Below, piece by piece: positions 1 through 64,000 of a stretch of DNA of 64,000 nucleotides. The notes beneath the pieces are model-generated. The model saw only the letters and a list, made by a program, of their open reading frames with translations. It was not told the DNA's origin and did no database searches. Position 1 is the first letter of the stretch; each line of letters starts with the position of its first letter. The DNA lies in NCBI RefSeq assembly GCF_037975245.1, contig NC_092571.1:26984564-27048563 (forward strand), written 5' to 3'. This DNA is from Apostichopus japonicus (taxonomy: Eukaryota > Echinodermata > Holothuroidea > Aspidochirotida > Stichopodidae). Position numbers and translations under genes: made by a program.

Positions 1-380
1 TACTTGGGTGATAAAAACATTCTGATGCAAAGGATGCGTGAGTAATATAAACAAAAAGTTATATAAAAAATCAGTACAAAATTCGATTTCCGATCAAATA
101 TAGATTAAAAGTCCCATCAAACTTTCCAATGGAAAGTTTTCTTCCTCCTATTATATGAAAATAAAAAAATTAAACGTACGAACAGTTGACATTGACTAAT
201 ATTTATCCGGCTACAACTGTTAACACTTCTGTCTGTTTGGTTCCTGTAAGATAGGCTTGACACTAAATGTGAAACTGTGATTGGAACCCTTTAAATGTTA
301 GTTTAATGTGTAACAACTATTATATAATGACTAAACGATGTTTATTTGACAAAACCTAACTCTTTCAACGCTACAACAAC
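1..380. other. No gene seen; AT-rich 3' flank of the Ig receptor
   Basis: AT-rich sequence without a long open frame, a tRNA or a recognisable repeat. It lies beyond the poly(A) signal of the minus-strand receptor gene and looks like ordinary spacer. Confidence 0.5.
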
Positions 381-386
381 TTTATT
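381..386 (-). promoter_or_regulatory. Candidate poly(A) signal of the Ig receptor gene
   Basis: TTTATT on the plus strand reads AATAAA on the minus strand, about 200 bases past the receptor stop codon. Position and sequence fit a polyadenylation signal, although the hexamer is common in AT-rich DNA. Confidence 0.45.
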
Positions 387-582
387 TAACTTTGGAAGTA
401 TTCAACTCTAATTTGTAATACATGTTAAAACTTATCAGTGCATTTATGATAATTTCGAATTATCCTGGTACTGAGTTTTATAGTGTTGGTATGAGAAAGA
501 TAATTTTATAATTACTACTCCCTACATAAACAGGGTGCAGACGGAGAAACAAGTTTTCTGATTCCTTAAATGAAAATCACTT

Positions 583-2049
583 TTAAATTTGATTGCAATT
601 TACTTGTTTATGTTGAGGTGATATGCTATCATATAAAGGATTCACGTTATCTGGCCTGCTCGTTGAAGTTGTCTCATAAATTTCGTTTTCAACCATCTCA
701 ATCTCTTCTCCCTTCACTTGTTTGTCCGTTTTGGACGATTTTTTATGTTGATTCTCTCGTTCAGTATATGTTTCATATATAATATTATCTGTCATAGCTG
801 GTACATTTAATACATTATCATTGTCTGTCTGGGATACAATCGGTGACACAAGGTCATCATTTATGGTGATATCTCCATCATTTGCATTATTTGTACTAGA
901 GTTCTCTAAGCCTGGAACATACCTCGTTGAACGTGAATTTCTGTTGCAGTTGCGTACAGTTAAATGATATTTACGTACTACAATTATGACACATATAAAA
1001 GAGCAGATGAAAATGACAACTAACAAAACAGCTATTACTCGACCTGGGTTATTGGTTGCACTGATTTGGATCATTGATGTGATATTTCTATCTCCATAGT
1101 AACCAATACATTGTATATCCTCTGAGTTGACGTCACTTCCGGTATCCGTAACATTCAGTTCAATGTATGTGTCGCCTTCCTTAATATCATATTTCCAGTG
1201 ATTAGGGATGTTACTCCAGGTAAGGTTAACTTCACTTACATTACTGGTGCAACGTAATACTGCATTTCTAACATCACTAAAGTCGATAGTTGAAGGTGTC
1301 GCTGTGACAGAGAACAAAGGCAGAAACAGAATAGGTCCGAAGAAGCACGATCTTTGATAACTCTGATAAGGTGCTGGTAATTGTTGAGAGACATTGCAGA
1401 GAAAGACACTATTGTTAAATGATGATTTGAAGTACGATGAGAGTGATAGAGTCTTGAAGGGGTACGGGTGAGAGGATACTGTCCTGGTTGAGATGTTAGT
1501 GACGTCATTGATTTTATCTCCATCTCTGATGTAAGTTGACATCATCACTGGTGGGTCTCCTTCTTTTGAAGTACAATTCATTTCATTGACACTTTGTACC
1601 GAATCCTCAAATATGAATCGAGATTGATACGATGACGTACACGTAGGATTAACATTATCATCAATCCGAGTAAAACCCACTATTCTAGCAGATAATTCTT
1701 TTTCATTTCTACATTCAAACAGTGTGCCGTTTATTTCATTCGTTAATTTATTTATTGTAAACAAACCAGTTGTTAAATTAATCACTTCAAACTGATAGTT
1801 GGTAGCAAAATCATTTTGCAATTGCGAATCTTCAACTATTCTGTTAATTGTAGTATCAAGGCTTTTATAATTGACTTCTATCGAGCTGTTTGTCTCCTGT
1901 TCACAGTAAATTCCTACAGTACTTCCAAAAGGAAATAACCAATCATTCTCTTTCGCCCCAAAGTTTGCATATCGAATCGTCTCTTCAGAAGCAAGAATAG
2001 TAAAGAACGCAAAGATTGCTATCAATTTAAACGTCGCCTTTGAATTCAT
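583..2049 (-). CDS. Intronless Ig-type single-pass membrane receptor with tyrosine-motif tail
   Basis: Predicted 488-residue type I membrane protein that probably binds a ligand outside the cell and signals through its tail. A hydrophobic signal peptide spans about residues 6-20. The ectodomain shows three likely Ig-fold cysteine pairs: C49-C113, C159-C218 and C267-C314, the last with an LTW core at 276-278. It has many N-glycosylation sequons (for example NLT, NCT, NIT). The transmembrane helix is about 338-358, followed by an RK stop-transfer. The 130-residue tail carries IYETYT (425-428), EIYETT (458) and NPLYDSI (473). The last combines an NPxY motif (PTB-type binding) with YxxI (SH2 or sorting type). 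The whole frame is one exon, which is unusual for Ig receptors. Start: ATG directly before the signal peptide and about 65 bases below a TATA box. Family and ligand are not recognised. A decayed copy lies at 50486-50733. Confidence 0.8.
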   Translation of the reverse strand: MNSKATFKLIAIFAFFTILASEETIRYANFGAKENDWLFPFGSTVGIYCEQETNSSIEVNYKSLDTTINRIVEDSQLQNDFATNYQFEVINLTTGLFTINKLTNEINGTLFECRNEKELSARIVGFTRIDDNVNPTCTSSYQSRFIFEDSVQSVNEMNCTSKEGDPPVMMSTYIRDGDKINDVTNISTRTVSSHPYPFKTLSLSSYFKSSFNNSVFLCNVSQQLPAPYQSYQRSCFFGPILFLPLFSVTATPSTIDFSDVRNAVLRCTSNVSEVNLTWSNIPNHWKYDIKEGDTYIELNVTDTGSDVNSEDIQCIGYYGDRNITSMIQISATNNPGRVIAVLLVVIFICSFICVIIVVRKYHLTVRNCNRNSRSTRYVPGLENSSTNNANDGDITINDDLVSPIVSQTDNDNVLNVPAMTDNIIYETYTERENQHKKSSKTDKQVKGEEIEMVENEIYETTSTSRPDNVNPLYDSISPQHKQVNCNQI

Positions 2050-2111
2050 TTTAAAGCTGCGTAATGTGCGAGTTATAGGAACAATGGCTGGCTCTGGAAA
2101 AAATCCCGTAT

Positions 2112-2119
2112 AATTTATA
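2112..2119 (-). promoter_or_regulatory. TATA box of the Ig receptor gene
   Basis: TATAAATT on the minus strand, 63-70 bases upstream of the receptor ATG. This spacing predicts transcription starting about 30-40 bases before the start codon and supports a short, unspliced 5' leader. Confidence 0.5.
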
Positions 2120-2129
2120 GCTTAACAAA

Positions 2130-3030
2130 TTTCACTCGAACTACCCCTTAATAGGGATTCAATTCATAAGAGTGAAGGATATACGTTCGTTTTGTCCCAA
2201 ACTTGCAGAGAGTATCACATAATTCCATTGATTGTGGTTAGATTTTGGTGGAAGTAGTATATTTATGCGTCATTGCTTTACATCAACATTTGAACTTGTA
2301 CTTCAAAAGTTCGAAAATATACTCGAAATGTATTTGCTTTTCATTTATCAGTATTAATCATGCAAACGAAATGTTGTCCTATTATTTCTGTTCAACATTT
2401 CATCTGACAACTCGATCATCGCAAAATGTCGAAAAATTATATAGTTTGTATGAAAGACGTTTGACTATCTTAGTTGTAAAAGTGACCGTTGTTGTCGAGT
2501 TTAGGAGTACCATTTGTCATAAGTTTGACATATCGACTTCTCATTAAAAAGAAAACGATCTGACCTCTCATTTTGACGTCTTATCGAAATAGTGATGAAT
2601 ATCCTCCATTAACATATTTCGGACGAGAGGGGAAGTGTTGAATGACAATAATGTTGCTAACAGAACCCTTCTTCCTCTCGTATTGATTTGATTCGTTTAG
2701 CATGACTACGCTAACCCGATATCACAGTCCCGGTAGGCATGCTAGTGAATCTAATGCAAACTGTACCTGCGTCATTAAAATCCTTCAGAAATTACCCAGC
2801 ATAGCGTACTGGTCTAGAAGAATTAATCCATTTTAAAGATAATAACTAGAATTAAATCCAATGAGATGATTCCTTTGTATCTTCAGGTCCATAAATGCTT
2901 TACTTATATACGTCATCTGTCCATTATACACAAATTAGTCGATTGTCAACTCGTTCAACATTTTCCATCCGATATTTGAATAACAATATAATTGCAGGCT
3001 TCAGATTTTCAACTCGTGACTCCATCACAC
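2130..3030. other. No gene seen; AT-rich spacer
   Basis: The frames here are short and have no family resemblance. No TIR element or tandem repeat was recognised. Confidence 0.4.
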
Positions 3031-3034
3031 TACG

Positions 3035-3150
3035 ACGTTGTCACAGAATGTTAGCACCAATCAAAATAGATCTCAGAAAAGATTTAGGGTTTCAGCCAAT
3101 CGCAGGCATTTCCTGGATAAACAACATGTCTGCGCCCTTGTGTAAACTTA
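3035..3150 (+). repeat. Promoter-like repeat with two CCAAT boxes, copy 1
   Basis: About 115 bases recur in inverted orientation at 16822-16935. Shared blocks include GTTAGCACCAATCAAAATAG, a TTTCAGCCAATCGC block and TGTCTGCGCCC followed by TGTAAAC. The two CCAAT boxes sit about 40 bases apart. It could be a dispersed repeat or a duplicated promoter; the sequence alone does not decide. Confidence 0.55.
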
Positions 3151-3557
3151 TGCCGATCCCGGTTTCAGTAGTGTACATGGAATTACGTACTAATAGCTAA
3201 GGCCTATACTAGTTACAGTTACTTTATTACGCTGAACAACCGAAATGAAGGCTTCAGTTCCTATTTTTGATATGAACGCAATGCATGTGTGCCCGGTGAC
3301 TGTGCTGAGGACTAGCAGGTAAAAGTGGTCGGATTTTCACAAAATAACGTTATTGCGTTACTTGACAAATTGACAATTCGTCCATATGAGTCAGTTACAC
3401 ACTGAGACTGGAGTAGGCTAGGCCCTAATAATTAAATAGGCAAAGGCCTAACGTTTACAGCTCGTATGGCACCTGTACCTATTTATCTGAAAACCAAAGT
3501 CATGATGAGGGACGTGTTGAAGATTCATGTGGATCTTCCAGGCAGGTAGGTCTAGGC

Positions 3558-4060
3558 CAGGGTTGTCCAACCTTTTGCAGAGGAGGGCCACATGGAATGA
3601 TTATGATGAACCCTAGCCTGAACATGGGCAGCATGAACCCTAGCCTACGCTCGATTTTTTGCCCGAAGCCCAAGGCAACAAAATGTGAGCACTGCAAGCA
3701 GAGCGCACTGATTATACAGTTGTTATTCTGCCGATTCGAAGTAAGCTTTCACATTCATATGGTACGGATTCTAAAGTCAGGCCCTGATGGTACTGATTTA
3801 TTTTCCGTCCTGATAAAACGGATGAATAAAGTTCAGCCGCCCACCCCTCCCCCCCCCCCCTCCACTGAGAGAGTGTCACACAAACTGACCTGTATGCAGT
3901 TTTTGGACGCAGAAGGTTCGGATGAAGTTTATATAGCTTCAAATTGTTATCAAAATATCTGCTCACTAAAACTTCGCACCGTAGATAATCTCTGGCGGGC
4001 CGGACGCAGCCCTGAGGCCGGTCGTACTGTGGCCCGCGGGCCGTAGGTTGGACAGCCCTG
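3558..4060. mobile_element. hAT-type MITE with perfect 8-bp target duplication
   Basis: The ends are inverted: CAGGGTTGTCCAACCT on the left and the complement of CAGGGCTGTCCAACCTACG on the right. The flanks 3550-3557 and 4061-4068 are both GTCTAGGC, a perfect 8-bp target-site duplication typical of hAT transposons. The 503-bp element includes a C-rich stretch and a GGCCCGCGGGCC palindrome near its right end. Frames inside it (for example 3597-4046) have no transposase signature, so it is non-autonomous. It resembles the widespread CAGGGGTGTCCAA class of hAT elements. Confidence 0.88.
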
Positions 4061-4439
4061 GTCTAGGCTATATAATGTTTCTTCTCCAGTCCTACATTTG
4101 TTCAAACAAGAGGATATTATTCCTACTTCCCCATGATATTTCAAAAATATGATAGATTTGAAGACAAACAAAGGTGTGATTGAGATATTGAAATGCAATG
4201 GTCTCCAACTGTGTAAACTCATTGAACTTCAATAGGCCTGTACATGTTATGATATTCGTTGTAAATTGATTGTGCCATTAATAACATTGTCTGCAAAAAA
4301 AAAAACATTTTTACAGGTTGCACAAGATTATTCTTCCCCCGATGAAGTCTTCTCAAAATAGGTGGGCTGTGTGGAATGCAATGTATTTTCCATATAGTGG
4401 ATACTTACTCCACATCCATGACTTACTCCACTCATCATA

Positions 4440-4740
4440 TTTATTTTTTTATTTATTTCAACTTTATTTTAAGAGGGTAGCTCGTTTAGCAATAGCTAAT
4501 CTTCCACGAGGCCCTCTGATAAGACATATAATAATATAAAAAGTATGAAAGTTTAAGAAGTCATAAATACAATAATAATGCTTAATAAAATAGTTTTTAA
4601 AAAAATAGTTTTCTAAAAAGACATATAATGAAAAATAGTTTTTAAAAAGACATATAATAATATAAAAAGTATGAAGATTTAAGAAGTCGTAAAAACATTA
4701 ATAATGCTTAATAAAAAAGTTTTTAAAAAAAAAATATTTA
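4440..4740. repeat. Probable LINE 3' end with a 126-bp tandem duplication
   Basis: Starts with a TTTATTTATTTCAACTTTATT tract like those at the ends of invertebrate LINEs. A block beginning AGACATATAATAATATAAAA then occurs twice (about 4522 and 4648), period 126 bases, with a few substitutions. No coding sequence. The LINE origin is inference. Confidence 0.4.
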
Positions 4741-7620
4741 TTTATTCATACATTCATCCCCCTGCTGATGGTTCTCCAAAGTTTCATTCCCTACAGTATG
4801 TGTGGCAATTGTATTGAGGTATGATTTGTTCTTTGACATTCAACTCCAAAATTGGACTTCAGTTTTAAAGTTCCAGGTGCTAGAAACATAGACCAAATTG
4901 ATTTTTTTCTTTTTGGAACTTGTTAGGCCATTATATAATCTGTTCTGGTGATGCAGAATTCATTCAGCAGATGGTTCAATTCCATCAACAGATATCATAC
5001 AGCCATACAGTTTCCAAAAAGAAGGTCAAGTATTCGGCACCATCATGAGACTTGTAACAAAAGGAATTACAGGATTTTTCAATGGCAAAGCTCTCGTTGA
5101 ATTTCCTCACATTGTCTACATAGGAATTTTCTTTGTGATACAGTAATCTAGCTTTCTAGTGTCAATCACTCTACATAGCAAATGCGAACAGTAGGGGTAA
5201 TTTTAAAGTTATCATGACTTCATTATAGACCATCCACTGGTGTTCCAATGAAAGGCTCAAAATGAGTTGTTAGCTCGGCAGCTAACTTCAGTTTAAACAA
5301 CAAAAACTGTTAAAAGGAAACATGTTTGGATGGTGCCATCTCATATCTTGGAACTACTGGAACGGATAACTAATATATATATTTATATATAGAGAAGAAC
5401 AGCTCTCAGCAAACTGGTTAGACATGTGTATGGAAATATCTGTAGTCAGTGGACCTGCAGTTTCCCACCGGGATGCTCTGTAGGCCCATATGTTTAAACA
5501 AAAGAAATTTTTATTACACACATAGGCATACATTTCTCATCAGAAACTATGAAGTTGTGCAAATTGTTGAACTATGCAAATATTACAGCATGTTGTCATG
5601 GCTGAGCTAACAATGGATGTTTTTGAGCACCTCTCGTCAAGCCAATGTGTTCATAAGCACCATTAGATGACTGCATGGAAATAAACCCATATTTTCACTT
5701 GTAATCCATTTGTGCTTAACTTTGCAACTCACCACCCCAGATAAAGTTATCATGAACAATATTCATCTTGTATAATGTTCTCCAAATTTCTCCCACTTAG
5801 TATTTGCTATTCTGTGTTCCCCAGTTTTCCATTAAGGACATGCATTAGTCACTGATTCACATATTATCTGTCTAATTTTTGTCCATTTTAAGGCACTGTA
5901 CCACCCCAGAAGTGTTTAATACTGAAACTGGTAAATGGAAAGTGGTGGACACAGCATACATAAGCCTATGGAGGAACATTACCTCAAAAATTGCAGGTAC
6001 TTTATGAATAATTGTATTCATATCCACATACTGTATAGTTAATGTTGTGCATAGTGAGTGTGTCTGTAAAACTAGTAGGTGAGGTTGATCTCATATAGAA
6101 TGGTATATCAAGGCAGTGTCCAGTAAAAAGGAGACTTCAACTGCAATAGCAATTATCTCTTGATAATATATAACAAAATGACAATATGTGAGGAAGTGAG
6201 TGGGGTGGGAATTGGGGACAGCAAAATGAACACATAAATTGGTATCACTGTTCCTGTGGCTATGTAAAGGTCCCTTGGAATTTCTTTATATTCTTGCAAG
6301 GAAAAAGTTAATGAGTAAAATGTTTATGCAATACAGAGGCCGGGTAAAGAAAGTAGATATGCATTGAGGGTGTTTCAAGTATATCACTAATTCCAGGTGG
6401 GGTTCCTCTTAAAGGTATGCTATAATGGCCCCAAATATGCTAGATATTCAAATATGGTCACCTTTGGTCAAAATTATTAAACTTTTTTATTACAAACTTT
6501 GAGGAAATTTCCTAACTGGGACATTTAGTCATCTTGTGTGTCCTTAACAATTTCTTAGAAAAGTTTGTATAGTAAAGACCTCCAGGAAAGTACTTTTTGA
6601 AAACTTCTAGCAGTTATAGCATGCTATAATTTGGGACCTATACTGACTACCTTTAAAGCCAAAAGTTTGACTAATCTCTGTGCCAAAATACCCCCAAAAG
6701 TATGGACAAGTATTGTTATTCTATAGTGGCTGACACTGGGAACCACCACCTGTCAGTCAGAACTTTGTAGTACTTTAGGGTGGAGGTTGAGGGGGTAGGG
6801 GTATCTGACTAAAACTGAGAGGTGTTGCCAAGTAGAAGCATAAACACAGTATGTCTTCTGGGAAACAATATTCTTGATAGGGTTACAAGCAAATCATTTA
6901 AAACAAAGAAGAAATGGAAAAATAGAGACTTAACTTTAAACATAATGGTAACCTATGGGTTTTCTCTCCTGACCAATGCAGTAAGTACAAGGCACCTCTC
7001 AGTATGTGAAATGACTGTGTTTATCTAATGGTTTTAATTTGTTCTTTTTTAATTGAGAACTAGCCATCCATCATATCATCATCATAGCATATGAGTAAGA
7101 GTATAAACTTCTAGAAATAATTAAAAAATCATTGATTTCAATGCTTCATACTCATGGTTTAGTGGGCAATGACTTTGTGTAATACCCTGTAATACCCAGG
7201 ACACCTTGAAGCAGGAGCCACGACAAAGCAAAAACATGAGAAATGATCTGCAGAAAGTTATGAACAGTTGTTAATTTTGTTTTTAACTTCCTGATATCTA
7301 CAAAATATATTGTATTGCTTCCTAACTATTCGTTTATTTTACTACATTTTATTCATGAAGGCACCAATTCAATGCAAAGTGTGTTTCTTGAAATGCCGCG
7401 AAGATGGAAACAGTTGCTGACAACATCTGAAGTACGGTGGTTTGGAGCATTCAGTGTTTATGTGGTCCAAGCATGTTACAGCATTTGTTGAGTGAAATAG
7501 TGAACCATAATAACTTGCACACATCCACTAAGAAAAGCGGAGGGGTGAGGTGGGGAGGGTGGGCGGGTCGAGAGTTTCAGGTACATCAATCCATGGGCAA
7601 CTTAATGTATAAATGCCCTA
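4741..7620. other. No confident gene; ordinary non-coding DNA
   Basis: AT-rich sequence with short unsupported frames. The only coding-like patch is the small exon candidate at 5910-5996. No TIR pair, tRNA or long repeat was recognised. Confidence 0.4.
5910..5996 (+). other. Exon-like 87-bp open segment, gene unknown
   Basis: Bounded by an acceptor-like CCACCCCAG and a donor-like GCAG|GTACTT. After two phase bases one frame stays open and reads VFNTETGKWKVVDTAYISLW and on, with amino-acid use that looks coded rather than random. No partner exons were found nearby and the family is not recognised. It may be one exon of a gene with long introns, a transposon remnant or chance. Confidence 0.25.
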
Positions 7621-7624
7621 AATA

Positions 7625-7800
7625 TTATTATTCATCATCATTCTTATTGTTATTATTATTATTATTGTTGTTGTTGTTACTATAATTACTATTATTATTA
7701 TTGTCATTATCATCATTCTTATTATTATTGTTGTTGTTACTATTATTATCGTCATCATCATCGTTATCATGATTATTATTATTATTGGAAAATCGTTGTT
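7625..7800. repeat. ATT/TTG-rich trinucleotide microsatellite
   Basis: Long runs of ATT, GTT and TCA-type triplets (TTATTATTATTATT, TTGTTGTTG, ATCATCATC) with interruptions. The leucine-rich frame across it is an artefact of the triplet repeat. Confidence 0.85.
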
Positions 7801-8219
7801 GTCATCATTATTACTATTATTAAGGCTTCGGAGGGGGTGGAGTGGTATAGGCAGCTGGGATTGTAATGATTTTTACAGTACATTTCAATTAAGTTTATTT
7901 CAAGCTCTTTATCACATCTTTTCTCTTAACCTATATATTCATATTTTGTGTACCTCGTGTATTTTTACATTTATACTATATTTTTGGTTTGAAATAAAAA
8001 GAATAAAATAGAAAAGTCTGAGTCATTGTATTACAGTTGCTGTAGTTCTCTGGGCATTATATCCAGAAACAGGCCTCTTTTTGATTCCTTGCCAAAGGCT
8101 GAAGAAATCAATGCGATGGTGATTGTGTGGGTTTGCGGGTGTGTGTGTGCGTGTTTGTATGTAACACTCTCTTGTAAACACGATATCTCAATAATTGAAG
8201 CTTGTATTTAACTCATACT

Positions 8220-8480
8220 CTACATGTGGGTAACCCATATTAGGACTACTATTGTTTTTGGTGGAGGTCAAAGGTCATTTGAGGTCACCAGAGGTCAAAC
8301 TAAAAACCACTTAAACTGCTTGTAAACACAATATCTTATAGGTGGGGTAACTTGGAAGGATTTCATACTTAGTATGTAGATGGCCCATATTGTGTAGAAG
8401 ATCCCTATTATATTGGACACGGGTCAACAGTCATTTGAGGTCAGCAGAGGTGAAAGTCTGGAAAACTTGTAAAAAAATTA
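8220..8480 (+). repeat. Two-unit AGGTCA-rich dispersed repeat
   Basis: Unit one holds AGGTCA at 8265-8270, 8272-8277, 8282-8287 and 8292-8297; the first pair has DR1 spacing. A diverged second unit at about 8373-8470 repeats the order 'cccatatt ... tcatttgaggtca-cagaggt'. Related AGGTCA clusters occur at 62490-62610. Non-coding. Confidence 0.6.
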
Positions 8481-10497
8481 CTCTAAAAGTGAAATTGCGT
8501 TAATTTCCAACAAAGCACGTAGATTGCCTTTGGTGAGAACAAAATCGCTGTGGAATTTCATGCGTGTCAAACTTCCTTTGAGGTCAAGAGAAGTAGTTTT
8601 CAGAAAACCCATTCTACGGTACCCATCATCGACCATACTGTCATCACATACATGTTTCTGCCTACGATGATGAGCAAGCCTATATCATTTCGTCGTCCGG
8701 ATCAGGCATCCGTACAAAAGTGTCGCAACGAAACCGGTATATACGAGCTGCATTTCGTGTAAGTTACTGAGTTCCTGTAGGTTCTCTCTGGCCAGTATCT
8801 TTGTAGTAAGCAGTAAGATTTTGATATGTACTTGGTATGTCGAGGATCCATATCAATTAAAGAACCCTATTGTTTTGGTGAAGGTCAATACAGCCCAAAC
8901 TGTGAAACCTACAAACATGATATATCCAAATCTCTCAAGTTGAAATCAAAGCCCTAACAAAATTTCTCCTATGGGCAAGGAATCACTAAATCTTTGACTT
9001 TCTGGTTTCTCATTTGCTCATTACTAGGCTGCTCATTGTCCTTTTGTAAATGATGTATTCATCCTTTAAGAAAAGTGAATAATAAAGAAAAATACCCCAG
9101 TAGCACGGCTAATAAATGAGCAGTGATGTAAGATGTTTGAATAGCTATACCTACCGGACCAAAGTTCAGCAGGCTGATTCGAAATATACCAATAACAGAT
9201 GAGAACAATTTGCGGAAGGAAGGAGTGCTTCTATATAAACCTTCACATGATCAGCTATACACAATAGTGCACATGTTTTGTAGCCTTTATAGTCCAATAC
9301 ACCTGTTTTCTTAAAGTTATTCCGTAAGAGTGGGGGGGGGGTCTTTGAAGGGGGGAAGGGTCCGATCTTCGAATTTTATGGCTTATTGGGTCACTAGTTC
9401 CCAATCATATTCGAGACGGATGCTCATACCATTTCTGGTTTAGAAGTTAAAAATGGTTAAAGTGCTCAACTGGCCATATTTTCAAACTGAGGCTAAAAAT
9501 CGAAAGAAACTTGCAGAACTAATAGTTCTATAGAAAACTTCCCCACCTTCCAAACGAGTGTGATAACGTCACAGAATCACAGGAGAATGGCATGTCCAAA
9601 ATATTAAAGTCTTAAGAAAGTCAAAATCTTGGTTGGAACTAAATTTTATATGTGCGGCATTAAGTGGAAAGGTTTTCGACCTCGAAAAGAATTTTCCAAA
9701 CAATTATGGCGTTAACCCTCACCCTATAGGTTTACCATTAGGGTTAGCCTGATTAATTATGGTGTCTAAATGAAGAGGTCTATAGGAAGCTGAACCTCCG
9801 AATGCATATTATGGCAGACCGATGCTTTCACGTGATATCCATGTATTAGCTCAGTGTAAGTTGCTCTCCATGTGAGGGCGCTTCATAAGAATACTTTCTA
9901 AGGCAAACACCACAGCACTGGAAAGATCTGTCAACTTGAAACTTATAATTACCTTGAAAGCTAATTGCAAAGGTCGTTTTGAAAATTAAATCCCGATTTT
10001 CCCGTCTTTTAACTCCAAGCGGATGTGATGTAGTCGTGTACGTCAATATGTCGGAAATGCAACATGCAATGGCATAATAATTTGTGGCGTATATACAGCA
10101 TGCCACTTTCTCTTACTTCTCACGTTTCATATCTTTTCTTTTCTACTTGAATAAAAGTCGGCATGTTAAAAAGACATAAACAATTTTTAAAAAATATAAT
10201 AAGAAAGTTACCAGAGGTCGGAGGCAATTGAAATGACATTGAAAAAATGAGCTTGGTTTTTCATATGTAAATATAGAATTTCAAGCCAGTCGGGCAAAGT
10301 TTACATTGGCACCAAATACCGCTCCACAATATAACGTCATAAAAATCGATAAAAATACTGTTTGCCCTAGAATTGGACTCGCTGGGTCCATTGATGCAAT
10401 GATCAGGACGATCAAATGCATTATTTTAGAAAGTGGGAGGAAAATGAAAGGGTAGATAATTATGATATCATTCCGAGTCTATACAGCTAGGGGAGGC
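8481..10497. other. No gene seen
   Basis: Short frames only, a G-run near 9330 and AT-rich stretches. The 86-codon minus frame at 9846-10106 has no recognisable domain. Nothing here is supported as a gene. Confidence 0.4.
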
Positions 10498-11207
10498 CAG
10501 TGGCGTAGCCAGAGGGAGCCAGATTTTTTACTTTCAAATTTGCTTTGTGCTACAGTCTTGCCTCCCCCCCCCCCCCCAAATGAAATCCAGTGATGTATTC
10601 AAAATACTTCTTTTTACATTTTTTCGAGTTCTAATCAAAAGTATTCATACCTCAGGGCTCATGTTCATACTTCATGTAAGGTCAGAACTTGGAAATCACA
10701 CCGAGATATTATACATTTTGGGCCTTTATCATACCCACATACGGAGACCGTTGATCAATGTCGTCCTACAGAATAAGCGCCAATAATTTGGCCGGTTGTA
10801 ACTATTACAAACTAAAGCTAGCAACCCATGTGTATTTTCAGCGACTTATGATGCCACTTGTGGAGAATTTTCACTGCACGTATAGGCCCAATGGGCCTAG
10901 TGTAACTTGTTTGTGTGGAAATCTGGGCATGTAGGCCTAGTGAATTAGAGTAGCTAATTTATTCATTGTAGGCCTATCCTTTCCATAATGTGCGGAATTA
11001 TGCAGAAACCACGATGTCTCTGCAATAGAGGTAAATTAAGTGAAAGTGTGTCATGTTCCACTGAACCATTGGATGTGTATTTGTGCAGACGAGGTAACCC
11101 GTTAATACATATATTTCTTGGTAATTCCTACCATCAACCATCGAGGGATGGTAGGAATTAACCCTCTTTAAGAAAATCTTGCCCCCCTAATGTTAGCTAC
11201 GCCACAG
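10498..11207. mobile_element. hAT-type MITE (CAGTGGCGTAGC ends)
   Basis: The left end is CAGTGGCGTAGCC and the right end is the complement of CTGTGGCGTAGCT. Flanks are GGGGAGGC (10490-10497) and TGGGAGGC (11208-11215), an 8-bp target duplication with one mismatch. A C-run near the left end and CCCCCC near the right end are typical of the related families in this window. No transposase is encoded. Confidence 0.7.
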
Positions 11208-11263
11208 TGGGAGGCCACGTTGACTTAGAACTTATGTTGTTGGTACAAGACCACAGATGGGAC

Positions 11264-11922
11264 CAAGGGCGGCGGAAGCACTTTTAATCTGGGGGGGGGG
11301 GGGACCGACATCAAAGGGCACTTTGCAGAAATTCGATTAGACTGATGCAGCCTTATATTTAGTACCCTTTGTAACTCTTATTGTATTATCTTATTTGCGT
11401 ATACACATCACTCCATCAACACCGCCCCCCCCCCCCAATAAGGAAAATATGCATAGGCCCTACTAGCACTGCAATATCCAATGTGCAAATTGGGAAACAA
11501 GGAACAAGTTTTCTTTTGAGACAAAATGAGGTGAAATCATGCTAGTTGCTAATGTAGGAATCTTCCGAATTAGAGTTTATTTCTTGTTACTATCTGAACA
11601 ATTTTTTCCATTCGAAATAGCTTTGAGTTTGACCCACAGAGATTCATTAAAAGTCAGGGGCGTAGCCAGGATTTGCAAAGTTGTATGCACGACTATCTGA
11701 GCGGAGCGCCACCATCGGTTGGCGCGGAGCGTAAAAGAAAATTGTTGGTTTTACAAACCCCTCAGATGGCCGGAAACAGCTCTTCCCGAGTGTTCATTCT
11801 GGTTCCCTGGCCTCTTGCTAACTTGAGACACCTCAATTTTTATGTAGAAAAAGGGCACATTTTTAACCTGAGGAAAAGTGGGGGGGGGGGGAGGCACGTG
11901 CCCCCCGGTTCCGCCGCCCTTG
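11264..11922. mobile_element. hAT-type MITE with 14-bp perfect TIRs and 8-bp TSD
   Basis: Ends are CAAGGGCGGCGGAA and its exact complement. Flanks 11256-11263 and 11923-11930 are both GATGGGAC. Inside, from about 11655, lies a second repeat with the 'GAGCGCCACCATCGGTTGGCGCG'-type hairpin core seen also at 37.6, 40.25, 47.98 and 48.7 kb, so this element is composite or carries a nested copy. It has long G and C runs and no transposase. Confidence 0.85.
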
Positions 11923-11930
11923 GATGGGAC

Positions 11931-13020
11931 TCACTATTGTTTATAGTCTTTTCCCGATTTAAAATGTCTCGTAGTTAAAATGGCAAGCGAATGTGGCCAA
12001 AGAACACTTATATTAACAGAGGGCGCTCTTGTTGGCTTACATTTAGAGTTTATTTATGTTCTACTTACATTCAGAGCCATGTATACCTCTTTCTTTCCAT
12101 TAATGTAAAATACATAACCTGTCATTTTTCAAAGCTCGAAGCCTTAATGTGTTGAGATGTTTCATCCTATCAGACCAACCTATGAGGTTATTGAGCCCCC
12201 CCCCCACTCCCCTTGGCAGTAGTATACTGCATGATGTTGGTGCGAAGAAGAGTTTTGCCTGACCATTGCCTTTTCCAAACTTAAATGATCGGGCTGTTGT
12301 TTAGCATTAGGAGTGCTGTTGTAGGTGCAACTTCTCGAGATTTCCCTACAAAAACACTTGGGTATGGGGGAGGGAGCAGAGTGGAAATGTTATACATAAA
12401 TCAGCCTCCCTAGAGAGATAGTCATGGTGGGGGGGGGGGGAGACACACCCAAAATGTTCTGCTCAGTATGTGCGGTACACATGCTGACGGAGTTAGTGTG
12501 AAGGTTGGTTGCAATGGACCCCCCCCCCACACACACACACACACACCTACCCAGTGTTAACACTTCAAAGATCAATATGTACGTTTTCTTTTCCTTCACA
12601 AAAAAAGTAAAGTACAACTTCTTCTTCATAACACCTAGTCTTCGACTTTCCTTCTTTCATGCCGTGGCATCAATCCCTTTAATCCAATTTAACACTCATT
12701 TAGCAATCAGGAGTTCGAATTGTAGCAGACTGAATTGTTTGTCACCTTATCTGAATATTCAATGTGACAGCATTATGGTCTGCTAGTGACCGTGTCCAAA
12801 GAATGCAATAGCTTTGTGACATAGTTGTTACAACATCAAATGATGTTATAGCATCACAGGCAATTGGGTTCATCTAATAATTTTAAATTATTTTTTGCTC
12901 GAGAGCACCATGACAAGATTTCTGTCCCTTCCGTAATAATAACATTGTCAGGAATGGGGATTTTCATTCATCTGTCAATAATAGTTAATGAAATAAACAA
13001 TAAAATACCATTATCAATTG
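11931..13020. other. No gene seen; G/C runs and an AC microsatellite
   Basis: Contains homopolymer G and C runs (about 12200, 12430, 12520) and a short (AC)n at about 12529-12546. Frames across it are created by these runs. No gene or TIR element was confirmed. Confidence 0.4.
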
Positions 13021-16000
13021 CGACTTGAGTTTATTGAAATCACCAAGTACAGTCCTCTTGTTGCAATGTCACCAGATGTCACTAGAATAACAAAACAAAT
13101 CGCTGCTTTTCCCAGCAACTAGATCGTAAGTAGAAATAAGCACATACTTATTTACATATGAAACACAACCAGCTATGGTATTTCCAAGATACATTTGGCA
13201 TAGCAAGGTACTGTCAACCAGAATGAAAACATTTCATGGTTCCTGCTGCTGCTCATTGAGTAACAGGGAACACTCCAAGTATTTAATGATGAAGCAAGAT
13301 CAATAATTGCCTTACAAAGCCACACCTCCTCATAAATACACACGTTATCCATTATAACACACATCGCCATGTGTAAGCTACCTATCAATAACACACTCAC
13401 CTTTGATGAAACTGTGACTTATGGTTGTCTACTGTAGGTTTAACCCTGTGACCTCATTAATATTCATGATATGAGCACCAAAATCAATATTTTTATCAAC
13501 TAGTTATGGACCACCCACCCACCAAATATAGCACTGATCAATCATAGCCCTTGTTGAGTTATCGTGTATACAAACTTAAGTGTCACACACATACACATAT
13601 ACACACTGACACACCGACCTGACTACAAAGCTTTCAGCAAGAAACCAAAACTACAAAATGCCATACACAAAATGCACATAATTTAAGTTTGCTCTTGTGT
13701 TTGATCCAGGCACAATGCAACATGATATTTCTTGTTAATTAAACAAAGAGGTAATTGCATACTTCCTTGACAGCAAGCAAATGTTAATTGACTGTCAAGA
13801 CTGACTGAAACCACAGAATGTTTAACATACAATGGGTGGGTTCATTTGCTGCAATGTTCAGAAAATAACATTATATGAACCCTGCTGAAGGATAACTATT
13901 TCCTGCCACAACAAATACCTTTTCACAGTGAAAAGAACCTTTTTAGACTAAATAGATCTGTCAATAAATGAACAGAACATATGTCACCTGTGATTTGCAA
14001 AGGGCATATTTCTATAGCGTTTTAATGTTAAAATTTGTTATTTATTTTAACGTTGTTTAATTATGATAGTAACATGAGCAAATACTGTATACCTACAAAC
14101 CTTTTCTGCCACACCCCTTTTTTATCATCATTGAACAAACATTCCAATTGTTATTCTGCTTGCATACAGTGCTTTCTCAATTGACTTGAATTGTGATCAA
14201 TAATAACATTGAGTTGCTTTTTATAGTTATTGGGATCATTTGCTTGATCCTATGAAGTTTTACAGTACCTAAAGGAGTAAACATATATAGAATGCCTGCA
14301 AAGGTAAAATACTAACTGTATCCAAGGACAGTGTTTAACTTATCACAATATGAGGTTAATTGCATTATACCATACTGCAGCTTTAAACAACTACATACAC
14401 ATAAACCTGCAAGACCAAGAAATATGCCTCCTCCCAATCCATTGCCTTCTCAGGTATGCATAGTATTCCTTTAATATTAGCAATCATGGCTGGTGAAAGA
14501 CATATAAATTGATAAAACTAAATTATAATTTTCAGTTGGAATGTCCAGCCAAATCAGTCTCCATGTGATTACTGTCATGTCTTTCTGCTACTACTTGCAC
14601 TCATGAAACTTTCTCTATGAGGCTTCTTATGCCCTTCAGCATGTCTCTTGACATAAATAGAATGAAAAAAGATAAAAATTTTCAACACAATATGCATGAA
14701 AATATGAGTGTGATGTCGGGTATTTGTGTGAAGTATTTGCCAGTGTTGCACACTTTTGGCAAAAGTTTTGCTCACTGCCATAGGTGAAATTATTGAATTT
14801 CTTCTCATACAATGTCTGAAAATTTTGCCAACAGATGATTGAATGAACACCAGCCCAGCGACTAAACTAAACTGAGAGGATGAATATTTTAAGTTGCCAC
14901 AGAAATGCTTGTGGTTGCAATTGTGACCTTGCAGAGGAAATTGCATCCAACTTTCACAAAAATCGAGTCCATCACAAAAAGAGTTTCCAGAGCACTTAAA
15001 CAACCATAGATACATGTAATACAGCTAATCCATTAAAATCACACTAAAGTTGTGAAATTTTAACCCTTAATTTACATAGCTTTTTTAATACTACTGATAA
15101 GTTACCACTGTAAACTGGTCATATACAGTATACCAAAAGATTGAGTGATTTGCAAACCCTGAAACTGGCATGTTGTATGATATGCTGCAGGTTTCCTGTA
15201 AACAAGGCTCTACTTGATTCATAAATAAATACTCGACCACATCATGTGTCAAGGTGAAAGAAAAAGACATAATTTTATAGAATTCCTAAATACAAACTGT
15301 AAATGATGACATCCTAGGCTGCTAGCACAGATACATGTATGGTGAACAAACTTACCACCTTGATCTATTACATGTTAATACGAGTAGGAAGCTAATTGTA
15401 TTTTGCCAATTTTGAGCTGTCTACATAAACTTAATAGTTCAATCTTTTGTCAAGCAATCCCACTTGCCTCAAACACAAGACTGCAGGGTTTAAAGTTGGT
15501 AAAGGATGGCTAAGCCAAAGGCTGTCATACAGTTGCAGTGCTATGAGGGGTTTTCACACCGCCCATTCAGTAGTTACTTCAAAAAGGTACTGTAGAAAGA
15601 TGAATAATAGATGGATAACAGCTAGATAGATTGACAGAGTGAAGATGCTGAGTCACAATATATCAAGTGGCATAGCTGGTTCAAGCTAAAAGTTACATTC
15701 CAATATGGGAGAGTCTTTCAAATATCCAGTTGCTCAGACTTACCCCAGTATTTTATATACACTGTGCTTGCTCTCCATTAACCCGGTGCCACTCCATTAA
15801 ACTATGGAAGAACAACATTTTGCTCCAGAGTCTTCGTTCATCATGGACATACTGTTATTTATCATGATGGCACTTCCATAGACCAGTCATGGAACCATGC
15901 AAAATATTTTGTGTGTCTTTGAGTGCAGCTTTACTTTCCTTTCCAATGTTTTTGGTTGTGCTTCTACTGCCAGCACTATCCTTTTTTATCAGCATGTTAA

Positions 16001-16680
16001 CAATCATTGACATCTACTGCCAGGGTGTGTTTTCAGTAAACCATCTTTTGAAACTAAGGCCAAATTGGATAGTCACTGCTTTTAAATGACATATGAAGTT
16101 CTCTTGGATCTCATGCTGATCACCTGTCACAATTTTATTCAAATAGCTTAACACCCTGTCCAAACAAGGATCTCAATCACTGCAGTTTACAAAGTCATTA
16201 CAAACTAAGGGCTTCCAATTCCATCCACAAAAGTCCATGAAATACGTACAGTATAGCCAGGCTATAGTGCTGAATAACATGTGGATTGAGTACTTGGTAA
16301 TAATATTATATTTATCAAATTGCAGACAATACGTTGCACATTGTTATACGGTGTACATAGGACAAACAATGGGGCATTAGACATATTGTGAATCACCTCT
16401 GGGTCAGCATGACGCCCCTCCCCCTTGGATTCACCAGTAAAAAACTAAGTATTGATCCTAGGCCCTAGGGTACTATTACTTATTAAAATACCAGAGTGAA
16501 TGGCCGTGCATGACACTGGCAGTACAGTTTACAGGCCTAAGTAAGGCTAACACAGTTACATTCCTAACATGCAGTTACGCCTATAATAGTAGTATATAGT
16601 ATTACTACTAGTAGCATACTACTACTAGTAGTAGTAGAACTAGTTTATACTATGCCTACTACTAGTAATAGGTAGGCTAT
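13021..16680. other. No confident gene; possible long 3' UTR or non-coding RNA
   Basis: About 3.6 kb that is unusually free of obvious repeats. A minus-strand AATAAA lies at 13030-13035 and a promoter-like patch on the same strand at about 16690-16935, so a minus-strand transcript across the interval is conceivable. The longest frame (14575-15015, minus, 146 codons) is Cys/His/Ser-rich, matches no family I know and ends in sequence of non-coding character. The transcript idea is inference only. Confidence 0.3.
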
Positions 16681-16689
16681 ATCGAAATT

Positions 16690-16821
16690 CGGACTTCTTC
16701 ATCAATTCCAAAGCGCCCGAATCGACCGCTCGCCATTTCTTCATTTCTATGATCCTTCAACTTAACTATACACGCTTGAAGTCGGGCTCGAAGTCGCCAT
16801 TCTTCTCGTCTACGCTTCGCA
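16690..16821 (-). promoter_or_regulatory. Promoter-like GC-richer patch with initiator ATGs
   Basis: On the minus strand, directly below the twin-CCAAT block, CpG-richer sequence holds two well-placed starts: GAAGAATGGCGAC (a short uORF-like frame) and GAAGAAATGGCGAGC. The latter opens two short overlapping frames that stop within about 20-30 codons. It could be a 5' leader of a gene whose next exon I cannot find. Weak evidence. Confidence 0.25.
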
Positions 16822-16935
16822 CTTTGTTTACATCTATGGGCGCAGACATCTTGATTAGGGGTGCTTGGCAGCGATTGGCTGAAACCCCAGACCTTCTCTA
16901 AGATCTATTTTGATTGGTGCTAACATACTGTGACA
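16822..16935 (-). repeat. Promoter-like repeat with two CCAAT boxes, copy 2
   Basis: Minus-strand counterpart of 3035-3150, with the same order of blocks: GTCACAG, GTTAGCACCAATCAAAATAG, TTTCAGCCAATCGC, TGTCTGCGCCC, TGTAAAC. It abuts the CATA tail of the SINE at its upper end and the promoter-like patch at its lower end. Confidence 0.55.
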
Positions 16936-16936
16936 C

Positions 16937-17212
16937 CGTATGTATGTATGTATGTATGTATGTATGTATGTATATGTGATCTTCCCGCAAGCAGGAACTC
17001 GCGAAAGAAGCCATGGAGGCTTATAGACTCGCAAGCTGACCGAAGCCAATCTCTCGGCACACATCCATTTAACGTCCATGTCGGGAAGTTGTTATTGAAC
17101 AACACCCTTGCCAGACGACACACATTGCTGTCGGCGGGGAATCGAACCGGGGATCTCATGACTGGGAGACGCCGGCGTTAACCACTAGGCTATACACTCC
17201 GCCTATACACTC
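16937..17212 (-). mobile_element. tRNA-derived SINE with (CATA)n tail
   Basis: The minus strand begins with a tRNA-like head. A box A (TAGCCTAGTGG, complement of 17182-17192) and a box B (GGTTCGATTCC, complement of 17138-17148) stand about 35 bases apart, as in a tRNA gene. An unrelated body of about 150 bases follows, and the element ends in roughly nine CATA units (16937-16975). There is no matching acceptor stem, so it is not a functional tRNA. It lies immediately downstream of, and in the same orientation as, the LINE at 17322-18701. Confidence 0.75.
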
Positions 17213-17321
17213 CGTCACCCTCATCAGGAATGAAATGCTCCGTCCTTCGTCTTCGTCTTCGATACGGTGACACATCCGCAAAAAGGGACAATATCTCACC
17301 ACACACACGTCAAGAGAGTAA

Positions 17322-18701
17322 TTAATTAGATCTGACCCGAGTACTGATATAAGTGACAGGATTCACAGAACCACTGGAACTACTAATGAGGTCTGAAGGC
17401 AGACTATTCCAATCCCTAATTGTATTTGGAAAAAAACTATACTTATAGCAATTTGTACTGGCATACAGCTGGCAGAAATGCATATCATGCATGTTCCGAC
17501 TCCTACGCAGAGGCTTTCTTAGGCAGTCAATAGGGATCTGAGCCTGACCATAGATGCCCTTAGCAAATAAGATGATTCTACTTTGTCTGCGCCTCTCTGC
17601 CAAGGGCACCAGGTTTAGGTCCCGTAACAGAGATGAGACAGAGCCAGGCTCTCTTGAATAATCTGAAGCGATGAAACGGGCTGCACGCCTCTGAATGTTT
17701 TCGAGGTTGTGCTGCAAGAAAGCTTGGTGGGGATCCCAGACAGAACTGGCATATTCCAATACTGGCAGGAGGAGACCTTTATATGCAGCCAATTTTGCAT
17801 CCTTCGAACAGGGGGATAAGTTTCTACGAAGAACTCCCAATATCCTATTTCCTTTATTACACACATTTTGAATATGCTTTCCCCAGTTGAGATCTGAAGT
17901 GATATGAATACCCAGATATTTAACACAATCAACCTTAACCAAGTGAACCCCATTGAGCATGTAATTGAAAATTACAGGTTTCCTCTTTCTAGTAATGGTC
18001 ATAATGTTACATTTCACCGGCTGGAAACTCATGCCCCAATCTTTAGCCCATTGCCCTAGTATATTTATATCTTCCTGAAGTTGATGACCATCACTGACAT
18101 CATCGATAACCCGATAACAGACACAGTCATCAGCGAACAGTCGGACACCAGAAGAAACAGCATTACCAATATCATTTATGTAGGCCAGGAAGAGAATGGG
18201 TCCCAGAACTGACCCTTGCGGAACACCGGAAGTAACCTTAGAAGGATTAGACCTAGACCCATTGACAACAACCGACTGCTCTCTATCACTCAGAAAAGCA
18301 TCCACCCAGCAGAGAACCTGATGTGAAACACCCATAGTGTACAGTTTAGATTTCAATAATTCGTGAGGAACAGTGTCAAAAGCCTTCTCAAAATCAAGGA
18401 TGAAGACATCCACTTGCTTTCTTTGGTCAAGGGAGGAGGCCCATTCGTTGATGACAGAAACGAGCTGGGTCTCGCAGCTATGGTATTTCCTGAATGCATG
18501 CTGATTGGCAGACAAGATGTTATTATTCTGGAAATGCTCCATGATATTAGAACTGATTATGTGCTCCAAGAGCTTGCAGCAGATACTAGTAAGGGAAACA
18601 GGGCGATAATTACATGGCGAGGATACATCATTCTTCTTATATATGGGGCAGATGTTAGCAGTTCTCCAATCCAGACACTTTCGATGGAATGCCTTGATCG
18701 T
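17322..18701 (-). CDS. 5'-truncated CR1/L2-like non-LTR retrotransposon reverse transcriptase
   Basis: Carboxy-terminal 460 codons of a LINE reverse transcriptase. The frame is open from 18701, just below an in-frame stop at 18702-18704. RT motifs appear in order: ANICPIYKKND..NYRPVSLTS (near the start), HAFRKYHSCETQL, DFEKAFDTVPH (first catalytic Asp), SGVPQGSVLGPILFLAYIND, LFADDC (catalytic Asp pair), CVKYLGIHI and the LEYASSVWDP thumb/C-terminal region ending in FFPNTIRDWNSLP. The endonuclease and ORF1 are missing, as expected for 5' truncation. The frame has no internal stop, so insertion is recent or the copy young. A 3' UTR of about 100 bases separates it from the SINE. Clade assignment rests on general motif resemblance. 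Confidence 0.88.
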   Translation of the reverse strand, partial: TIKAFHRKCLDWRTANICPIYKKNDVSSPCNYRPVSLTSICCKLLEHIISSNIMEHFQNNNILSANQHAFRKYHSCETQLVSVINEWASSLDQRKQVDVFILDFEKAFDTVPHELLKSKLYTMGVSHQVLCWVDAFLSDREQSVVVNGSRSNPSKVTSGVPQGSVLGPILFLAYINDIGNAVSSGVRLFADDCVCYRVIDDVSDGHQLQEDINILGQWAKDWGMSFQPVKCNIMTITRKRKPVIFNYMLNGVHLVKVDCVKYLGIHITSDLNWGKHIQNVCNKGNRILGVLRRNLSPCSKDAKLAAYKGLLLPVLEYASSVWDPHQAFLQHNLENIQRRAARFIASDYSREPGSVSSLLRDLNLVPLAERRRQSRIILFAKGIYGQAQIPIDCLRKPLRRSRNMHDMHFCQLYASTNCYKYSFFPNTIRDWNSLPSDLISSSSGSVNPVTYISTRVRSN

Positions 18702-18754
18702 TTATCGTGAGGGATATTCATTTGGTTTTTTACTGAATGAGAGCGCTATTTACG

Positions 18755-18830
18755 AACGAAGTGATTATTCGCAGGGCAGCCCGGCGAATAACGTACACAG
18801 ACACCTTATTCGCAGGGCTGTGACGATTTT
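18755..18830. repeat. Dispersed copy of the ATTCGCAGGGC dyad repeat
   Basis: Two copies of TTATTCGCAGGGC occur, the first as a near-complete dyad TTATTCGCAGGGC-A-GCCCGGCGAATAA. These are the hairpin units of the minisatellite at 39300-39732. This copy sits just beyond the LINE truncation point. Confidence 0.7.
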
Positions 18831-19211
18831 GAAAATAGGTTTATTATTGGCTCTCGATGACATCATTTTTATGTGACGTCATTCATTTAACCTCTGCACC
18901 TTAACGGCGCGCAAACCCGAACACCGAATTTCTTTGATCAATGTATTGTAGTTTGAGGCTTTCACTTCAGAATCAGATTCACTGTCTTTGCCGGGTTTTT
19001 ATGGAGAAAGTTCCTGCGACATTTTAAATATCATTAATTATTAGCAAAATATTATTCAAATATGATTTGAACCGACTGACATAAGAAGAAACTTACGATT
19101 CAACCCCTGCTAGGCCCAACGTAGGTAGCCTAGGCCCTAGCCTGAAATACTAAATGAACAGACCAACGGTTAGCCACTGCCTAGGCATGCTAACGTTAGG
19201 TGTAGGTAGTG

Positions 19212-19468
19212 ATGGAACAGTTGGCTCCAAATCATGAGTTTGAATCGTTTGCAAGTTTTCAGCGTTTTTTTCAAGAATTTTGCTCAACAAAGAACTATAT
19301 TTATTGTATTGGAGACAGCAGAACAGCCACCTACGCTAATAAAAACTTGCCACAGGATTCAACACCCTTCAACGCTGCTAAATTCAAGTACTCATATGTC
19401 AAGTATGTGTGTAAACACTACGGTGAGAAGAAAAAAACAGAGAGCAAAGGGATTCGCCCAAATCAAAG
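19212..19468 (+). CDS. Exon 1 of the fusion gene: start of FAR1-type DNA-binding domain
   Basis: ATG at 19212 opens 85 codons plus two bases, read as FESFASFQRFFQEF..., then KFKYSYVKYVCKHYG. This is the N-terminal pattern of ZSWIM3/FAR1-like proteins; a Cys (67) is the first zinc ligand. The donor is CAAAG|GTTTGT. The spliced junction makes an Arg codon (AG|A) and continues into TGCKSF on exon 2, which carries the remaining ligands. A full CRE palindrome (TGACGTCA, 18874-18881) lies about 330 bases upstream; no TATA box is evident. Confidence 0.75.
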
Positions 19469-22400
19469 GTTTGTTTAATGTTTCAAAGTAGCTATTCTTA
19501 CGACTGTTCGTAAGAATAATTTCCGACTACGCATGCGCAGTTGCTATTTTTATGACAGGAGTAACAATAATATCCGGTTAGGGTTAGTGTTAGGATTGGG
19601 GTTTAGGGTTAAAGTTAGGGTTACCCCTACTACATGCGCAGTTGCTTTATTTACTTAAATGCGCTTGAATTCGCCTTTGTCGTAAGAATAGTTATAAATA
19701 ATTGTTACGACTAGTCGTAAGAATAGCCAAGGCCGTAATGTTTATGCACTTGTCAATTGTATGACGTACCACAGGTCCCCCGGGGATGGGTGCGTCATTT
19801 GCATCCTTGAGTCTTGACGCACCCCTGCGTAGTATATTTAATGTACCTGACCATTGCATATTTTTACACACCTTAATTTTATTTTGTGATGCACCAAATG
19901 GGGCAAATGACTGCATGTCCTTATGACGCACATACACTGTGTAAATACTACTAATAGTAATACTGTACTACGTTCCAATATTTGCTTTACCACCTTTCAT
20001 AGGGAAATACAAGTTACAAGTGACGCATCCATTTCTTATAGCGTGACGGACCATTACTTTAGTGTACTTTGACACACCCCGCACCCCTGCGTCCAAATTT
20101 GACTGGACATGACGCACCCATTGGTTCTGTGGTCTGTCATGCAATTGACAAGTGCATCAATCATTTATCATAATCTAGACGCTTGACTCATTAACGTATA
20201 GGGCACGCTACCATTGATTTTCATATCGGTGCTTTGCGATAGGCTGCATAGGAAAAACCTAAAATTGTGTCGATTTTTGTTTTTTTTAAAAAAAAACTAT
20301 CACATCGCCCCATGCCAATTACAAATTTGATCTTCAAATTGGCCAAGAATGCCCACACCCCTCCCATGAATCCCATTCCAAATCCTATCATCAGCCTGCC
20401 TCTTCCATGCAGTGGGTGGGGCTTAAAGTGAAAATCATGAAATGGACATATTTTGGCAACCGAATGTCCATTGCTTTTTTCATATTGTTATCTCACTTGG
20501 AACACTGGTAGCCCTTGAATAGCAGATTGTTTGTGGTGACAATGTGATGCATATCAATGAGTGAGCAGGGCTTTAAGTGCTAATCTTTAAATGGTCATAA
20601 TTTGACAGTCAAGTGTTCCATTTGTTTTTGTATACAATGTGAAAACAGCAGCGCCGGAACCACATAACCTTTTCGTCATTGTATTAACATTTTATCATAT
20701 TTAACAACAACAAAATTTCTGCTGCTCATTTTTAGTTCTGCCTTTTTTTTAAAAGAACATTTACTTTCTTTTTTCCAGAACTTTCAAAACGGGTTGCAAG
20801 TCATTCATTCATCTCGCTGCTGACAGAGTAAAAGACAAGCTTGTTGTTGTTTCTTGTGAGCTTGAACACACACATGAGACGAGTGAAGAACACTATCAGC
20901 GATATCCAGAAAGCAGAAGACTGTCTGAAGAGAGAAAGGAAATAGTAGGTACTTTATCTGCATTATCCGTGGCTCCCGCTGATATCTGCCAACATATAGC
21001 CAAACTGCATGGTAAGATACTGACAGTTCAAGATATTCAGAATGTAAGAAATGAGGGGAAAACAAAACATGAACTAAACAGCATTCTGGAAGTTTTAGGA
21101 GAGTTTTGCCAGAAACATGAAGAGAATACTGTAGTACTAAAGACAAGCAGTGATGGAGAGCTCCAGGGAATATTTCTCCAAAGTGTGGAACACAAACAAA
21201 GCCATGTGAAATTCCCAGAGTTGGTTCACATTGATGGAACCTACAGGGTTAATAATAGGAAGTTCTGCCTATATACAGCTCTGGTGGAAGATGGCAATGG
21301 ACATGGTGTTCCCGTCGGGTATGCGCTATTGAAAGATGAGTCGAAAGAAAGTATCAACTTTTTTCTGAAGACTCTAAAAGATTCAAATGAGGGCATGACC
21401 AGAGCAAGAACATTTATTATTGACAAAGATTTCACTGAAATAGCAGTTTTGAGTGAATTATTTCCTGTGGCCAACATTCAACTTTGCCTTTTCCATGTGC
21501 TTAACTTTTCGCCTGGCGATTAATAAATTGGCAACGACAGAAGATGTAAAGCAGGCAATAAGGACTTGCATACAGTCTATTGCTTATGCCAACTATGAGG
21601 AGATATTCAACCAGTCAGTGAAGAATATGGAGGAAGTTGCCACATCTGACTTTATTAAGTACTTTCATGACAATTGGAGCAGTTGTGTTCATCTTTGGGC
21701 CGCTTTCAAAACAAAATCGTACCAGAACCTGAGAACCCGCACCAACAATCGCTTAGAGCGTCACAACAAGGAACTGAAAACTGTTTTAAACAGTCAAATA
21801 ACAATTGCAGATTGCATCAAGGGGATACTAAGGAAGGCTATCCACATGAAGAACAAAACTACACAGGGTCAATTTCTTTCTTCGGTTTGTGTTTCATATA
21901 ATGTCCATGATACAAATGACACAATAAAACAAATCCGGAATGTTGCAACACAATATGCAGCAAACTTGACGATAAATCAATATCAACTGGCACAACAGCT
22001 AAAGCCGAATGCAGCTGTCGTAATTAATGCATCACATTATTCAGTTTCGCTTCAGGGCAATTTGGCAGAAGTTGAAGTTAACCCGAAATGCTCTTGTTCA
22101 TGCAGTTTTTGGAAGATCACACAACTGCCGTGCCGACATATATTTATCATTGCATTACAAGAAAATCTGCAATTTGATGACAACTGGATACCCGATAGAT
22201 GGCGCAAGTCCTATCAGAGACAAGCTTTTGATTTCCCATGTTCAACTACAGCTGGTATTTTTGTAACATCCACTGAAACCAAGAAGTTGAACAGAATTCA
22301 GAAGTTCAAGAAAATGCAGCAAACACTGCTTAAAATTGGTGACATTTGCTCAGAAGTTTCACAAGAGGAGTTTGAACACAGGTTCCAGCAAGTAAGCACT

Positions 22401-25400
22401 CTCTATCAGGCATGGGAGAAAGGTCTGACTGTCAACATTGAGGTAGATTTAGTCCACTTAGAAATAAATCAGGCAAGCACAGATGTGGACAAAGATGAGC
22501 AGAATTCAAACAGCCATTCCTCCAGTCAAACCAGTTCAAAACTAGATGATAACACTTCAGCAGTCAGTAACATTAAAAAGTCAGACAGCCTTTCAGCAAG
22601 CAATGACATAAGAATTTCAGACAACACTTCGGCAGGCAGTGACATCATCAAATCAGACAGCACTTCAGCAGTTAGTAACATCAGAAAATCAGTCGACACT
22701 CCAGCAGGAAGTGACGTCAGAGACTCAGACAACACATCAGCAGGCAGTGACGTCAGAAATTCAGATACTTATACAGGCAATGATGTCAGACAATCAGACC
22801 ATAATACATCAGCAGGTAGTGATGTTAGAAAGTCAGGTAACACTCCAGCAGGAAGTGACATCAGAAAATCTGATGATAAAACTTCAGCAGGCAGTGACAA
22901 AACAAAATCAGTGAGTCCAGAGAATAAGACAAAGCAAAACCTCAAGAGAAAAACACCATTTCAACTGGAAAAGGATGGATTGTACTTGCCACGACTATCA
23001 AAAGTCAGGGGACGACCCAAGGGGAGTATGACCTCGGTTCTAGGAATTAGCAAAAGGAAATCACCACCAGTTGATAACACATCAAAGATTGCAGATGTTG
23101 GTCAACGTAGTAAGCGACAGATTAAGACCTCTGAAGAATCTCAAAAGAAGAAGCTAAAGAAGAATAAAGTAAAGTTGGTACAGACGAAACAGGTTACAAA
23201 TAAAGAACTGGAGAGAAACTTGGAAACATACACTGATGTATCAAATTTGAAGGCAGTATTAGCATTCCTGTCTGAAATTAGACTCAATATTTCAAAAGGT
23301 ATCAATGGAAGCTTGAAATTGTTGAAAATAGACTCACATGATCCTGCTAATGGAATCATATATGAAGCTGCTCAAGACAGTGATCTTGAAACTGTTTCTG
23401 ATACTATATTGAATCTTTCATCAACACTAATTCAGGGAGAAACACCTGGAAGGCGGACAGATTTGTTTCAGCTCTTGAGCTCAACTGTTCTGATTGCAGT
23501 GAAGGATGGTTTAGACATATCATCTATAAAGCAAATGCTGACTAAGAGGCCATCACATCTTGCTGATCTCCCAGAGACAGTGGTCAGTATACCCAAGGAG
23601 AAAAGAAAACTTGGAAGCACCACATTTGTTCCAACTGATTTGGAAACACTTCTACCTGGCAAGTGGCTTAATGATCAGGTAAGGGTTGAATATGACTTTG
23701 TATATGAAAATGTGCTCTAAATTATTTTCAGATATTTATTGACTTCACTATTGAATCAAGTTGAAGTGAAGCAAAAGTGCTATGCACACATAGTAATTGC
23801 TGGAAAAATAGTTGAACAATGATATTTGCCCTGAATACATGTGCATGAAAAATAATGAAAGAAATGTGCCATTAGCAAATTTACCAAACATGGGACACTC
23901 ATACTTTTGTGATCATTGCTGCCTTAGTGTGAATATGTTTCAAGTTTAATATTCAATAGAAGACGGACAGTTAGAGGTGCTTAAATTTGTCTGCCTCTAG
24001 ATCTTGAAACAAAAAGCATCAAAAGATTTGCTTGAATGTGATCAAATTGTGTCCTACAGTGCCAGTGTGCTGCTTGTACTGTCAGAAAATACTTTTTATA
24101 AAACTTTTATAAAAGATTTATAAAGCTTTCTTTACATTGCAATAGTTAAGATAAGAAAAATATTCAATAATTCAGTCAAGCAGCTTGCATTTCTCTTGGT
24201 TGTTGAGATGCAAGAACCCTTTTAAGCAAATACACCATGTTAACATGATTGGAAAGTTAGGCCTATTGCTGCAAAAGACTGCATTGAAGTGCATATATAG
24301 AGCTTGTTGTAAACTATCTCAAAGCACTTTACAATTATGACCCTGGTCACTGGGCCTTAACACTCCTGAAACCATTCTCAACTCACTGAGGAGTATACTG
24401 TGTGTACACTCTAAAACATGTGCAGCTTTAGTCAAAGGCTACATTGAAGTTGGATGTATTTTAGCTGAAAGTACATCAATTAATAAGGGGCTATATACTT
24501 AAAAACTACTGTATGTTTGAAGTTGAGACAAATTTTTATATCTTCCAGATCATACACTGCTACTTGAATTTACTAATGCAGGAGCACCCTGGAAAGTGCT
24601 ATGTGTTACCTTGCTTCTTGGCCATGAAATGGCAAAAAGGTCAATACCAAGACTGGCTGTACAAGAAGGTAAGCATCAATATTGATATATAAATTAACAC
24701 TCTCATAATAAAGCTGTGTGTCCGTAGTGCGTAATCTGTGAAGGCAAATTGTTCTCATTGATTCAACGTTATGTTGTTTCCACGTGTCCATAACGTAAAT
24801 TGGAAACACCCTAATGTGAAATCAATGAGAGTGACTAGTCTTTACAGATCACGCATCACACCCTTCAGACACATGGAAAACATGTTAAGCTTAAAATTGC
24901 CTTTTTTATACTATCATAAATTCAACACTTAGTTTATGAATTAGATAATTAATAGTTACTGCAATTTCAAATAAATGTATTCAGTGGTCTGTGGATGACA
25001 AATAACCAAAAATATATATACCTGTATATTCCTAAGATAAACTTAGTACAACATACAGTTTAAGAGGTTAGATGGATACAATACTCATTTCATCACTTAC
25101 TTGAAGGTTGAATATTCAAAAATATTCAAAAATTTCCACTTACTCCACTCAATCTGCCAAGTTTTCTTTTGAAGCTACAGTAATAAACACCATCAATTAT
25201 TGTACCAGAAGCCATCTGTGGAGCTTCAGGACCTTGCACCTAAATATGTGGTCAACTTGGAAGCCCATCATCCTTATGATTTTTATCACAGAAGTATTGC
25301 TTGTCTAGAACTTAAAGGGTAAATAGACTGTTTTTGTTATTTACAGGTGGATTTTGGGAGCTTTCATTGGATTTTTATGCCAGTCCACAAAAACAACCAC

Positions 25401-28400
25401 TGGTTTCTTTTAGTAGTGGATATGGTTGAGCAGACAGTTGGCATCCTTAATTCTTTGCCTAATGAGAAGGAAGAGTCTTCAATCTTGGAACAATGGGAGT
25501 AAGTTATCTTTGTAGTTCACTCTGTCATAAACTGAAAGATATATGACCTAGAAATATTATATGTTGAATGATAGAGCTTTATTACCTTCCATTGGGTATG
25601 GGAGGTACCTAAAAATTGCCAAAATTCGTTTTAGACAAATATTACCATCCTCATAAAGTTTCATCGAAATCCAAGAGGGTCAACATGGGAACTTATCAGA
25701 AATTTGGTTGATTTGATATGGATTGACTCACCAAGATTTTTAATAGAATAGCAATATGTACGGTTCTCATTGCGTTTAATAGCTATGCTTGAGCTTTACA
25801 AACACCAGTCATCAAGTTTTGTACATCACCCTACCTGTTATTAAAGTTTAAGGCCCTTTCACACATACACATGACGCGACGATGAGATTTTTCATCGAAT
25901 TTGCGATAAAACGTGAATGAAATCTCATCAAAATCTCATCAAAATGTAACTTCAAAAATTTAACATTACAAAAGCACACTGTTGTTAGCTCAGAAATATA
26001 TGCAAAAATGAAGGTTCATGCATGTTAGGCCAAAAATCGCACAAGGGCAAAAAATTGCGTGGTGACCCAAAGCGATTTTTTCTTTCCGGAAAATATTTCA
26101 CAATTATTTTATGTTTCGGGAAACTTTTGCACTCAAACTAAAGATTTAATGAATATCTTCATTTCGTTTAAAAATAAACACAAATGATACTTCCATCAAC
26201 ATTTTATAAAATGTTTTATGCAAAAATTGTGTTGTGTGCAGTGGGCAAGGACCTTTACACTGAACACATAACACAAAAAAACCCATTTAAATGATACTGA
26301 GGGGTCGGGGGTAAGCCTATCAAGAAGTTGAGATACTGTATGCCAGTGATACAGCATTAAAAGTAGAACTTGAAGCAACGCTTGGCAGCCTTGTCAAGAG
26401 TAACACATAAATCAGAAGAGTAGACAAAAACTATGGTGGCTAGAAATGGCTAGAAATACCTATCCAAGTTTTTGAAAGCCATAAATTCACAATCATACAT
26501 GCTATTATACTGACAAAATTTTGTTGAAGTACATAGAAGGGCCATTCTATGGAAAGTAACATATGGCCCCAGCAGACCCTAAGAGTCACCCAAGGATCTG
26601 CTGGGGCCATTCTATGGAAAGTCACACACATAATGTACCAGTGAATGGCCCCAGAAGTACCTAAAATTCACATTAAGTCCAATGCAAAAGCCATTTACAG
26701 TAGTTTGGAATAACACAGAAGTATTGTAGGACTCTGGGAGTTTCCAGGCCTGGTCTTACCCCTATCACCCACTGATTTGTTAGGAAATAATGCAGATCTA
26801 TTTTCCTCCTTTTAGTACATACATCACACAACGGAGTGATGTCACTGGCATCTCATGTGGTAAATTCAGACAAATCCGGTGCAAATCAGGTCGACAGCAT
26901 GATGGACATAGCTGTGGAATATTTGTGCTGATGGTAGGTTATGACTTTTATTCTTTAATTGTATGCTAAATACAGAGTGTGTACCAGATAAGGCTGGCCC
27001 TTTCAGTACAGGCTTTGAAAAGAAAAAAAGCTGTTGATAATCTGCCTGCAGATAAAAGGCAATTGCCCTGTCCTTACTGCAAATATCCTTGCCTCGAAAA
27101 TCCGACTTAATAGTTACGTTACCACAACAGTTGAATTTAATATCATCATTGGTATCTATGGACTACCAAGTAGGCTTCTATGGGAATTACTGCCAAGTGG
27201 ACAGGGAATATATAGAAGTCATTTTAATTGTGGGCGCATTGTTTAACAAGTCCTAAAATTTGGTCAATTGTGGCAGTGGTTAATGATGTAGTTTGAATAA
27301 ATCATTTCTATTACAATTTCTTCTAAAAAGGATGGCATTGAAAAATTAATTTTCCTTATAATTAGAATTTGCAGGGTAAACTCCATCTAATCTGTCCACA
27401 TGTCATTCCAAACAACCACATTACTTCAGCTGGTATCTTAATTTCTAATGGAAATTCATAATAAGTGCCATTTACATTTTGACTGTTTATGATATTTGCA
27501 AACAATTATAACAAAGTTTAAAGTCTGAAAGTTAGCAAAATATAAAAGAATGTTAATGGAGCTTTGCAGCTGGCGTATACTTAAAAACTCAGACTTGCCA
27601 ACTTATGCCACATTCGTTTTTAATCACACGTTTGGTTTATCAATCCTCTTTGATATTTGATGAGTGAGTTACAGTGGGCTTTCGTACAACATAACTGATA
27701 ATCTCTACTTCTGAGCATACATGTGGCTTTAAGAATCACTCACATGTTGTAGGCACTGCCACACATATTTGCAGTCTTGAAGTTCAAAATGCTGTGAAAC
27801 AACCAAAATAGGGGCCCAATGCCATTGTTGAATATGTTGATGCTTAATGTTTGCTACATGCATGCAAAGTTTAAACACTCTTGAAGATGGAATAAATTTT
27901 TCAAATTGTTTAGAAAAAAATCTCAAATTTGAGATGTTGGGTTACATACCCATGTTGAGCTGAAATACCACATAGTTTGAAAGTTTGGAATGCAATAAAA
28001 GACCTTAATTAAACTATATGATATTGTGATAGCCCCACCCATTCCACCTTAATTTTGGATATTTTGTACTATTTATCATGAAATATGTTTCATTTTATCT
28101 ATTCCTTTTTAGTATATGCTAATCCTATTTTGTTTTCTACTTCCTTATAGAATGCTGAGGCAATGTTAAACATGGTCAACCCTTGTGTAATGAGACAACA
28201 TCACAGCTCAATGTACAGGACGTATGTGATGAATAGGCTCATTCGGGATTCTAAGGGAAATAAGAATGTATACTGTGACCTTCCATTTTGTCTGAAACCT
28301 TCAGGTAAAGTGTTGTGGGTCGAATGTGACCACTGCAATAGGTGGTGTCACTTTGCATGTTGTCAGGTTTCTTCTGTGGATCATAGGCAACCATTTAAGT

Positions 28401-28417
28401 GTGTTATCTGCAAATAA
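19212..28417 (+). CDS. MULE transposase - SWIM - Ulp1 protease - PHD finger fusion gene (six exons)
   Basis: Exons by GT/AG borders and phase: 19212-19468, 20779-23678, 24549-24668, 25347-25498, 26816-26933, 28151-28417; about 1270 residues. Domains in order: FAR1/GCM-type zinc cluster (C67, C92, H116, H118); MULE DDE nuclease (DGTY at ~238, IDKD at ~301-303, CLFH CxxH motif, NNRLERHNKELK with the Glu at ~412); SWIM finger CxCx9CxH (~527-541); ~12-residue repeats; AT-hook RGRPKG; Ulp1/C48 protease; PHD finger ending at the stop. DNA binding and cleavage plus SUMO/ubiquitin-like protein processing are inferred from the families. Exon 2 has one frame break at ~21503. Ulp1 capture is known for plant Kaonashi-type MULEs; a PHD added to this set is not familiar to me. 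Introns hold several MITEs; no flanking TIRs were found. Live transposon or domesticated gene: unresolved. Confidence 0.85.
19491..19727. mobile_element. MITE with GCTATTCTTACGACT ends and telomere-like core (intron 1)
   Basis: Left end GCTATTCTTACGACTGTTCG and right end complement GGCTATTCTTACGACTAGTC form inverted arms of about 30 bases. Each arm contains its own small dyad, and inner arms share GCAACTGCGCATG. The core 19575-19625 is a degenerate TTAGGG-like run. Target duplication is not clear. Confidence 0.65.
19745..20156. mobile_element. 412-bp MITE with TGCACTTGTCAATTG ends (intron 1)
   Basis: Terminal inverted repeats begin TGCACTTGTCAATTGTATGAC on the left and TGCACTTGTCAATTGCATGAC on the right. 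Both arms continue with ACCACAG and GGGTGCGTCAT blocks, about 60 bases in all with substitutions. No transposase. The superfamily is not assigned because no clear target duplication is visible. Confidence 0.7.
20779..23678 (+). CDS. Exon 2: MULE DDE transposase, SWIM finger, repeat linker, AT-hook
   Basis: Acceptor TTTTCCAG|AACTTTC and donor GATCAG|GTAAGG. The first frame runs to a stop near 21523. The second carries everything from about 21504. Joining L(CTT, 21500-21502) to T(ACT, 21504) skips one A; equally, two bases may be missing, since related proteins read HVLKTFR here. DDE residues, the CxxH motif and the SWIM ligands all survive, so selection acted until recently or the break is an assembly error. 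After SWIM come acidic, Ser-rich repeats (22540-22917), a basic stretch with RGRPKG, and a helical region leading into the Ulp1 start FVPTDLETLLPGKWLND. Confidence 0.8.
22540..22917 (+). repeat. In-frame ~36-bp degenerate tandem repeat (SAGSDVRKSDNT)
   Basis: About ten diverged copies of a 12-residue unit, consensus T-S-A-G-S-D-V/I-R-K-S-D-N. They form a polar, probably disordered linker between the SWIM finger and the AT-hook. Because unit length is a multiple of three, other frames also stay open here and mean nothing. Confidence 0.85.
24549..26933 (+). CDS. Exons 3-5: Ulp1/SENP-like cysteine protease domain
   Basis: Three exons (24549-24668, 25347-25498, 26816-26933) in consistent phase continue from PGKWLNDQ in exon 2. 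Exon 3 gives YLNLLMQEHPGKCYVLPCF. Exon 4 gives the His box (NNHWFLLVVD). Exon 5 gives the Gln and Cys boxes (GRQHDGHSCGIFVLM) with Gln six residues before Cys, as in Ulp1. The position 17 residues after the His, an Asp in yeast Ulp1 (VDSLSNG), is Asn here (ILNSLPN). C48 proteases mature or remove SUMO-type modifiers. The target of this one is unknown, and the Asn raises doubt about full activity. Confidence 0.85.
24716..24872. mobile_element. Palindromic ~157-bp MITE in intron 3
   Basis: The two halves are inverted copies: left GTGTGTCCGTAGTGCGTAATCTG... and right (complement) GTGTCTGAAGGGTGTGATGCGTGATCTG..., both followed by AAG and CTCATTGATT. The structure could fold into one long hairpin. 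Target duplication not determined. Confidence 0.65.
28151..28417 (+). CDS. Exon 6: C-terminal PHD finger
   Basis: Acceptor CCTTATAG|AATGCTG; the frame runs to TAA at 28417. About 40 residues close the protease fold, then comes a C4HC3 zinc pattern: YCDLPFC, then WVECDHC, NRWCHFAC, and FKCVIC one residue from the stop. PHD fingers usually read histone H3 tails, so the domain might steer the protein to chromatin. That role is inference. Confidence 0.8.
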   Translation, partial: NAEAMLNMVNPCVMRQHHSSMYRTYVMNRLIRDSKGNKNVYCDLPFCLKPSGKVLWVECDHCNRWCHFACCQVSSVDHRQPFKCVICK

Positions 28418-28681
28418 GAAATTGTTAAAGGAATATTCCCATTGATTTTTCATTTTTTGATAATTGATAGGGAATATTTTTACAATCAATCTGGAGAAGA
28501 AACTTCTTTGATACCATTTCCCATCCTCGAGTTATGGAATTTCAAAGTTATAGCAAAACTGATTTGCACACTGCCAATGGATATGGGTGATGATGTCAGA
28601 TAGTCATGGGTGATGATGTCAGATGATGTCAGATGTCAGACACTTGAAACAATATTTGTTTCTCTTTATTATTACATAAAG
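28418..28681. other. 3' flank of the fusion gene; short dyads, no gene
   Basis: Holds an imperfect dyad around ATTCCCATTGAT ... ATTGATAGGGAAT and repeated GATGATGTCAGAT words. It could be the remnant of a further TIR element. No match to the DNA upstream of 19212 was seen that would mark MULE ends. Confidence 0.35.
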
Positions 28682-29037
28682 TTAAAGAGGCCATGACACG
28701 AAAAATCCAACTCATCGAGAGTAACTTCCTCTGAATCTATGAGAAAATCTATGTTCAAAACTATCCTCAACACCTTGAAAACCTCAAGGACTAATTAGTA
28801 ATTAACGTTTTAATATTCGCATCCGAAAATAGATATCTGAGAATGCGATTTCACAACAAGACAATGATGACGTCATGTTAGGAACACACGTGCAAAGCCC
28901 AGGCATGTATCGGATACGCGACGATCATACCGTTCCATATACACGCACATTTACACTGAGAGAACAACCACTGTATTACGCTATATCGTTAGAAATTTCA
29001 AGTTTGTTTTTCAACTGTTGTAAACTATCCGGGAGAA

Positions 29038-29283
29038 ATGCCAGTCCGTTATGTTGTTGGGGGTTGCATAAATATCATTACCCATGCAATTAGCCTTCAT
29101 CCATGGTTGAAGGACGAAAAAAACACGGCGATTATGACCAAGTTAGTGCACAACACCAGGGCCGATTTCACTGGGCCTAGCCAGTATGCAGCTCCGAATG
29201 AAGCGAACACTTCACGGAAGCATACTACGATCCCTCCTTTTTGTTATGAAATAAAACAAATGGACTTTAACGGTTCGACATAA
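29038..29283 (+). pseudogene. Decayed THAP zinc-finger domain
   Basis: Reads MPVRYVVGGCINII..., then TRADFTGPSQYAA and PPFCYEIKQMDFNGS, a THAP layout as in transposon proteins that begin MP-RCVVGGCSN. The first zinc-binding Cys is Tyr here, and the usual C-x2-H-F segment after SQY is lost, so it cannot fold as a normal THAP finger. THAP domains bind transposon ends. Its place 350 bases inside the TTAA element suggests it was the start of the transposase gene. Confidence 0.65.
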
Positions 29284-30552
29284 AAGAGTCATTCTTCTGT
29301 CAAGTAATCCACAAAAAACTACTCTGAAGACCAGATCGGGGAACAGGAAACCTCCAATGGGGCAAGTGGCGATCCTTAGGAGGTAGCGCGCCGAGCACTA
29401 GTAGTACTATAGTATTAGCGTTACTACACTGAAGTCGCAATAGACGAAGAGATTTTACTGTATCATCTAAATTAACACCCCCTTCATTGCTCTATTGTAT
29501 ACTAATAAGCTATGAGGTTAGCTTCAAATGCAATGGGTTACATCTTCTTGTGAACAAATCTCAGTGCCCCAATTTATTTCTGGAATATGCTGGATCAGTT
29601 AGTTATAGCAATAATTTCTTATTCCTATTCCAGGAAAACCATTTTTTATGTTGTGGAGGGAGTGGGGGTAATGGGGATGGGTCAAAATAGGTAGGTAAAA
29701 AGATTTTATTCCAAAGGGTGTTTAATTAAATCTCAAAGCGATTTATTTTAAAGTCACAGAGCCAAAAATTCACACAACATAGTTCAAGTGTTAAATCATT
29801 GAACAAAATTTATTCAATATCAGTTCTAGACAGTCATTCTGGACAATCTGAACTAACATTAACAACAATCATTGTATTATATGACATAAAAGTAAAACTG
29901 TACTTTCCATAAACATTATCATTCTTAAATAACACTAATGTGATTTGTGACATCAAAGGAGGTTAAAAGAAAACAACTTACATGAATTTTTTTGCTTTAA
30001 GCCTACAAAGCAGTTGCATGTCCATCGCTATCAATCGTTGTTGTGACAAATTAATTAGAATAATCCAGAATCAAATACAATAAAGGGTTATTTAAACCAA
30101 GAAACACTGCACGAAGTAACTCACATGCAAAAATGTTACACAAGCACGACGACACGTACAACACTGATGATGGGCAATGTGAAACACAGCATCACACGCA
30201 TTAAAACAATCAAAGACCATTAACAGGGTGTACTGCTGAGTTTTTGAAGAAAGACTACAAAACAAACCAACTGCTGCTGAAGAAACAAAGTCTAAACATT
30301 CAAGAGTTCTGCTGCCTCCATTGGTCTTTATTATGACTTTTCTGTCAAATATCATTGGTGATATGGATATTTTGGCTTCCAGATTAAAGGTACGAATCAA
30401 ACGTCTGGGAGGTAAATGCCCCTAAAAAGGTCAATGCCCGTTCCCTTATGCACATATTATATGACATCACGGTCACGCCAATACTTGTGTCCAAATGCTT
30501 CAAAACATGCCTTTTCTTTCATTGTTGATGTTGGGTCTGGAAAATAACCTTT

Positions 30553-31549
30553 TCATCCTGAATTAAAAGTCTTGAATTTCAATATATCAACACTGAGGGA
30601 ACCCTGACGGTTGATAATCCAACACAATTGTAGTTTAGAAAAGGTGTTCCTGGAGGAATTTCTCAACCAAGGCTTCCTATACAATGAGTTTTCTCCTGGC
30701 AACTTGAATCCAGTGTAATGACCATTGGCTGGAAAATCACTTCTGATCCTTTGGACTGCACATGATGGTAGCACAACCCTGACGTGTCTTGCTTGGAACC
30801 CCAAGTATCATTGAACCTGTTGACCGTAGGCTATGTATCTGTACTGCCTGGGAAAAAATTTATGAAAGTTAAAAATGTATTAATGTTGGCCATGATGTCC
30901 ACAATAACAAGCAGGCATACAATGTACAGTTATGGTTACATTTGTTGTGATTTTACACCTTCCGTGTATCATGAAACATTCTTTTGTTTCAGAAAATTAA
31001 TTTGCAAAACTCCAGGCCAAAGTACTAGCCAAGTAATAATGAGTATGAAATAACACATATGCCTACCTAGCATGGCTGCATAATGCAACTTACATCCCCG
31101 AGCCAAACTTTCAGTATGCAACAACCCTACTAGTACTACACACTCTACATATGAGTTGTAAGTTACCGTAACACAACGCACAATACGGTTTAGGGTGTTC
31201 CGCGAATTCCAACAACACATGCACAAAATGGACTGGATTTTGTTTTTAAATGCTTCGTTAATAAATTCTTACCACGTTGTATGTTCCTTGCAATGGTTTC
31301 GAACGTATTTCTTCTTCGATATGTTGTGGAGCTTCAATTTCGGCTCGTTTAACAGGCTCGAACTGATACGGTTCTAACACCTCCGCTCCACCCTCAACGT
31401 TCGGTTCAATATTGGAATGATCATCGCCTTCACTCTCTGCTTCGAATATGAGAAAGGGCACTCTAATTATAGCCCAATTTCTCACTGCCTAGTGAAGAAC
31501 CATTATCACTTTGAACTTCGGTTGCCGCAATTGGTTCTGGATCCGTCAT
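30553..31549 (-). pseudogene. Decayed P2X7 C-terminal ('ballast') domain gene in a transposon
   Basis: Exon A (31549-31273): ATG then MTDPEPIAATEVQ, a frame break, then an acidic run with VLEPYQFEPV, ending at donor ACGTG|GTAAGA. Exon B (30847-30553): YRYIAY, an in-frame TGA where family members have Trp, then RHVRVVLPSCAVQRIRSDFP and HYTGFKLPG. The last part matches the end of vertebrate P2X7 (LPSCC..RIRKEFP..YSGFK). Standalone proteins with this zinc-binding domain are common in invertebrates. A Cys-rich middle section (usually WC.C..C) was not found. One frameshift and one nonsense codon show it is dead. Confidence 0.75.
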
Positions 31550-31930
31550 TTCACAGGAAATTTTGATTTGATATCGCACTTGTGATCGGTGTTTTGTTTA
31601 GTAACTACTAGTGGTATGTGTACTTGTCTACTGTGTACGTGAATGGTATATTCGGAGGATCGTAAATGTGTTCAAAACGTGACGTCAGATGACGTCATGC
31701 GAATCGGAAAATTTTCGAGTAAACAAAGTTTCAAACGCCGAAAAGGGTAAATTCATTCTCAATTTTCGACTTGAAAAATCAAGTTTTAAACTGGCAGAAT
31801 GGTTGATACATGTTCTAGAGAACATTCTTTGATGGATCCCAAAAATATAGGACTTTGAAATTTTCGTGTCATGGCCACTTTAATTTTCTCTAAACCCTTA
31901 CCTTCAGTAAGGCTAAAACCTGAATATATT

Positions 31931-34900
31931 AAGAAAGCCTAACTATCTTCCAGGTCACAATTTTAGAGAGTGAAACATTTGCAATAAGCCAGTCCTGCCA
32001 TCTGCTAGTTTTCTACATGTATGCAATTTTTTTGACTTTTTGGTCACTTTTATTTTTTCTTTAGTTCTTATTCTTGATAAGCATATCTCAGGAACCACAC
32101 ACTCAAGTTATTTTATATTCTATACAGTTATGATGTTGTCTCTTGCCTCTGAAAGAAATTTTTAAAGCCAAAGATTTATTCCATATTTATAATGTTTATG
32201 ATGTATTCCAGACAAAACATTTTAAAACTTTTTCTTGTATCAGCAAAACAAAGAAGGAGGGATAAATATGTTAATGATAGCTGTGAAATATACCAAACAA
32301 CTTAAATTGAAATACATATTCTTTTCATTTGAAAACATTTACTTGTATATCAACAAAATGTAAATATGTTAAGATAGACACGATGTATTAAGAAACAAAG
32401 GTTTTCATTTCTATACATTTTCAAGCAGAGTTTTATGTTTTGTTTCATAAATATTGTTTATACTTCAAAGATTTTGTAGCATTTATAAACAGGGTAGGAA
32501 TGTAAACATGTTTAATACAGAAAGCAGTTGGAAAATGACATCTTGAGGTTTTTTTTAAATTCAAACTTATATGCGGTCAGAGCGGATTGTAGAAGCTAAG
32601 GTATTCCATATCTGTAAAGCTGAAAGACTTATCACTATTTTCAAACAACAAAAACTAAAACCTTTTTTTCTGGTATCAGCAAGACAAGTAGAAAGGATTA
32701 AGATTTTATTGAGAGCGGTGGAATAGACCAAAGACTCCAAATGTACACCAACCAAATGTAAATATGTTAAGAGTTGGTTTAATAGGATGTATTAAGAAAC
32801 GGAAAACCTCTTTATATTTCTACACTTTAATCAATATAAGTGTTTTAAGTAATATAAGTACATTTAATAATCTGATAAGAACTATACCTATCTGTGCATT
32901 TCATGGATGTTGTTTACACAGGGTCTGCATTCCCAGAATATTCTTCAAATTATTCTTTCAGTTTCATTCTGGTATTTTATGTTTTAATGATAAAGTTTCA
33001 ATTATGTTTTCTGTGTGTGTACCCTGTTGCTCCAATGGTTATAATCGATATATTAAGAAAGCCTAACTATCTTCCAGGTCACAATTTTAGAGAGTGAAAC
33101 ATTTGCAATAAGCCAGTCCTGCCATCTGCTAGTTTTCTACATGTATGCAATTTTTTTGACTTTTTGGTCACTTTTATTTTTTCTTTAGTTCTTATTTTTG
33201 ATAAGCATATCTCAGGAACCACACACTCAAGTTATTTTATATTCTATACAGTTATGATGTTTGTCTCTTGCCTCTGAAAGAATTTTTTAAAGCCAAGTCT
33301 TTATTCCATATCTATAAAGTTTATCATGTATTCCATATCAACAAAGCCAAAGACTTGTCCTTATTTTTTCTTTTTCAAACAGTAAATTTTAAAACTTTTT
33401 CTTGTATCAGCAAAACAAAGTAGGAAGGATAAATATTTTAATGATAGCTGTGAAATAGACCAAACAACTTAAATTGAAATACATATTCTTTTTGTTAGAA
33501 AACATGTCATGATAAATTTACTTGTACATCAACAAAATTTAAATATGTTAAGATGGACAGGATGTATTGAGAAACAAAGGTTTTCATTTCTATACATTTT
33601 TAAGCAAAGTTTTATATTTGTTTCATAATTTGTTGTTATATTTCAATGATTTATAAGCAGGGTAGGAAAGGAGATAAGTTTAATACAGAAAGCAGTTGGA
33701 AAAAGACATCTTGAGGTTTTTTTTTTAATTCAAACTTATGCGGTCAGAGCAGATTGTAGGAGCAAAGGTATTCCATATCTGTAAAGCTGAAAGACTGATC
33801 ACTATTTATTCTTTTTCAAACAACAAAAACTAAAACCTTTTTTCTGGTATCGGCAAGACAAGTAGAAAGGATTAAGATTTTATTGAGAGCGGTGGAATAG
33901 ACCAAAGACTCCAAATGTACACCAACCAAATGTAAATATGTTAAGAGATGGTTTAATAGGATGTATTAAGAAACGGAAAACCTCTTTATATTTCTACACT
34001 TTAATCAATATAAGTGTTTTAAGTGATATAAGTACATTTAATAATCTGATAAGAACTATACCTATCTGTGCATTTCATGGATGTTGTTTACACAGGGTCT
34101 GCATTCCCAGAATATTCTTCAAATTATTCTTTCAGTTTCATTCTGGTATTTTATGTTTTAATGATAAAGTTTCAATTATGTTTTCTGTGTGTGTACCCTG
34201 TTGCTCCAATGGTTATAATCGATATATTAAGAAAGCCTAACTATCTTCCAGGTCACAATTTTAGAGAGTGAAACATTTGCAATAAGCCAGTCCTGCCATC
34301 TGCTAGTTTTCTACATGTATGCAATTTTTTTGACTTTTTGGTCACTTTTATTTTTTCTTTAGTTCTTATTTTTGATAAGCATATCTCAGGAACCACACAC
34401 TCAAGTTATTTTATATTCTATACAGTTATGATGTTTGTCTCTTGTCTCTGAAAGAATTTTTTAAAGCCAAGTCTTTATTCCATATCTATAAAGTTTATCA
34501 TGTATTCCATATCAACAAAGCCAAAGACTTGTCCTTATTTTTTCTTTTTCAAACAGTAAATTTTAAAACTTTTTCTTGTATCAGCAAAACAAAGTAGGAA
34601 GGATAAATATTTTAATGATAGCTGTGAAATAGACCAAACAACTTAAATTGAAATACTTATTCTTTTTGTTAGAAAACATGTCATGATAAATTTACTTGTA
34701 CATCAACAAAATTTAAATATGTTAAGATGGACAGGATGTATTGAGAAACAAAGGTTTTCATTTCTATACATTTTTAAGCAAAGTTTTATATTTGTTTCAT
34801 AATTTGTTGTTATATTTCAATGATTTATAAGCAGGGTAGGAAAGGAGATAAGTTTAATACAGAAAGCAGTTGGAAAAAGACATCTTGAGGTTTTTTTTTT

Positions 34901-35150
34901 AATTCAAACTTATGCGGTCAGAGCAGATTGTAGGAGCAAAGGTATTCCATATCTGTAAAGCTGAAAGACATCACTATTTATTCTTTTTCAAACAACAAAA
35001 ACTAAAACCTTTTTTCTGGTATCGGCAAGACAAGTAGAAAGGATTAAGATTTTATTGAGAGCGGTGGAATAGACCAAAGACTCCAAATGTACACCAACCA
35101 AATGTAAATATGTTAAGAGATGGTTTAAAAGGATGTATTAAGAAATGAAA
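31931..35150. repeat. AT-rich higher-order tandem array, ~1.12-1.17 kb units, 2.8 copies
   Basis: The landmark AAGAAAGCCTAACTATCTTC starts at 31931, 33055 and 34229, giving periods of 1124 and 1174 bases. Copies 2 and 3 are almost identical; copy 1 is more diverged. Each unit is itself a diverged dimer: 'CAGCAAAACAAAGTAGGAAGG ... GAAATAGACCAAA' is echoed about 430 bases later by 'CGGCAAGACAAGTAGAAAGG ... GGAATAGACCAAAGACT'. The duplicated 101-codon frames at 32764 and 33938 are copies of AT-rich repeat, not genes. The third copy breaks off at about 35150. Confidence 0.9.
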
Positions 35151-37526
35151 AAGGCTTTTAATATTTTTCAATTTTAAGTAATTTAGCTCAGTTTTGTTTT
35201 TCAGTTTTGAAGCAATTTTAGGATTGATTCTTGGTTTCCTATATCTGTTTTTTTTTTAGATTTTCTATTCAATCTGTTTATATTAAGAGAGGAAAAGATT
35301 AATGAAAGAGTATGATTTAAATCACAATCACATACAAGGCGTATTATAGAATTAAACATTTTTTGTGAGGGAAATTATGAGCAACTATTCCATATTTAGG
35401 TTATGATTATAAAATCTAAATCTGATGACACTTTCCTCTTTATTGATTCAAATGGAGATAGCTTCAGGCCCAGTTAACTTGCATGATCAGAATGTGGAGA
35501 TTCAAATACTAATCTCATTCCACTCATGACTGCCACATTACTGTGCTGCAGTCAAAACGAGTAAGTTCACACTACTGCAATCCTTGAAATTCACTGGAGC
35601 TTCAAAGGGTTTTTGTGCTGCCTTTGATTGCCTACAGCTGTCCCCCTATAAAATTAGAGATAGTTGGATGCCATTTAAATTATTTGATCGAAGTCACCTT
35701 AAAATGCCTTCCCTGAGATCAGTTTCCAGGACTGTTTCAGTTAATTAACACAAACAATTTTTGTGACTCATTATTTTATTTTTTATTTTATTAATATTTT
35801 TGGGGGTTTTGAAGAGAAAACACCAAAGCAACTATTTATGGCGTTGCCCCTTTAAGTTTAATTAGCATTTTGGTTTTCCTATTTACTTGTACCTTAAAGG
35901 ATATGTGCAAAACACAAAGCCTTTCGTGATGCATAAAGTTTGGTAAACATAACTCACAAATGTTGTGTATGACATAATATGTGCATGATATATAATTATG
36001 ATAATATGCTTTGTAGAGCAAATGCTTTATTTAAAGGTATTATGTAGCAATTCTTCCTGATTAAAGGGGAATATTGACATGAGAAAAATTTCCCAAATGT
36101 GTTTTTCTTGACCCTTCCACAGATAAAATGTATTTGTTCAACAAAATGAATGAGTAATTCAGTTTTCAGACTGGAATTTACATTAAAACCCCAAATTATT
36201 TACATTTAACTGCAGAGGAGGGAAAATAAAGATGAATAAGTTCTTTCAGTGGGGATCTTACCCGGTACTGGTACCCGGTACCTATTGATTGAGTTGAAAG
36301 AATAGCACACTCTGCCACATACTTGACGGGAAGTCAAAGAGTAATTTTAAGGTTGTTTTCTCTTCAGTGTTATAGTAGGAGTTCATGAGGTAGTGATGAT
36401 TATTTTCATTGGCTCATTTCATTCAGTTTTAACCAGTCACAGACAATTCGTTCCCTTAAATTAAATTTAGAAAAATATGCATCAATTTCTTTTGAAATTG
36501 ACATATCAATGTATAAGATAAAAATATTCAAACAGATTTGACTCAAAATTGTGGAAATGTTTCTCAAACTTCATCCAGGATTAGAATAATCCACAGAGTT
36601 AAGATAGATTAAATACTCCCATCCATTATTCAGTAAAGTATTGTAAATTCTGTGTACTTTTCTTATTGCTCCTTGCGTTAAGACCCAATTTATATCATTT
36701 TTTGAGACAAAAAGTGTATCTTTCATGAGTTGTTTGCAAAAACTTAACTTGTAATGTACAGTAAATAGTTTTGAAATACAAAAGTACAGTGATACAAAAG
36801 CTAATGTTGCCTTCTTATTTCTCAATTTGCATAGAATATGTAGAAAGTAAATTGCAAATATAGCTTTGAAAGTATGGTTGACACTATGCAGGGGTTGGGG
36901 TGAATGGATCCTTCATTTTTTTTTTTTCCAGTGCAGCTATTAAACCCAGAAAAGTCATAGTTTGAAGGATGACCATATTCCATCACTTTCTCAGGAATCT
37001 TAGATGAGGTTTTATCACCAAAAAATTCATGGCAGACCATCAGACCCAATTTTAATTTCTCATCAATTTAGCTTGTTTATGCTAAAACTAATAGTTGTAT
37101 AAAAAACAGTGTTAGACGGCCAGTTAATGCATCACTTTACAAGCTTCCAAGGAACGGCATAGCTAAAGGAGGCGAGGGTGGTTCCCCCATCCTCCCCTGC
37201 CCAAGGAAATTGGCTCATTAGGAAATTTCTCGGGTCCCCATACTGATATCAATTTCAAAATGTGTATGAGGCAAAAGCCAATTTCAGGGACATCAAATAT
37301 CATATGTTATGGGTCCCATATTTATGAGATGCAAAAAGGGCCTCTGAAAAGTCAATTTTGGGGTCCTCAGTTATGCCAATCTTTAAGGCCCCATAACGTG
37401 AAATATAGGTTCTACTTAAGCCATATTTGAGGGGCTTGAAAGGCTGGTTTTGCTATTGATACCAGTCAGTTTAGGGGCCTTGAAAAAGCCAACCTTTTGG
37501 GCCCAACTAGTCTTAGCCACTTTATA
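35151..37526. other. No gene seen; degenerate GGGGCC/AAAGCC-type short repeats near the end
   Basis: AT-rich sequence with short frames only. From about 37165 to 37510, and again at 38650-39055, loosely repeated words such as GGGGCC, CCCCAAA and AAAGCCAA appear. They suggest one old degenerate repeat tract split by the hAT element between them. Confidence 0.4.
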
Positions 37527-38644
37527 CAGTGGTGGAGCTAGGGGTATTGGTCAGGGGGGGGGGAGGGGGAAAGAATGGTCTGTAGGGGCGCTTTCGATAC
37601 TATCTAAGTAGAGCGCCACCACAGGTTGGCACGGATCGTTCAGAATTTTTTTGAGTAAAGATACTCCCTAGATCAGGGTTAATGATGAGATTGTCGAAAA
37701 GGTGCACCACTATAAATATCTAGGTACTATCATTGACTGTAAACTTAACTTCATAGACCAGGTTGATGCAATTAGATCAAAAGCTTGCCAACGATTTTAC
37801 TTTTACGTAAACTGAAATATTTTAATGTCGACAACACTATTCTTTTACTTTTTTACCAATCAGTGATACAAAGCGTGTTGACTTTTAGTATTATTTGTTT
37901 TTACGGGCTGCTTACAGAGGATTCTTCGTTTAAATTATAGAAGGTTGTAAGGGCTGCCAGCCGTACGATTGGTAGGGATATTTGTTTGAAAACTGTTTAT
38001 GAACTCTACATTGATATGGTGCACCAAAAAACCCATGGAATCTTAAAAGACCATACACATCCTCTTTTCGAGAACTATGTATTCTGCCGTTCAGGCAGCA
38101 GACTTCGCATGCCACGGTCTAAGCATAACAGATTCAGGTTTTCTTTTGTACCCAATTCTGTTTCTCTTTCAACCTGAGGGCTGTTAGATAGGTTTCTTTT
38201 GTTTTATAATCTTGTTTTTTTGTATATATATGAATATATATGTGTATATTTTTCTCACATGTATGGATATTTTTGCTGTTGATATTCTTACCTTTTCATT
38301 CAACTTCTCTGTGTTTTGTTTATACTAATATTTAACTGTATTCTGAATGTAACTTTAAAACTTTGATTTTTTATCTAGATCGCCAGAAATGACCCTTTCC
38401 AGGCCTTGCTAATTTGCAGATAAACGAAGAATAAATAGGTGTCATCGCCATTTTGTCAGAATATTACACCAACAAGATGTGACAAATGTCAATAGGTATT
38501 TGAGAGCGCAATAAAAAAGTAAATAATCGCGAGTAAGTAAAAAGTGGTAAAAAGCTGAAAAGGGTGCTAGCAGTTCATTTGAGTCCGTCAGGGGGGGGGG
38601 GGGGGGCATCCGCTCCCTCCAACTTTATGGATGCTCCGCCACTG
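37527..38644. mobile_element. hAT-type MITE (CAGTGG[T/C]GGAGC) split by a LINE fragment
   Basis: Left end CAGTGGTGGAGC, right end GCTCCGCCACTG. Flanks are ACTTTATA (37519-37526) and ACTTCATA (38645-38652), an 8-bp duplication with one mismatch. Its interior (GGGGCGCTTTCGATACTATC, the GAGCGCCACC hairpin, AAAGATACTCCCTAGATC, ..., GAGTCCGTCAGGGG) is the same as the MITE whose halves bracket 40881-48286. A 700-bp LINE piece is inserted at CTAGATC. Confidence 0.85.
37675..38374 (+). pseudogene. 5'-truncated LINE fragment (reverse transcriptase C-terminus), decayed
   Basis: Bounded by 7-bp target duplications CTAGATC (37668-37674 and 38375-38381). Translation with stops and frame changes shows late RT landmarks: VHHYKYLGTIIDCKLNF near the start, and LYIDMVHQKTHGIL...THPLF then PRSKHNRFRFSFVPNSVSL at the end, as in the C-termini of fish and invertebrate non-LTR elements. 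Several stops interrupt the middle, so it is an old, dead copy. Confidence 0.75.
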
Positions 38645-39084
38645 ACTTCATAAGCTACTTTTTGGAACCCCAGCAGTTCAATTTTAAAAGCTTATTTTAA
38701 GGCTGCTTATCTTGGCATTCCCCAAAAGCCGACATTGCCTGAAAGCCAATATGGTCAAGGGTGTGACACTCCCTCCCCCCCCACACCTTTGCATGCAAAT
38801 GAGCAGTCACTCTGCAAAAACAAAGGTGAAAATGAGAGATGACACTTTTTTATGTTGGCGGTACTCATGCTAAACTGGTTCAATCTAAAGGCCCTAGGTT
38901 CCCAAAACCAATCCTAGCAGCATTAAGATAGGACTTCCAAAGGCCAGTAAATTCCCCAAAATATCGGGGCTCCCAATTAAAACTCTCCAAAAGCCAGCTG
39001 GTGCCCAAAAAGCAAACTCGAATAGCCCCAAAAGTTACTGAGCCCGTTAACCCAGTCTAAGGCTGTCGTGTGAATAAGGTGTAT

Positions 39085-39266
39085 ACTTTTTAAGAAAAAG
39101 TCGCCCAGGACGAACCTGGGCACGAAAACCAAACTACTGAACAACTGATCCGCTTCTAACCCCAGTCCCCTTGCATCGGGACTGTGACTGTGTGATCATC
39201 GTCAGGTGTGCATCACCATTCCCCTCGAAAGGGAACAGATACTACACATGATCTTAGCCAAAAGGC
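39085..39266 (-). ncRNA. Retroposed U2-headed structured small RNA (182 bp), 13-bp TSD
   Basis: Flanks 39072-39084 and 39267-39279 are both GAATAAGGTGTAT. Read on the minus strand, the insert starts GCCTTTTGGCTAAGATCATG, then TGTAGTATCTGTTC: U2 snRNA bases ~12-47 with one clear change (canonical GATCAAGTGTAGTATC). Beyond this it leaves U2. Instead it can form hairpins TTCCC/GGGAA, CAGTCCC/GGGACTG and CCCAGG-TTCGT-CCTGGG, the last with a box-B-like GGTTCGTCC, then CGACTTTTTC, a Pol III-type terminator, and a short A-rich end. Length is close to U2 (~188 nt). Best read as a U2-derived SINE or chimeric small-RNA retrocopy; not a working U2 gene, since the 5' end, Sm site and 3' domains are missing. 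Confidence 0.65.
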
Positions 39267-39299
39267 GAATAAGGTGTATGTGTCTGGCTTTTTGCTGCC

Positions 39300-39732
39300 C
39301 TGCGAATAAGATGACTATGTCCGGCTATTCGCAGGGCAGCCCTGCGAATAAGATGTCTGTGTCCGGCTATTCGCAGGGCTGCCCAACGAATAAGATGTCT
39401 GTGTTCGCTTATTCGCAGGGCTGCCCTGCGAATAAGATGTCTGTGTCCGGCTATTCGCAGGGCTGCCCTACGAATAAGATGTCTGTGTTCGCTTATTCGC
39501 AGGGCTGCCCTGCGAATAAGATGTCTATGTCCGGCTATTCGCAGGGCTGCCCTGCGAATAAGATGTCTGTGTTCGCTTATTCGCAGGGCTGCCCTGCGAA
39601 TAAGATGTCTATTTCCGGCTATTCGCAGGGCTGCCCTGCGAATAAGATGTCTGTGTTCGCTTATTCGCAGGGCTGCCCTGCGAATAAGATGTCTATGTCC
39701 GGCTATTCGCAGGGCTGCCCTGCGAATAAGCC
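39300..39732. repeat. 42-bp minisatellite built of hairpin units, alternating in an 84-bp pattern
   Basis: About ten tandem copies of a 42-base unit. Each holds the dyad TTATTCGCAGGGC-T-GCCCTGCGAATAA (or the CTATTCGC variant), so every unit can form a hairpin. Two unit types alternate over most of the array (GTCCGGCTATTCG and GTTCGCTTATTCG), a higher-order 84-base period. Because 42 is divisible by three, long frames stay open on both strands without being genes. An older degenerate unit at 39267-39299 carries the target of the U2-headed insertion. Confidence 0.92.
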
Positions 39733-40195
39733 CCACCATTTACGAAAGTCTCAAGACACATACAGTGAATGACAAAAACGCATATGGTGACCGAGTCATT
39801 TTTGCACAGTAGTGTAGTAATGGCACATACATTGTCACCCCTCTCGCGGTCGGCATAACATCGGCATAGCACCTCCACAAGTGGTAAGTACGGCATTAGT
39901 TGATATCAAACTTAAGATAAAAACATATCATTCTGCATAATCATTAACTTTACTAGCTAACATAAGCCCACTTTACATCTCTATAAGAACAGGTTGGACC
40001 ATTTTGAATCTTGAGTACAACTACAATGCTGATATTTTATATATGCTATACAATATTTTCAGGGATTCCATATCTGAATTGTCAATCTCTTGTTTTAAAT
40101 CTTGTATTATGTAGTCAAAAACATATGTGAATCGGCTTATGTACTTCTTTTTCTGTGGGAATCACAACGGTATCTCTTTTATTTTTTGTCCATTT

Positions 40196-40450
40196 ACGGG
40201 CGCGTATCCAGGATTTTCTAACCCGGGGGGCGCGAATTACTATCTAAGCGGAGCGCCACCATCGGTTGGCGCGCAGCGTACAAGAAAATTTCTGGTTTTG
40301 ATACCCCCCAGATCACCGGAAACGGCACTTCTCGGGCTTGAAATGACCAACCAGATGTACACTTTTGGCCTGAGAACCAAGTATTTCCTACTATTTTTTT
40401 TCCATCCATAACCTTTTTGAAGATTGTCAACCAGGCACACGTCATGTTCG
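40196..40450. repeat. Copy of the GAGCGCCACCATCGGTTGGCG dispersed repeat
   Basis: Starts GGGCGCGTATCCAGGATTTTC, then ACTATCTAAGCGGAGCGCC, the hairpin, GCGTACAAGAAAATTTCTGG and CCCCCCAGATCACCGGAAA. Same order as at 11655-11800 and 48626-48850. No coding content is supported, and its ends were not defined. Confidence 0.6.
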
Positions 40451-43400
40451 ACCTGATCGCATGTCATGTGGGTCTTTGCTTTTGTAGGTGATTTTACGTC
40501 GCGGCCCACAATACCCGTTAGCCCCACTTTTCAAGGTTTTAAGCCCCAAATTTGTTCAGAATTTGAAAATTCACATTTCTCGTGAATAAACTCACTTCAA
40601 AACATACCCATAATGTTGTGCAAAATTTCATCTATGGACAACCAATATAGAAAAACTTCCTTCAACCCCTAACAGTCCGGTCAAAATTGCACGAGTAGAG
40701 GGAAGTGTGATGCAGAATGTTGGTCAGAAATTTTCGAAAATTCAGACACAGTTAATTTATTGGTGTACAAATATTAAACCTCTTATAACGGCTATTATAA
40801 AACTTGGTTGAAGGAAATGAAAAAATAGCAGATATTTCCGAAACCAAACACTACACACATAGGCGTAGGAGGCGCGGCGGCAGTGGCGGAGCTAGGGGTA
40901 TTGGTCAGGAGGGGCGAGAATGGTCTGTAGGGGCGCTTTCGACACTATCAGAGCCGTATATAGAGTTTGGCCAACCATGTAACCGATTTGGATTGGTCGA
41001 GAGGGACAACGCCCACACAGGGTGGTAAAATAGGTCTACTTGAAAACTTTATAGCAGGCCACACGCATACTCACAGTGTGTAGACTATCGTTTGTGTACA
41101 CGAAAAAAGTACGAAATTATGAAAGAAATGGTGCTGGGGATGCTGCAATCGGTCAGAACATGGATATTGTTGTTTGATTTACCGACTGACCATAAAAGAA
41201 GAGGAATATTTTGGAAGTAGAAAGAACAAGATGGAGATCTAATGAAAAAAGTCTGTGTAGCCTAGGCCCATAGCCATGCATAGTGTAATACGAGTAATGT
41301 ACCAACAATGCGAGAATTTTACGTTCAGACTGGTTTCTGTAATTACATTCATGGCTATTCTCTCTCGTTTAACGATCCACAAATTCGATTTCATTATGCC
41401 AGCTCTCCTAATAATAGGCATGGCAGTTTCAGTCGCACATATAGCTATCCTAATTCCTAGTTATTGTATGCATAGGCTATGCCTAGCCTAAAAAAGTATA
41501 ACTTTTAGTTTAATGTAAAAGGGTGGGCTAGGCATAACGTAAGGCCCTAATCCTAAGTTAAGCCCGAAGCATAAGTTAAGCCTGGGCTTAATTAGACCTG
41601 GACCATTCTTGCTATTACTACAACTGTTATAGCACATTACATAATATGGCACAGTATAAGGCCCAATTAAACTAGGCCTAAGGAAAACAAAGTAGCCTAG
41701 GCCTAAACTAGTTAGGCTAGGTCTATACTCATTGGCAACTTGTGGGTTGTGTACACATACAGGCCTAATTATAAAGACCCTTTTAGTATGCCATAAACAA
41801 GTGCCCAAATGGTTAAATGAGCTTGGTTTGTGTTAATTGTCAGCATTGGCCTAGCCTTTTTAGGCTAACATGAATTCAGCCTTATTTTTTCTTCTTGACA
41901 TGTGACATGTGCTCTGAAGATAAACTAACATAAAAAGCCACAGTTAGCAGACTGTGATAAAGTCGAACCTGGTGAGTGACTATTAGACTGAAATCCAGTT
42001 CCTGCAACCACAGCAATAAAGTCTTTGTTTTAATCAATGCACTTGTGTGTTTGAAACTTTCAAATGGACACTCAATGGCAGTTGGTTAAGATATAAGGTT
42101 TTACCTTCATCATGGAGAGTTGAAGGGAATCTGCCTCATCATCTGAATAATGGACTCAAGGATAGCATCAACTCATGATTGGATAATAATTTTGAGCAAG
42201 TAAATATCTGGCAATTTGAAAGTTTGTATTATTTTTTTACATATTATTTTAGCTGTTTAGCTCACACACAAGCAAATGATCAAGTGACAACAACCGATGC
42301 AGTATATTTAAAGGTATTGAAGACTCGCCCTAAACCGCATGCCGCGCTCTGTAAAAGTTTACTTTCCGTTGCTTGCAAGTGAAGTTTTTTTTGTGTCGCT
42401 ACAAAATGCAGACAGTAATGAAACCTGATACCTTGTTATCTTTTATCTAGACCTGAGATGTCCACGCTGCTATGTGCACTGTGTTGTGGGTATTGACCGT
42501 GATGTTTGTATTGACTGTATGTACACTAATGTCTATTTACAGATGGTAGCAAGCTGTGTGTGTATTTTCTGGGATCAATGGTGGTGTCTAAAACTTCTGT
42601 TACACCACATTCGAAACTAGGTCAGATAACGGGCATGAGACGTTTCTTTGTGCGGGAGTCTTCACACACTTTAAGGAGAAGTATTTATATCCCATTAATA
42701 GAGAAAGAATTATGTTTCAATTGGTAGCATGCAACTTTAAATTTTGCAAACATTAGATACAATCAAACAAATGACAAGGTTCATTTACAAGGTAATCTAC
42801 TGCCCTATATTTCACATTAATCTGTCACAACAGAAGTTCACAGCTTTCAATAATTATACAAACAAATTCCCCTGATGGGTGCTTGGTTAGATTCCTGCAA
42901 GTTTCAAGTTTATCAATGTAATTAGTTCTGAATGTGGCAATGTGGAGAAGCTTTGGGATAATCTGTGGATAAGACTGCCAGACTATCAACAAGATTCCAC
43001 ATCCATGCAACTCCAACTGCTTCCTTCACCTCCTTGCAGATGTACCACATGTCCAAAAAAAGTCAGCATTGGTTAATGTAATTAAAATCTGGCTTCCTCC
43101 TGAGCTGGCAAATACACATGAATTGTCAAGTACAGAGGTCAGTGTGAAACCACTGAAAGATCTTCTCAGCTTTCAAGATTACAAAGACTTATAGCCAAAT
43201 TGACAGAGGCCACACTTATACCATTCCACTCTCATAAGATGAAGGTATCACACACACTTCATTTTGCTTCTGTGATGCAGTGCCTGGTAGACTGTGAGGG
43301 TCACCCAATGGATGTTTTAACAACTGCCTGGTATATAGAGCTCTGCAACAGATAATTCATCCTGATGTCGAGTCTCATCCTGTCATGGCCTTGAGCAAGT

Positions 43401-43487
43401 TGAACCCACTTCAACACAAAGCAGCTATTGAATTCTTGTCTAGGTACTGTCAAATCCACATCACCATCATTGCTGGTTCCAGCTAAG

Positions 43488-43575
43488 CCGACCATAATAA
43501 AAGAGTACAATGAGGGTTGTTTAATTCACCCAACAGAGCTTGCATTCCAGTACCTTTGGGCAGCTGAAGAGATAT
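43488..43575 (+). pseudogene. P-element/THAP9-like transposase C-terminal remnant
   Basis: One frame reads IIKEYNEGCLIHPTELAFQY and then LWAAEEIFRN. P and THAP9 transposases end with a comparable G-G-L-x-x-P-s...E-x-x-F-r motif. Upstream frames from about 43120 are broken. The match is short, so the call leans on the TIR and target-duplication context. Confidence 0.4.
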
Positions 43576-44599
43576 TCAGAAATTGTTATATGAGTGTGTT
43601 TGTATGCATGCATATGTGTGATTTTCTTGCTTTACAGAACAGCTCCATTTTGATAAGCTATGTTGTAGGGACCGAGTGAGAGAGAGAGAGAGATGACATT
43701 TGTACACTCCAGGGTCTGGTGCAGCTCTGTTTATTGACACATAATCACAATATAGTACTATACCACAGTAGGCTACACTAACAGTTAACTAATACTCACA
43801 AGGTTATAACCACACCCAAGCAACCTAGTTGCCCAATCACAAACATACAGGAAGAATAACAGTTTACCATAACATAATACAATGAGACCAGAGTCAGCAG
43901 ATGATTACATAATAACATCTGGGCATAGAGACACATGCAAGTAATTACTATAATAGCAGGTGCACAATAGGTAAAGGTAAGTAACAATAGGCAATAGATG
44001 CATGCTGTGTAGGCTGGAACCCTACAATGTAACATGGAAACCTGCCAATCATATGTTTGAAATAGGACAGGCTGAAACGATTCTTAAATGAAAAGCTTAA
44101 CGACTTCTTGCATTTTGATACATCACTGTTCAGGTTAGGCCGGTAAGGGCAGTATGAAGAATAAGTAACAATTAATAATTATCATTATGGCCATTTGCTG
44201 TCTGCATAATAACAAACTGAATGATGTCATCAGCCCTGTGCTCAGTTGACAGCACTGACAAGTAGGCACACTATGTCAGTGTGATCCATGAAACCTTATT
44301 AAGGACATGACCGTATAGTATATATGTTAATGGAAAATACATAAGCTACAACATACACCAGTATTCAGTTGTTGCAGGTTTTTTTTTTCTCGACAGACTC
44401 ATTCAATCTATTGCACCTACTATAGCCTAGTACTACATTCCTGAGAAATTAACACCACAATATCAGTCTTAGGTTTGCCCACAGACTCCCAACTATTGCT
44501 AACTCCTACACTCAAGTATATAGTTTAGTTTAGTAGAAAAAAAGACCAGGAGAGACACTCAAGTCCCCATTAAGGACCCTAAGGCTATATGAGAGGAAT

Positions 44600-44860
44600 A
44601 AAACCGAGGACATCAAATGTCATACCCAATTACAATGCTTAATGTACTCATCCAAAGCATTCTTAAACCCATTCACACTACTTGCAATTCAACCTTCTCA
44701 GGCAATCCATTCCATCCATTCACAACCCTTGTATTAGACTTTAGAGAAAAAGTTATGCCGAATATTAATCCTACTTTGTAACTTCTGGAGTTTAAGACAA
44801 TGACCTCTGGTACAACTACTTTTGGCAAACCTGAAAAGATCAGTGAAGCATAAATTGTCA
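44600..44860 (-). pseudogene. LINE reverse transcriptase C-terminal fragment, decayed
   Basis: Minus-strand translation gives TRGHCLKLQKLQSRINIRHN, then FFS, a broken VVNGWNGLPE-type segment, and SVNGFKNALDEYIKH. This is the familiar tail of invertebrate non-LTR reverse transcriptases (RGHSLKL ... NFFS.RVVN.WN.LP ... SVN.FKN.LD). Stops and a frame change show decay. It lies within P-like element 1. Confidence 0.7.
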
Positions 44861-45485
44861 TTTTATGTGTAGGCCTACTCTATTTAATTGAAGGATCTAT
44901 TAATGTAGGCCTGATGCTATAGTTGTGCGTCTGTGATCTAGCCTAGCCAGGACTGTGATGTGTGTTTTTCGTTTGTACGACTAAAGTAGGACTAGTACTA
45001 GTATGAGGCGTAAAATAAACAAGTGTAATGACAGGTTTTCAGCTAGTTTTCTATGCATTTCAGGTGTGAAGATAAACGTAAATGTCATTAACTAACGCAT
45101 ACTCTAATTCGTTACCTGATATCCATTTTGTTCCTCGTATGCCTGTCAAAATCTGACATTCTGAGTCGCTTCGTTTGTTCGCAACGAGCACAGTGTGCAA
45201 AGCTGTGTGATGTGTTTCGTGTTTCGCGCAACTGGTAACGACATCTGGACCTATTTTGATGCCCATGGTTTGCGTGTGACGTCACAAATCGCCAGTTGGC
45301 CAAACTCTCTCTATATACGGCTCTGGACACTATCAGAGCCTTATATAGAGAGAGTTGCGACAACTCGGGTCCCGGAATTTTCGATCACGTGACCTCATGG
45401 CACCATTTTGGGGCCAACTAATTCTGGCCGTATGATCGACAACAACGTACGTTCGAGCAGTCAACATCTGCGCTGCCATCACAAA

Positions 45486-45638
45486 ATGCCTGGCTGTTCA
45501 GCGTGGGGCTGTTCAAATCGTCCCGAAAACGGTTCAAAACTTTTCAGATTCCCAACAAACCTAGATAGGAGGAAAACATGGGAGGCAAAAGTAAACAGGC
45601 TTCACTGGAAGGCGAACTCCAATCACAAACTTTGTGAT
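45486..45638 (+). CDS. THAP DNA-binding domain exon
   Basis: ATG opens 51 codons: MPGCSAWGCSNRP..., LFRFPTNLDRRKTWEAKVNR, then NHKLCD, ending at donor GAT|GTGAGT. It has the THAP layout C-x4-C, FP, the invariant Trp (TWEAK) and the next zinc Cys; the final C-x2-H and AVPTIF part would lie in a following exon not found here. The exon is intact. THAP domains of P-type transposases bind sub-terminal transposon DNA; the same use is inferred here. Confidence 0.75.
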
Positions 45639-47227
45639 GTGAGTACTTCACCTAGGCCTAGTAGTACAATGAACTAAGATTCGTAACACTAGGCCTAGCC
45701 TAGTCCATATAACCTTAACCAGGACTGTGGGTTACACCAGACAGTCCTTACAGCTATGTATGGTGCACTGTGCAGTGTACATACACGCATAGTTAACATC
45801 ACAGAAAACAGCATAAATTTCAGGCATGAAAATGGTCTATTTTTAACAAGTTCTGATCAAGAAAGTTGCGATGTTGGGATGAGATCTGTTATAAGGTGCA
45901 TAAAAATATCTCTGCAAAGTTTAGTGGGTATATTCCTTAAATTGAAGGCTCCAGCGTGGCAAGACAAATCGGGGATCTACGAAGCACAGTACTAGTGTGC
46001 AATACAAATCACCAAGGGCTAGCCTAGCCCCCTAATGAAAAACTGCTTGGCTCCATTGTGTCATGAGCTTGTTCGGATTATTATTTATGAAAATTTGGGT
46101 GGCGATCTGGCAGACCATTGAAATGATTAATCATTCTGCTTTGCACTTGATGATTTGAATTGAACTGGTCCAGAACTCCACTATCTTTTATGAAATAATA
46201 TTGAAAAATTAGGTTACTAAAATATCACTGTAGGCTAGGTAAAAATATTTCCTAAAACATTGTGTCCTGTTAGAGGATAGCAGGTAAAACTAACAGAGTC
46301 AACTGAAAACCATAGGCCAAATTAGGCTCAGGAATCATGTTTGTCCATGTCATACATAGGTACGGTATACAGATCCTAATTCATATTCTTACAACCGGGC
46401 AGTTCCAAGCAAAAGAGGACATAACCCAGGAAATTCAATTTGACTGAGCCTAGGCCTAGCATTTTACCATGGTTGGCGGGCAACTCACCCCCCCCCAGCA
46501 ACCCCCCCAAAAGAAAACTTCTCTAATTTTCGACTTCTGACAACATATTTATGCTTCTGTTGGGGGGGGGGGGTTGTCCGGGGGGTGTTGTCTGGTCACG
46601 ATTACCTTATCCATTAATAATAGAAGCCCATGCCTAGTAATAGAGGCTCAATTGGTATTTTGAAGAATTACTGACTTTTTGGATCCTATAGTATATAGAT
46701 GCAGCTTTTTCAAGTTATTAGACATAAAATTCGTAGATAAAAGCCTGACTCTCATACAAAAATATTCTGAAGTAGATCTTTTCAAATTCCAGCAGCAGCT
46801 TAGTTCTCATAACGCTGAAATATCCTACTCACATATACCATATATTTGCGATGTGAGTTCCAGATTAGTGTAAATTCCTTACAGCACCCAGTTTGGGTCA
46901 TATTATGGTATTAAAGTCCTGTCAGCTGCAATTTATTATTCGTATTTCATACATTTGAAATAAAGTGTTGCATGAAAATCTTCATTTGTTTTACTTTAGT
47001 ATTTGTCTGTTTACTCTTTGTCTGTTTAAATTGTATTTTTTACTGGACTTATGGGTTACACATCTTAAACGTGTTAAGGCATAAATGTGTAATGCCTGGT
47101 AGGAATTCTAGATATACTTCCACAATTTTGTCCGTATATACTGTAAATGCCCTTCCCTTGCCCTATTTCATTGCCCTATTTCCCGGCAGAGAGTTATATT
47201 AAACAGATATGCAGAGGATTGTGCAAG

Positions 47228-47368
47228 TAACCACAATGTAATCATGATTGTAATCACGATTACATTACAATGTAATCGTAATCGATTACTTCAACTTTAG
47301 GCTGTAATCGTAATCGTAATCATACATTCTCAAGTAATCGTAATCGATTACATTCAGATGTAATCGCC
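47228..47368. repeat. GTAATCG/CGATTAC simple repeat
   Basis: Within 140 bases about a dozen TAATC words on either strand form GTAATCGTAATCG runs and CGATTAC dyads. TAATC is also the core bound by K50 homeodomains (Otx/Bicoid type), though a simple-sequence origin explains the cluster. Confidence 0.7.
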
Positions 47369-47395
47369 CCAAGCCTGATGTGATTGGTCCATTTA

Positions 47396-47409
47396 GTTAC
47401 CATAGCAAC
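47396..47409 (+). promoter_or_regulatory. RFX X-box-like site 1
   Basis: GTTACCATAGCAAC, one base from the X-box palindrome GTTNCCATGGNAAC. An ATTGG (inverted CCAAT) lies just upstream. Confidence 0.4.
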
Positions 47410-47545
47410 CAATTTTCAAAGACCTAGCTTCATGATTCTGTGCACCATGTCAGTACCAGTCACATGTCCAAATATCAACTTCATCAGCCATTGCTAGCTC
47501 AAGTTACAGTTAATCCCAATTTTGACCAATCACAGGCTTTGTTTG

Positions 47546-47559
47546 GTTACCATGGCAAC
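47546..47559 (+). promoter_or_regulatory. RFX X-box-like site 2 (perfect)
   Basis: GTTACCATGGCAAC, a perfect palindromic X-box, preceded by GACCAATCAC with a CCAAT box. It is 150 bases from site 1, inside P-like element 2. Confidence 0.45.
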
Positions 47560-48619
47560 AATGGAAGAATGTACATTATTCCGCAACTGTGCAATATGTG
47601 TTACAATATGATATATAACCAGTCATAATACAATTTTACCGTACCAGAATATCAACTGTTGAATTTGGACTTCCAAATGTGCCAACCTCATCCCCTTGAA
47701 CTTGAGCGCAGCCAATCCCTCCCCCCCCCCTCCCGTTCGACACTCGACGCCCTACTTACACAGCCTCGGCGCCCAAAAGCACCACAACATTATCAGGCCA
47801 AAAATAAAACCCAGAATCCCGCTCACACTTCTACAATGCCATCGAAAAATTCCCCTATCCACCTGAACGCCCATTCCCACACATACTGTATGTTGCCCAT
47901 TTGGCCCCAAAATGGCGCCCAAATTTCAGTTGTCGCAACTCTCTCTATATAAGGCTCTGGACACTATCTAAGAGGAGCGCCACCACTGGTTGGCGCGTAG
48001 CGCACAGACAATTTTTGAGTAAAGATACTCCCTAGATCGCCCGGCCGGAAATGACCCTTTCAGGGCCTGGCTAATTTTTCAGATAAACGAAGAACAGGGT
48101 CTCATCGCCAAATTACACCAACAAAATGTGACAAATGTCAATAAGTAGATGAGAGCGCAATAAAAAAGTCAATAATCTAGAATAAGTAAAAAGTGGTAAA
48201 GAGCTGAAAAAGGCGCCAGCAGTCCATTTGAGTCCGTCGGGGGGGGGGGGCATCCGCCCCCTGACCGTATGGATGCTCCGCCACTGCGCGGCGGGGGTGA
48301 AGCCCCTAATTCGCCATTACTAATGTAAAAGAAACTTTTGACATAATTGGACCTCCATGCTTTTTATACATCTACATGAGACATGTCGTTGTTTACATTA
48401 GCATCCCGCGGTATACTGCGCAATTTGAACGGACCGTACGGTACATGATGGATGCTTGCTTACATGATATTGACATTTGTACGTTGAACGCGCGCTTGGC
48501 GCGCGAAAATTTTTGGTTATTTTTTCAGGCAAGTCGGACAGTTTTGAGGATTTTCATCCTGGAACGCCATTTTCATGCTCACTGATATGATGTGATATCT
48601 GCTGTTTGCGTCACAAATT

Positions 48620-48965
48620 CGAACAGGCGCGTAGCGAGGAATTTGCCAAGGGAGGGGCGAAGCCTGTAGGCAAATTATCTAAGCGTAGCGCCACCATAGG
48701 TTGGCGCGAAGCGTACAAGAAAATTTTTGCCGAAAATGCCTCCCAGATCGCTAGAAATGGCACTACCCAGGACCATTTGTTAGCGCGAAGCGTACAAGCA
48801 AATTTTGGCCGAAAATGTCTCCCAGATCGCTGGAAATGACACTCCCCAGGCCTTGTAAGTTGCATCTAAGCACTTTCTATTTTGAAATTACTAAGCGATA
48901 TCATTTAAAAAAATGCTGAATGGGGGGGGGGGGGCGGTCGCCCCCATCCCAAAATGCGTCATGTT
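48620..48965. repeat. Copy of the GCGCCACC hairpin repeat with internal duplication
   Basis: Begins ACAGGCGCGTAGCGAGGAATT and holds the hairpin core. The segment GCGCGAAGCGTACAAG through CTCCCAGATCGCT occurs twice (about 48702 and 48783). It ends in a G-run followed by CGGTCGCCCCC. Confidence 0.6.
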
Positions 48966-50485
48966 CCCCGACGACACGGTCGAGTTCGAGACCAGCCACA
49001 GTTGGTTTCATAGCACAATTCTACACACGCGTTATGATAGACCATATATAGTATATATATAGATCATTAGTGAGAGAGGAAAATGGAAACGTAAAAAAAT
49101 GGAGTTGTCGGTGTAAGGGGTAGGGTGAGGCACACTTTTACGAAATCATTGATCCATCACTGGCTACCCTTCAGCGCTGTAATGATGTCACTGTTCCTCT
49201 TTCTCTTCCCGGTGTCTTCGCGTTTTTCTTTTACTCCCTCCTTTTCTCCTTCTTCTCTCTTTCTTCTTTTCCCTTCCTTCCTCTCCTCCTCCTCTTTTTC
49301 CCCTCTTTTTTTCCTTTTTTCGTCTTTTTTTTCTCTCCTCTTTTTCTTACCCGGGGGCGCGCCCCCAACGCCCCCCCCCCCTGGATAAGCACCTGATTTA
49401 AAGAATACGGGAAATAAATGTTCAATTAATACATTTCCAGGAACAATTAACAAGTGGTAATTTTCCATTATATCCCTTCAGCGCCTTGATCCGTGCCTGT
49501 GTTATACGTCTCTTAAAACATGGACGTTACAACCGGGACATTTGAAAGCAAATATAATTACTGTACCCTGGTACCAGCGTTTGAATATAGACGTATTTTG
49601 GAGATACCTGTACATATGCTGAAAGAACCTGTAAAACGCATTGGTATTTGAAATGCAATCTAATTTATTATTTGCTTATCGACAAACATCTATAAATATC
49701 GATAAATATCGACAAATGTATTTAAATAATCATGACAAATACATGGTGATACACCTACTTCAAACACCCAGCCTGTCACGTCATACTATGATACTTTGGA
49801 CATATTAATGAAATGCCAATTCGTCCAATAAGAAAAAAAAACTTCTCGTGTAACCGCTGTCCAACTAAGACTATTCCAACTACTTTCGAATGTCACCATG
49901 ACCAATTTCAGAAGAACTGATTCAGCAGTCTGAACGAGGAAGGGACATCCACAATGACGACAATGACAAAGGTATATCTGAAAATGACTGTTTTTCACAC
50001 TATTTCTTGTGAATACGTCACAAATCTAACAAACCTTGTTGACACGAGGTTCTCTACCTGCAAAGTAATACAATTATCAAATTGCCATTTTACACACTAG
50101 ATACCAAGCACTAGTTTGCAAAACGTTATAGTTTTCAGATTTTGTACCGTTTAGTACATCTGTTTGCAACGGTAATGTACATATATCTGAAGTTTCGTGA
50201 TGTGATGTCCTTTCTACGCTTAGGTATATTTCCATCATTAATGCCACATGCAAAATAATTTTCCGTGATTGGCTATAGGTAAGCTGAAACATGAAGTTGG
50301 TAGTGTGAACTGTAGAATCACTACTATGTTTTAATCGTGTTTTTATAAAGTAAGCCCGACGGAGACGTAGAAAAATAAAATAAATAACAATTGCATGATA
50401 TTGATGATCAACATCAAACATATTGCTAGACTGGTTGCAAGGAAAGAATGTGTGTCTAACGTATTGTGCTATTGTTGAGATGACT
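48966..50485. other. No gene seen; CT-rich tract and C-run
   Basis: A polypyrimidine tract fills about 49190-49350 and ends in CCCGGGGGCGCGCCCCC and a C-run with TGGATAAGCACC, another end of the G/C-run repeat families. The rest is AT-rich. The minus-strand frame 50077-50421 might include a worn transmembrane/tail part of the Ig pseudogene, but that is not convincing. Confidence 0.35.
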
Positions 50486-50733
50486 ATGTATCCATAGTAA
50501 CCAACACATTATATATATATATACATTGAATTGGCGATATCCGTAATATTAAGTTCAATTGAGTTGTTTTCTGTGTTAACATCATATTTCTAGTGATTAG
50601 TTATTTTCTTCCATATAACTTCACTTCACTTAGTACATCACTGCAACACCCTCAGTATTTTATCCTGACATCACTGAACTTGATTCTGCGTGTAGTCAAT
50701 TTGACAGAGAATAAAGGGAGGAGAATAATAGGC
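50486..50733 (-). pseudogene. Decayed paralogue of the Ig receptor (third Ig domain)
   Basis: Plus-strand reading aligns colinearly with 1090-1336 of the intact receptor. Shared landmarks are TCCATAGTAACCAA, CGATATCCGTAA/CGGTATCCGTAA, TTCAATT/TTCAATG, ATCATATTTCTAGTGATTAG (versus ATCATATTTCCAGTGATTAG), AACTTCACTT, CTGCAAC/GTGCAAC and GACAGAGAATAAAGG (versus GACAGAGAACAAAGG). This corresponds to receptor residues about 237-319. Indels, an AT microsatellite and frame breaks show it is dead. It lies about 430 bases beyond the ELP5 stop, in the same orientation as the receptor. Confidence 0.82.
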
Positions 50734-51164
50734 TAACTTATATCAATTGATCTCGGAACAGACGGTGTGTCAGAGACGAAGATGAAAAAAGAATAAATAG
50801 GATCTATCATACTTATAAACCCTATCATGTGTGGCTCATAATAACAAATATTGTAAGTCTTTAGCTGTCATGACTAGATAAAGGTTATTTAATGCTTTCT
50901 GTTTGAATCGTCACGTACAAGAGTTGATTTTAATTAATTACATTTTTTATCATTTGCTATGTTTAGAAATGTTAGTTTCTTCTGAAACGTCGGTTAAATT
51001 TCCAGGCTTTCCTGACATGTTAAGGAAGATATCAAAACGTATAGAGAGCAAATAGAAATCATGAGTGAATCTTTCTCCATAGTTCAGTTTTGTCTAATTC
51101 AATGCATTATAGATTTAGTAAAAATATGAATCGAACGCAATATATATTTTAGTAGCGTTTGATC

Positions 51165-54100
51165 TCAAAAGTTTTCAACTTCAATCTTGGCTTGCTCTAA
51201 ACGCAGAGTTGACAATAATGTATACATGAATGGTAAGACCATATTCTCCTAGCTTTCCTTTCTGAATCTTTCAAAGTAAGTTTACAATCCAGGTTGGCTG
51301 TTGGATCAGGCTGAAAAAGTAAATTAACCTATAAATTAAGGAAAACAATAGCATACAGCTGATCCTATACCGTAATATTTGGAAGGTCATCAGCATGAAA
51401 AAAACTGTGTCTGATGACACAATAATCATTTAGGATCATAATTGTATTGAGTTTTATACCATTTTAAATTTATATAAAACTTTTCAAATTTGTAAAAGAC
51501 AGGAAAGGTGAATAAGGGGGTGGGTGAAGAAAAAGGAGGGATGAAGGAGGGTAGGGGCATATGGTAACAGTTATACTTCTGAAGTTCAATTCAGTTGTAT
51601 CTTATATAAAGACACCTACCTGAACTTCTATAAATGGAGTTAATGCTTGCTTTCCAACTTGCAGCACTGAAAAAAAAAACAATGAATCTGTCATTTACTG
51701 TGTAGTTTTCTTTCTAAAATTAAGATATTAAAAGATAAGTGAAACAGTAGTATTACAGTAATATACTGAATCATAATATGAATCATATTAAGTGTCTCAA
51801 AACTCAATTAGTCAATGTACAGCAATATATTCATGATTGCTATACACATGCTATTACTACAAAAACGTACAGGATCATAACAACAGAACAGCGATTTCTA
51901 ACTAAATTATCAAAACTTATCAAGCAACATAATGCAGGAGCACATCCCAACACTTCCTGTTCACAACACACAGACATGAATACAGTGGTGTCAAGTCCAA
52001 GGCTGCAGTAGTCCCCCTTTTCAAGGTTTCATATTTCCCCACTTACTAAGAAAAATACACTACATACTTAAACCCTTTTTCCTGGGTCCCCTAATTGACA
52101 TACGGCCGTGGGATGTCCCTGCCCCCACCCACCCCCCATCCCCACATGCTTGTGTGTTGTCTTTACTTGTCTCTTCACCTTTCCACTTTTCTTGTTTACG
52201 ATAATTTCAAAACTTCCAACAGCTTCATCTGATGCTGACGAGGTTGGTCTGATAGGTAATAATCTGACTTGTATGTTAGCTTCATGTCTCAGAGCATTCA
52301 GTGTTTGCTCTGTATGTAAGTCTGCATGTATTAAGCCCAGCACACAGACACTCTGAATCTCTGTCAAAGAAGATGGAGAGAAGATTAAAACATTTGGTGT
52401 TATTTAAAATTTGCAACAGTTTGTCAAGCCGTCTAAACTTTCACACCTGATTGGATAATGGATTTACCATCAGTCTATCTACTTTATAAAATACATTTAC
52501 AATGTATGCTGTTTCAAACCATTTGTCTGCATGTAATCTACAAGTTATTAATGTTAGTGTTGCTCCAGCAAATGGCAGAATAATCCATAACAGAAGGCTT
52601 GTTGTTTACAATTCCCAAAGAATCCAGGGCAAATTAGTGTGCATCATTTGTGAAAAGTTAGCAACGAGAAATAGAAGGTGTTGCACATAGAAGGCATAAC
52701 ATGGGATAAAATTACTATTCAAAAACTGGTGAATAGCAACAAGACATGGTAATTGTCATACAAGGAATGCATTCTACATGAAATATAAAATGTAATGAAA
52801 GACAATGGTCTATAGAATGAGCAAAGTTTCTGAAAATAATTCCCTTCAGTAACAAACATTATTATTAAAATAGCAAAATAAGCACAAAATTCCATAAATG
52901 CCCTACAGTATTTAGACTTTTTACCTGGAATACCTTGGGTAGCATGCAAGAGAGACCATAAAGATGTGGAAATGACAGAGTAAGTCTGATATGGCAGGAA
53001 TGAACTGATGGCATCAACTACTACAGCAATCTTTGAGCACGGTGAGGCCCTTGGTGTGGACCAGACCCCCGAGAAGAGATCTTCATCAGAATTTACTCTC
53101 AAAGTGTCATCTCTAGAAACATTCCTACAGAATGGCAAAAAAAAGAAAAGAAATTTCAAACATTTCACTTACTGGTGATTGTCAAAACATCATGAATGCA
53201 AAGGTTATGATTATCATCGAACATTTTTGTGTTACTAACCATCCAAGGGGGTTTGTCCAGTAGTCATGAACGACTACTTTACTAAAGGCTTCAGGTTCAA
53301 AGAATTTCTTTACTTCATCTGGTTCAACTTCGGATATTATAACGTGAATTTCATCCACTCTGTAATGAGAACAATAGTCTTGCTGTCATTTTAGTAAGTC
53401 GATTATTTTTATGTCTTTACTGTACATCATGTACTGTACTTTTGTCTGATTCAGGTTTCAAACTTAACCCTGCTACATTGGCTATTGTCATTTACAGGAA
53501 ATGTCATCACAAATAGTAGAAAACTCTTTTACTGCATTTCTTACAGCCTGGACATGACTAGCTTTTACCATAGCAACAGGGTTAATAAGCTAAAAATTAA
53601 CATTTGACTATTTACTGATTCACCCATCTAAAGCAGGATTCTCATAAGACATATATGCGAGGTAGTTGCCAAGTATACAGATTTTCTATTGTTCACCAAG
53701 AATCTTGCATACAAACACAGTAGATAATGGTATAACTTTAAAGAGTCAATGGTTCACAAAGATTATCTTTAAATCTTGCAGTATGATCAGACATACTTTG
53801 ATAGTGATTTGTTCAATCAAGTAGGATAGTTCTGTACTCTTTCTATAATTCATATGCAAGTTGTAAGGAGCGTAGTTTAGTATACCATTTAAAGTAAGCT
53901 TGATTACTTTACAAGGTTTTTTTTGTGATATTAGACTAAGTAGTGCAGTATTGTACTTGTACTAACAAGGCTGCACGGAGATTTATCCCTATACATGACC
54001 TTTGACACACTGCAACGCCATTGTTATCAACTGCTCACTTTCACTTGATTATAACATACGTAAATGTACTGTTCTCAATTTACATCCTGTATACAAACCA

Positions 54101-54498
54101 ATGTGGGTCTTTAGTGATGGAAAGACAATTACTTTCATGTGCTACAAGTACTGTATTGGTACAGTACTCTTTTATGGTTTTCTGCTTAGACTTTCAGAAA
54201 GTTGTGTTTGTACTATCATACTATATTGCAAATTCTATGAAAAAAAACTATCCATAGCTAAGTTCTACTAATTACTGCTTATATCCAACGAACAAGCTAC
54301 AGAATAGAACATTGTATGCCTGCATATACATGTGAAAAATACTAGAGCATGACAGAAAACAGCTCAACAAATCAACCTCATCCAATATGCATAATTCAAA
54401 GAGAGAAAACAAAATGACAAGTACAAAGATTCCATACCTGTCCAGTACATGGTTCGCTAAGGCAAATAGCAACTGCTTGCCACTATGGTTAAGTGAGT
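51165..54498 (-). CDS. ELP5: Elongator complex protein 5 (5' exon not found)
   Basis: Elongator modifies wobble uridines of tRNA (mcm5/ncm5); Elp4-5-6 form the RecA-like accessory ring. Six minus exons with GT/AG ends: 54498-54438 (SGKQLLFALANHVLDR), 53359-53240 (VDEIHVIISEVEPDE... HDYWTNPLGW), 53124-52925 (NVSRDDTLRVN... VVVDAISSFLPYQTY), 52360-52167 (VCVLGLIHADLHTEQTLNAL... KKSGKVKRQ), 51666-51620 (LQVGKQALTPFIEVQ), 51310-51165 (PDPTANLDCKLTLKDSERKA). Phases fit from the first through the fourth exon and from the fifth to the sixth. The fourth-to-fifth junction is off by phase, so a donor is misplaced or an exon is missed. About 256 codons; human ELP5 is about 300. After KAR the uninterrupted frame stops at 51199-51197; a one-base slip gives ENMVLPFMY, the expected ending, stopping at 51165. 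The initiator exon was not located between 54510 and 57000. Confidence 0.85.
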
Positions 54499-54509
54499 CT
54501 GTGAGAAAA

Positions 54510-55475
54510 ACAAAACAGGAATGTCCTCAAAGAGCAGAGCTAGGGAAATTGTGTTTACAAGAAAAAAAGTTCCTTGTTTGAAAGTGAATATCCCAGTCTA
54601 GTGTACAAACACATGTATACAGTATCATAACTATCATTCTACACAACAGTAATTTAGTTGAGAGTACAAATTTACTTTGCCACTCTTTTCAGTGTGAGGT
54701 GATGTTCATATTGTATTTAAGATTTTGCAACATATTTTGAAGGTGTTTCCACCATATGAAAAATATTATTGCATATAATTTCCCAGAATGGTTATTAAAA
54801 CGTGTCCTATGGGAGAACATCTCAACCTGTGGTTTGAAATGTTTGAAATTGGCCTGGGAGTTACAAATTCATTGACATTTTTTGGTACAAGGAGAGTGCA
54901 ACAGTAATTAGGTCTTGCCAATTTGTCTGGTGGTGAGGAGGGGGGGGGGGGAGAGGGGATGGCTATGCCACTGCCAGAGGGGCACACTGTCTTTTTGTTG
55001 CCCTGGAGACCAGATGTCTGTCAGTCACCAACAGGCATCATACTGCAAGTTGCTTTTATGTGCAGTAGATAATTGTACTTTCATTATTTGGATCTTTAAA
55101 CCAAAATTGCAGTTGAAGAAAATAATGTTCACAGTTTCTTTCTGAAAAAATATCTGCACAAGTTTTACTTTATACTCCGGTCACTACTAATGTTATCAGA
55201 AACAAGTTCAGATATTATTTCACTGTAACTTGTGTGATATGGTTCCGGTTGTGTGGAATTGCTGGTTACATTCAATTTGGATCCTCCAAATCCTCCAATC
55301 CTCCAAAAGCTGCTCTAAAGAACGAACATGCCTTTGAAATCAAAAGCATCTACTCTAGGAAATGTCATAGATTATGCACAAGTTTCCAATCTTAAAAATA
55401 CCTCATTTAACAATTGTGATGAAAGCAATAAGTCAATAGAACATATTGTAGTTTCTAAGATTGACACCTTCTTAC
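54510..55475. other. No exon recognised; upstream ELP5 region
   Basis: Should contain or precede the missing first ELP5 exon (a short N-terminus followed by a hydrophobic strand), but no convincing ATG exon ending in phase 1 was found. A G-run lies near 54940. Confidence 0.35.
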
Positions 55476-56442
55476 TGTTACGTTGGAATGCGAGAGGTCT
55501 CGATAATTAATTTTAACGAGACACAAGCCTGGGTTCGTTTCCGTAAGAAACACAGACAAATTGACAAGTCTAGAGATTTTAAATGAGAACGTAAACTATA
55601 TTGAACAATGGATTTCGAACCAACAACAACAAGTGGTAATTACAAATATATAGAAAATTACTCACAAACTTAACAAGATAGGATACACTTTAAAACACGC
55701 TGGTCTCTTCCAACGGCGATATCCCTCAGCGGCCACGACCTTGATGACGACGATTCTCGGTCCGTTGTACCGCGAAATTCACTGGTCCTCGACGAAGTTT
55801 CTCGCGATCCCAGAAACAGCAGTCACCTTCTTTCCGGCGATGCTCCAAAATAGAAGACGGACTTCCAGCCACAATAGAGTGAAGCACAAGTCGAACTTCT
55901 CGCCGACTAAATATTACCAGAGTCAGTCCAAAATCAGCTTTATAGCCACTAACTCCTGGCGTAACGAACTTCCTCAACGGAGACAGAAATTCTTCACCTT
56001 CTCCGAAATAAAGACTGAAAAACTGTAGTTTCACAGCAAAGTCCTCTTCAAACTTCTGAGTGGAAGTGTAGAATCAATCTTAGTATCGATATCTCAGTCC
56101 CTCAGAAACTACTGGTAGTTGAGCACTGACGATATATAGTAGAATGGTATAATAAGTGTCGTCGCTTGTATTCGTTCAGAAACTGAGAAACTCTCCGATC
56201 TGGGCGGGTTTTTATACGATTCGCCATGTCAAGAATCATCTAGATCTTTCTGGATACACTTGACCCAGTTTCTCTATTCTTGGAAGTCCTTTGCATATCT
56301 TGCGAACGTTCCAGAGAATCCACGAAGATGCCGTGCACAGCTTACACGCGATTCCACGTAAACCGACGTTAACCCGAGACCAGCGCGTCATCATAAGGAA
56401 TATACCAGAACAATCGTGTATTATAACATTGTGACACGGTAA
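55476..56442 (-). other. Possible solo LTR or promoter-bearing region
   Basis: On the minus strand a sequence starting near GGTTACCGTGTCACAATG contains a TATA box (CGTATAAAAACCCGCCC, around 56206-56219) followed by about 700 bases, and ends ...CAACGTAACA. This could be an LTR with U3-TATA-R-U5 order and short GTTAC/GTAAC inverted ends. Against it: no matching target duplication, no primer-binding site and no partner LTR. The overlapping open frames on both strands (55726-56034) have no recognisable domain. Confidence 0.3.
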
Positions 56443-57033
56443 CCCGACCTAATTTCTCAAATACTGATTTATCACGTAGGCAATTTCAATTACTCCCCAC
56501 ATTATAACATTAGGTTTCTCACTAGCAGTGACTAGCGTTAGGCTACAATGGGCCCTCGTAACATTACCATGAGTATATTTCTTTTCAGATATGAAAAAGG
56601 CCTAATGTTATGATTTTTGTTTCAATTTGCGTAAATGATAACATATATATTATCGGCTATCATAGGCGTTATTATCCATTATACAACTAACAAACAGTCA
56701 CCACTCGTAACTGTCAATGCAAATATCTTCTATCAATGCCACGCTTGTTGCACATGTTGACAGTCCAAAGTTTGTTTTTGATTGATTTAATACTTCTCAG
56801 GCAATGCATACAGGTATATATGTAATTTGTACCTTTCCTCAGTTTCTAAGAAGATCAGTATTAGAGAGTGCTCAAGTCAGAATGTCGAGTAACAAGTGCT
56901 CTCATTTTCCATTGTTCACCTCATTATTTGTGCTACTCTGGAGGAGTCATGATTATCACTGAGATGAATTCTAGAAGTTGAGATTCAAATATTGCTTTTA
57001 TTTACATCCTTGTGGGAGAAGTTGAAAAATTTA
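56443..57033. other. No gene seen
   Basis: AT-rich DNA with short frames and no recognised repeat ends. Confidence 0.4.
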
Positions 57034-57584
57034 CATACCTGTCAACTCTCCCGGTTTAACATGGAGAATCCCGGTTTATACCCAAATATCCCGGCCTCCC
57101 AGTTTCATATTCTATTCTCCTGGTTTTTGTTATGTTCTACACTTGCAACATTTCTGAAAATAGCCAACAATTAGTCCTATGCTTAGTAATTCCCCACAGT
57201 AATGCTGAACAGGAAAGGCTATTCATTGTAGTTTGCAAGAACAAGGCAGACAGTCGGTCAAGTCTCAACCTTGATGGGACTCTATCTAGCATAGCCATGA
57301 AGTCACAGTACCCAGAGTCCAGAGTTCAAATGGCAGCAGCCTACTGTACTAAAGAAACCCTGTATAGAAAGCGAAGCAAGCTGCTGTAAACTACAACAAG
57401 AAACACTGATTTGATGATTCTCTCACTGTATTGCATAAGTAGACTATACTTATATCTAATCTAGTATTTATATCATTTCAGTTGAAAATTACAAACCTCC
57501 CTATTTTGCCCTCGTTTTCCCTATTTTTTGTCCCTGGAAAATGTTATTCTCCTTATTTTGGGGTCCAACAGGTTGACAGGTCTG
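57034..57584 (+). mobile_element. Internally deleted hAT transposon with dimerisation domain
   Basis: Inverted ends CATACCTGTCAAC and complement CAGACCTGTCAAC. Between them the plus frame 57132-57389 reads VIPHSNAEQERLF, then VVCKNKADSRSSLNLDGTLS, the hATC C-terminal dimerisation domain (pattern VLVIPHSNA..ER.FS...KNK). The N-terminal BED finger and DDE core are missing. The frame is open but one conserved Ser is Ile. No clear 8-bp duplication was found. Confidence 0.75.
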
Positions 57585-57724
57585 AACTTAATACACTCTC
57601 ACATTCAAACCACAGTTCATAAACTGTTCCTAGAAATCGCTGAAATAAAATTCACAGACACAGACAAATTTACAGTAAAAGGAAACTTGTAAAGTATTTG
57701 GAAAACCAAAAGATGTAACTTGGC

Positions 57725-59030
57725 GGAATCGATGTTAGAGCAGAATGTAATACCGAGAAGCTAAGGCTTCGCAGAATTGTCAGATTGTAAATGTTAGAGT
57801 AGCCTTCATGCGTACTTTCTTCGCGTTGGAGCTGAACATCTCAATGTGTAAAAAACAAATAAAATACATGTCCATCCTTAACATTAAGAATGGAACTTTA
57901 TTTCAAATATGATTAGAACAATAACGCCATATATTTATTAGATCGACGGTTTCGTTGTCTTTGTGTAACCGGTCATACTAATTAGCGTCAACAGGCCGAT
58001 TTCACGACAACTCAAGACAACAAGTGTAAAATACCATCAAATACAATGGTTGTAATCAAAGTGTACTGGAAACACGTTTAAAACTGACTGAAAGTATCGT
58101 GCATACATATTTTTCACGGGAAAAAATGTGTTTTTCGTAAATATAGTCTTTAACTTTCTCCATCCGTAGAATTGGACGACATGATGCTATTGCGCATGCG
58201 CAAAGACTTTGGACCGCACCATTATGATATGGGTTAGTTTGTGTTAGGGTTTGTGAACTACCTTTGGATACCGTGTTGGTAAGGTGCAGAGCCGTATATT
58301 TAGGCTAGAATTTATACGGCTCTGGTAAGGCGGGTTGACGTACTTAAGAAAGCACCAAAGTAGTATGATGAATGAACTCCACATCAAATCATTGAATGTT
58401 TTTAAAATAATGAATATTTCTTATTGTTTTTCCCTTGTAATTTACATAAGTTTTTATTAATTTTGGTAACTATTATTTTGTCTGGTTTTATTATTCTCTC
58501 CATGTATTTTATTCTGTATAAGTCTTTGCTTATTTTACTTTTGACGTCAGATTGTAAAGACATTGACACGAGTGTTTGAGCACCATTCTCGACTTAAAAA
58601 TTGCACTTATCTGTAGTGTAATGGTGCGTTCCAATGTCATTGCGCAACGCACTAGCATCACGTCGTCCAATGCTATGGACGGAGAAACTTGACGATTTTT
58701 ACGACAAAAACATTGTTTTCCCGTGAAAAATATGTATGCACGCTGGTTCCAGTCAGTTTTAAAAGTGTTTCCAGATATACTCTGATTACATCCATTGTAT
58801 TTGATGGTATTTTAATCTTGAGTTGTCGTGAAATCGGCCTGTTGATGCTAATTAGTATGACCCTGTGAAGCACAAAATTAGTTTGAACAGCACACTCTTT
58901 GCTTTTTACATTGCGATGTTCAGCTCCAATGCTTAGAAAGGTCGCATGTAGGCTACTCTAACGTTTAAAATTCGACAGTTCTGTGAAGCCTAAGCTTCTC
59001 GGTACTACATTCTGCTCTGACATCAATTCA
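57725..59030. mobile_element. Foldback element with ~400-470-bp inverted arms
   Basis: The left arm 57725-58200 and right arm 58630-59030 are inverted copies. Shared blocks, in order, include GAGCAGAATGTA, ACCGAGAAGCT, GTTAGAGTAGCCT, TTGGAGCTGAACATC, GTCATACTAATTAGC, CAACAGGCCGATTTCACGAC, ATACCATCAAATACAATGG, GCATACATATTTTTCACGGG and ATTGGACGAC. The loop is about 430 bases. No coding sequence. Such single-stranded DNA or RNA could fold into a long hairpin. Target duplication not identified. Confidence 0.82.
58287..58324. mobile_element. 38-bp micro-MITE: two P-like ends and almost nothing else
   Basis: CAGAGCCGTATA, 14 bases, then TATACGGCTCTG: the ends of P-like element 1 joined almost directly. 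Flanks are GTAAGGTG (58279-58286) and GTAAGGCG (58325-58332), an 8-bp target duplication with one mismatch. It sits in the loop of the foldback element. Confidence 0.7.
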
Positions 59031-59989
59031 TTTTTCAATGCTCTTTGGAAATTTGCGATCACGATATAGGCTAGGCCTAACTAATTGAATGAAAAAGTTC
59101 AGTCTAGGCTTACTGTATATTATAATAGAAATTCACTTAGTCTAGAGATGATAGCGAAAGGCCAGTGAAAGCTCTAGCAGGGTGAGGCTAGGCTTAACGT
59201 ATGTCAATAGTCTGGCCACGTTTAAACAATCGATAATTTAGGCCTTACTTACATAAATTAATTATTAAATTCGATGTCCTATACGATCACATTATCACTG
59301 TCACCGGTCCTATACAATCACATTATCACTGTCACCGGTTCCGCGAAACTGAAATTATTGACGTTGTTGTTGTACCTGCTAGGCCTACCTGGTAAGCCTA
59401 ATATTCCGACATTTTACGTCGAGACCATACCTTGCAATAAGACGAACGAACTTGCATCCAGGTTTGATAAATTAGGTAATAGCAAGGAAGGCATCACGTA
59501 TAATCCTTAGTTTGTGTTGATATATACGAACTGATTGACGCTAGAGAACAATAACTGCGACCTTATGGTACGCCGTTTTAAATATTTACCTCATTGTACT
59601 TAAAGCCCAGTTACATCTCACCGGATTGCAATAACGGGGAAGGGAACAAAGATAAAAAATTGGAACTCCGTTGATGTACGTTTCCGTTTAGTATGCGGTT
59701 CTCCTCCGTACGTCTACGTTTCACTACCGGGAGGGTCCGGTTTGTCCGGTGTTGATTTTGAACATGCACAAAACTTGGAACGGACATCCACCGAAAAATG
59801 TCTCCGTTTTTATTCGTTACTATTCGTTCTGTACGCGTTTGGCATACTGTATTTCTCCGTCCGTCTCTGGTTATTGCTATTGCTCACCGGATCATTAACG
59901 GACAAAGAACGGATGAAACGTAGAAGTACAGCACCTTTATCGTACATTCGACGGACGCTAACGTAGAAATAACGGAAGTGCAAAGGAAT

Positions 59990-60670
59990 AGAACTGATAA
60001 CCTGCCACAACACATATTAAAGACCCTTTATCAAACTTTAGGGGTCCCACATGTTTCTTATTGCTCGATAATTTGGTCTGGTACACGTGATACTAATCTT
60101 AAGCCACTTATTATATTACAAAAGAAAGCTGTCCGCCACATATCACATGCTGCACCACGTGATCACACCAACCTTCTATTCAAGGATCTGAATGTATTGA
60201 AAATTAATGACATAATACGTGTAAATCTTGCCACCTTCACTTATAAGGCTTGGAATGGACTCCTACCTAATGCATTTCATAATTATTTAATCAGTAATTC
60301 GGATATACATCACCACAACACAAGACATGCAAATCATGCGCATTATCACAACACGAATACCTCAACAGGAATGTTAAGTCTCAGAAATCGAGCAATAAAA
60401 ACCTGGAATTCTATTACTGACATTATTAAAAATAAATTATCGTGTAGGACATTTAGAAAATGTTATATTAAAGAAATAATTGCATCATATTAATTAAAAT
60501 ATCATATAATTGATTTATTGCCGAAACGTTTAATTTGATCTTTAATTTTTTCTTCTCTTTTCTTTCTTCAGGGAGTCTTCTACATTGTTAAGCTATTGTA
60601 TGCTTTATAGAAGACTTCCTTTCACCTTGTATATTTGCACGTGAAAAAACAAAATAAATCAAATCAAATA
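59990..60670 (+). CDS. 5'-truncated L2/CR1-like LINE: reverse transcriptase C-terminus and tail
   Basis: The open frame to 60493 reads LPQHILKTLYQTLGVPHVSY, CSIIWSG, LIILQKKAVRHISHA, NVLKINDIIRVN, HHHNTRHAN and AIKTWNSI. This is the thumb and C-terminal region after the catalytic RT motifs. No stop interrupts it, so the insertion is young. A non-coding tail of about 170 bases ends in AAATAAATCAAATCAAAT, a short-repeat 3' end typical of L2/CR1 LINEs. It was inserted into the Harbinger-like element. Confidence 0.8.
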
Positions 60671-60883
60671 ATGAACAGATAGGTAACGGACGTAACACGG
60701 AAGAAACGGAAGAACTCAGGCCAGGAAAGTACAACAGACGGACATAGAACGGAGATGCAGCGTACCTCCACCTTGTCCACTCCAAGCGTCCCACGCCTCA
60801 TTCTGCTCCTATAACCTCTACCGTCAACATCTACATCATAGACCCTTCAGAAAGATTCAAGCTTAAGCTGAATTCAGACCACA

Positions 60884-61130
60884 GTGTCAGCTTTACAAGC
60901 ACAGATGCTTATCATTGAAGCCAACATCAAGACCAATGAACAAGTCAAGAAGAGAAGGAAGAGACGTGCTCGGCGTAAATGCTGGTCTAGGGCCTTGCTA
61001 GGTCCACAGAGAAGACGGCAGTTTGGTCTTTATGACCAACTAATGCAGGAGCTGCGAATAGAAGACCAAATTCTTTCATCGACTTCATGAGGATGCCCCC
61101 TGATTTTGAGACACTCCGGAGGCCCGGGCA
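60884..61130 (+). pseudogene. Harbinger/ALP1-type nuclease N-terminal remnant
   Basis: Reads QVKKRRKRRARRKCWSRALL, then RQFGLYDQLMQELRIEDQ; a one-base frame change follows, then SFIDFMRMPPDFETLRR. Harbinger nucleases carry this basic tract, an LxxELRxED motif and F.RM just before the DDE core. The core itself is absent. Confidence 0.65.
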
Positions 61131-61544
61131 GGTTTTAGACCGTTACTACTCCGTTGCTAGTCCGGTATGTCCGTTACTTTTCCGGTACTCTTACGTTTTG
61201 TATGTTCTTTATCCGTTAATTGTCCGTTGTAAATTCGTTACTCTCCGTTGGTGTTCGTTAGTTCGTTCGTTGTTATTCCGTTGTTCATCCGTTGTTCGTC
61301 CGTTGCTGTACGTCCCTTGTACGTTTTTAATCCGTTTCAACGTTGAACGTCTGGTACGTTGCAACCCCCAGATGCATGCGCGACAACTTTTGCCAACGGA
61401 AATAACCGGATGACTGTTTTTCGCGCATACTCTTGTCCGTTCGTGCAATCCGGTGAGATGTGACAGCTAGGGCCTTTAAAGTAGAATTAATTCCACTAAA
61501 GTAGAATAAACTTAAGCTTAAGTGAAATGATTGACTACTAAGTT

Positions 61545-61612
61545 ATAGTACTACTACTACTACTACTACTAATAATACTACTACTACTACTACTACTACT
61601 ACTAATACCACT
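61545..61612. repeat. (TAC)n microsatellite
   Basis: About 20 TAC/ACT triplets with two AATAATAC interruptions. The serine-rich minus frame over it is an artefact. Confidence 0.9.
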
Positions 61613-61829
61613 GCTTGATGGTACGTCGTATTGTAGTCGTTCACATGCCCTCGAAAGTACCCATTCCAACTGCATCAGCAACAGTTTACAACGATTGATT
61701 GGCTGGCTGGCTGCATTTTCCGAGTGTAAACGCATGGTGTTATGTTCGTACATACACAACGGAAGCTGGATAAATATGGGGGAATGGTCGCACATAGTTA
61801 TGTAACTAGGATGTCTTGTAAATCAGTAT

Positions 61830-62245
61830 CATGGGGGTGATCGTTGTTGCTAACATCCACCTGTATCACCCCATGCCAACCAACCTCGGGGTCGTTTTGG
61901 GCAGGGGGGCAGTAATCTCCCAAATCAGGGGACCATGGCTAACAAATCGAATATGTAACTCAATACCACTGAGGGCGCTCATGGTAGCTGGCATCACATT
62001 TTATCACCCTATATCAACCAAACTCGGGGACTATTTTGGGAGGGGGTTAGTAATCCCCCAAATCAGCACAAAACGTAATGTTTCCGACTTTGAACACGTC
62101 TTGTGGCCTACAAACCATATCTTTAACTCAGTCATTTGTGTAGACGTTTCTGAAATGACAATCTATCACCCCATGCCAACCGTTCTCCGGGGACGTTGGG
62201 GTAGGGGGTTATTCACTTTAAACTCATCACAAAAGCGTATTGTTT
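61830..62245. repeat. Three-unit ~150-bp minisatellite
   Basis: Three diverged units, each with TATCACCC-ATGCCAACC, CTCGGGG, TTTTGGG(A/C)GGGGG and TAATC(T/C)CCCAAATCA blocks, start near 61862, 62000 and 62163. A 138-codon plus frame crosses all three and shows the same repeat in protein (YHPMPT...LG). It matches no known protein and is probably non-coding. Confidence 0.7.
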
Positions 62246-62484
62246 AGGATTTTCCCGTTGACTTAATAATTTTGGCAAAGAAACCATCGATATTTCAAAT
62301 GATAGTGTAATCGCTTTTCACACGTATGCGTGTATGCGTCAATAACTGGCGAAACTGACCTAAATTGTGCGACACATTGTGTCGCGAGCTCCTCCTAGAC
62401 CGTAAGTCTGATAAGTTCAACCTTTTTAGGGAAGGTACCTGCATGTCACCTGCAAACTCGTGCCTGCGTGACCGATGAAGTTAT

Positions 62485-62610
62485 AGTTCAAAGGTCAGAG
62501 GTCAAATTCCCCAAACTGATTTCTAGCCGTTACCTGCTTGTCAGTATGTGGTTCAGTACTTATGTGGTTGGGATCGAGGTCAAAGGTCAATGTAAGTCAC
62601 AGGTCAAAGT
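62485..62610 (+). repeat. AGGTCA-rich dispersed repeat
   Basis: AGGTCA at 62492-62497 and 62499-62504 (DR1), 62577-62582 and 62584-62589 (DR1), and 62601-62606. Similar in type to 8220-8480. Confidence 0.6.
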
Positions 62611-62659
62611 GGCCTAAATTATGTGGAGGGCAGGAGATGAGATCTGCAACCCCAGTTAT

Positions 62660-64000
62660 TACCCTAGCTTTTTTGTGAACTTGGATATATACAGAGACTA
62701 ATGTATATCAAATATGGTATGCATAACACACATTGTTTTGAAATTCACTTTATTCAGAACTATATGACATTGGTTTTTTTCCAAGCTGTGTGGAATTAAA
62801 TAACATATCCATTTATATGTGTGTTACATCGTCGATTGTTACATCTAGCTCTCATGCCGGATTTGTTTGTACTATAAAATCAAAATAAGACCAGAAAGGA
62901 GGAGATCTATTAAGATTTAAAGGGGATATACTGAGTTGAATCAGAGGATGCATCACCTTACAGTACTTGCAATGGCTGTGTTTGGTAATCTTTTTTATGC
63001 ATGACGAGACATTCACCAAAGATTTGTTCTTTACCAAATTTGATCAGAAGTGGAAACAAAATATTGCTATCCATTAAGCTGCAAACTTTAATTTGACAGT
63101 ATACTACAAAAAAAAAAAACACAGTATTGTCTGACAATCGCTGAACTGTACCAAAGCATTTATAAGTTCATCATGCTCTCTTGCATTCCGTTGAGGACAT
63201 ACATTTATAATGTACGGCATTAGTACAGCGCAAGTGCCATGTATGTATACGTGTGTTAAAACTGTTTAAAAGAGGTCATGGAATAGCGCTTAAAATATTA
63301 CCACCTTTCGACTGAAGTATCGGTAAGCTGATAATACATATATGTTGTGGCATAGAGTCAGTGTGAAAACGAAGTTAACAATTGACATAATGTTTTAATT
63401 TCTAGAGGCGTTTGGATCATAAATAATGCACCAAATTGTCTCTCAAAATGATTTTCTTAATTTATTAAGGCAAGAACCACATGCATTTAAAGCATTAACT
63501 CAGAGCAAATATAATATTATAAAATACAATATATAATTTATCCATGGTGATATACATATGTAAAACGTATATAAGATAATATAAAACACCATTGAAATAT
63601 ATGGATTATGTTTCACTGACGCCACATAGAACGATAATAAACTGTAACAAAAAGTTTTTTTTTTGTCGTAGAAGATTACATATACTGTAAGGCAAGATAG
63701 TACGATTTCAGCTGTCTTTCTTAAATTGTAAAACTAAATTGCCATTATTGCATATAATGTAGAAACCTCCATTTACAATTATTTCACCAATAAACTTAAA
63801 GAAATGTTGAGGACACTTTGGCCTAGATTCGAAAATCATGACTCAAGTATCATGCAAGAACAATCTCATCCTCTTGAAATATGTAATGACCAGCAATGAA
63901 AATACGTACAGTATAAATTTGAAAGGCATAACAACCTGCATGGTAATTTTATATGAAATATATGAGGATCAGATATAAACAGTAAGAGTTCGCATAGAAT
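62660..64000. other. No gene seen; AT-rich end of window
   Basis: AT-rich sequence with A and T runs and short frames only. Confidence 0.45.

Follow-up and report, generated by a model that had tools for sequence, protein, structure and literature searches.

Six exons with GT..AG at all listed borders occupy positions 19212-28417 on the plus strand of the window (the whole stretch analysed, 64,000 nucleotides of Apostichopus japonicus DNA), with a start codon at 19212; the canonical splice sites of the preliminary description are borne out. The exons and their motifs are:

Exon 1, 19212..19468, plus strand: opens with the start codon and codes for the beginning of the FAR1/ZSWIM3-type N-terminal domain (exon chain, Pfam)
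Exon 2, 20779..23678, plus strand: the N-terminal domain continues, followed by the RNase H-like DDE domain (MULE), SWIM finger, repeat linker, AT-hook-like motif and Ulp1 start (ORFs, Pfam)
21227-21244, plus strand: first catalytic Asp, HIDGTY, in one frame with the second Asp and CxxFH
21416-21433, plus strand: second catalytic Asp, IIDKDF, in one frame with the first Asp and CxxFH
21485-21496, plus strand: CxxFH, in one frame with both Asp
21497..21507 (about 21506), plus strand: frame break inside the MULE domain (translation; a related copy on C16 is in frame here)
21744-21779, plus strand: catalytic Glu, NNRLERHNKELK, in a frame that differs from that of both Asp
22089-22139, plus strand: SWIM finger of exon 2 (Pfam)
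22551..22911, plus strand: 36-bp in-frame tandem repeat of exon 2, coding for a Ser/Asp-rich linker (repeat search)
23004-23030, plus strand: AT-hook-like VRGRPKGSM of exon 2 (by eye)
23664-23678, plus strand: Ulp1 start of exon 2, WLNDQ (translation)
Exon 3, 24549..24668, plus strand: Ulp1 (exon chain, comparison with relatives)
Exon 4, 25347..25498, plus strand: Ulp1 His in KNNHW (25389-25403); ILNSLPN (25443-25463) has Asn where Asp would be expected (alignment)
Exon 5, 26816..26933, plus strand: Ulp1 Gln and Cys (RQHDGHSCGIFVLM, 26892-26933) (alignment)
Exon 6, 28151..28417, plus strand: Ulp1 end, C4HC3 PHD finger and stop (alignment, phmmer)

A Pfam scan of the window protein, run on its two halves, places its transposase and zinc domains above the profile cut-offs, in keeping with what had been read from the letters: ZSWIM1-3_RNaseH-like (the best match, 1.5e-32), MULE (PF10551, 8.2e-19, 68.3 bits against a cut-off of 27.6), ZSWIM3_N (1.9e-10), FAR1 (4.8e-7) and SWIM (3.3e-6). 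Peptidase_C48 (PF02902) also passes, at 3.5e-17, and all three of the Ulp1 His, Gln and Cys boxes that had been claimed are present. The Ulp1 domain matches the sequence of the yeast Ulp1 structure 1euv in the PDB at 4e-14; in the alignment the window protein has an Asn where yeast Ulp1 has an Asp that we take to be catalytic. Active SUMO proteases (C48) rely on a His-Asp-Cys triad and an oxyanion Gln. The Asn is shared by relatives of the window element designated C11b, C17a, C22a and C22b/C5; C16a, C16b and C6 have Asp. Processing of SUMO by this domain is best treated as a prediction. The earlier reading had overlooked both the Asn and the 21-kb element that encloses the gene.

The PHD finger, which had been called complete, falls short of the Pfam cut-off (12.2 of the 24 bits needed, E 0.19). 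Its best phmmer matches in the PDB are PHF13 (1.6e-5) and KDM5B (2.9e-5), and all eight C4HC3 ligands and two Trp are invariant across six family exons. These matches, and the retention of the ligands in relatives, support its being a real PHD finger despite the score. PHD fingers that read H3K4me3 combine C4HC3 ligands with an aromatic cage; chromatin reading by this one is a prediction.

The matching phase that had been proposed for the exon chain does not hold. The frame breaks at about 21506, after the second catalytic Asp and before the Glu, and the uninterrupted translation ends after 333 residues: the DDE set is present as to both Asp and Glu motifs, with the Glu displaced into another frame, and the window copy as read cannot yield a complete protein. 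Apart from the break, the halves are open over 328 and 942 residues, and the break adjoins short single-base runs, as would suit an assembly error or a programmed frameshift in an intact autonomous element. That reading is improbable on both counts. The C16 copy, 94.6% identical to the window, reads across the same point in one frame, so the family needs no frameshift; and HiFi reads went into the published assembly to which this genome seems to correspond (PMC10344927), which makes an error in so short a run unlikely.

The gene lies inside a much larger unit with defined ends:

18748..18756, no strand: left copy of the 9-bp target-site duplication, ATTTACGAA (flank comparison)
18757..39737, plus strand: whole transposon, 20,981 bp (ends from the break in identity with the C16 copy and from the duplication register)
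18757..18818, plus strand: 5' terminal inverted repeat, including one to two array units (self-comparison)
31924..35166, no strand: a unit of ~1.17 kb repeated in tandem about three times (self-comparison)
39294..39730, no strand: 10.4 copies of a 42-bp unit in tandem, shortly before the 3' end (repeat search)
39738..39746, no strand: right copy of the 9-bp target-site duplication, ATTTACGAA (flank comparison)

Identity with the C16 copy stops after 39737, and in the register set by this break the flanks agree at 9/9 positions; of the 2,250,000 position pairs around both ends, 120 share an identical 9-mer, a chance level of 5e-5. The 5' end at 18757 is fixed by the same register and by the start CGAAGTG, which follows differing flanks in 13 of 16 fetched copies. 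The inverted-repeat arms of 54-55 bp (18765-18818 against 39549-39603) are 92.7% complementary, and the element termini in register match at 29 of the 40 outermost positions. An inverted-repeat finder confined to 16500-31500 did not place the element ends among the 25 longest of its 61 repeats because the 42-bp array sits 11 kb past the stop codon. One ORF of the ~1.17 kb unit gave no Pfam match, and none of the 7 ORFs scanned in the element's 3' half (of 27 with at least 70 aa) reached a cut-off that would point to a second gene. Elements of the Mutator superfamily (MULEs) generate target-site duplications of 8-11 bp, usually 9; the window element combines a MULE-type DDE transposase with a 9-bp duplication and terminal inverted repeats.

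The ends recur widely. Genome searches found at least 46 matches to the 5' end at no fewer than 40 places, counting the window itself (40 of 237 candidates scored), and at least 137 to the 3' end, several per place (40 of 234 candidates scored). A match that extends to the end of a query says nothing about element ends, because each query had been cut at that point; it is the fetched flanks that carry the evidence. Both ends were fetched for 16 copies. The 9-bp duplication is exact in 11 of them as the register was assumed, and in two more after one assumed end is shifted (by 1 and 5 bases), for 13 exact in all; two have one mismatch and one has none. Seven other places are identical to the window element in the element's first 92 bases, the sole part matched there among the matches listed. 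The family has moved, for many short relatives share the same ends, and these would have been mobilised in trans; judging from the exact duplications and the seven identical places, it was active. The animal MULE transposon of the preliminary description is thereby upheld by ends, duplications and copy number; its live transposon survives as a formerly active family and not as the frame-broken window copy.

Two paired ends stand apart: those at C17:1658143 are 10.8 kb apart, lack a duplication and perhaps do not belong to one element, and those at C18:7340039 are 9.5 kb apart. Neither pair encloses a match from the subfamily genome searches (48 of 110 candidates scored in one of them), and no intact full-length copy of the window subfamily was seen among the matches listed in the same searches. 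The closest long relative among those matches is missing the greater part of the gene's 3' half, and it contains stops. For the copy at C16:29.4 Mb, a look through 565 upstream bases did not turn up the window element's first ~184 bases, which leaves the copy's target duplication unreadable. Between the window and the C16 copy (C16c), dN/dS over 553 codons is 0.47, a sign of weak constraint.

The coding parts of diverged families of this genome (C22a, C22b/C5 and C16a) show the same domain order. MULE and C48 are above the Pfam cut-offs in all of them; SWIM and PHD are present throughout, SWIM above and PHD at its cut-off in C22b only. Ends for the C5/C22b, C16a/C16b/C6, C11b/C17a and C22a families did not turn up. 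Two exons, exon 3 in C16a and exon 5 in C22a, were located by hand; C11b and C17a both seem to have a broken exon 3, and C17a a broken exon 6 as well. Since the exon search imposed the splice phases of the window, conserved phase is not an independent result. C5 and C22b are 98% identical over 16 kb, and their dN/dS of 0.10 (nine stretches, 1,019 codons; 11 synonymous and 4 nonsynonymous changes) shows clear purifying selection on the coding exons of this one family. The corresponding values are 0.29 for C16a/C16b (six stretches, 922 codons) and 0.50 for C16a/C6 (181 codons); all are simple Nei-Gojobori counts over chosen exon stretches, with codons containing stops or gaps dropped.

In these sister families MULE, SWIM and the Ulp1 start occupy separate open stretches, so that their union in one gene there is inferred. 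This arrangement, together with the second ORF reported for some MULEs (PMC6446971, Table 1), would suit an element that had caught two neighbouring genes, one for a MULE transposase and another for Ulp1-PHD. In the window, however, a single open stretch of 755 aa (21453-23720) takes in the catalytic Glu, SWIM and the WLNDQ with which Ulp1 begins, which makes two genes very unlikely; moreover, in C22a, C22b and C16a the first Ulp1 motif (NDQ/NDK) stops at a donor site as it does in the window. The two-gene reading was rejected on these grounds.

A host gene domesticated from a MULE and acting as a regulator, like vertebrate ZSWIM1/3, had also been proposed. The top Pfam match (ZSWIM1-3_RNaseH-like), the multi-exon structure and the purifying selection in one related pair are what such a gene would have; yet the locus lies between transposon ends with a target duplication, the window frame is broken, and related families are repeated on several chromosomes. 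Domestication is accordingly extremely improbable, and it was rejected on the ends and the broken frame. The ends, the 9-bp duplications, the many copies and the diverged families with the same order identify the element, with high probability, as a large cut-and-paste Mutator transposon whose single recognised gene is a transposase fused to a Ulp1 protease and a PHD finger.

Plants have Ulp1-bearing MULEs, of the Kaonashi type among them, and we know of none with a PHD finger. Vertebrate ZSWIM1/ZSWIM3, to our knowledge host genes without Ulp1 or PHD, have N-terminal (ZSWIM3), RNase H-like and helical Pfam domains in common with the window protein. Plant and window elements share a MULE transposase and a Ulp1-like protease and differ in being of plants and of an animal; the plant cases cited in PMC2836005 are from Arabidopsis, maize, rice and melon. 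The claim that the domain order was undescribed is too strong: Ulp1 is recorded in Mutator (MuDR) transposons of hydra and lancelet (PMC2836005, citing Repbase Reports), likewise animal Mutators with Ulp1 by their description there, and a figure legend of the same paper describes an alignment in which Ginger1 and Mutator transposases are set side by side in their Ulp1 and PHD domains. The window element is a further animal Mutator with a Ulp1 domain in its transposase gene. Hydra Ginger1-9_HM resembles it in joining a DDE transposase to C-terminal Ulp1 and PHD, but has a Gypsy-integrase-type transposase, a 4-bp duplication and a length of 3.8 kb (PMC2836005, Table 1). By its description in PMC6446971, Rehavkus shares the PHD finger, the 9-bp duplication and a minisatellite before the 3' inverted repeat; that account takes it from insects and annelids only and mentions no Ulp1.

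In the transposase part the zinc N-terminus is of the ZSWIM3/FAR1 type and is joined to an RNase H-like DDE core, SWIM and the AT-hook-like motif. Its zinc and AT-hook parts may bind the element ends, perhaps at the 42-bp units, and the DDE core would cut and join with a 9-bp stagger. The Ulp1 domain might strip SUMO, or a modifier akin to it, off the transposase itself or off host proteins that act in silencing or repair; the PHD finger could bind H3 tails, probably H3K4me3. A more specific proposal, speculative and rather unlikely as it stands, is that Ulp1 removes SUMO from SUMO-dependent silencers or the transposase while the PHD finger docks on H3K4me3, so directing insertion into open chromatin.

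An end-defined animal Mutator with protease and chromatin-reader domains, accompanied by many short relatives and several diverged sister families in one chromosome-scale genome, makes it testable why transposases have repeatedly been joined to SUMO/ubiquitin proteases (MULE, Ginger1). It also links, by Pfam match, two kinds of N-terminal domain known from vertebrate proteins, ZSWIM3-type and CARF-type, to sister families of a single transposon group. If the proposal is true, a combined counter-silencing and targeting kit would be a general strategy of animal Mutator elements, since several diverged families keep both Ulp1 and PHD, one of them under clear purifying selection.

The gene whose exons lie at 19212-28417 (plus strand) belongs to a transposon that occupies 18757-39737 of the window (20,981 bp). 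The 54 bp at 18765-18818 match, in inverse orientation, units of a 42-bp array that spans 39294-39730, and the same 9-mer, ATTTACGAA, stands on both sides of 18757-39737; around the two ends, 9-mer identity occurs at 5e-5 of position pairs. The closest long relative, at C16:29.4 Mb (C numbers designate contigs), is colinear with window 18941-39737, interrupted by a ~13 kb deletion (22298-35373), by insertions, by a tandem duplication and by further gaps. Identity between the two ends after 39737, the local alignment running on for 3 columns (1 mismatch and 2 chance matches). Within this C16 copy, at C16:29405577-29406343, a 126-bp stretch of exon 2 is present in several tandem repeats. The left end of the window transposon is adjoined by a 459-aa open frame on the minus strand (17322-18701) that by eye resembles a LINE-type reverse transcriptase.

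Searches of the genome (671.6 Mb in 35 contigs, with the window at C11:26984564-27048563) yielded at least 137 matches to the 3' end (40 of 234 candidates scored) and at least 46 to the 5' end, at 40 or more places, one of them the window itself (40 of 237 candidates scored); at seven of the latter only the first 92 bases matched, at 100%. Flanks were fetched for 16 places at which matches to the two ends are near each other and share one orientation. Fourteen span 0.66-2.05 kb, the other two 9.5 and 10.8 kb. The window's terminal CGAAGTG starts 13 of the 16, with differing flanks before it. An exact 9-bp duplication is found in the assumed register at 11 and with one mismatch at two; the C20 and C18 copies have an exact duplication once an assumed end is moved by 1 and 5 bases, respectively, and the fetched flanks of the paired ends at C17:1658143 contain none. 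The short paired copies, which lack room for the gene, are non-autonomous derivatives that would be mobilised in trans. An exon-1 match at C1:20317628 follows the 5' end found at C1:20317124 by 0.5 kb, so that at least one further copy once contained part of the gene. The searches for flanking repeats and copies accordingly bear out the proposal of an animal MULE transposon, with inverted ends, a 9-bp duplication and many copies sharing those ends.

The six exons of the preliminary description are present, with GT..AG borders. Their junctions are in phase as claimed, but the frame switches within exon 2, at ~21506, and the straight six-exon chain reaches a stop after 333 residues. The DDE set, described as intact, has all its motifs, although not in a single frame: the break falls after the CxxFH motif and before the catalytic Glu. 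It is most simply read as a lesion of the window copy, because a C16 stretch of 94.6% identity (1,358 columns) reads in one frame there. The domains and the superfamily assignment were right, but this copy is broken and is part of a much larger transposon. A ~250-bp stretch of intron 1 (19484-19734) is probably a small nested element: its ends form inverted arms of 39 nt, an 87% relative is present at C8:39.04 Mb, and the C16 copy lacks it. The stretch adjoins a second one with inverted ends (19737-20165; 34 nt, 88%).

Pfam matches to the two halves of the window protein include ZSWIM1-3_RNaseH-like (1.5e-32), MULE (8.2e-19), Peptidase_C48 (3.5e-17), ZSWIM3_N, FAR1, ZSWIM1-3_helical, SWIM and three DUF5575 models, all above their cut-offs. 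The proposed MULE, SWIM and Ulp1 domains are thereby recovered, but the PHD finger falls under its Pfam cut-off (E 0.19). Separate comparison with the PDB matches the PHD part to the PHD fingers of PHF13 (1.6e-5) and KDM5B (2.9e-5), and the Ulp1 part to yeast Ulp1 (1euv, 4e-14) and SENP1/2.

The MULE model and the window protein, the latter as two pieces, were used as genome queries and identified sister families at the following loci.

Sister-family loci
C11:10.78 Mb (C11b), full or partial same domain order
C17:25.58 Mb (C17a), full or partial same domain order
C22:19.23 Mb (C22a), full or partial same domain order
C5:16.23 Mb (C5), full or partial same domain order
C22:15.13 Mb (C22b), full or partial same domain order
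C16:26.21 Mb (C16a), full or partial same domain order
C16:45.23 Mb (C16b), full or partial same domain order
C6:16.01 Mb (C6), Ulp1-PHD end only

C5 and C22b are 98% alike across 16 kb, C16a and C6 95-99% in long pieces, C16a and C16b mostly 92-95%, and C11b and C17a, both broken, mostly 92-98%. Pfam confirms MULE and C48 in C22a, C22b and C16a; SWIM exceeds its cut-off of 19.6 bits in C22b only (C22a 15.1, C16a 12.6), and PHD, with a cut-off of 24 bits, reaches it in C22b (24.0) and scores lower in C22a (14.8) and C16a (22.9). MULE, SWIM and the start of Ulp1, which share exon 2 in the window, occupy separate open stretches in the sister families. Over nine indel-free exon stretches (1,019 codons), C5 and C22b differ by 11 synonymous and 4 nonsynonymous changes, and their dN/dS of 0.10 points to purifying selection; constraint is weaker or not clear for C16a/C16b (0.29), C16a/C6 (0.50) and the window and C16 copies (0.47). 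Ahead of the MULE domain, three sister families match ALS2CR8 of Pfam (1e-10 to 3e-14), also named CARF, the calcium-responsive transcription factor.

ALS2CR8 matches
C22:19.2369-19.2380 Mb (loci L039/L040)
C22:15.1237-15.1244 Mb (locus L047)
C16:26.2035-26.2046 Mb (locus L049)

These matches suggest a common origin of the vertebrate CARF domain and the sister-family transposases; a literature search on an ALS2CR8/CARF-transposase link returned nothing relevant.

Long open frames of 1,509-1,622 aa, 26-29% identical to the Ulp1 domain only, constitute another repeated Ulp1-bearing ORF family.

Ulp1-only frames
C4:13381058
C3:10487880
C16:44512810
C20:11256391
C1:3696477

A 491-aa open frame at C8:39.0356-39.0371 Mb (locus L055, 2614-4086) matches MULE and not Ulp1, and by eye has a SWIM-like motif; it may be a ZSWIM1/3-like gene of the host or a further MULE.

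Six exon-6 translations were aligned (window, C11b, C22a, C5/C22b, C16a and C16b; the closely similar C6 and the broken C17a were left out), and none of them departs from the eight zinc ligands or from Trp at positions 56 and 65. In KDM5-type fingers such Trp residues build the H3K4me3 cage. Aligned to yeast Ulp1, the window protein retains the His, Gln and Cys of the active site and has Asn at the Asp position, as do C11b, C17a, C22a and C22b/C5; C16a, C16b and C6 have Asp. Asn at this position is used by some clan CE proteases. Judged by this conservation, Ulp1 would act on SUMO and the PHD finger on H3K4me3.

Precedents exist for parts of this architecture. Ginger1 transposases carry Ulp1 or OTU, one of them Ulp1 and PHD, hydra and lancelet Mutator transposons contain Ulp1, and a figure in the same paper aligns Ginger1 with Mutator transposases over their Ulp1 and PHD domains (PMC2836005). 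Rehavkus combines a PHD finger with 9-bp duplications and has a minisatellite ahead of its 3' repeat, and a cnidarian MULE has an OTU domain (PMC6446971). Arthropod MULEs measure 1.4-10.0 kb, and the main text of that study makes no mention of PHD, Ulp1 or SWIM (PMC13359780). Literature searches on MULE/Mutator elements with Ulp1, SWIM and PHD (animals, amphioxus, sea urchin) found no other animal element with this domain order. Transposase-borne proteases have been proposed to act in transposition, perhaps via DNA repair (PMC2836005). By its Ulp1 domain, and leaving aside its 21-kb size, array end and ZSWIM3-type N-terminus, the window element is an addition to the Ulp1-bearing animal Mutator elements already reported from hydra and lancelet.
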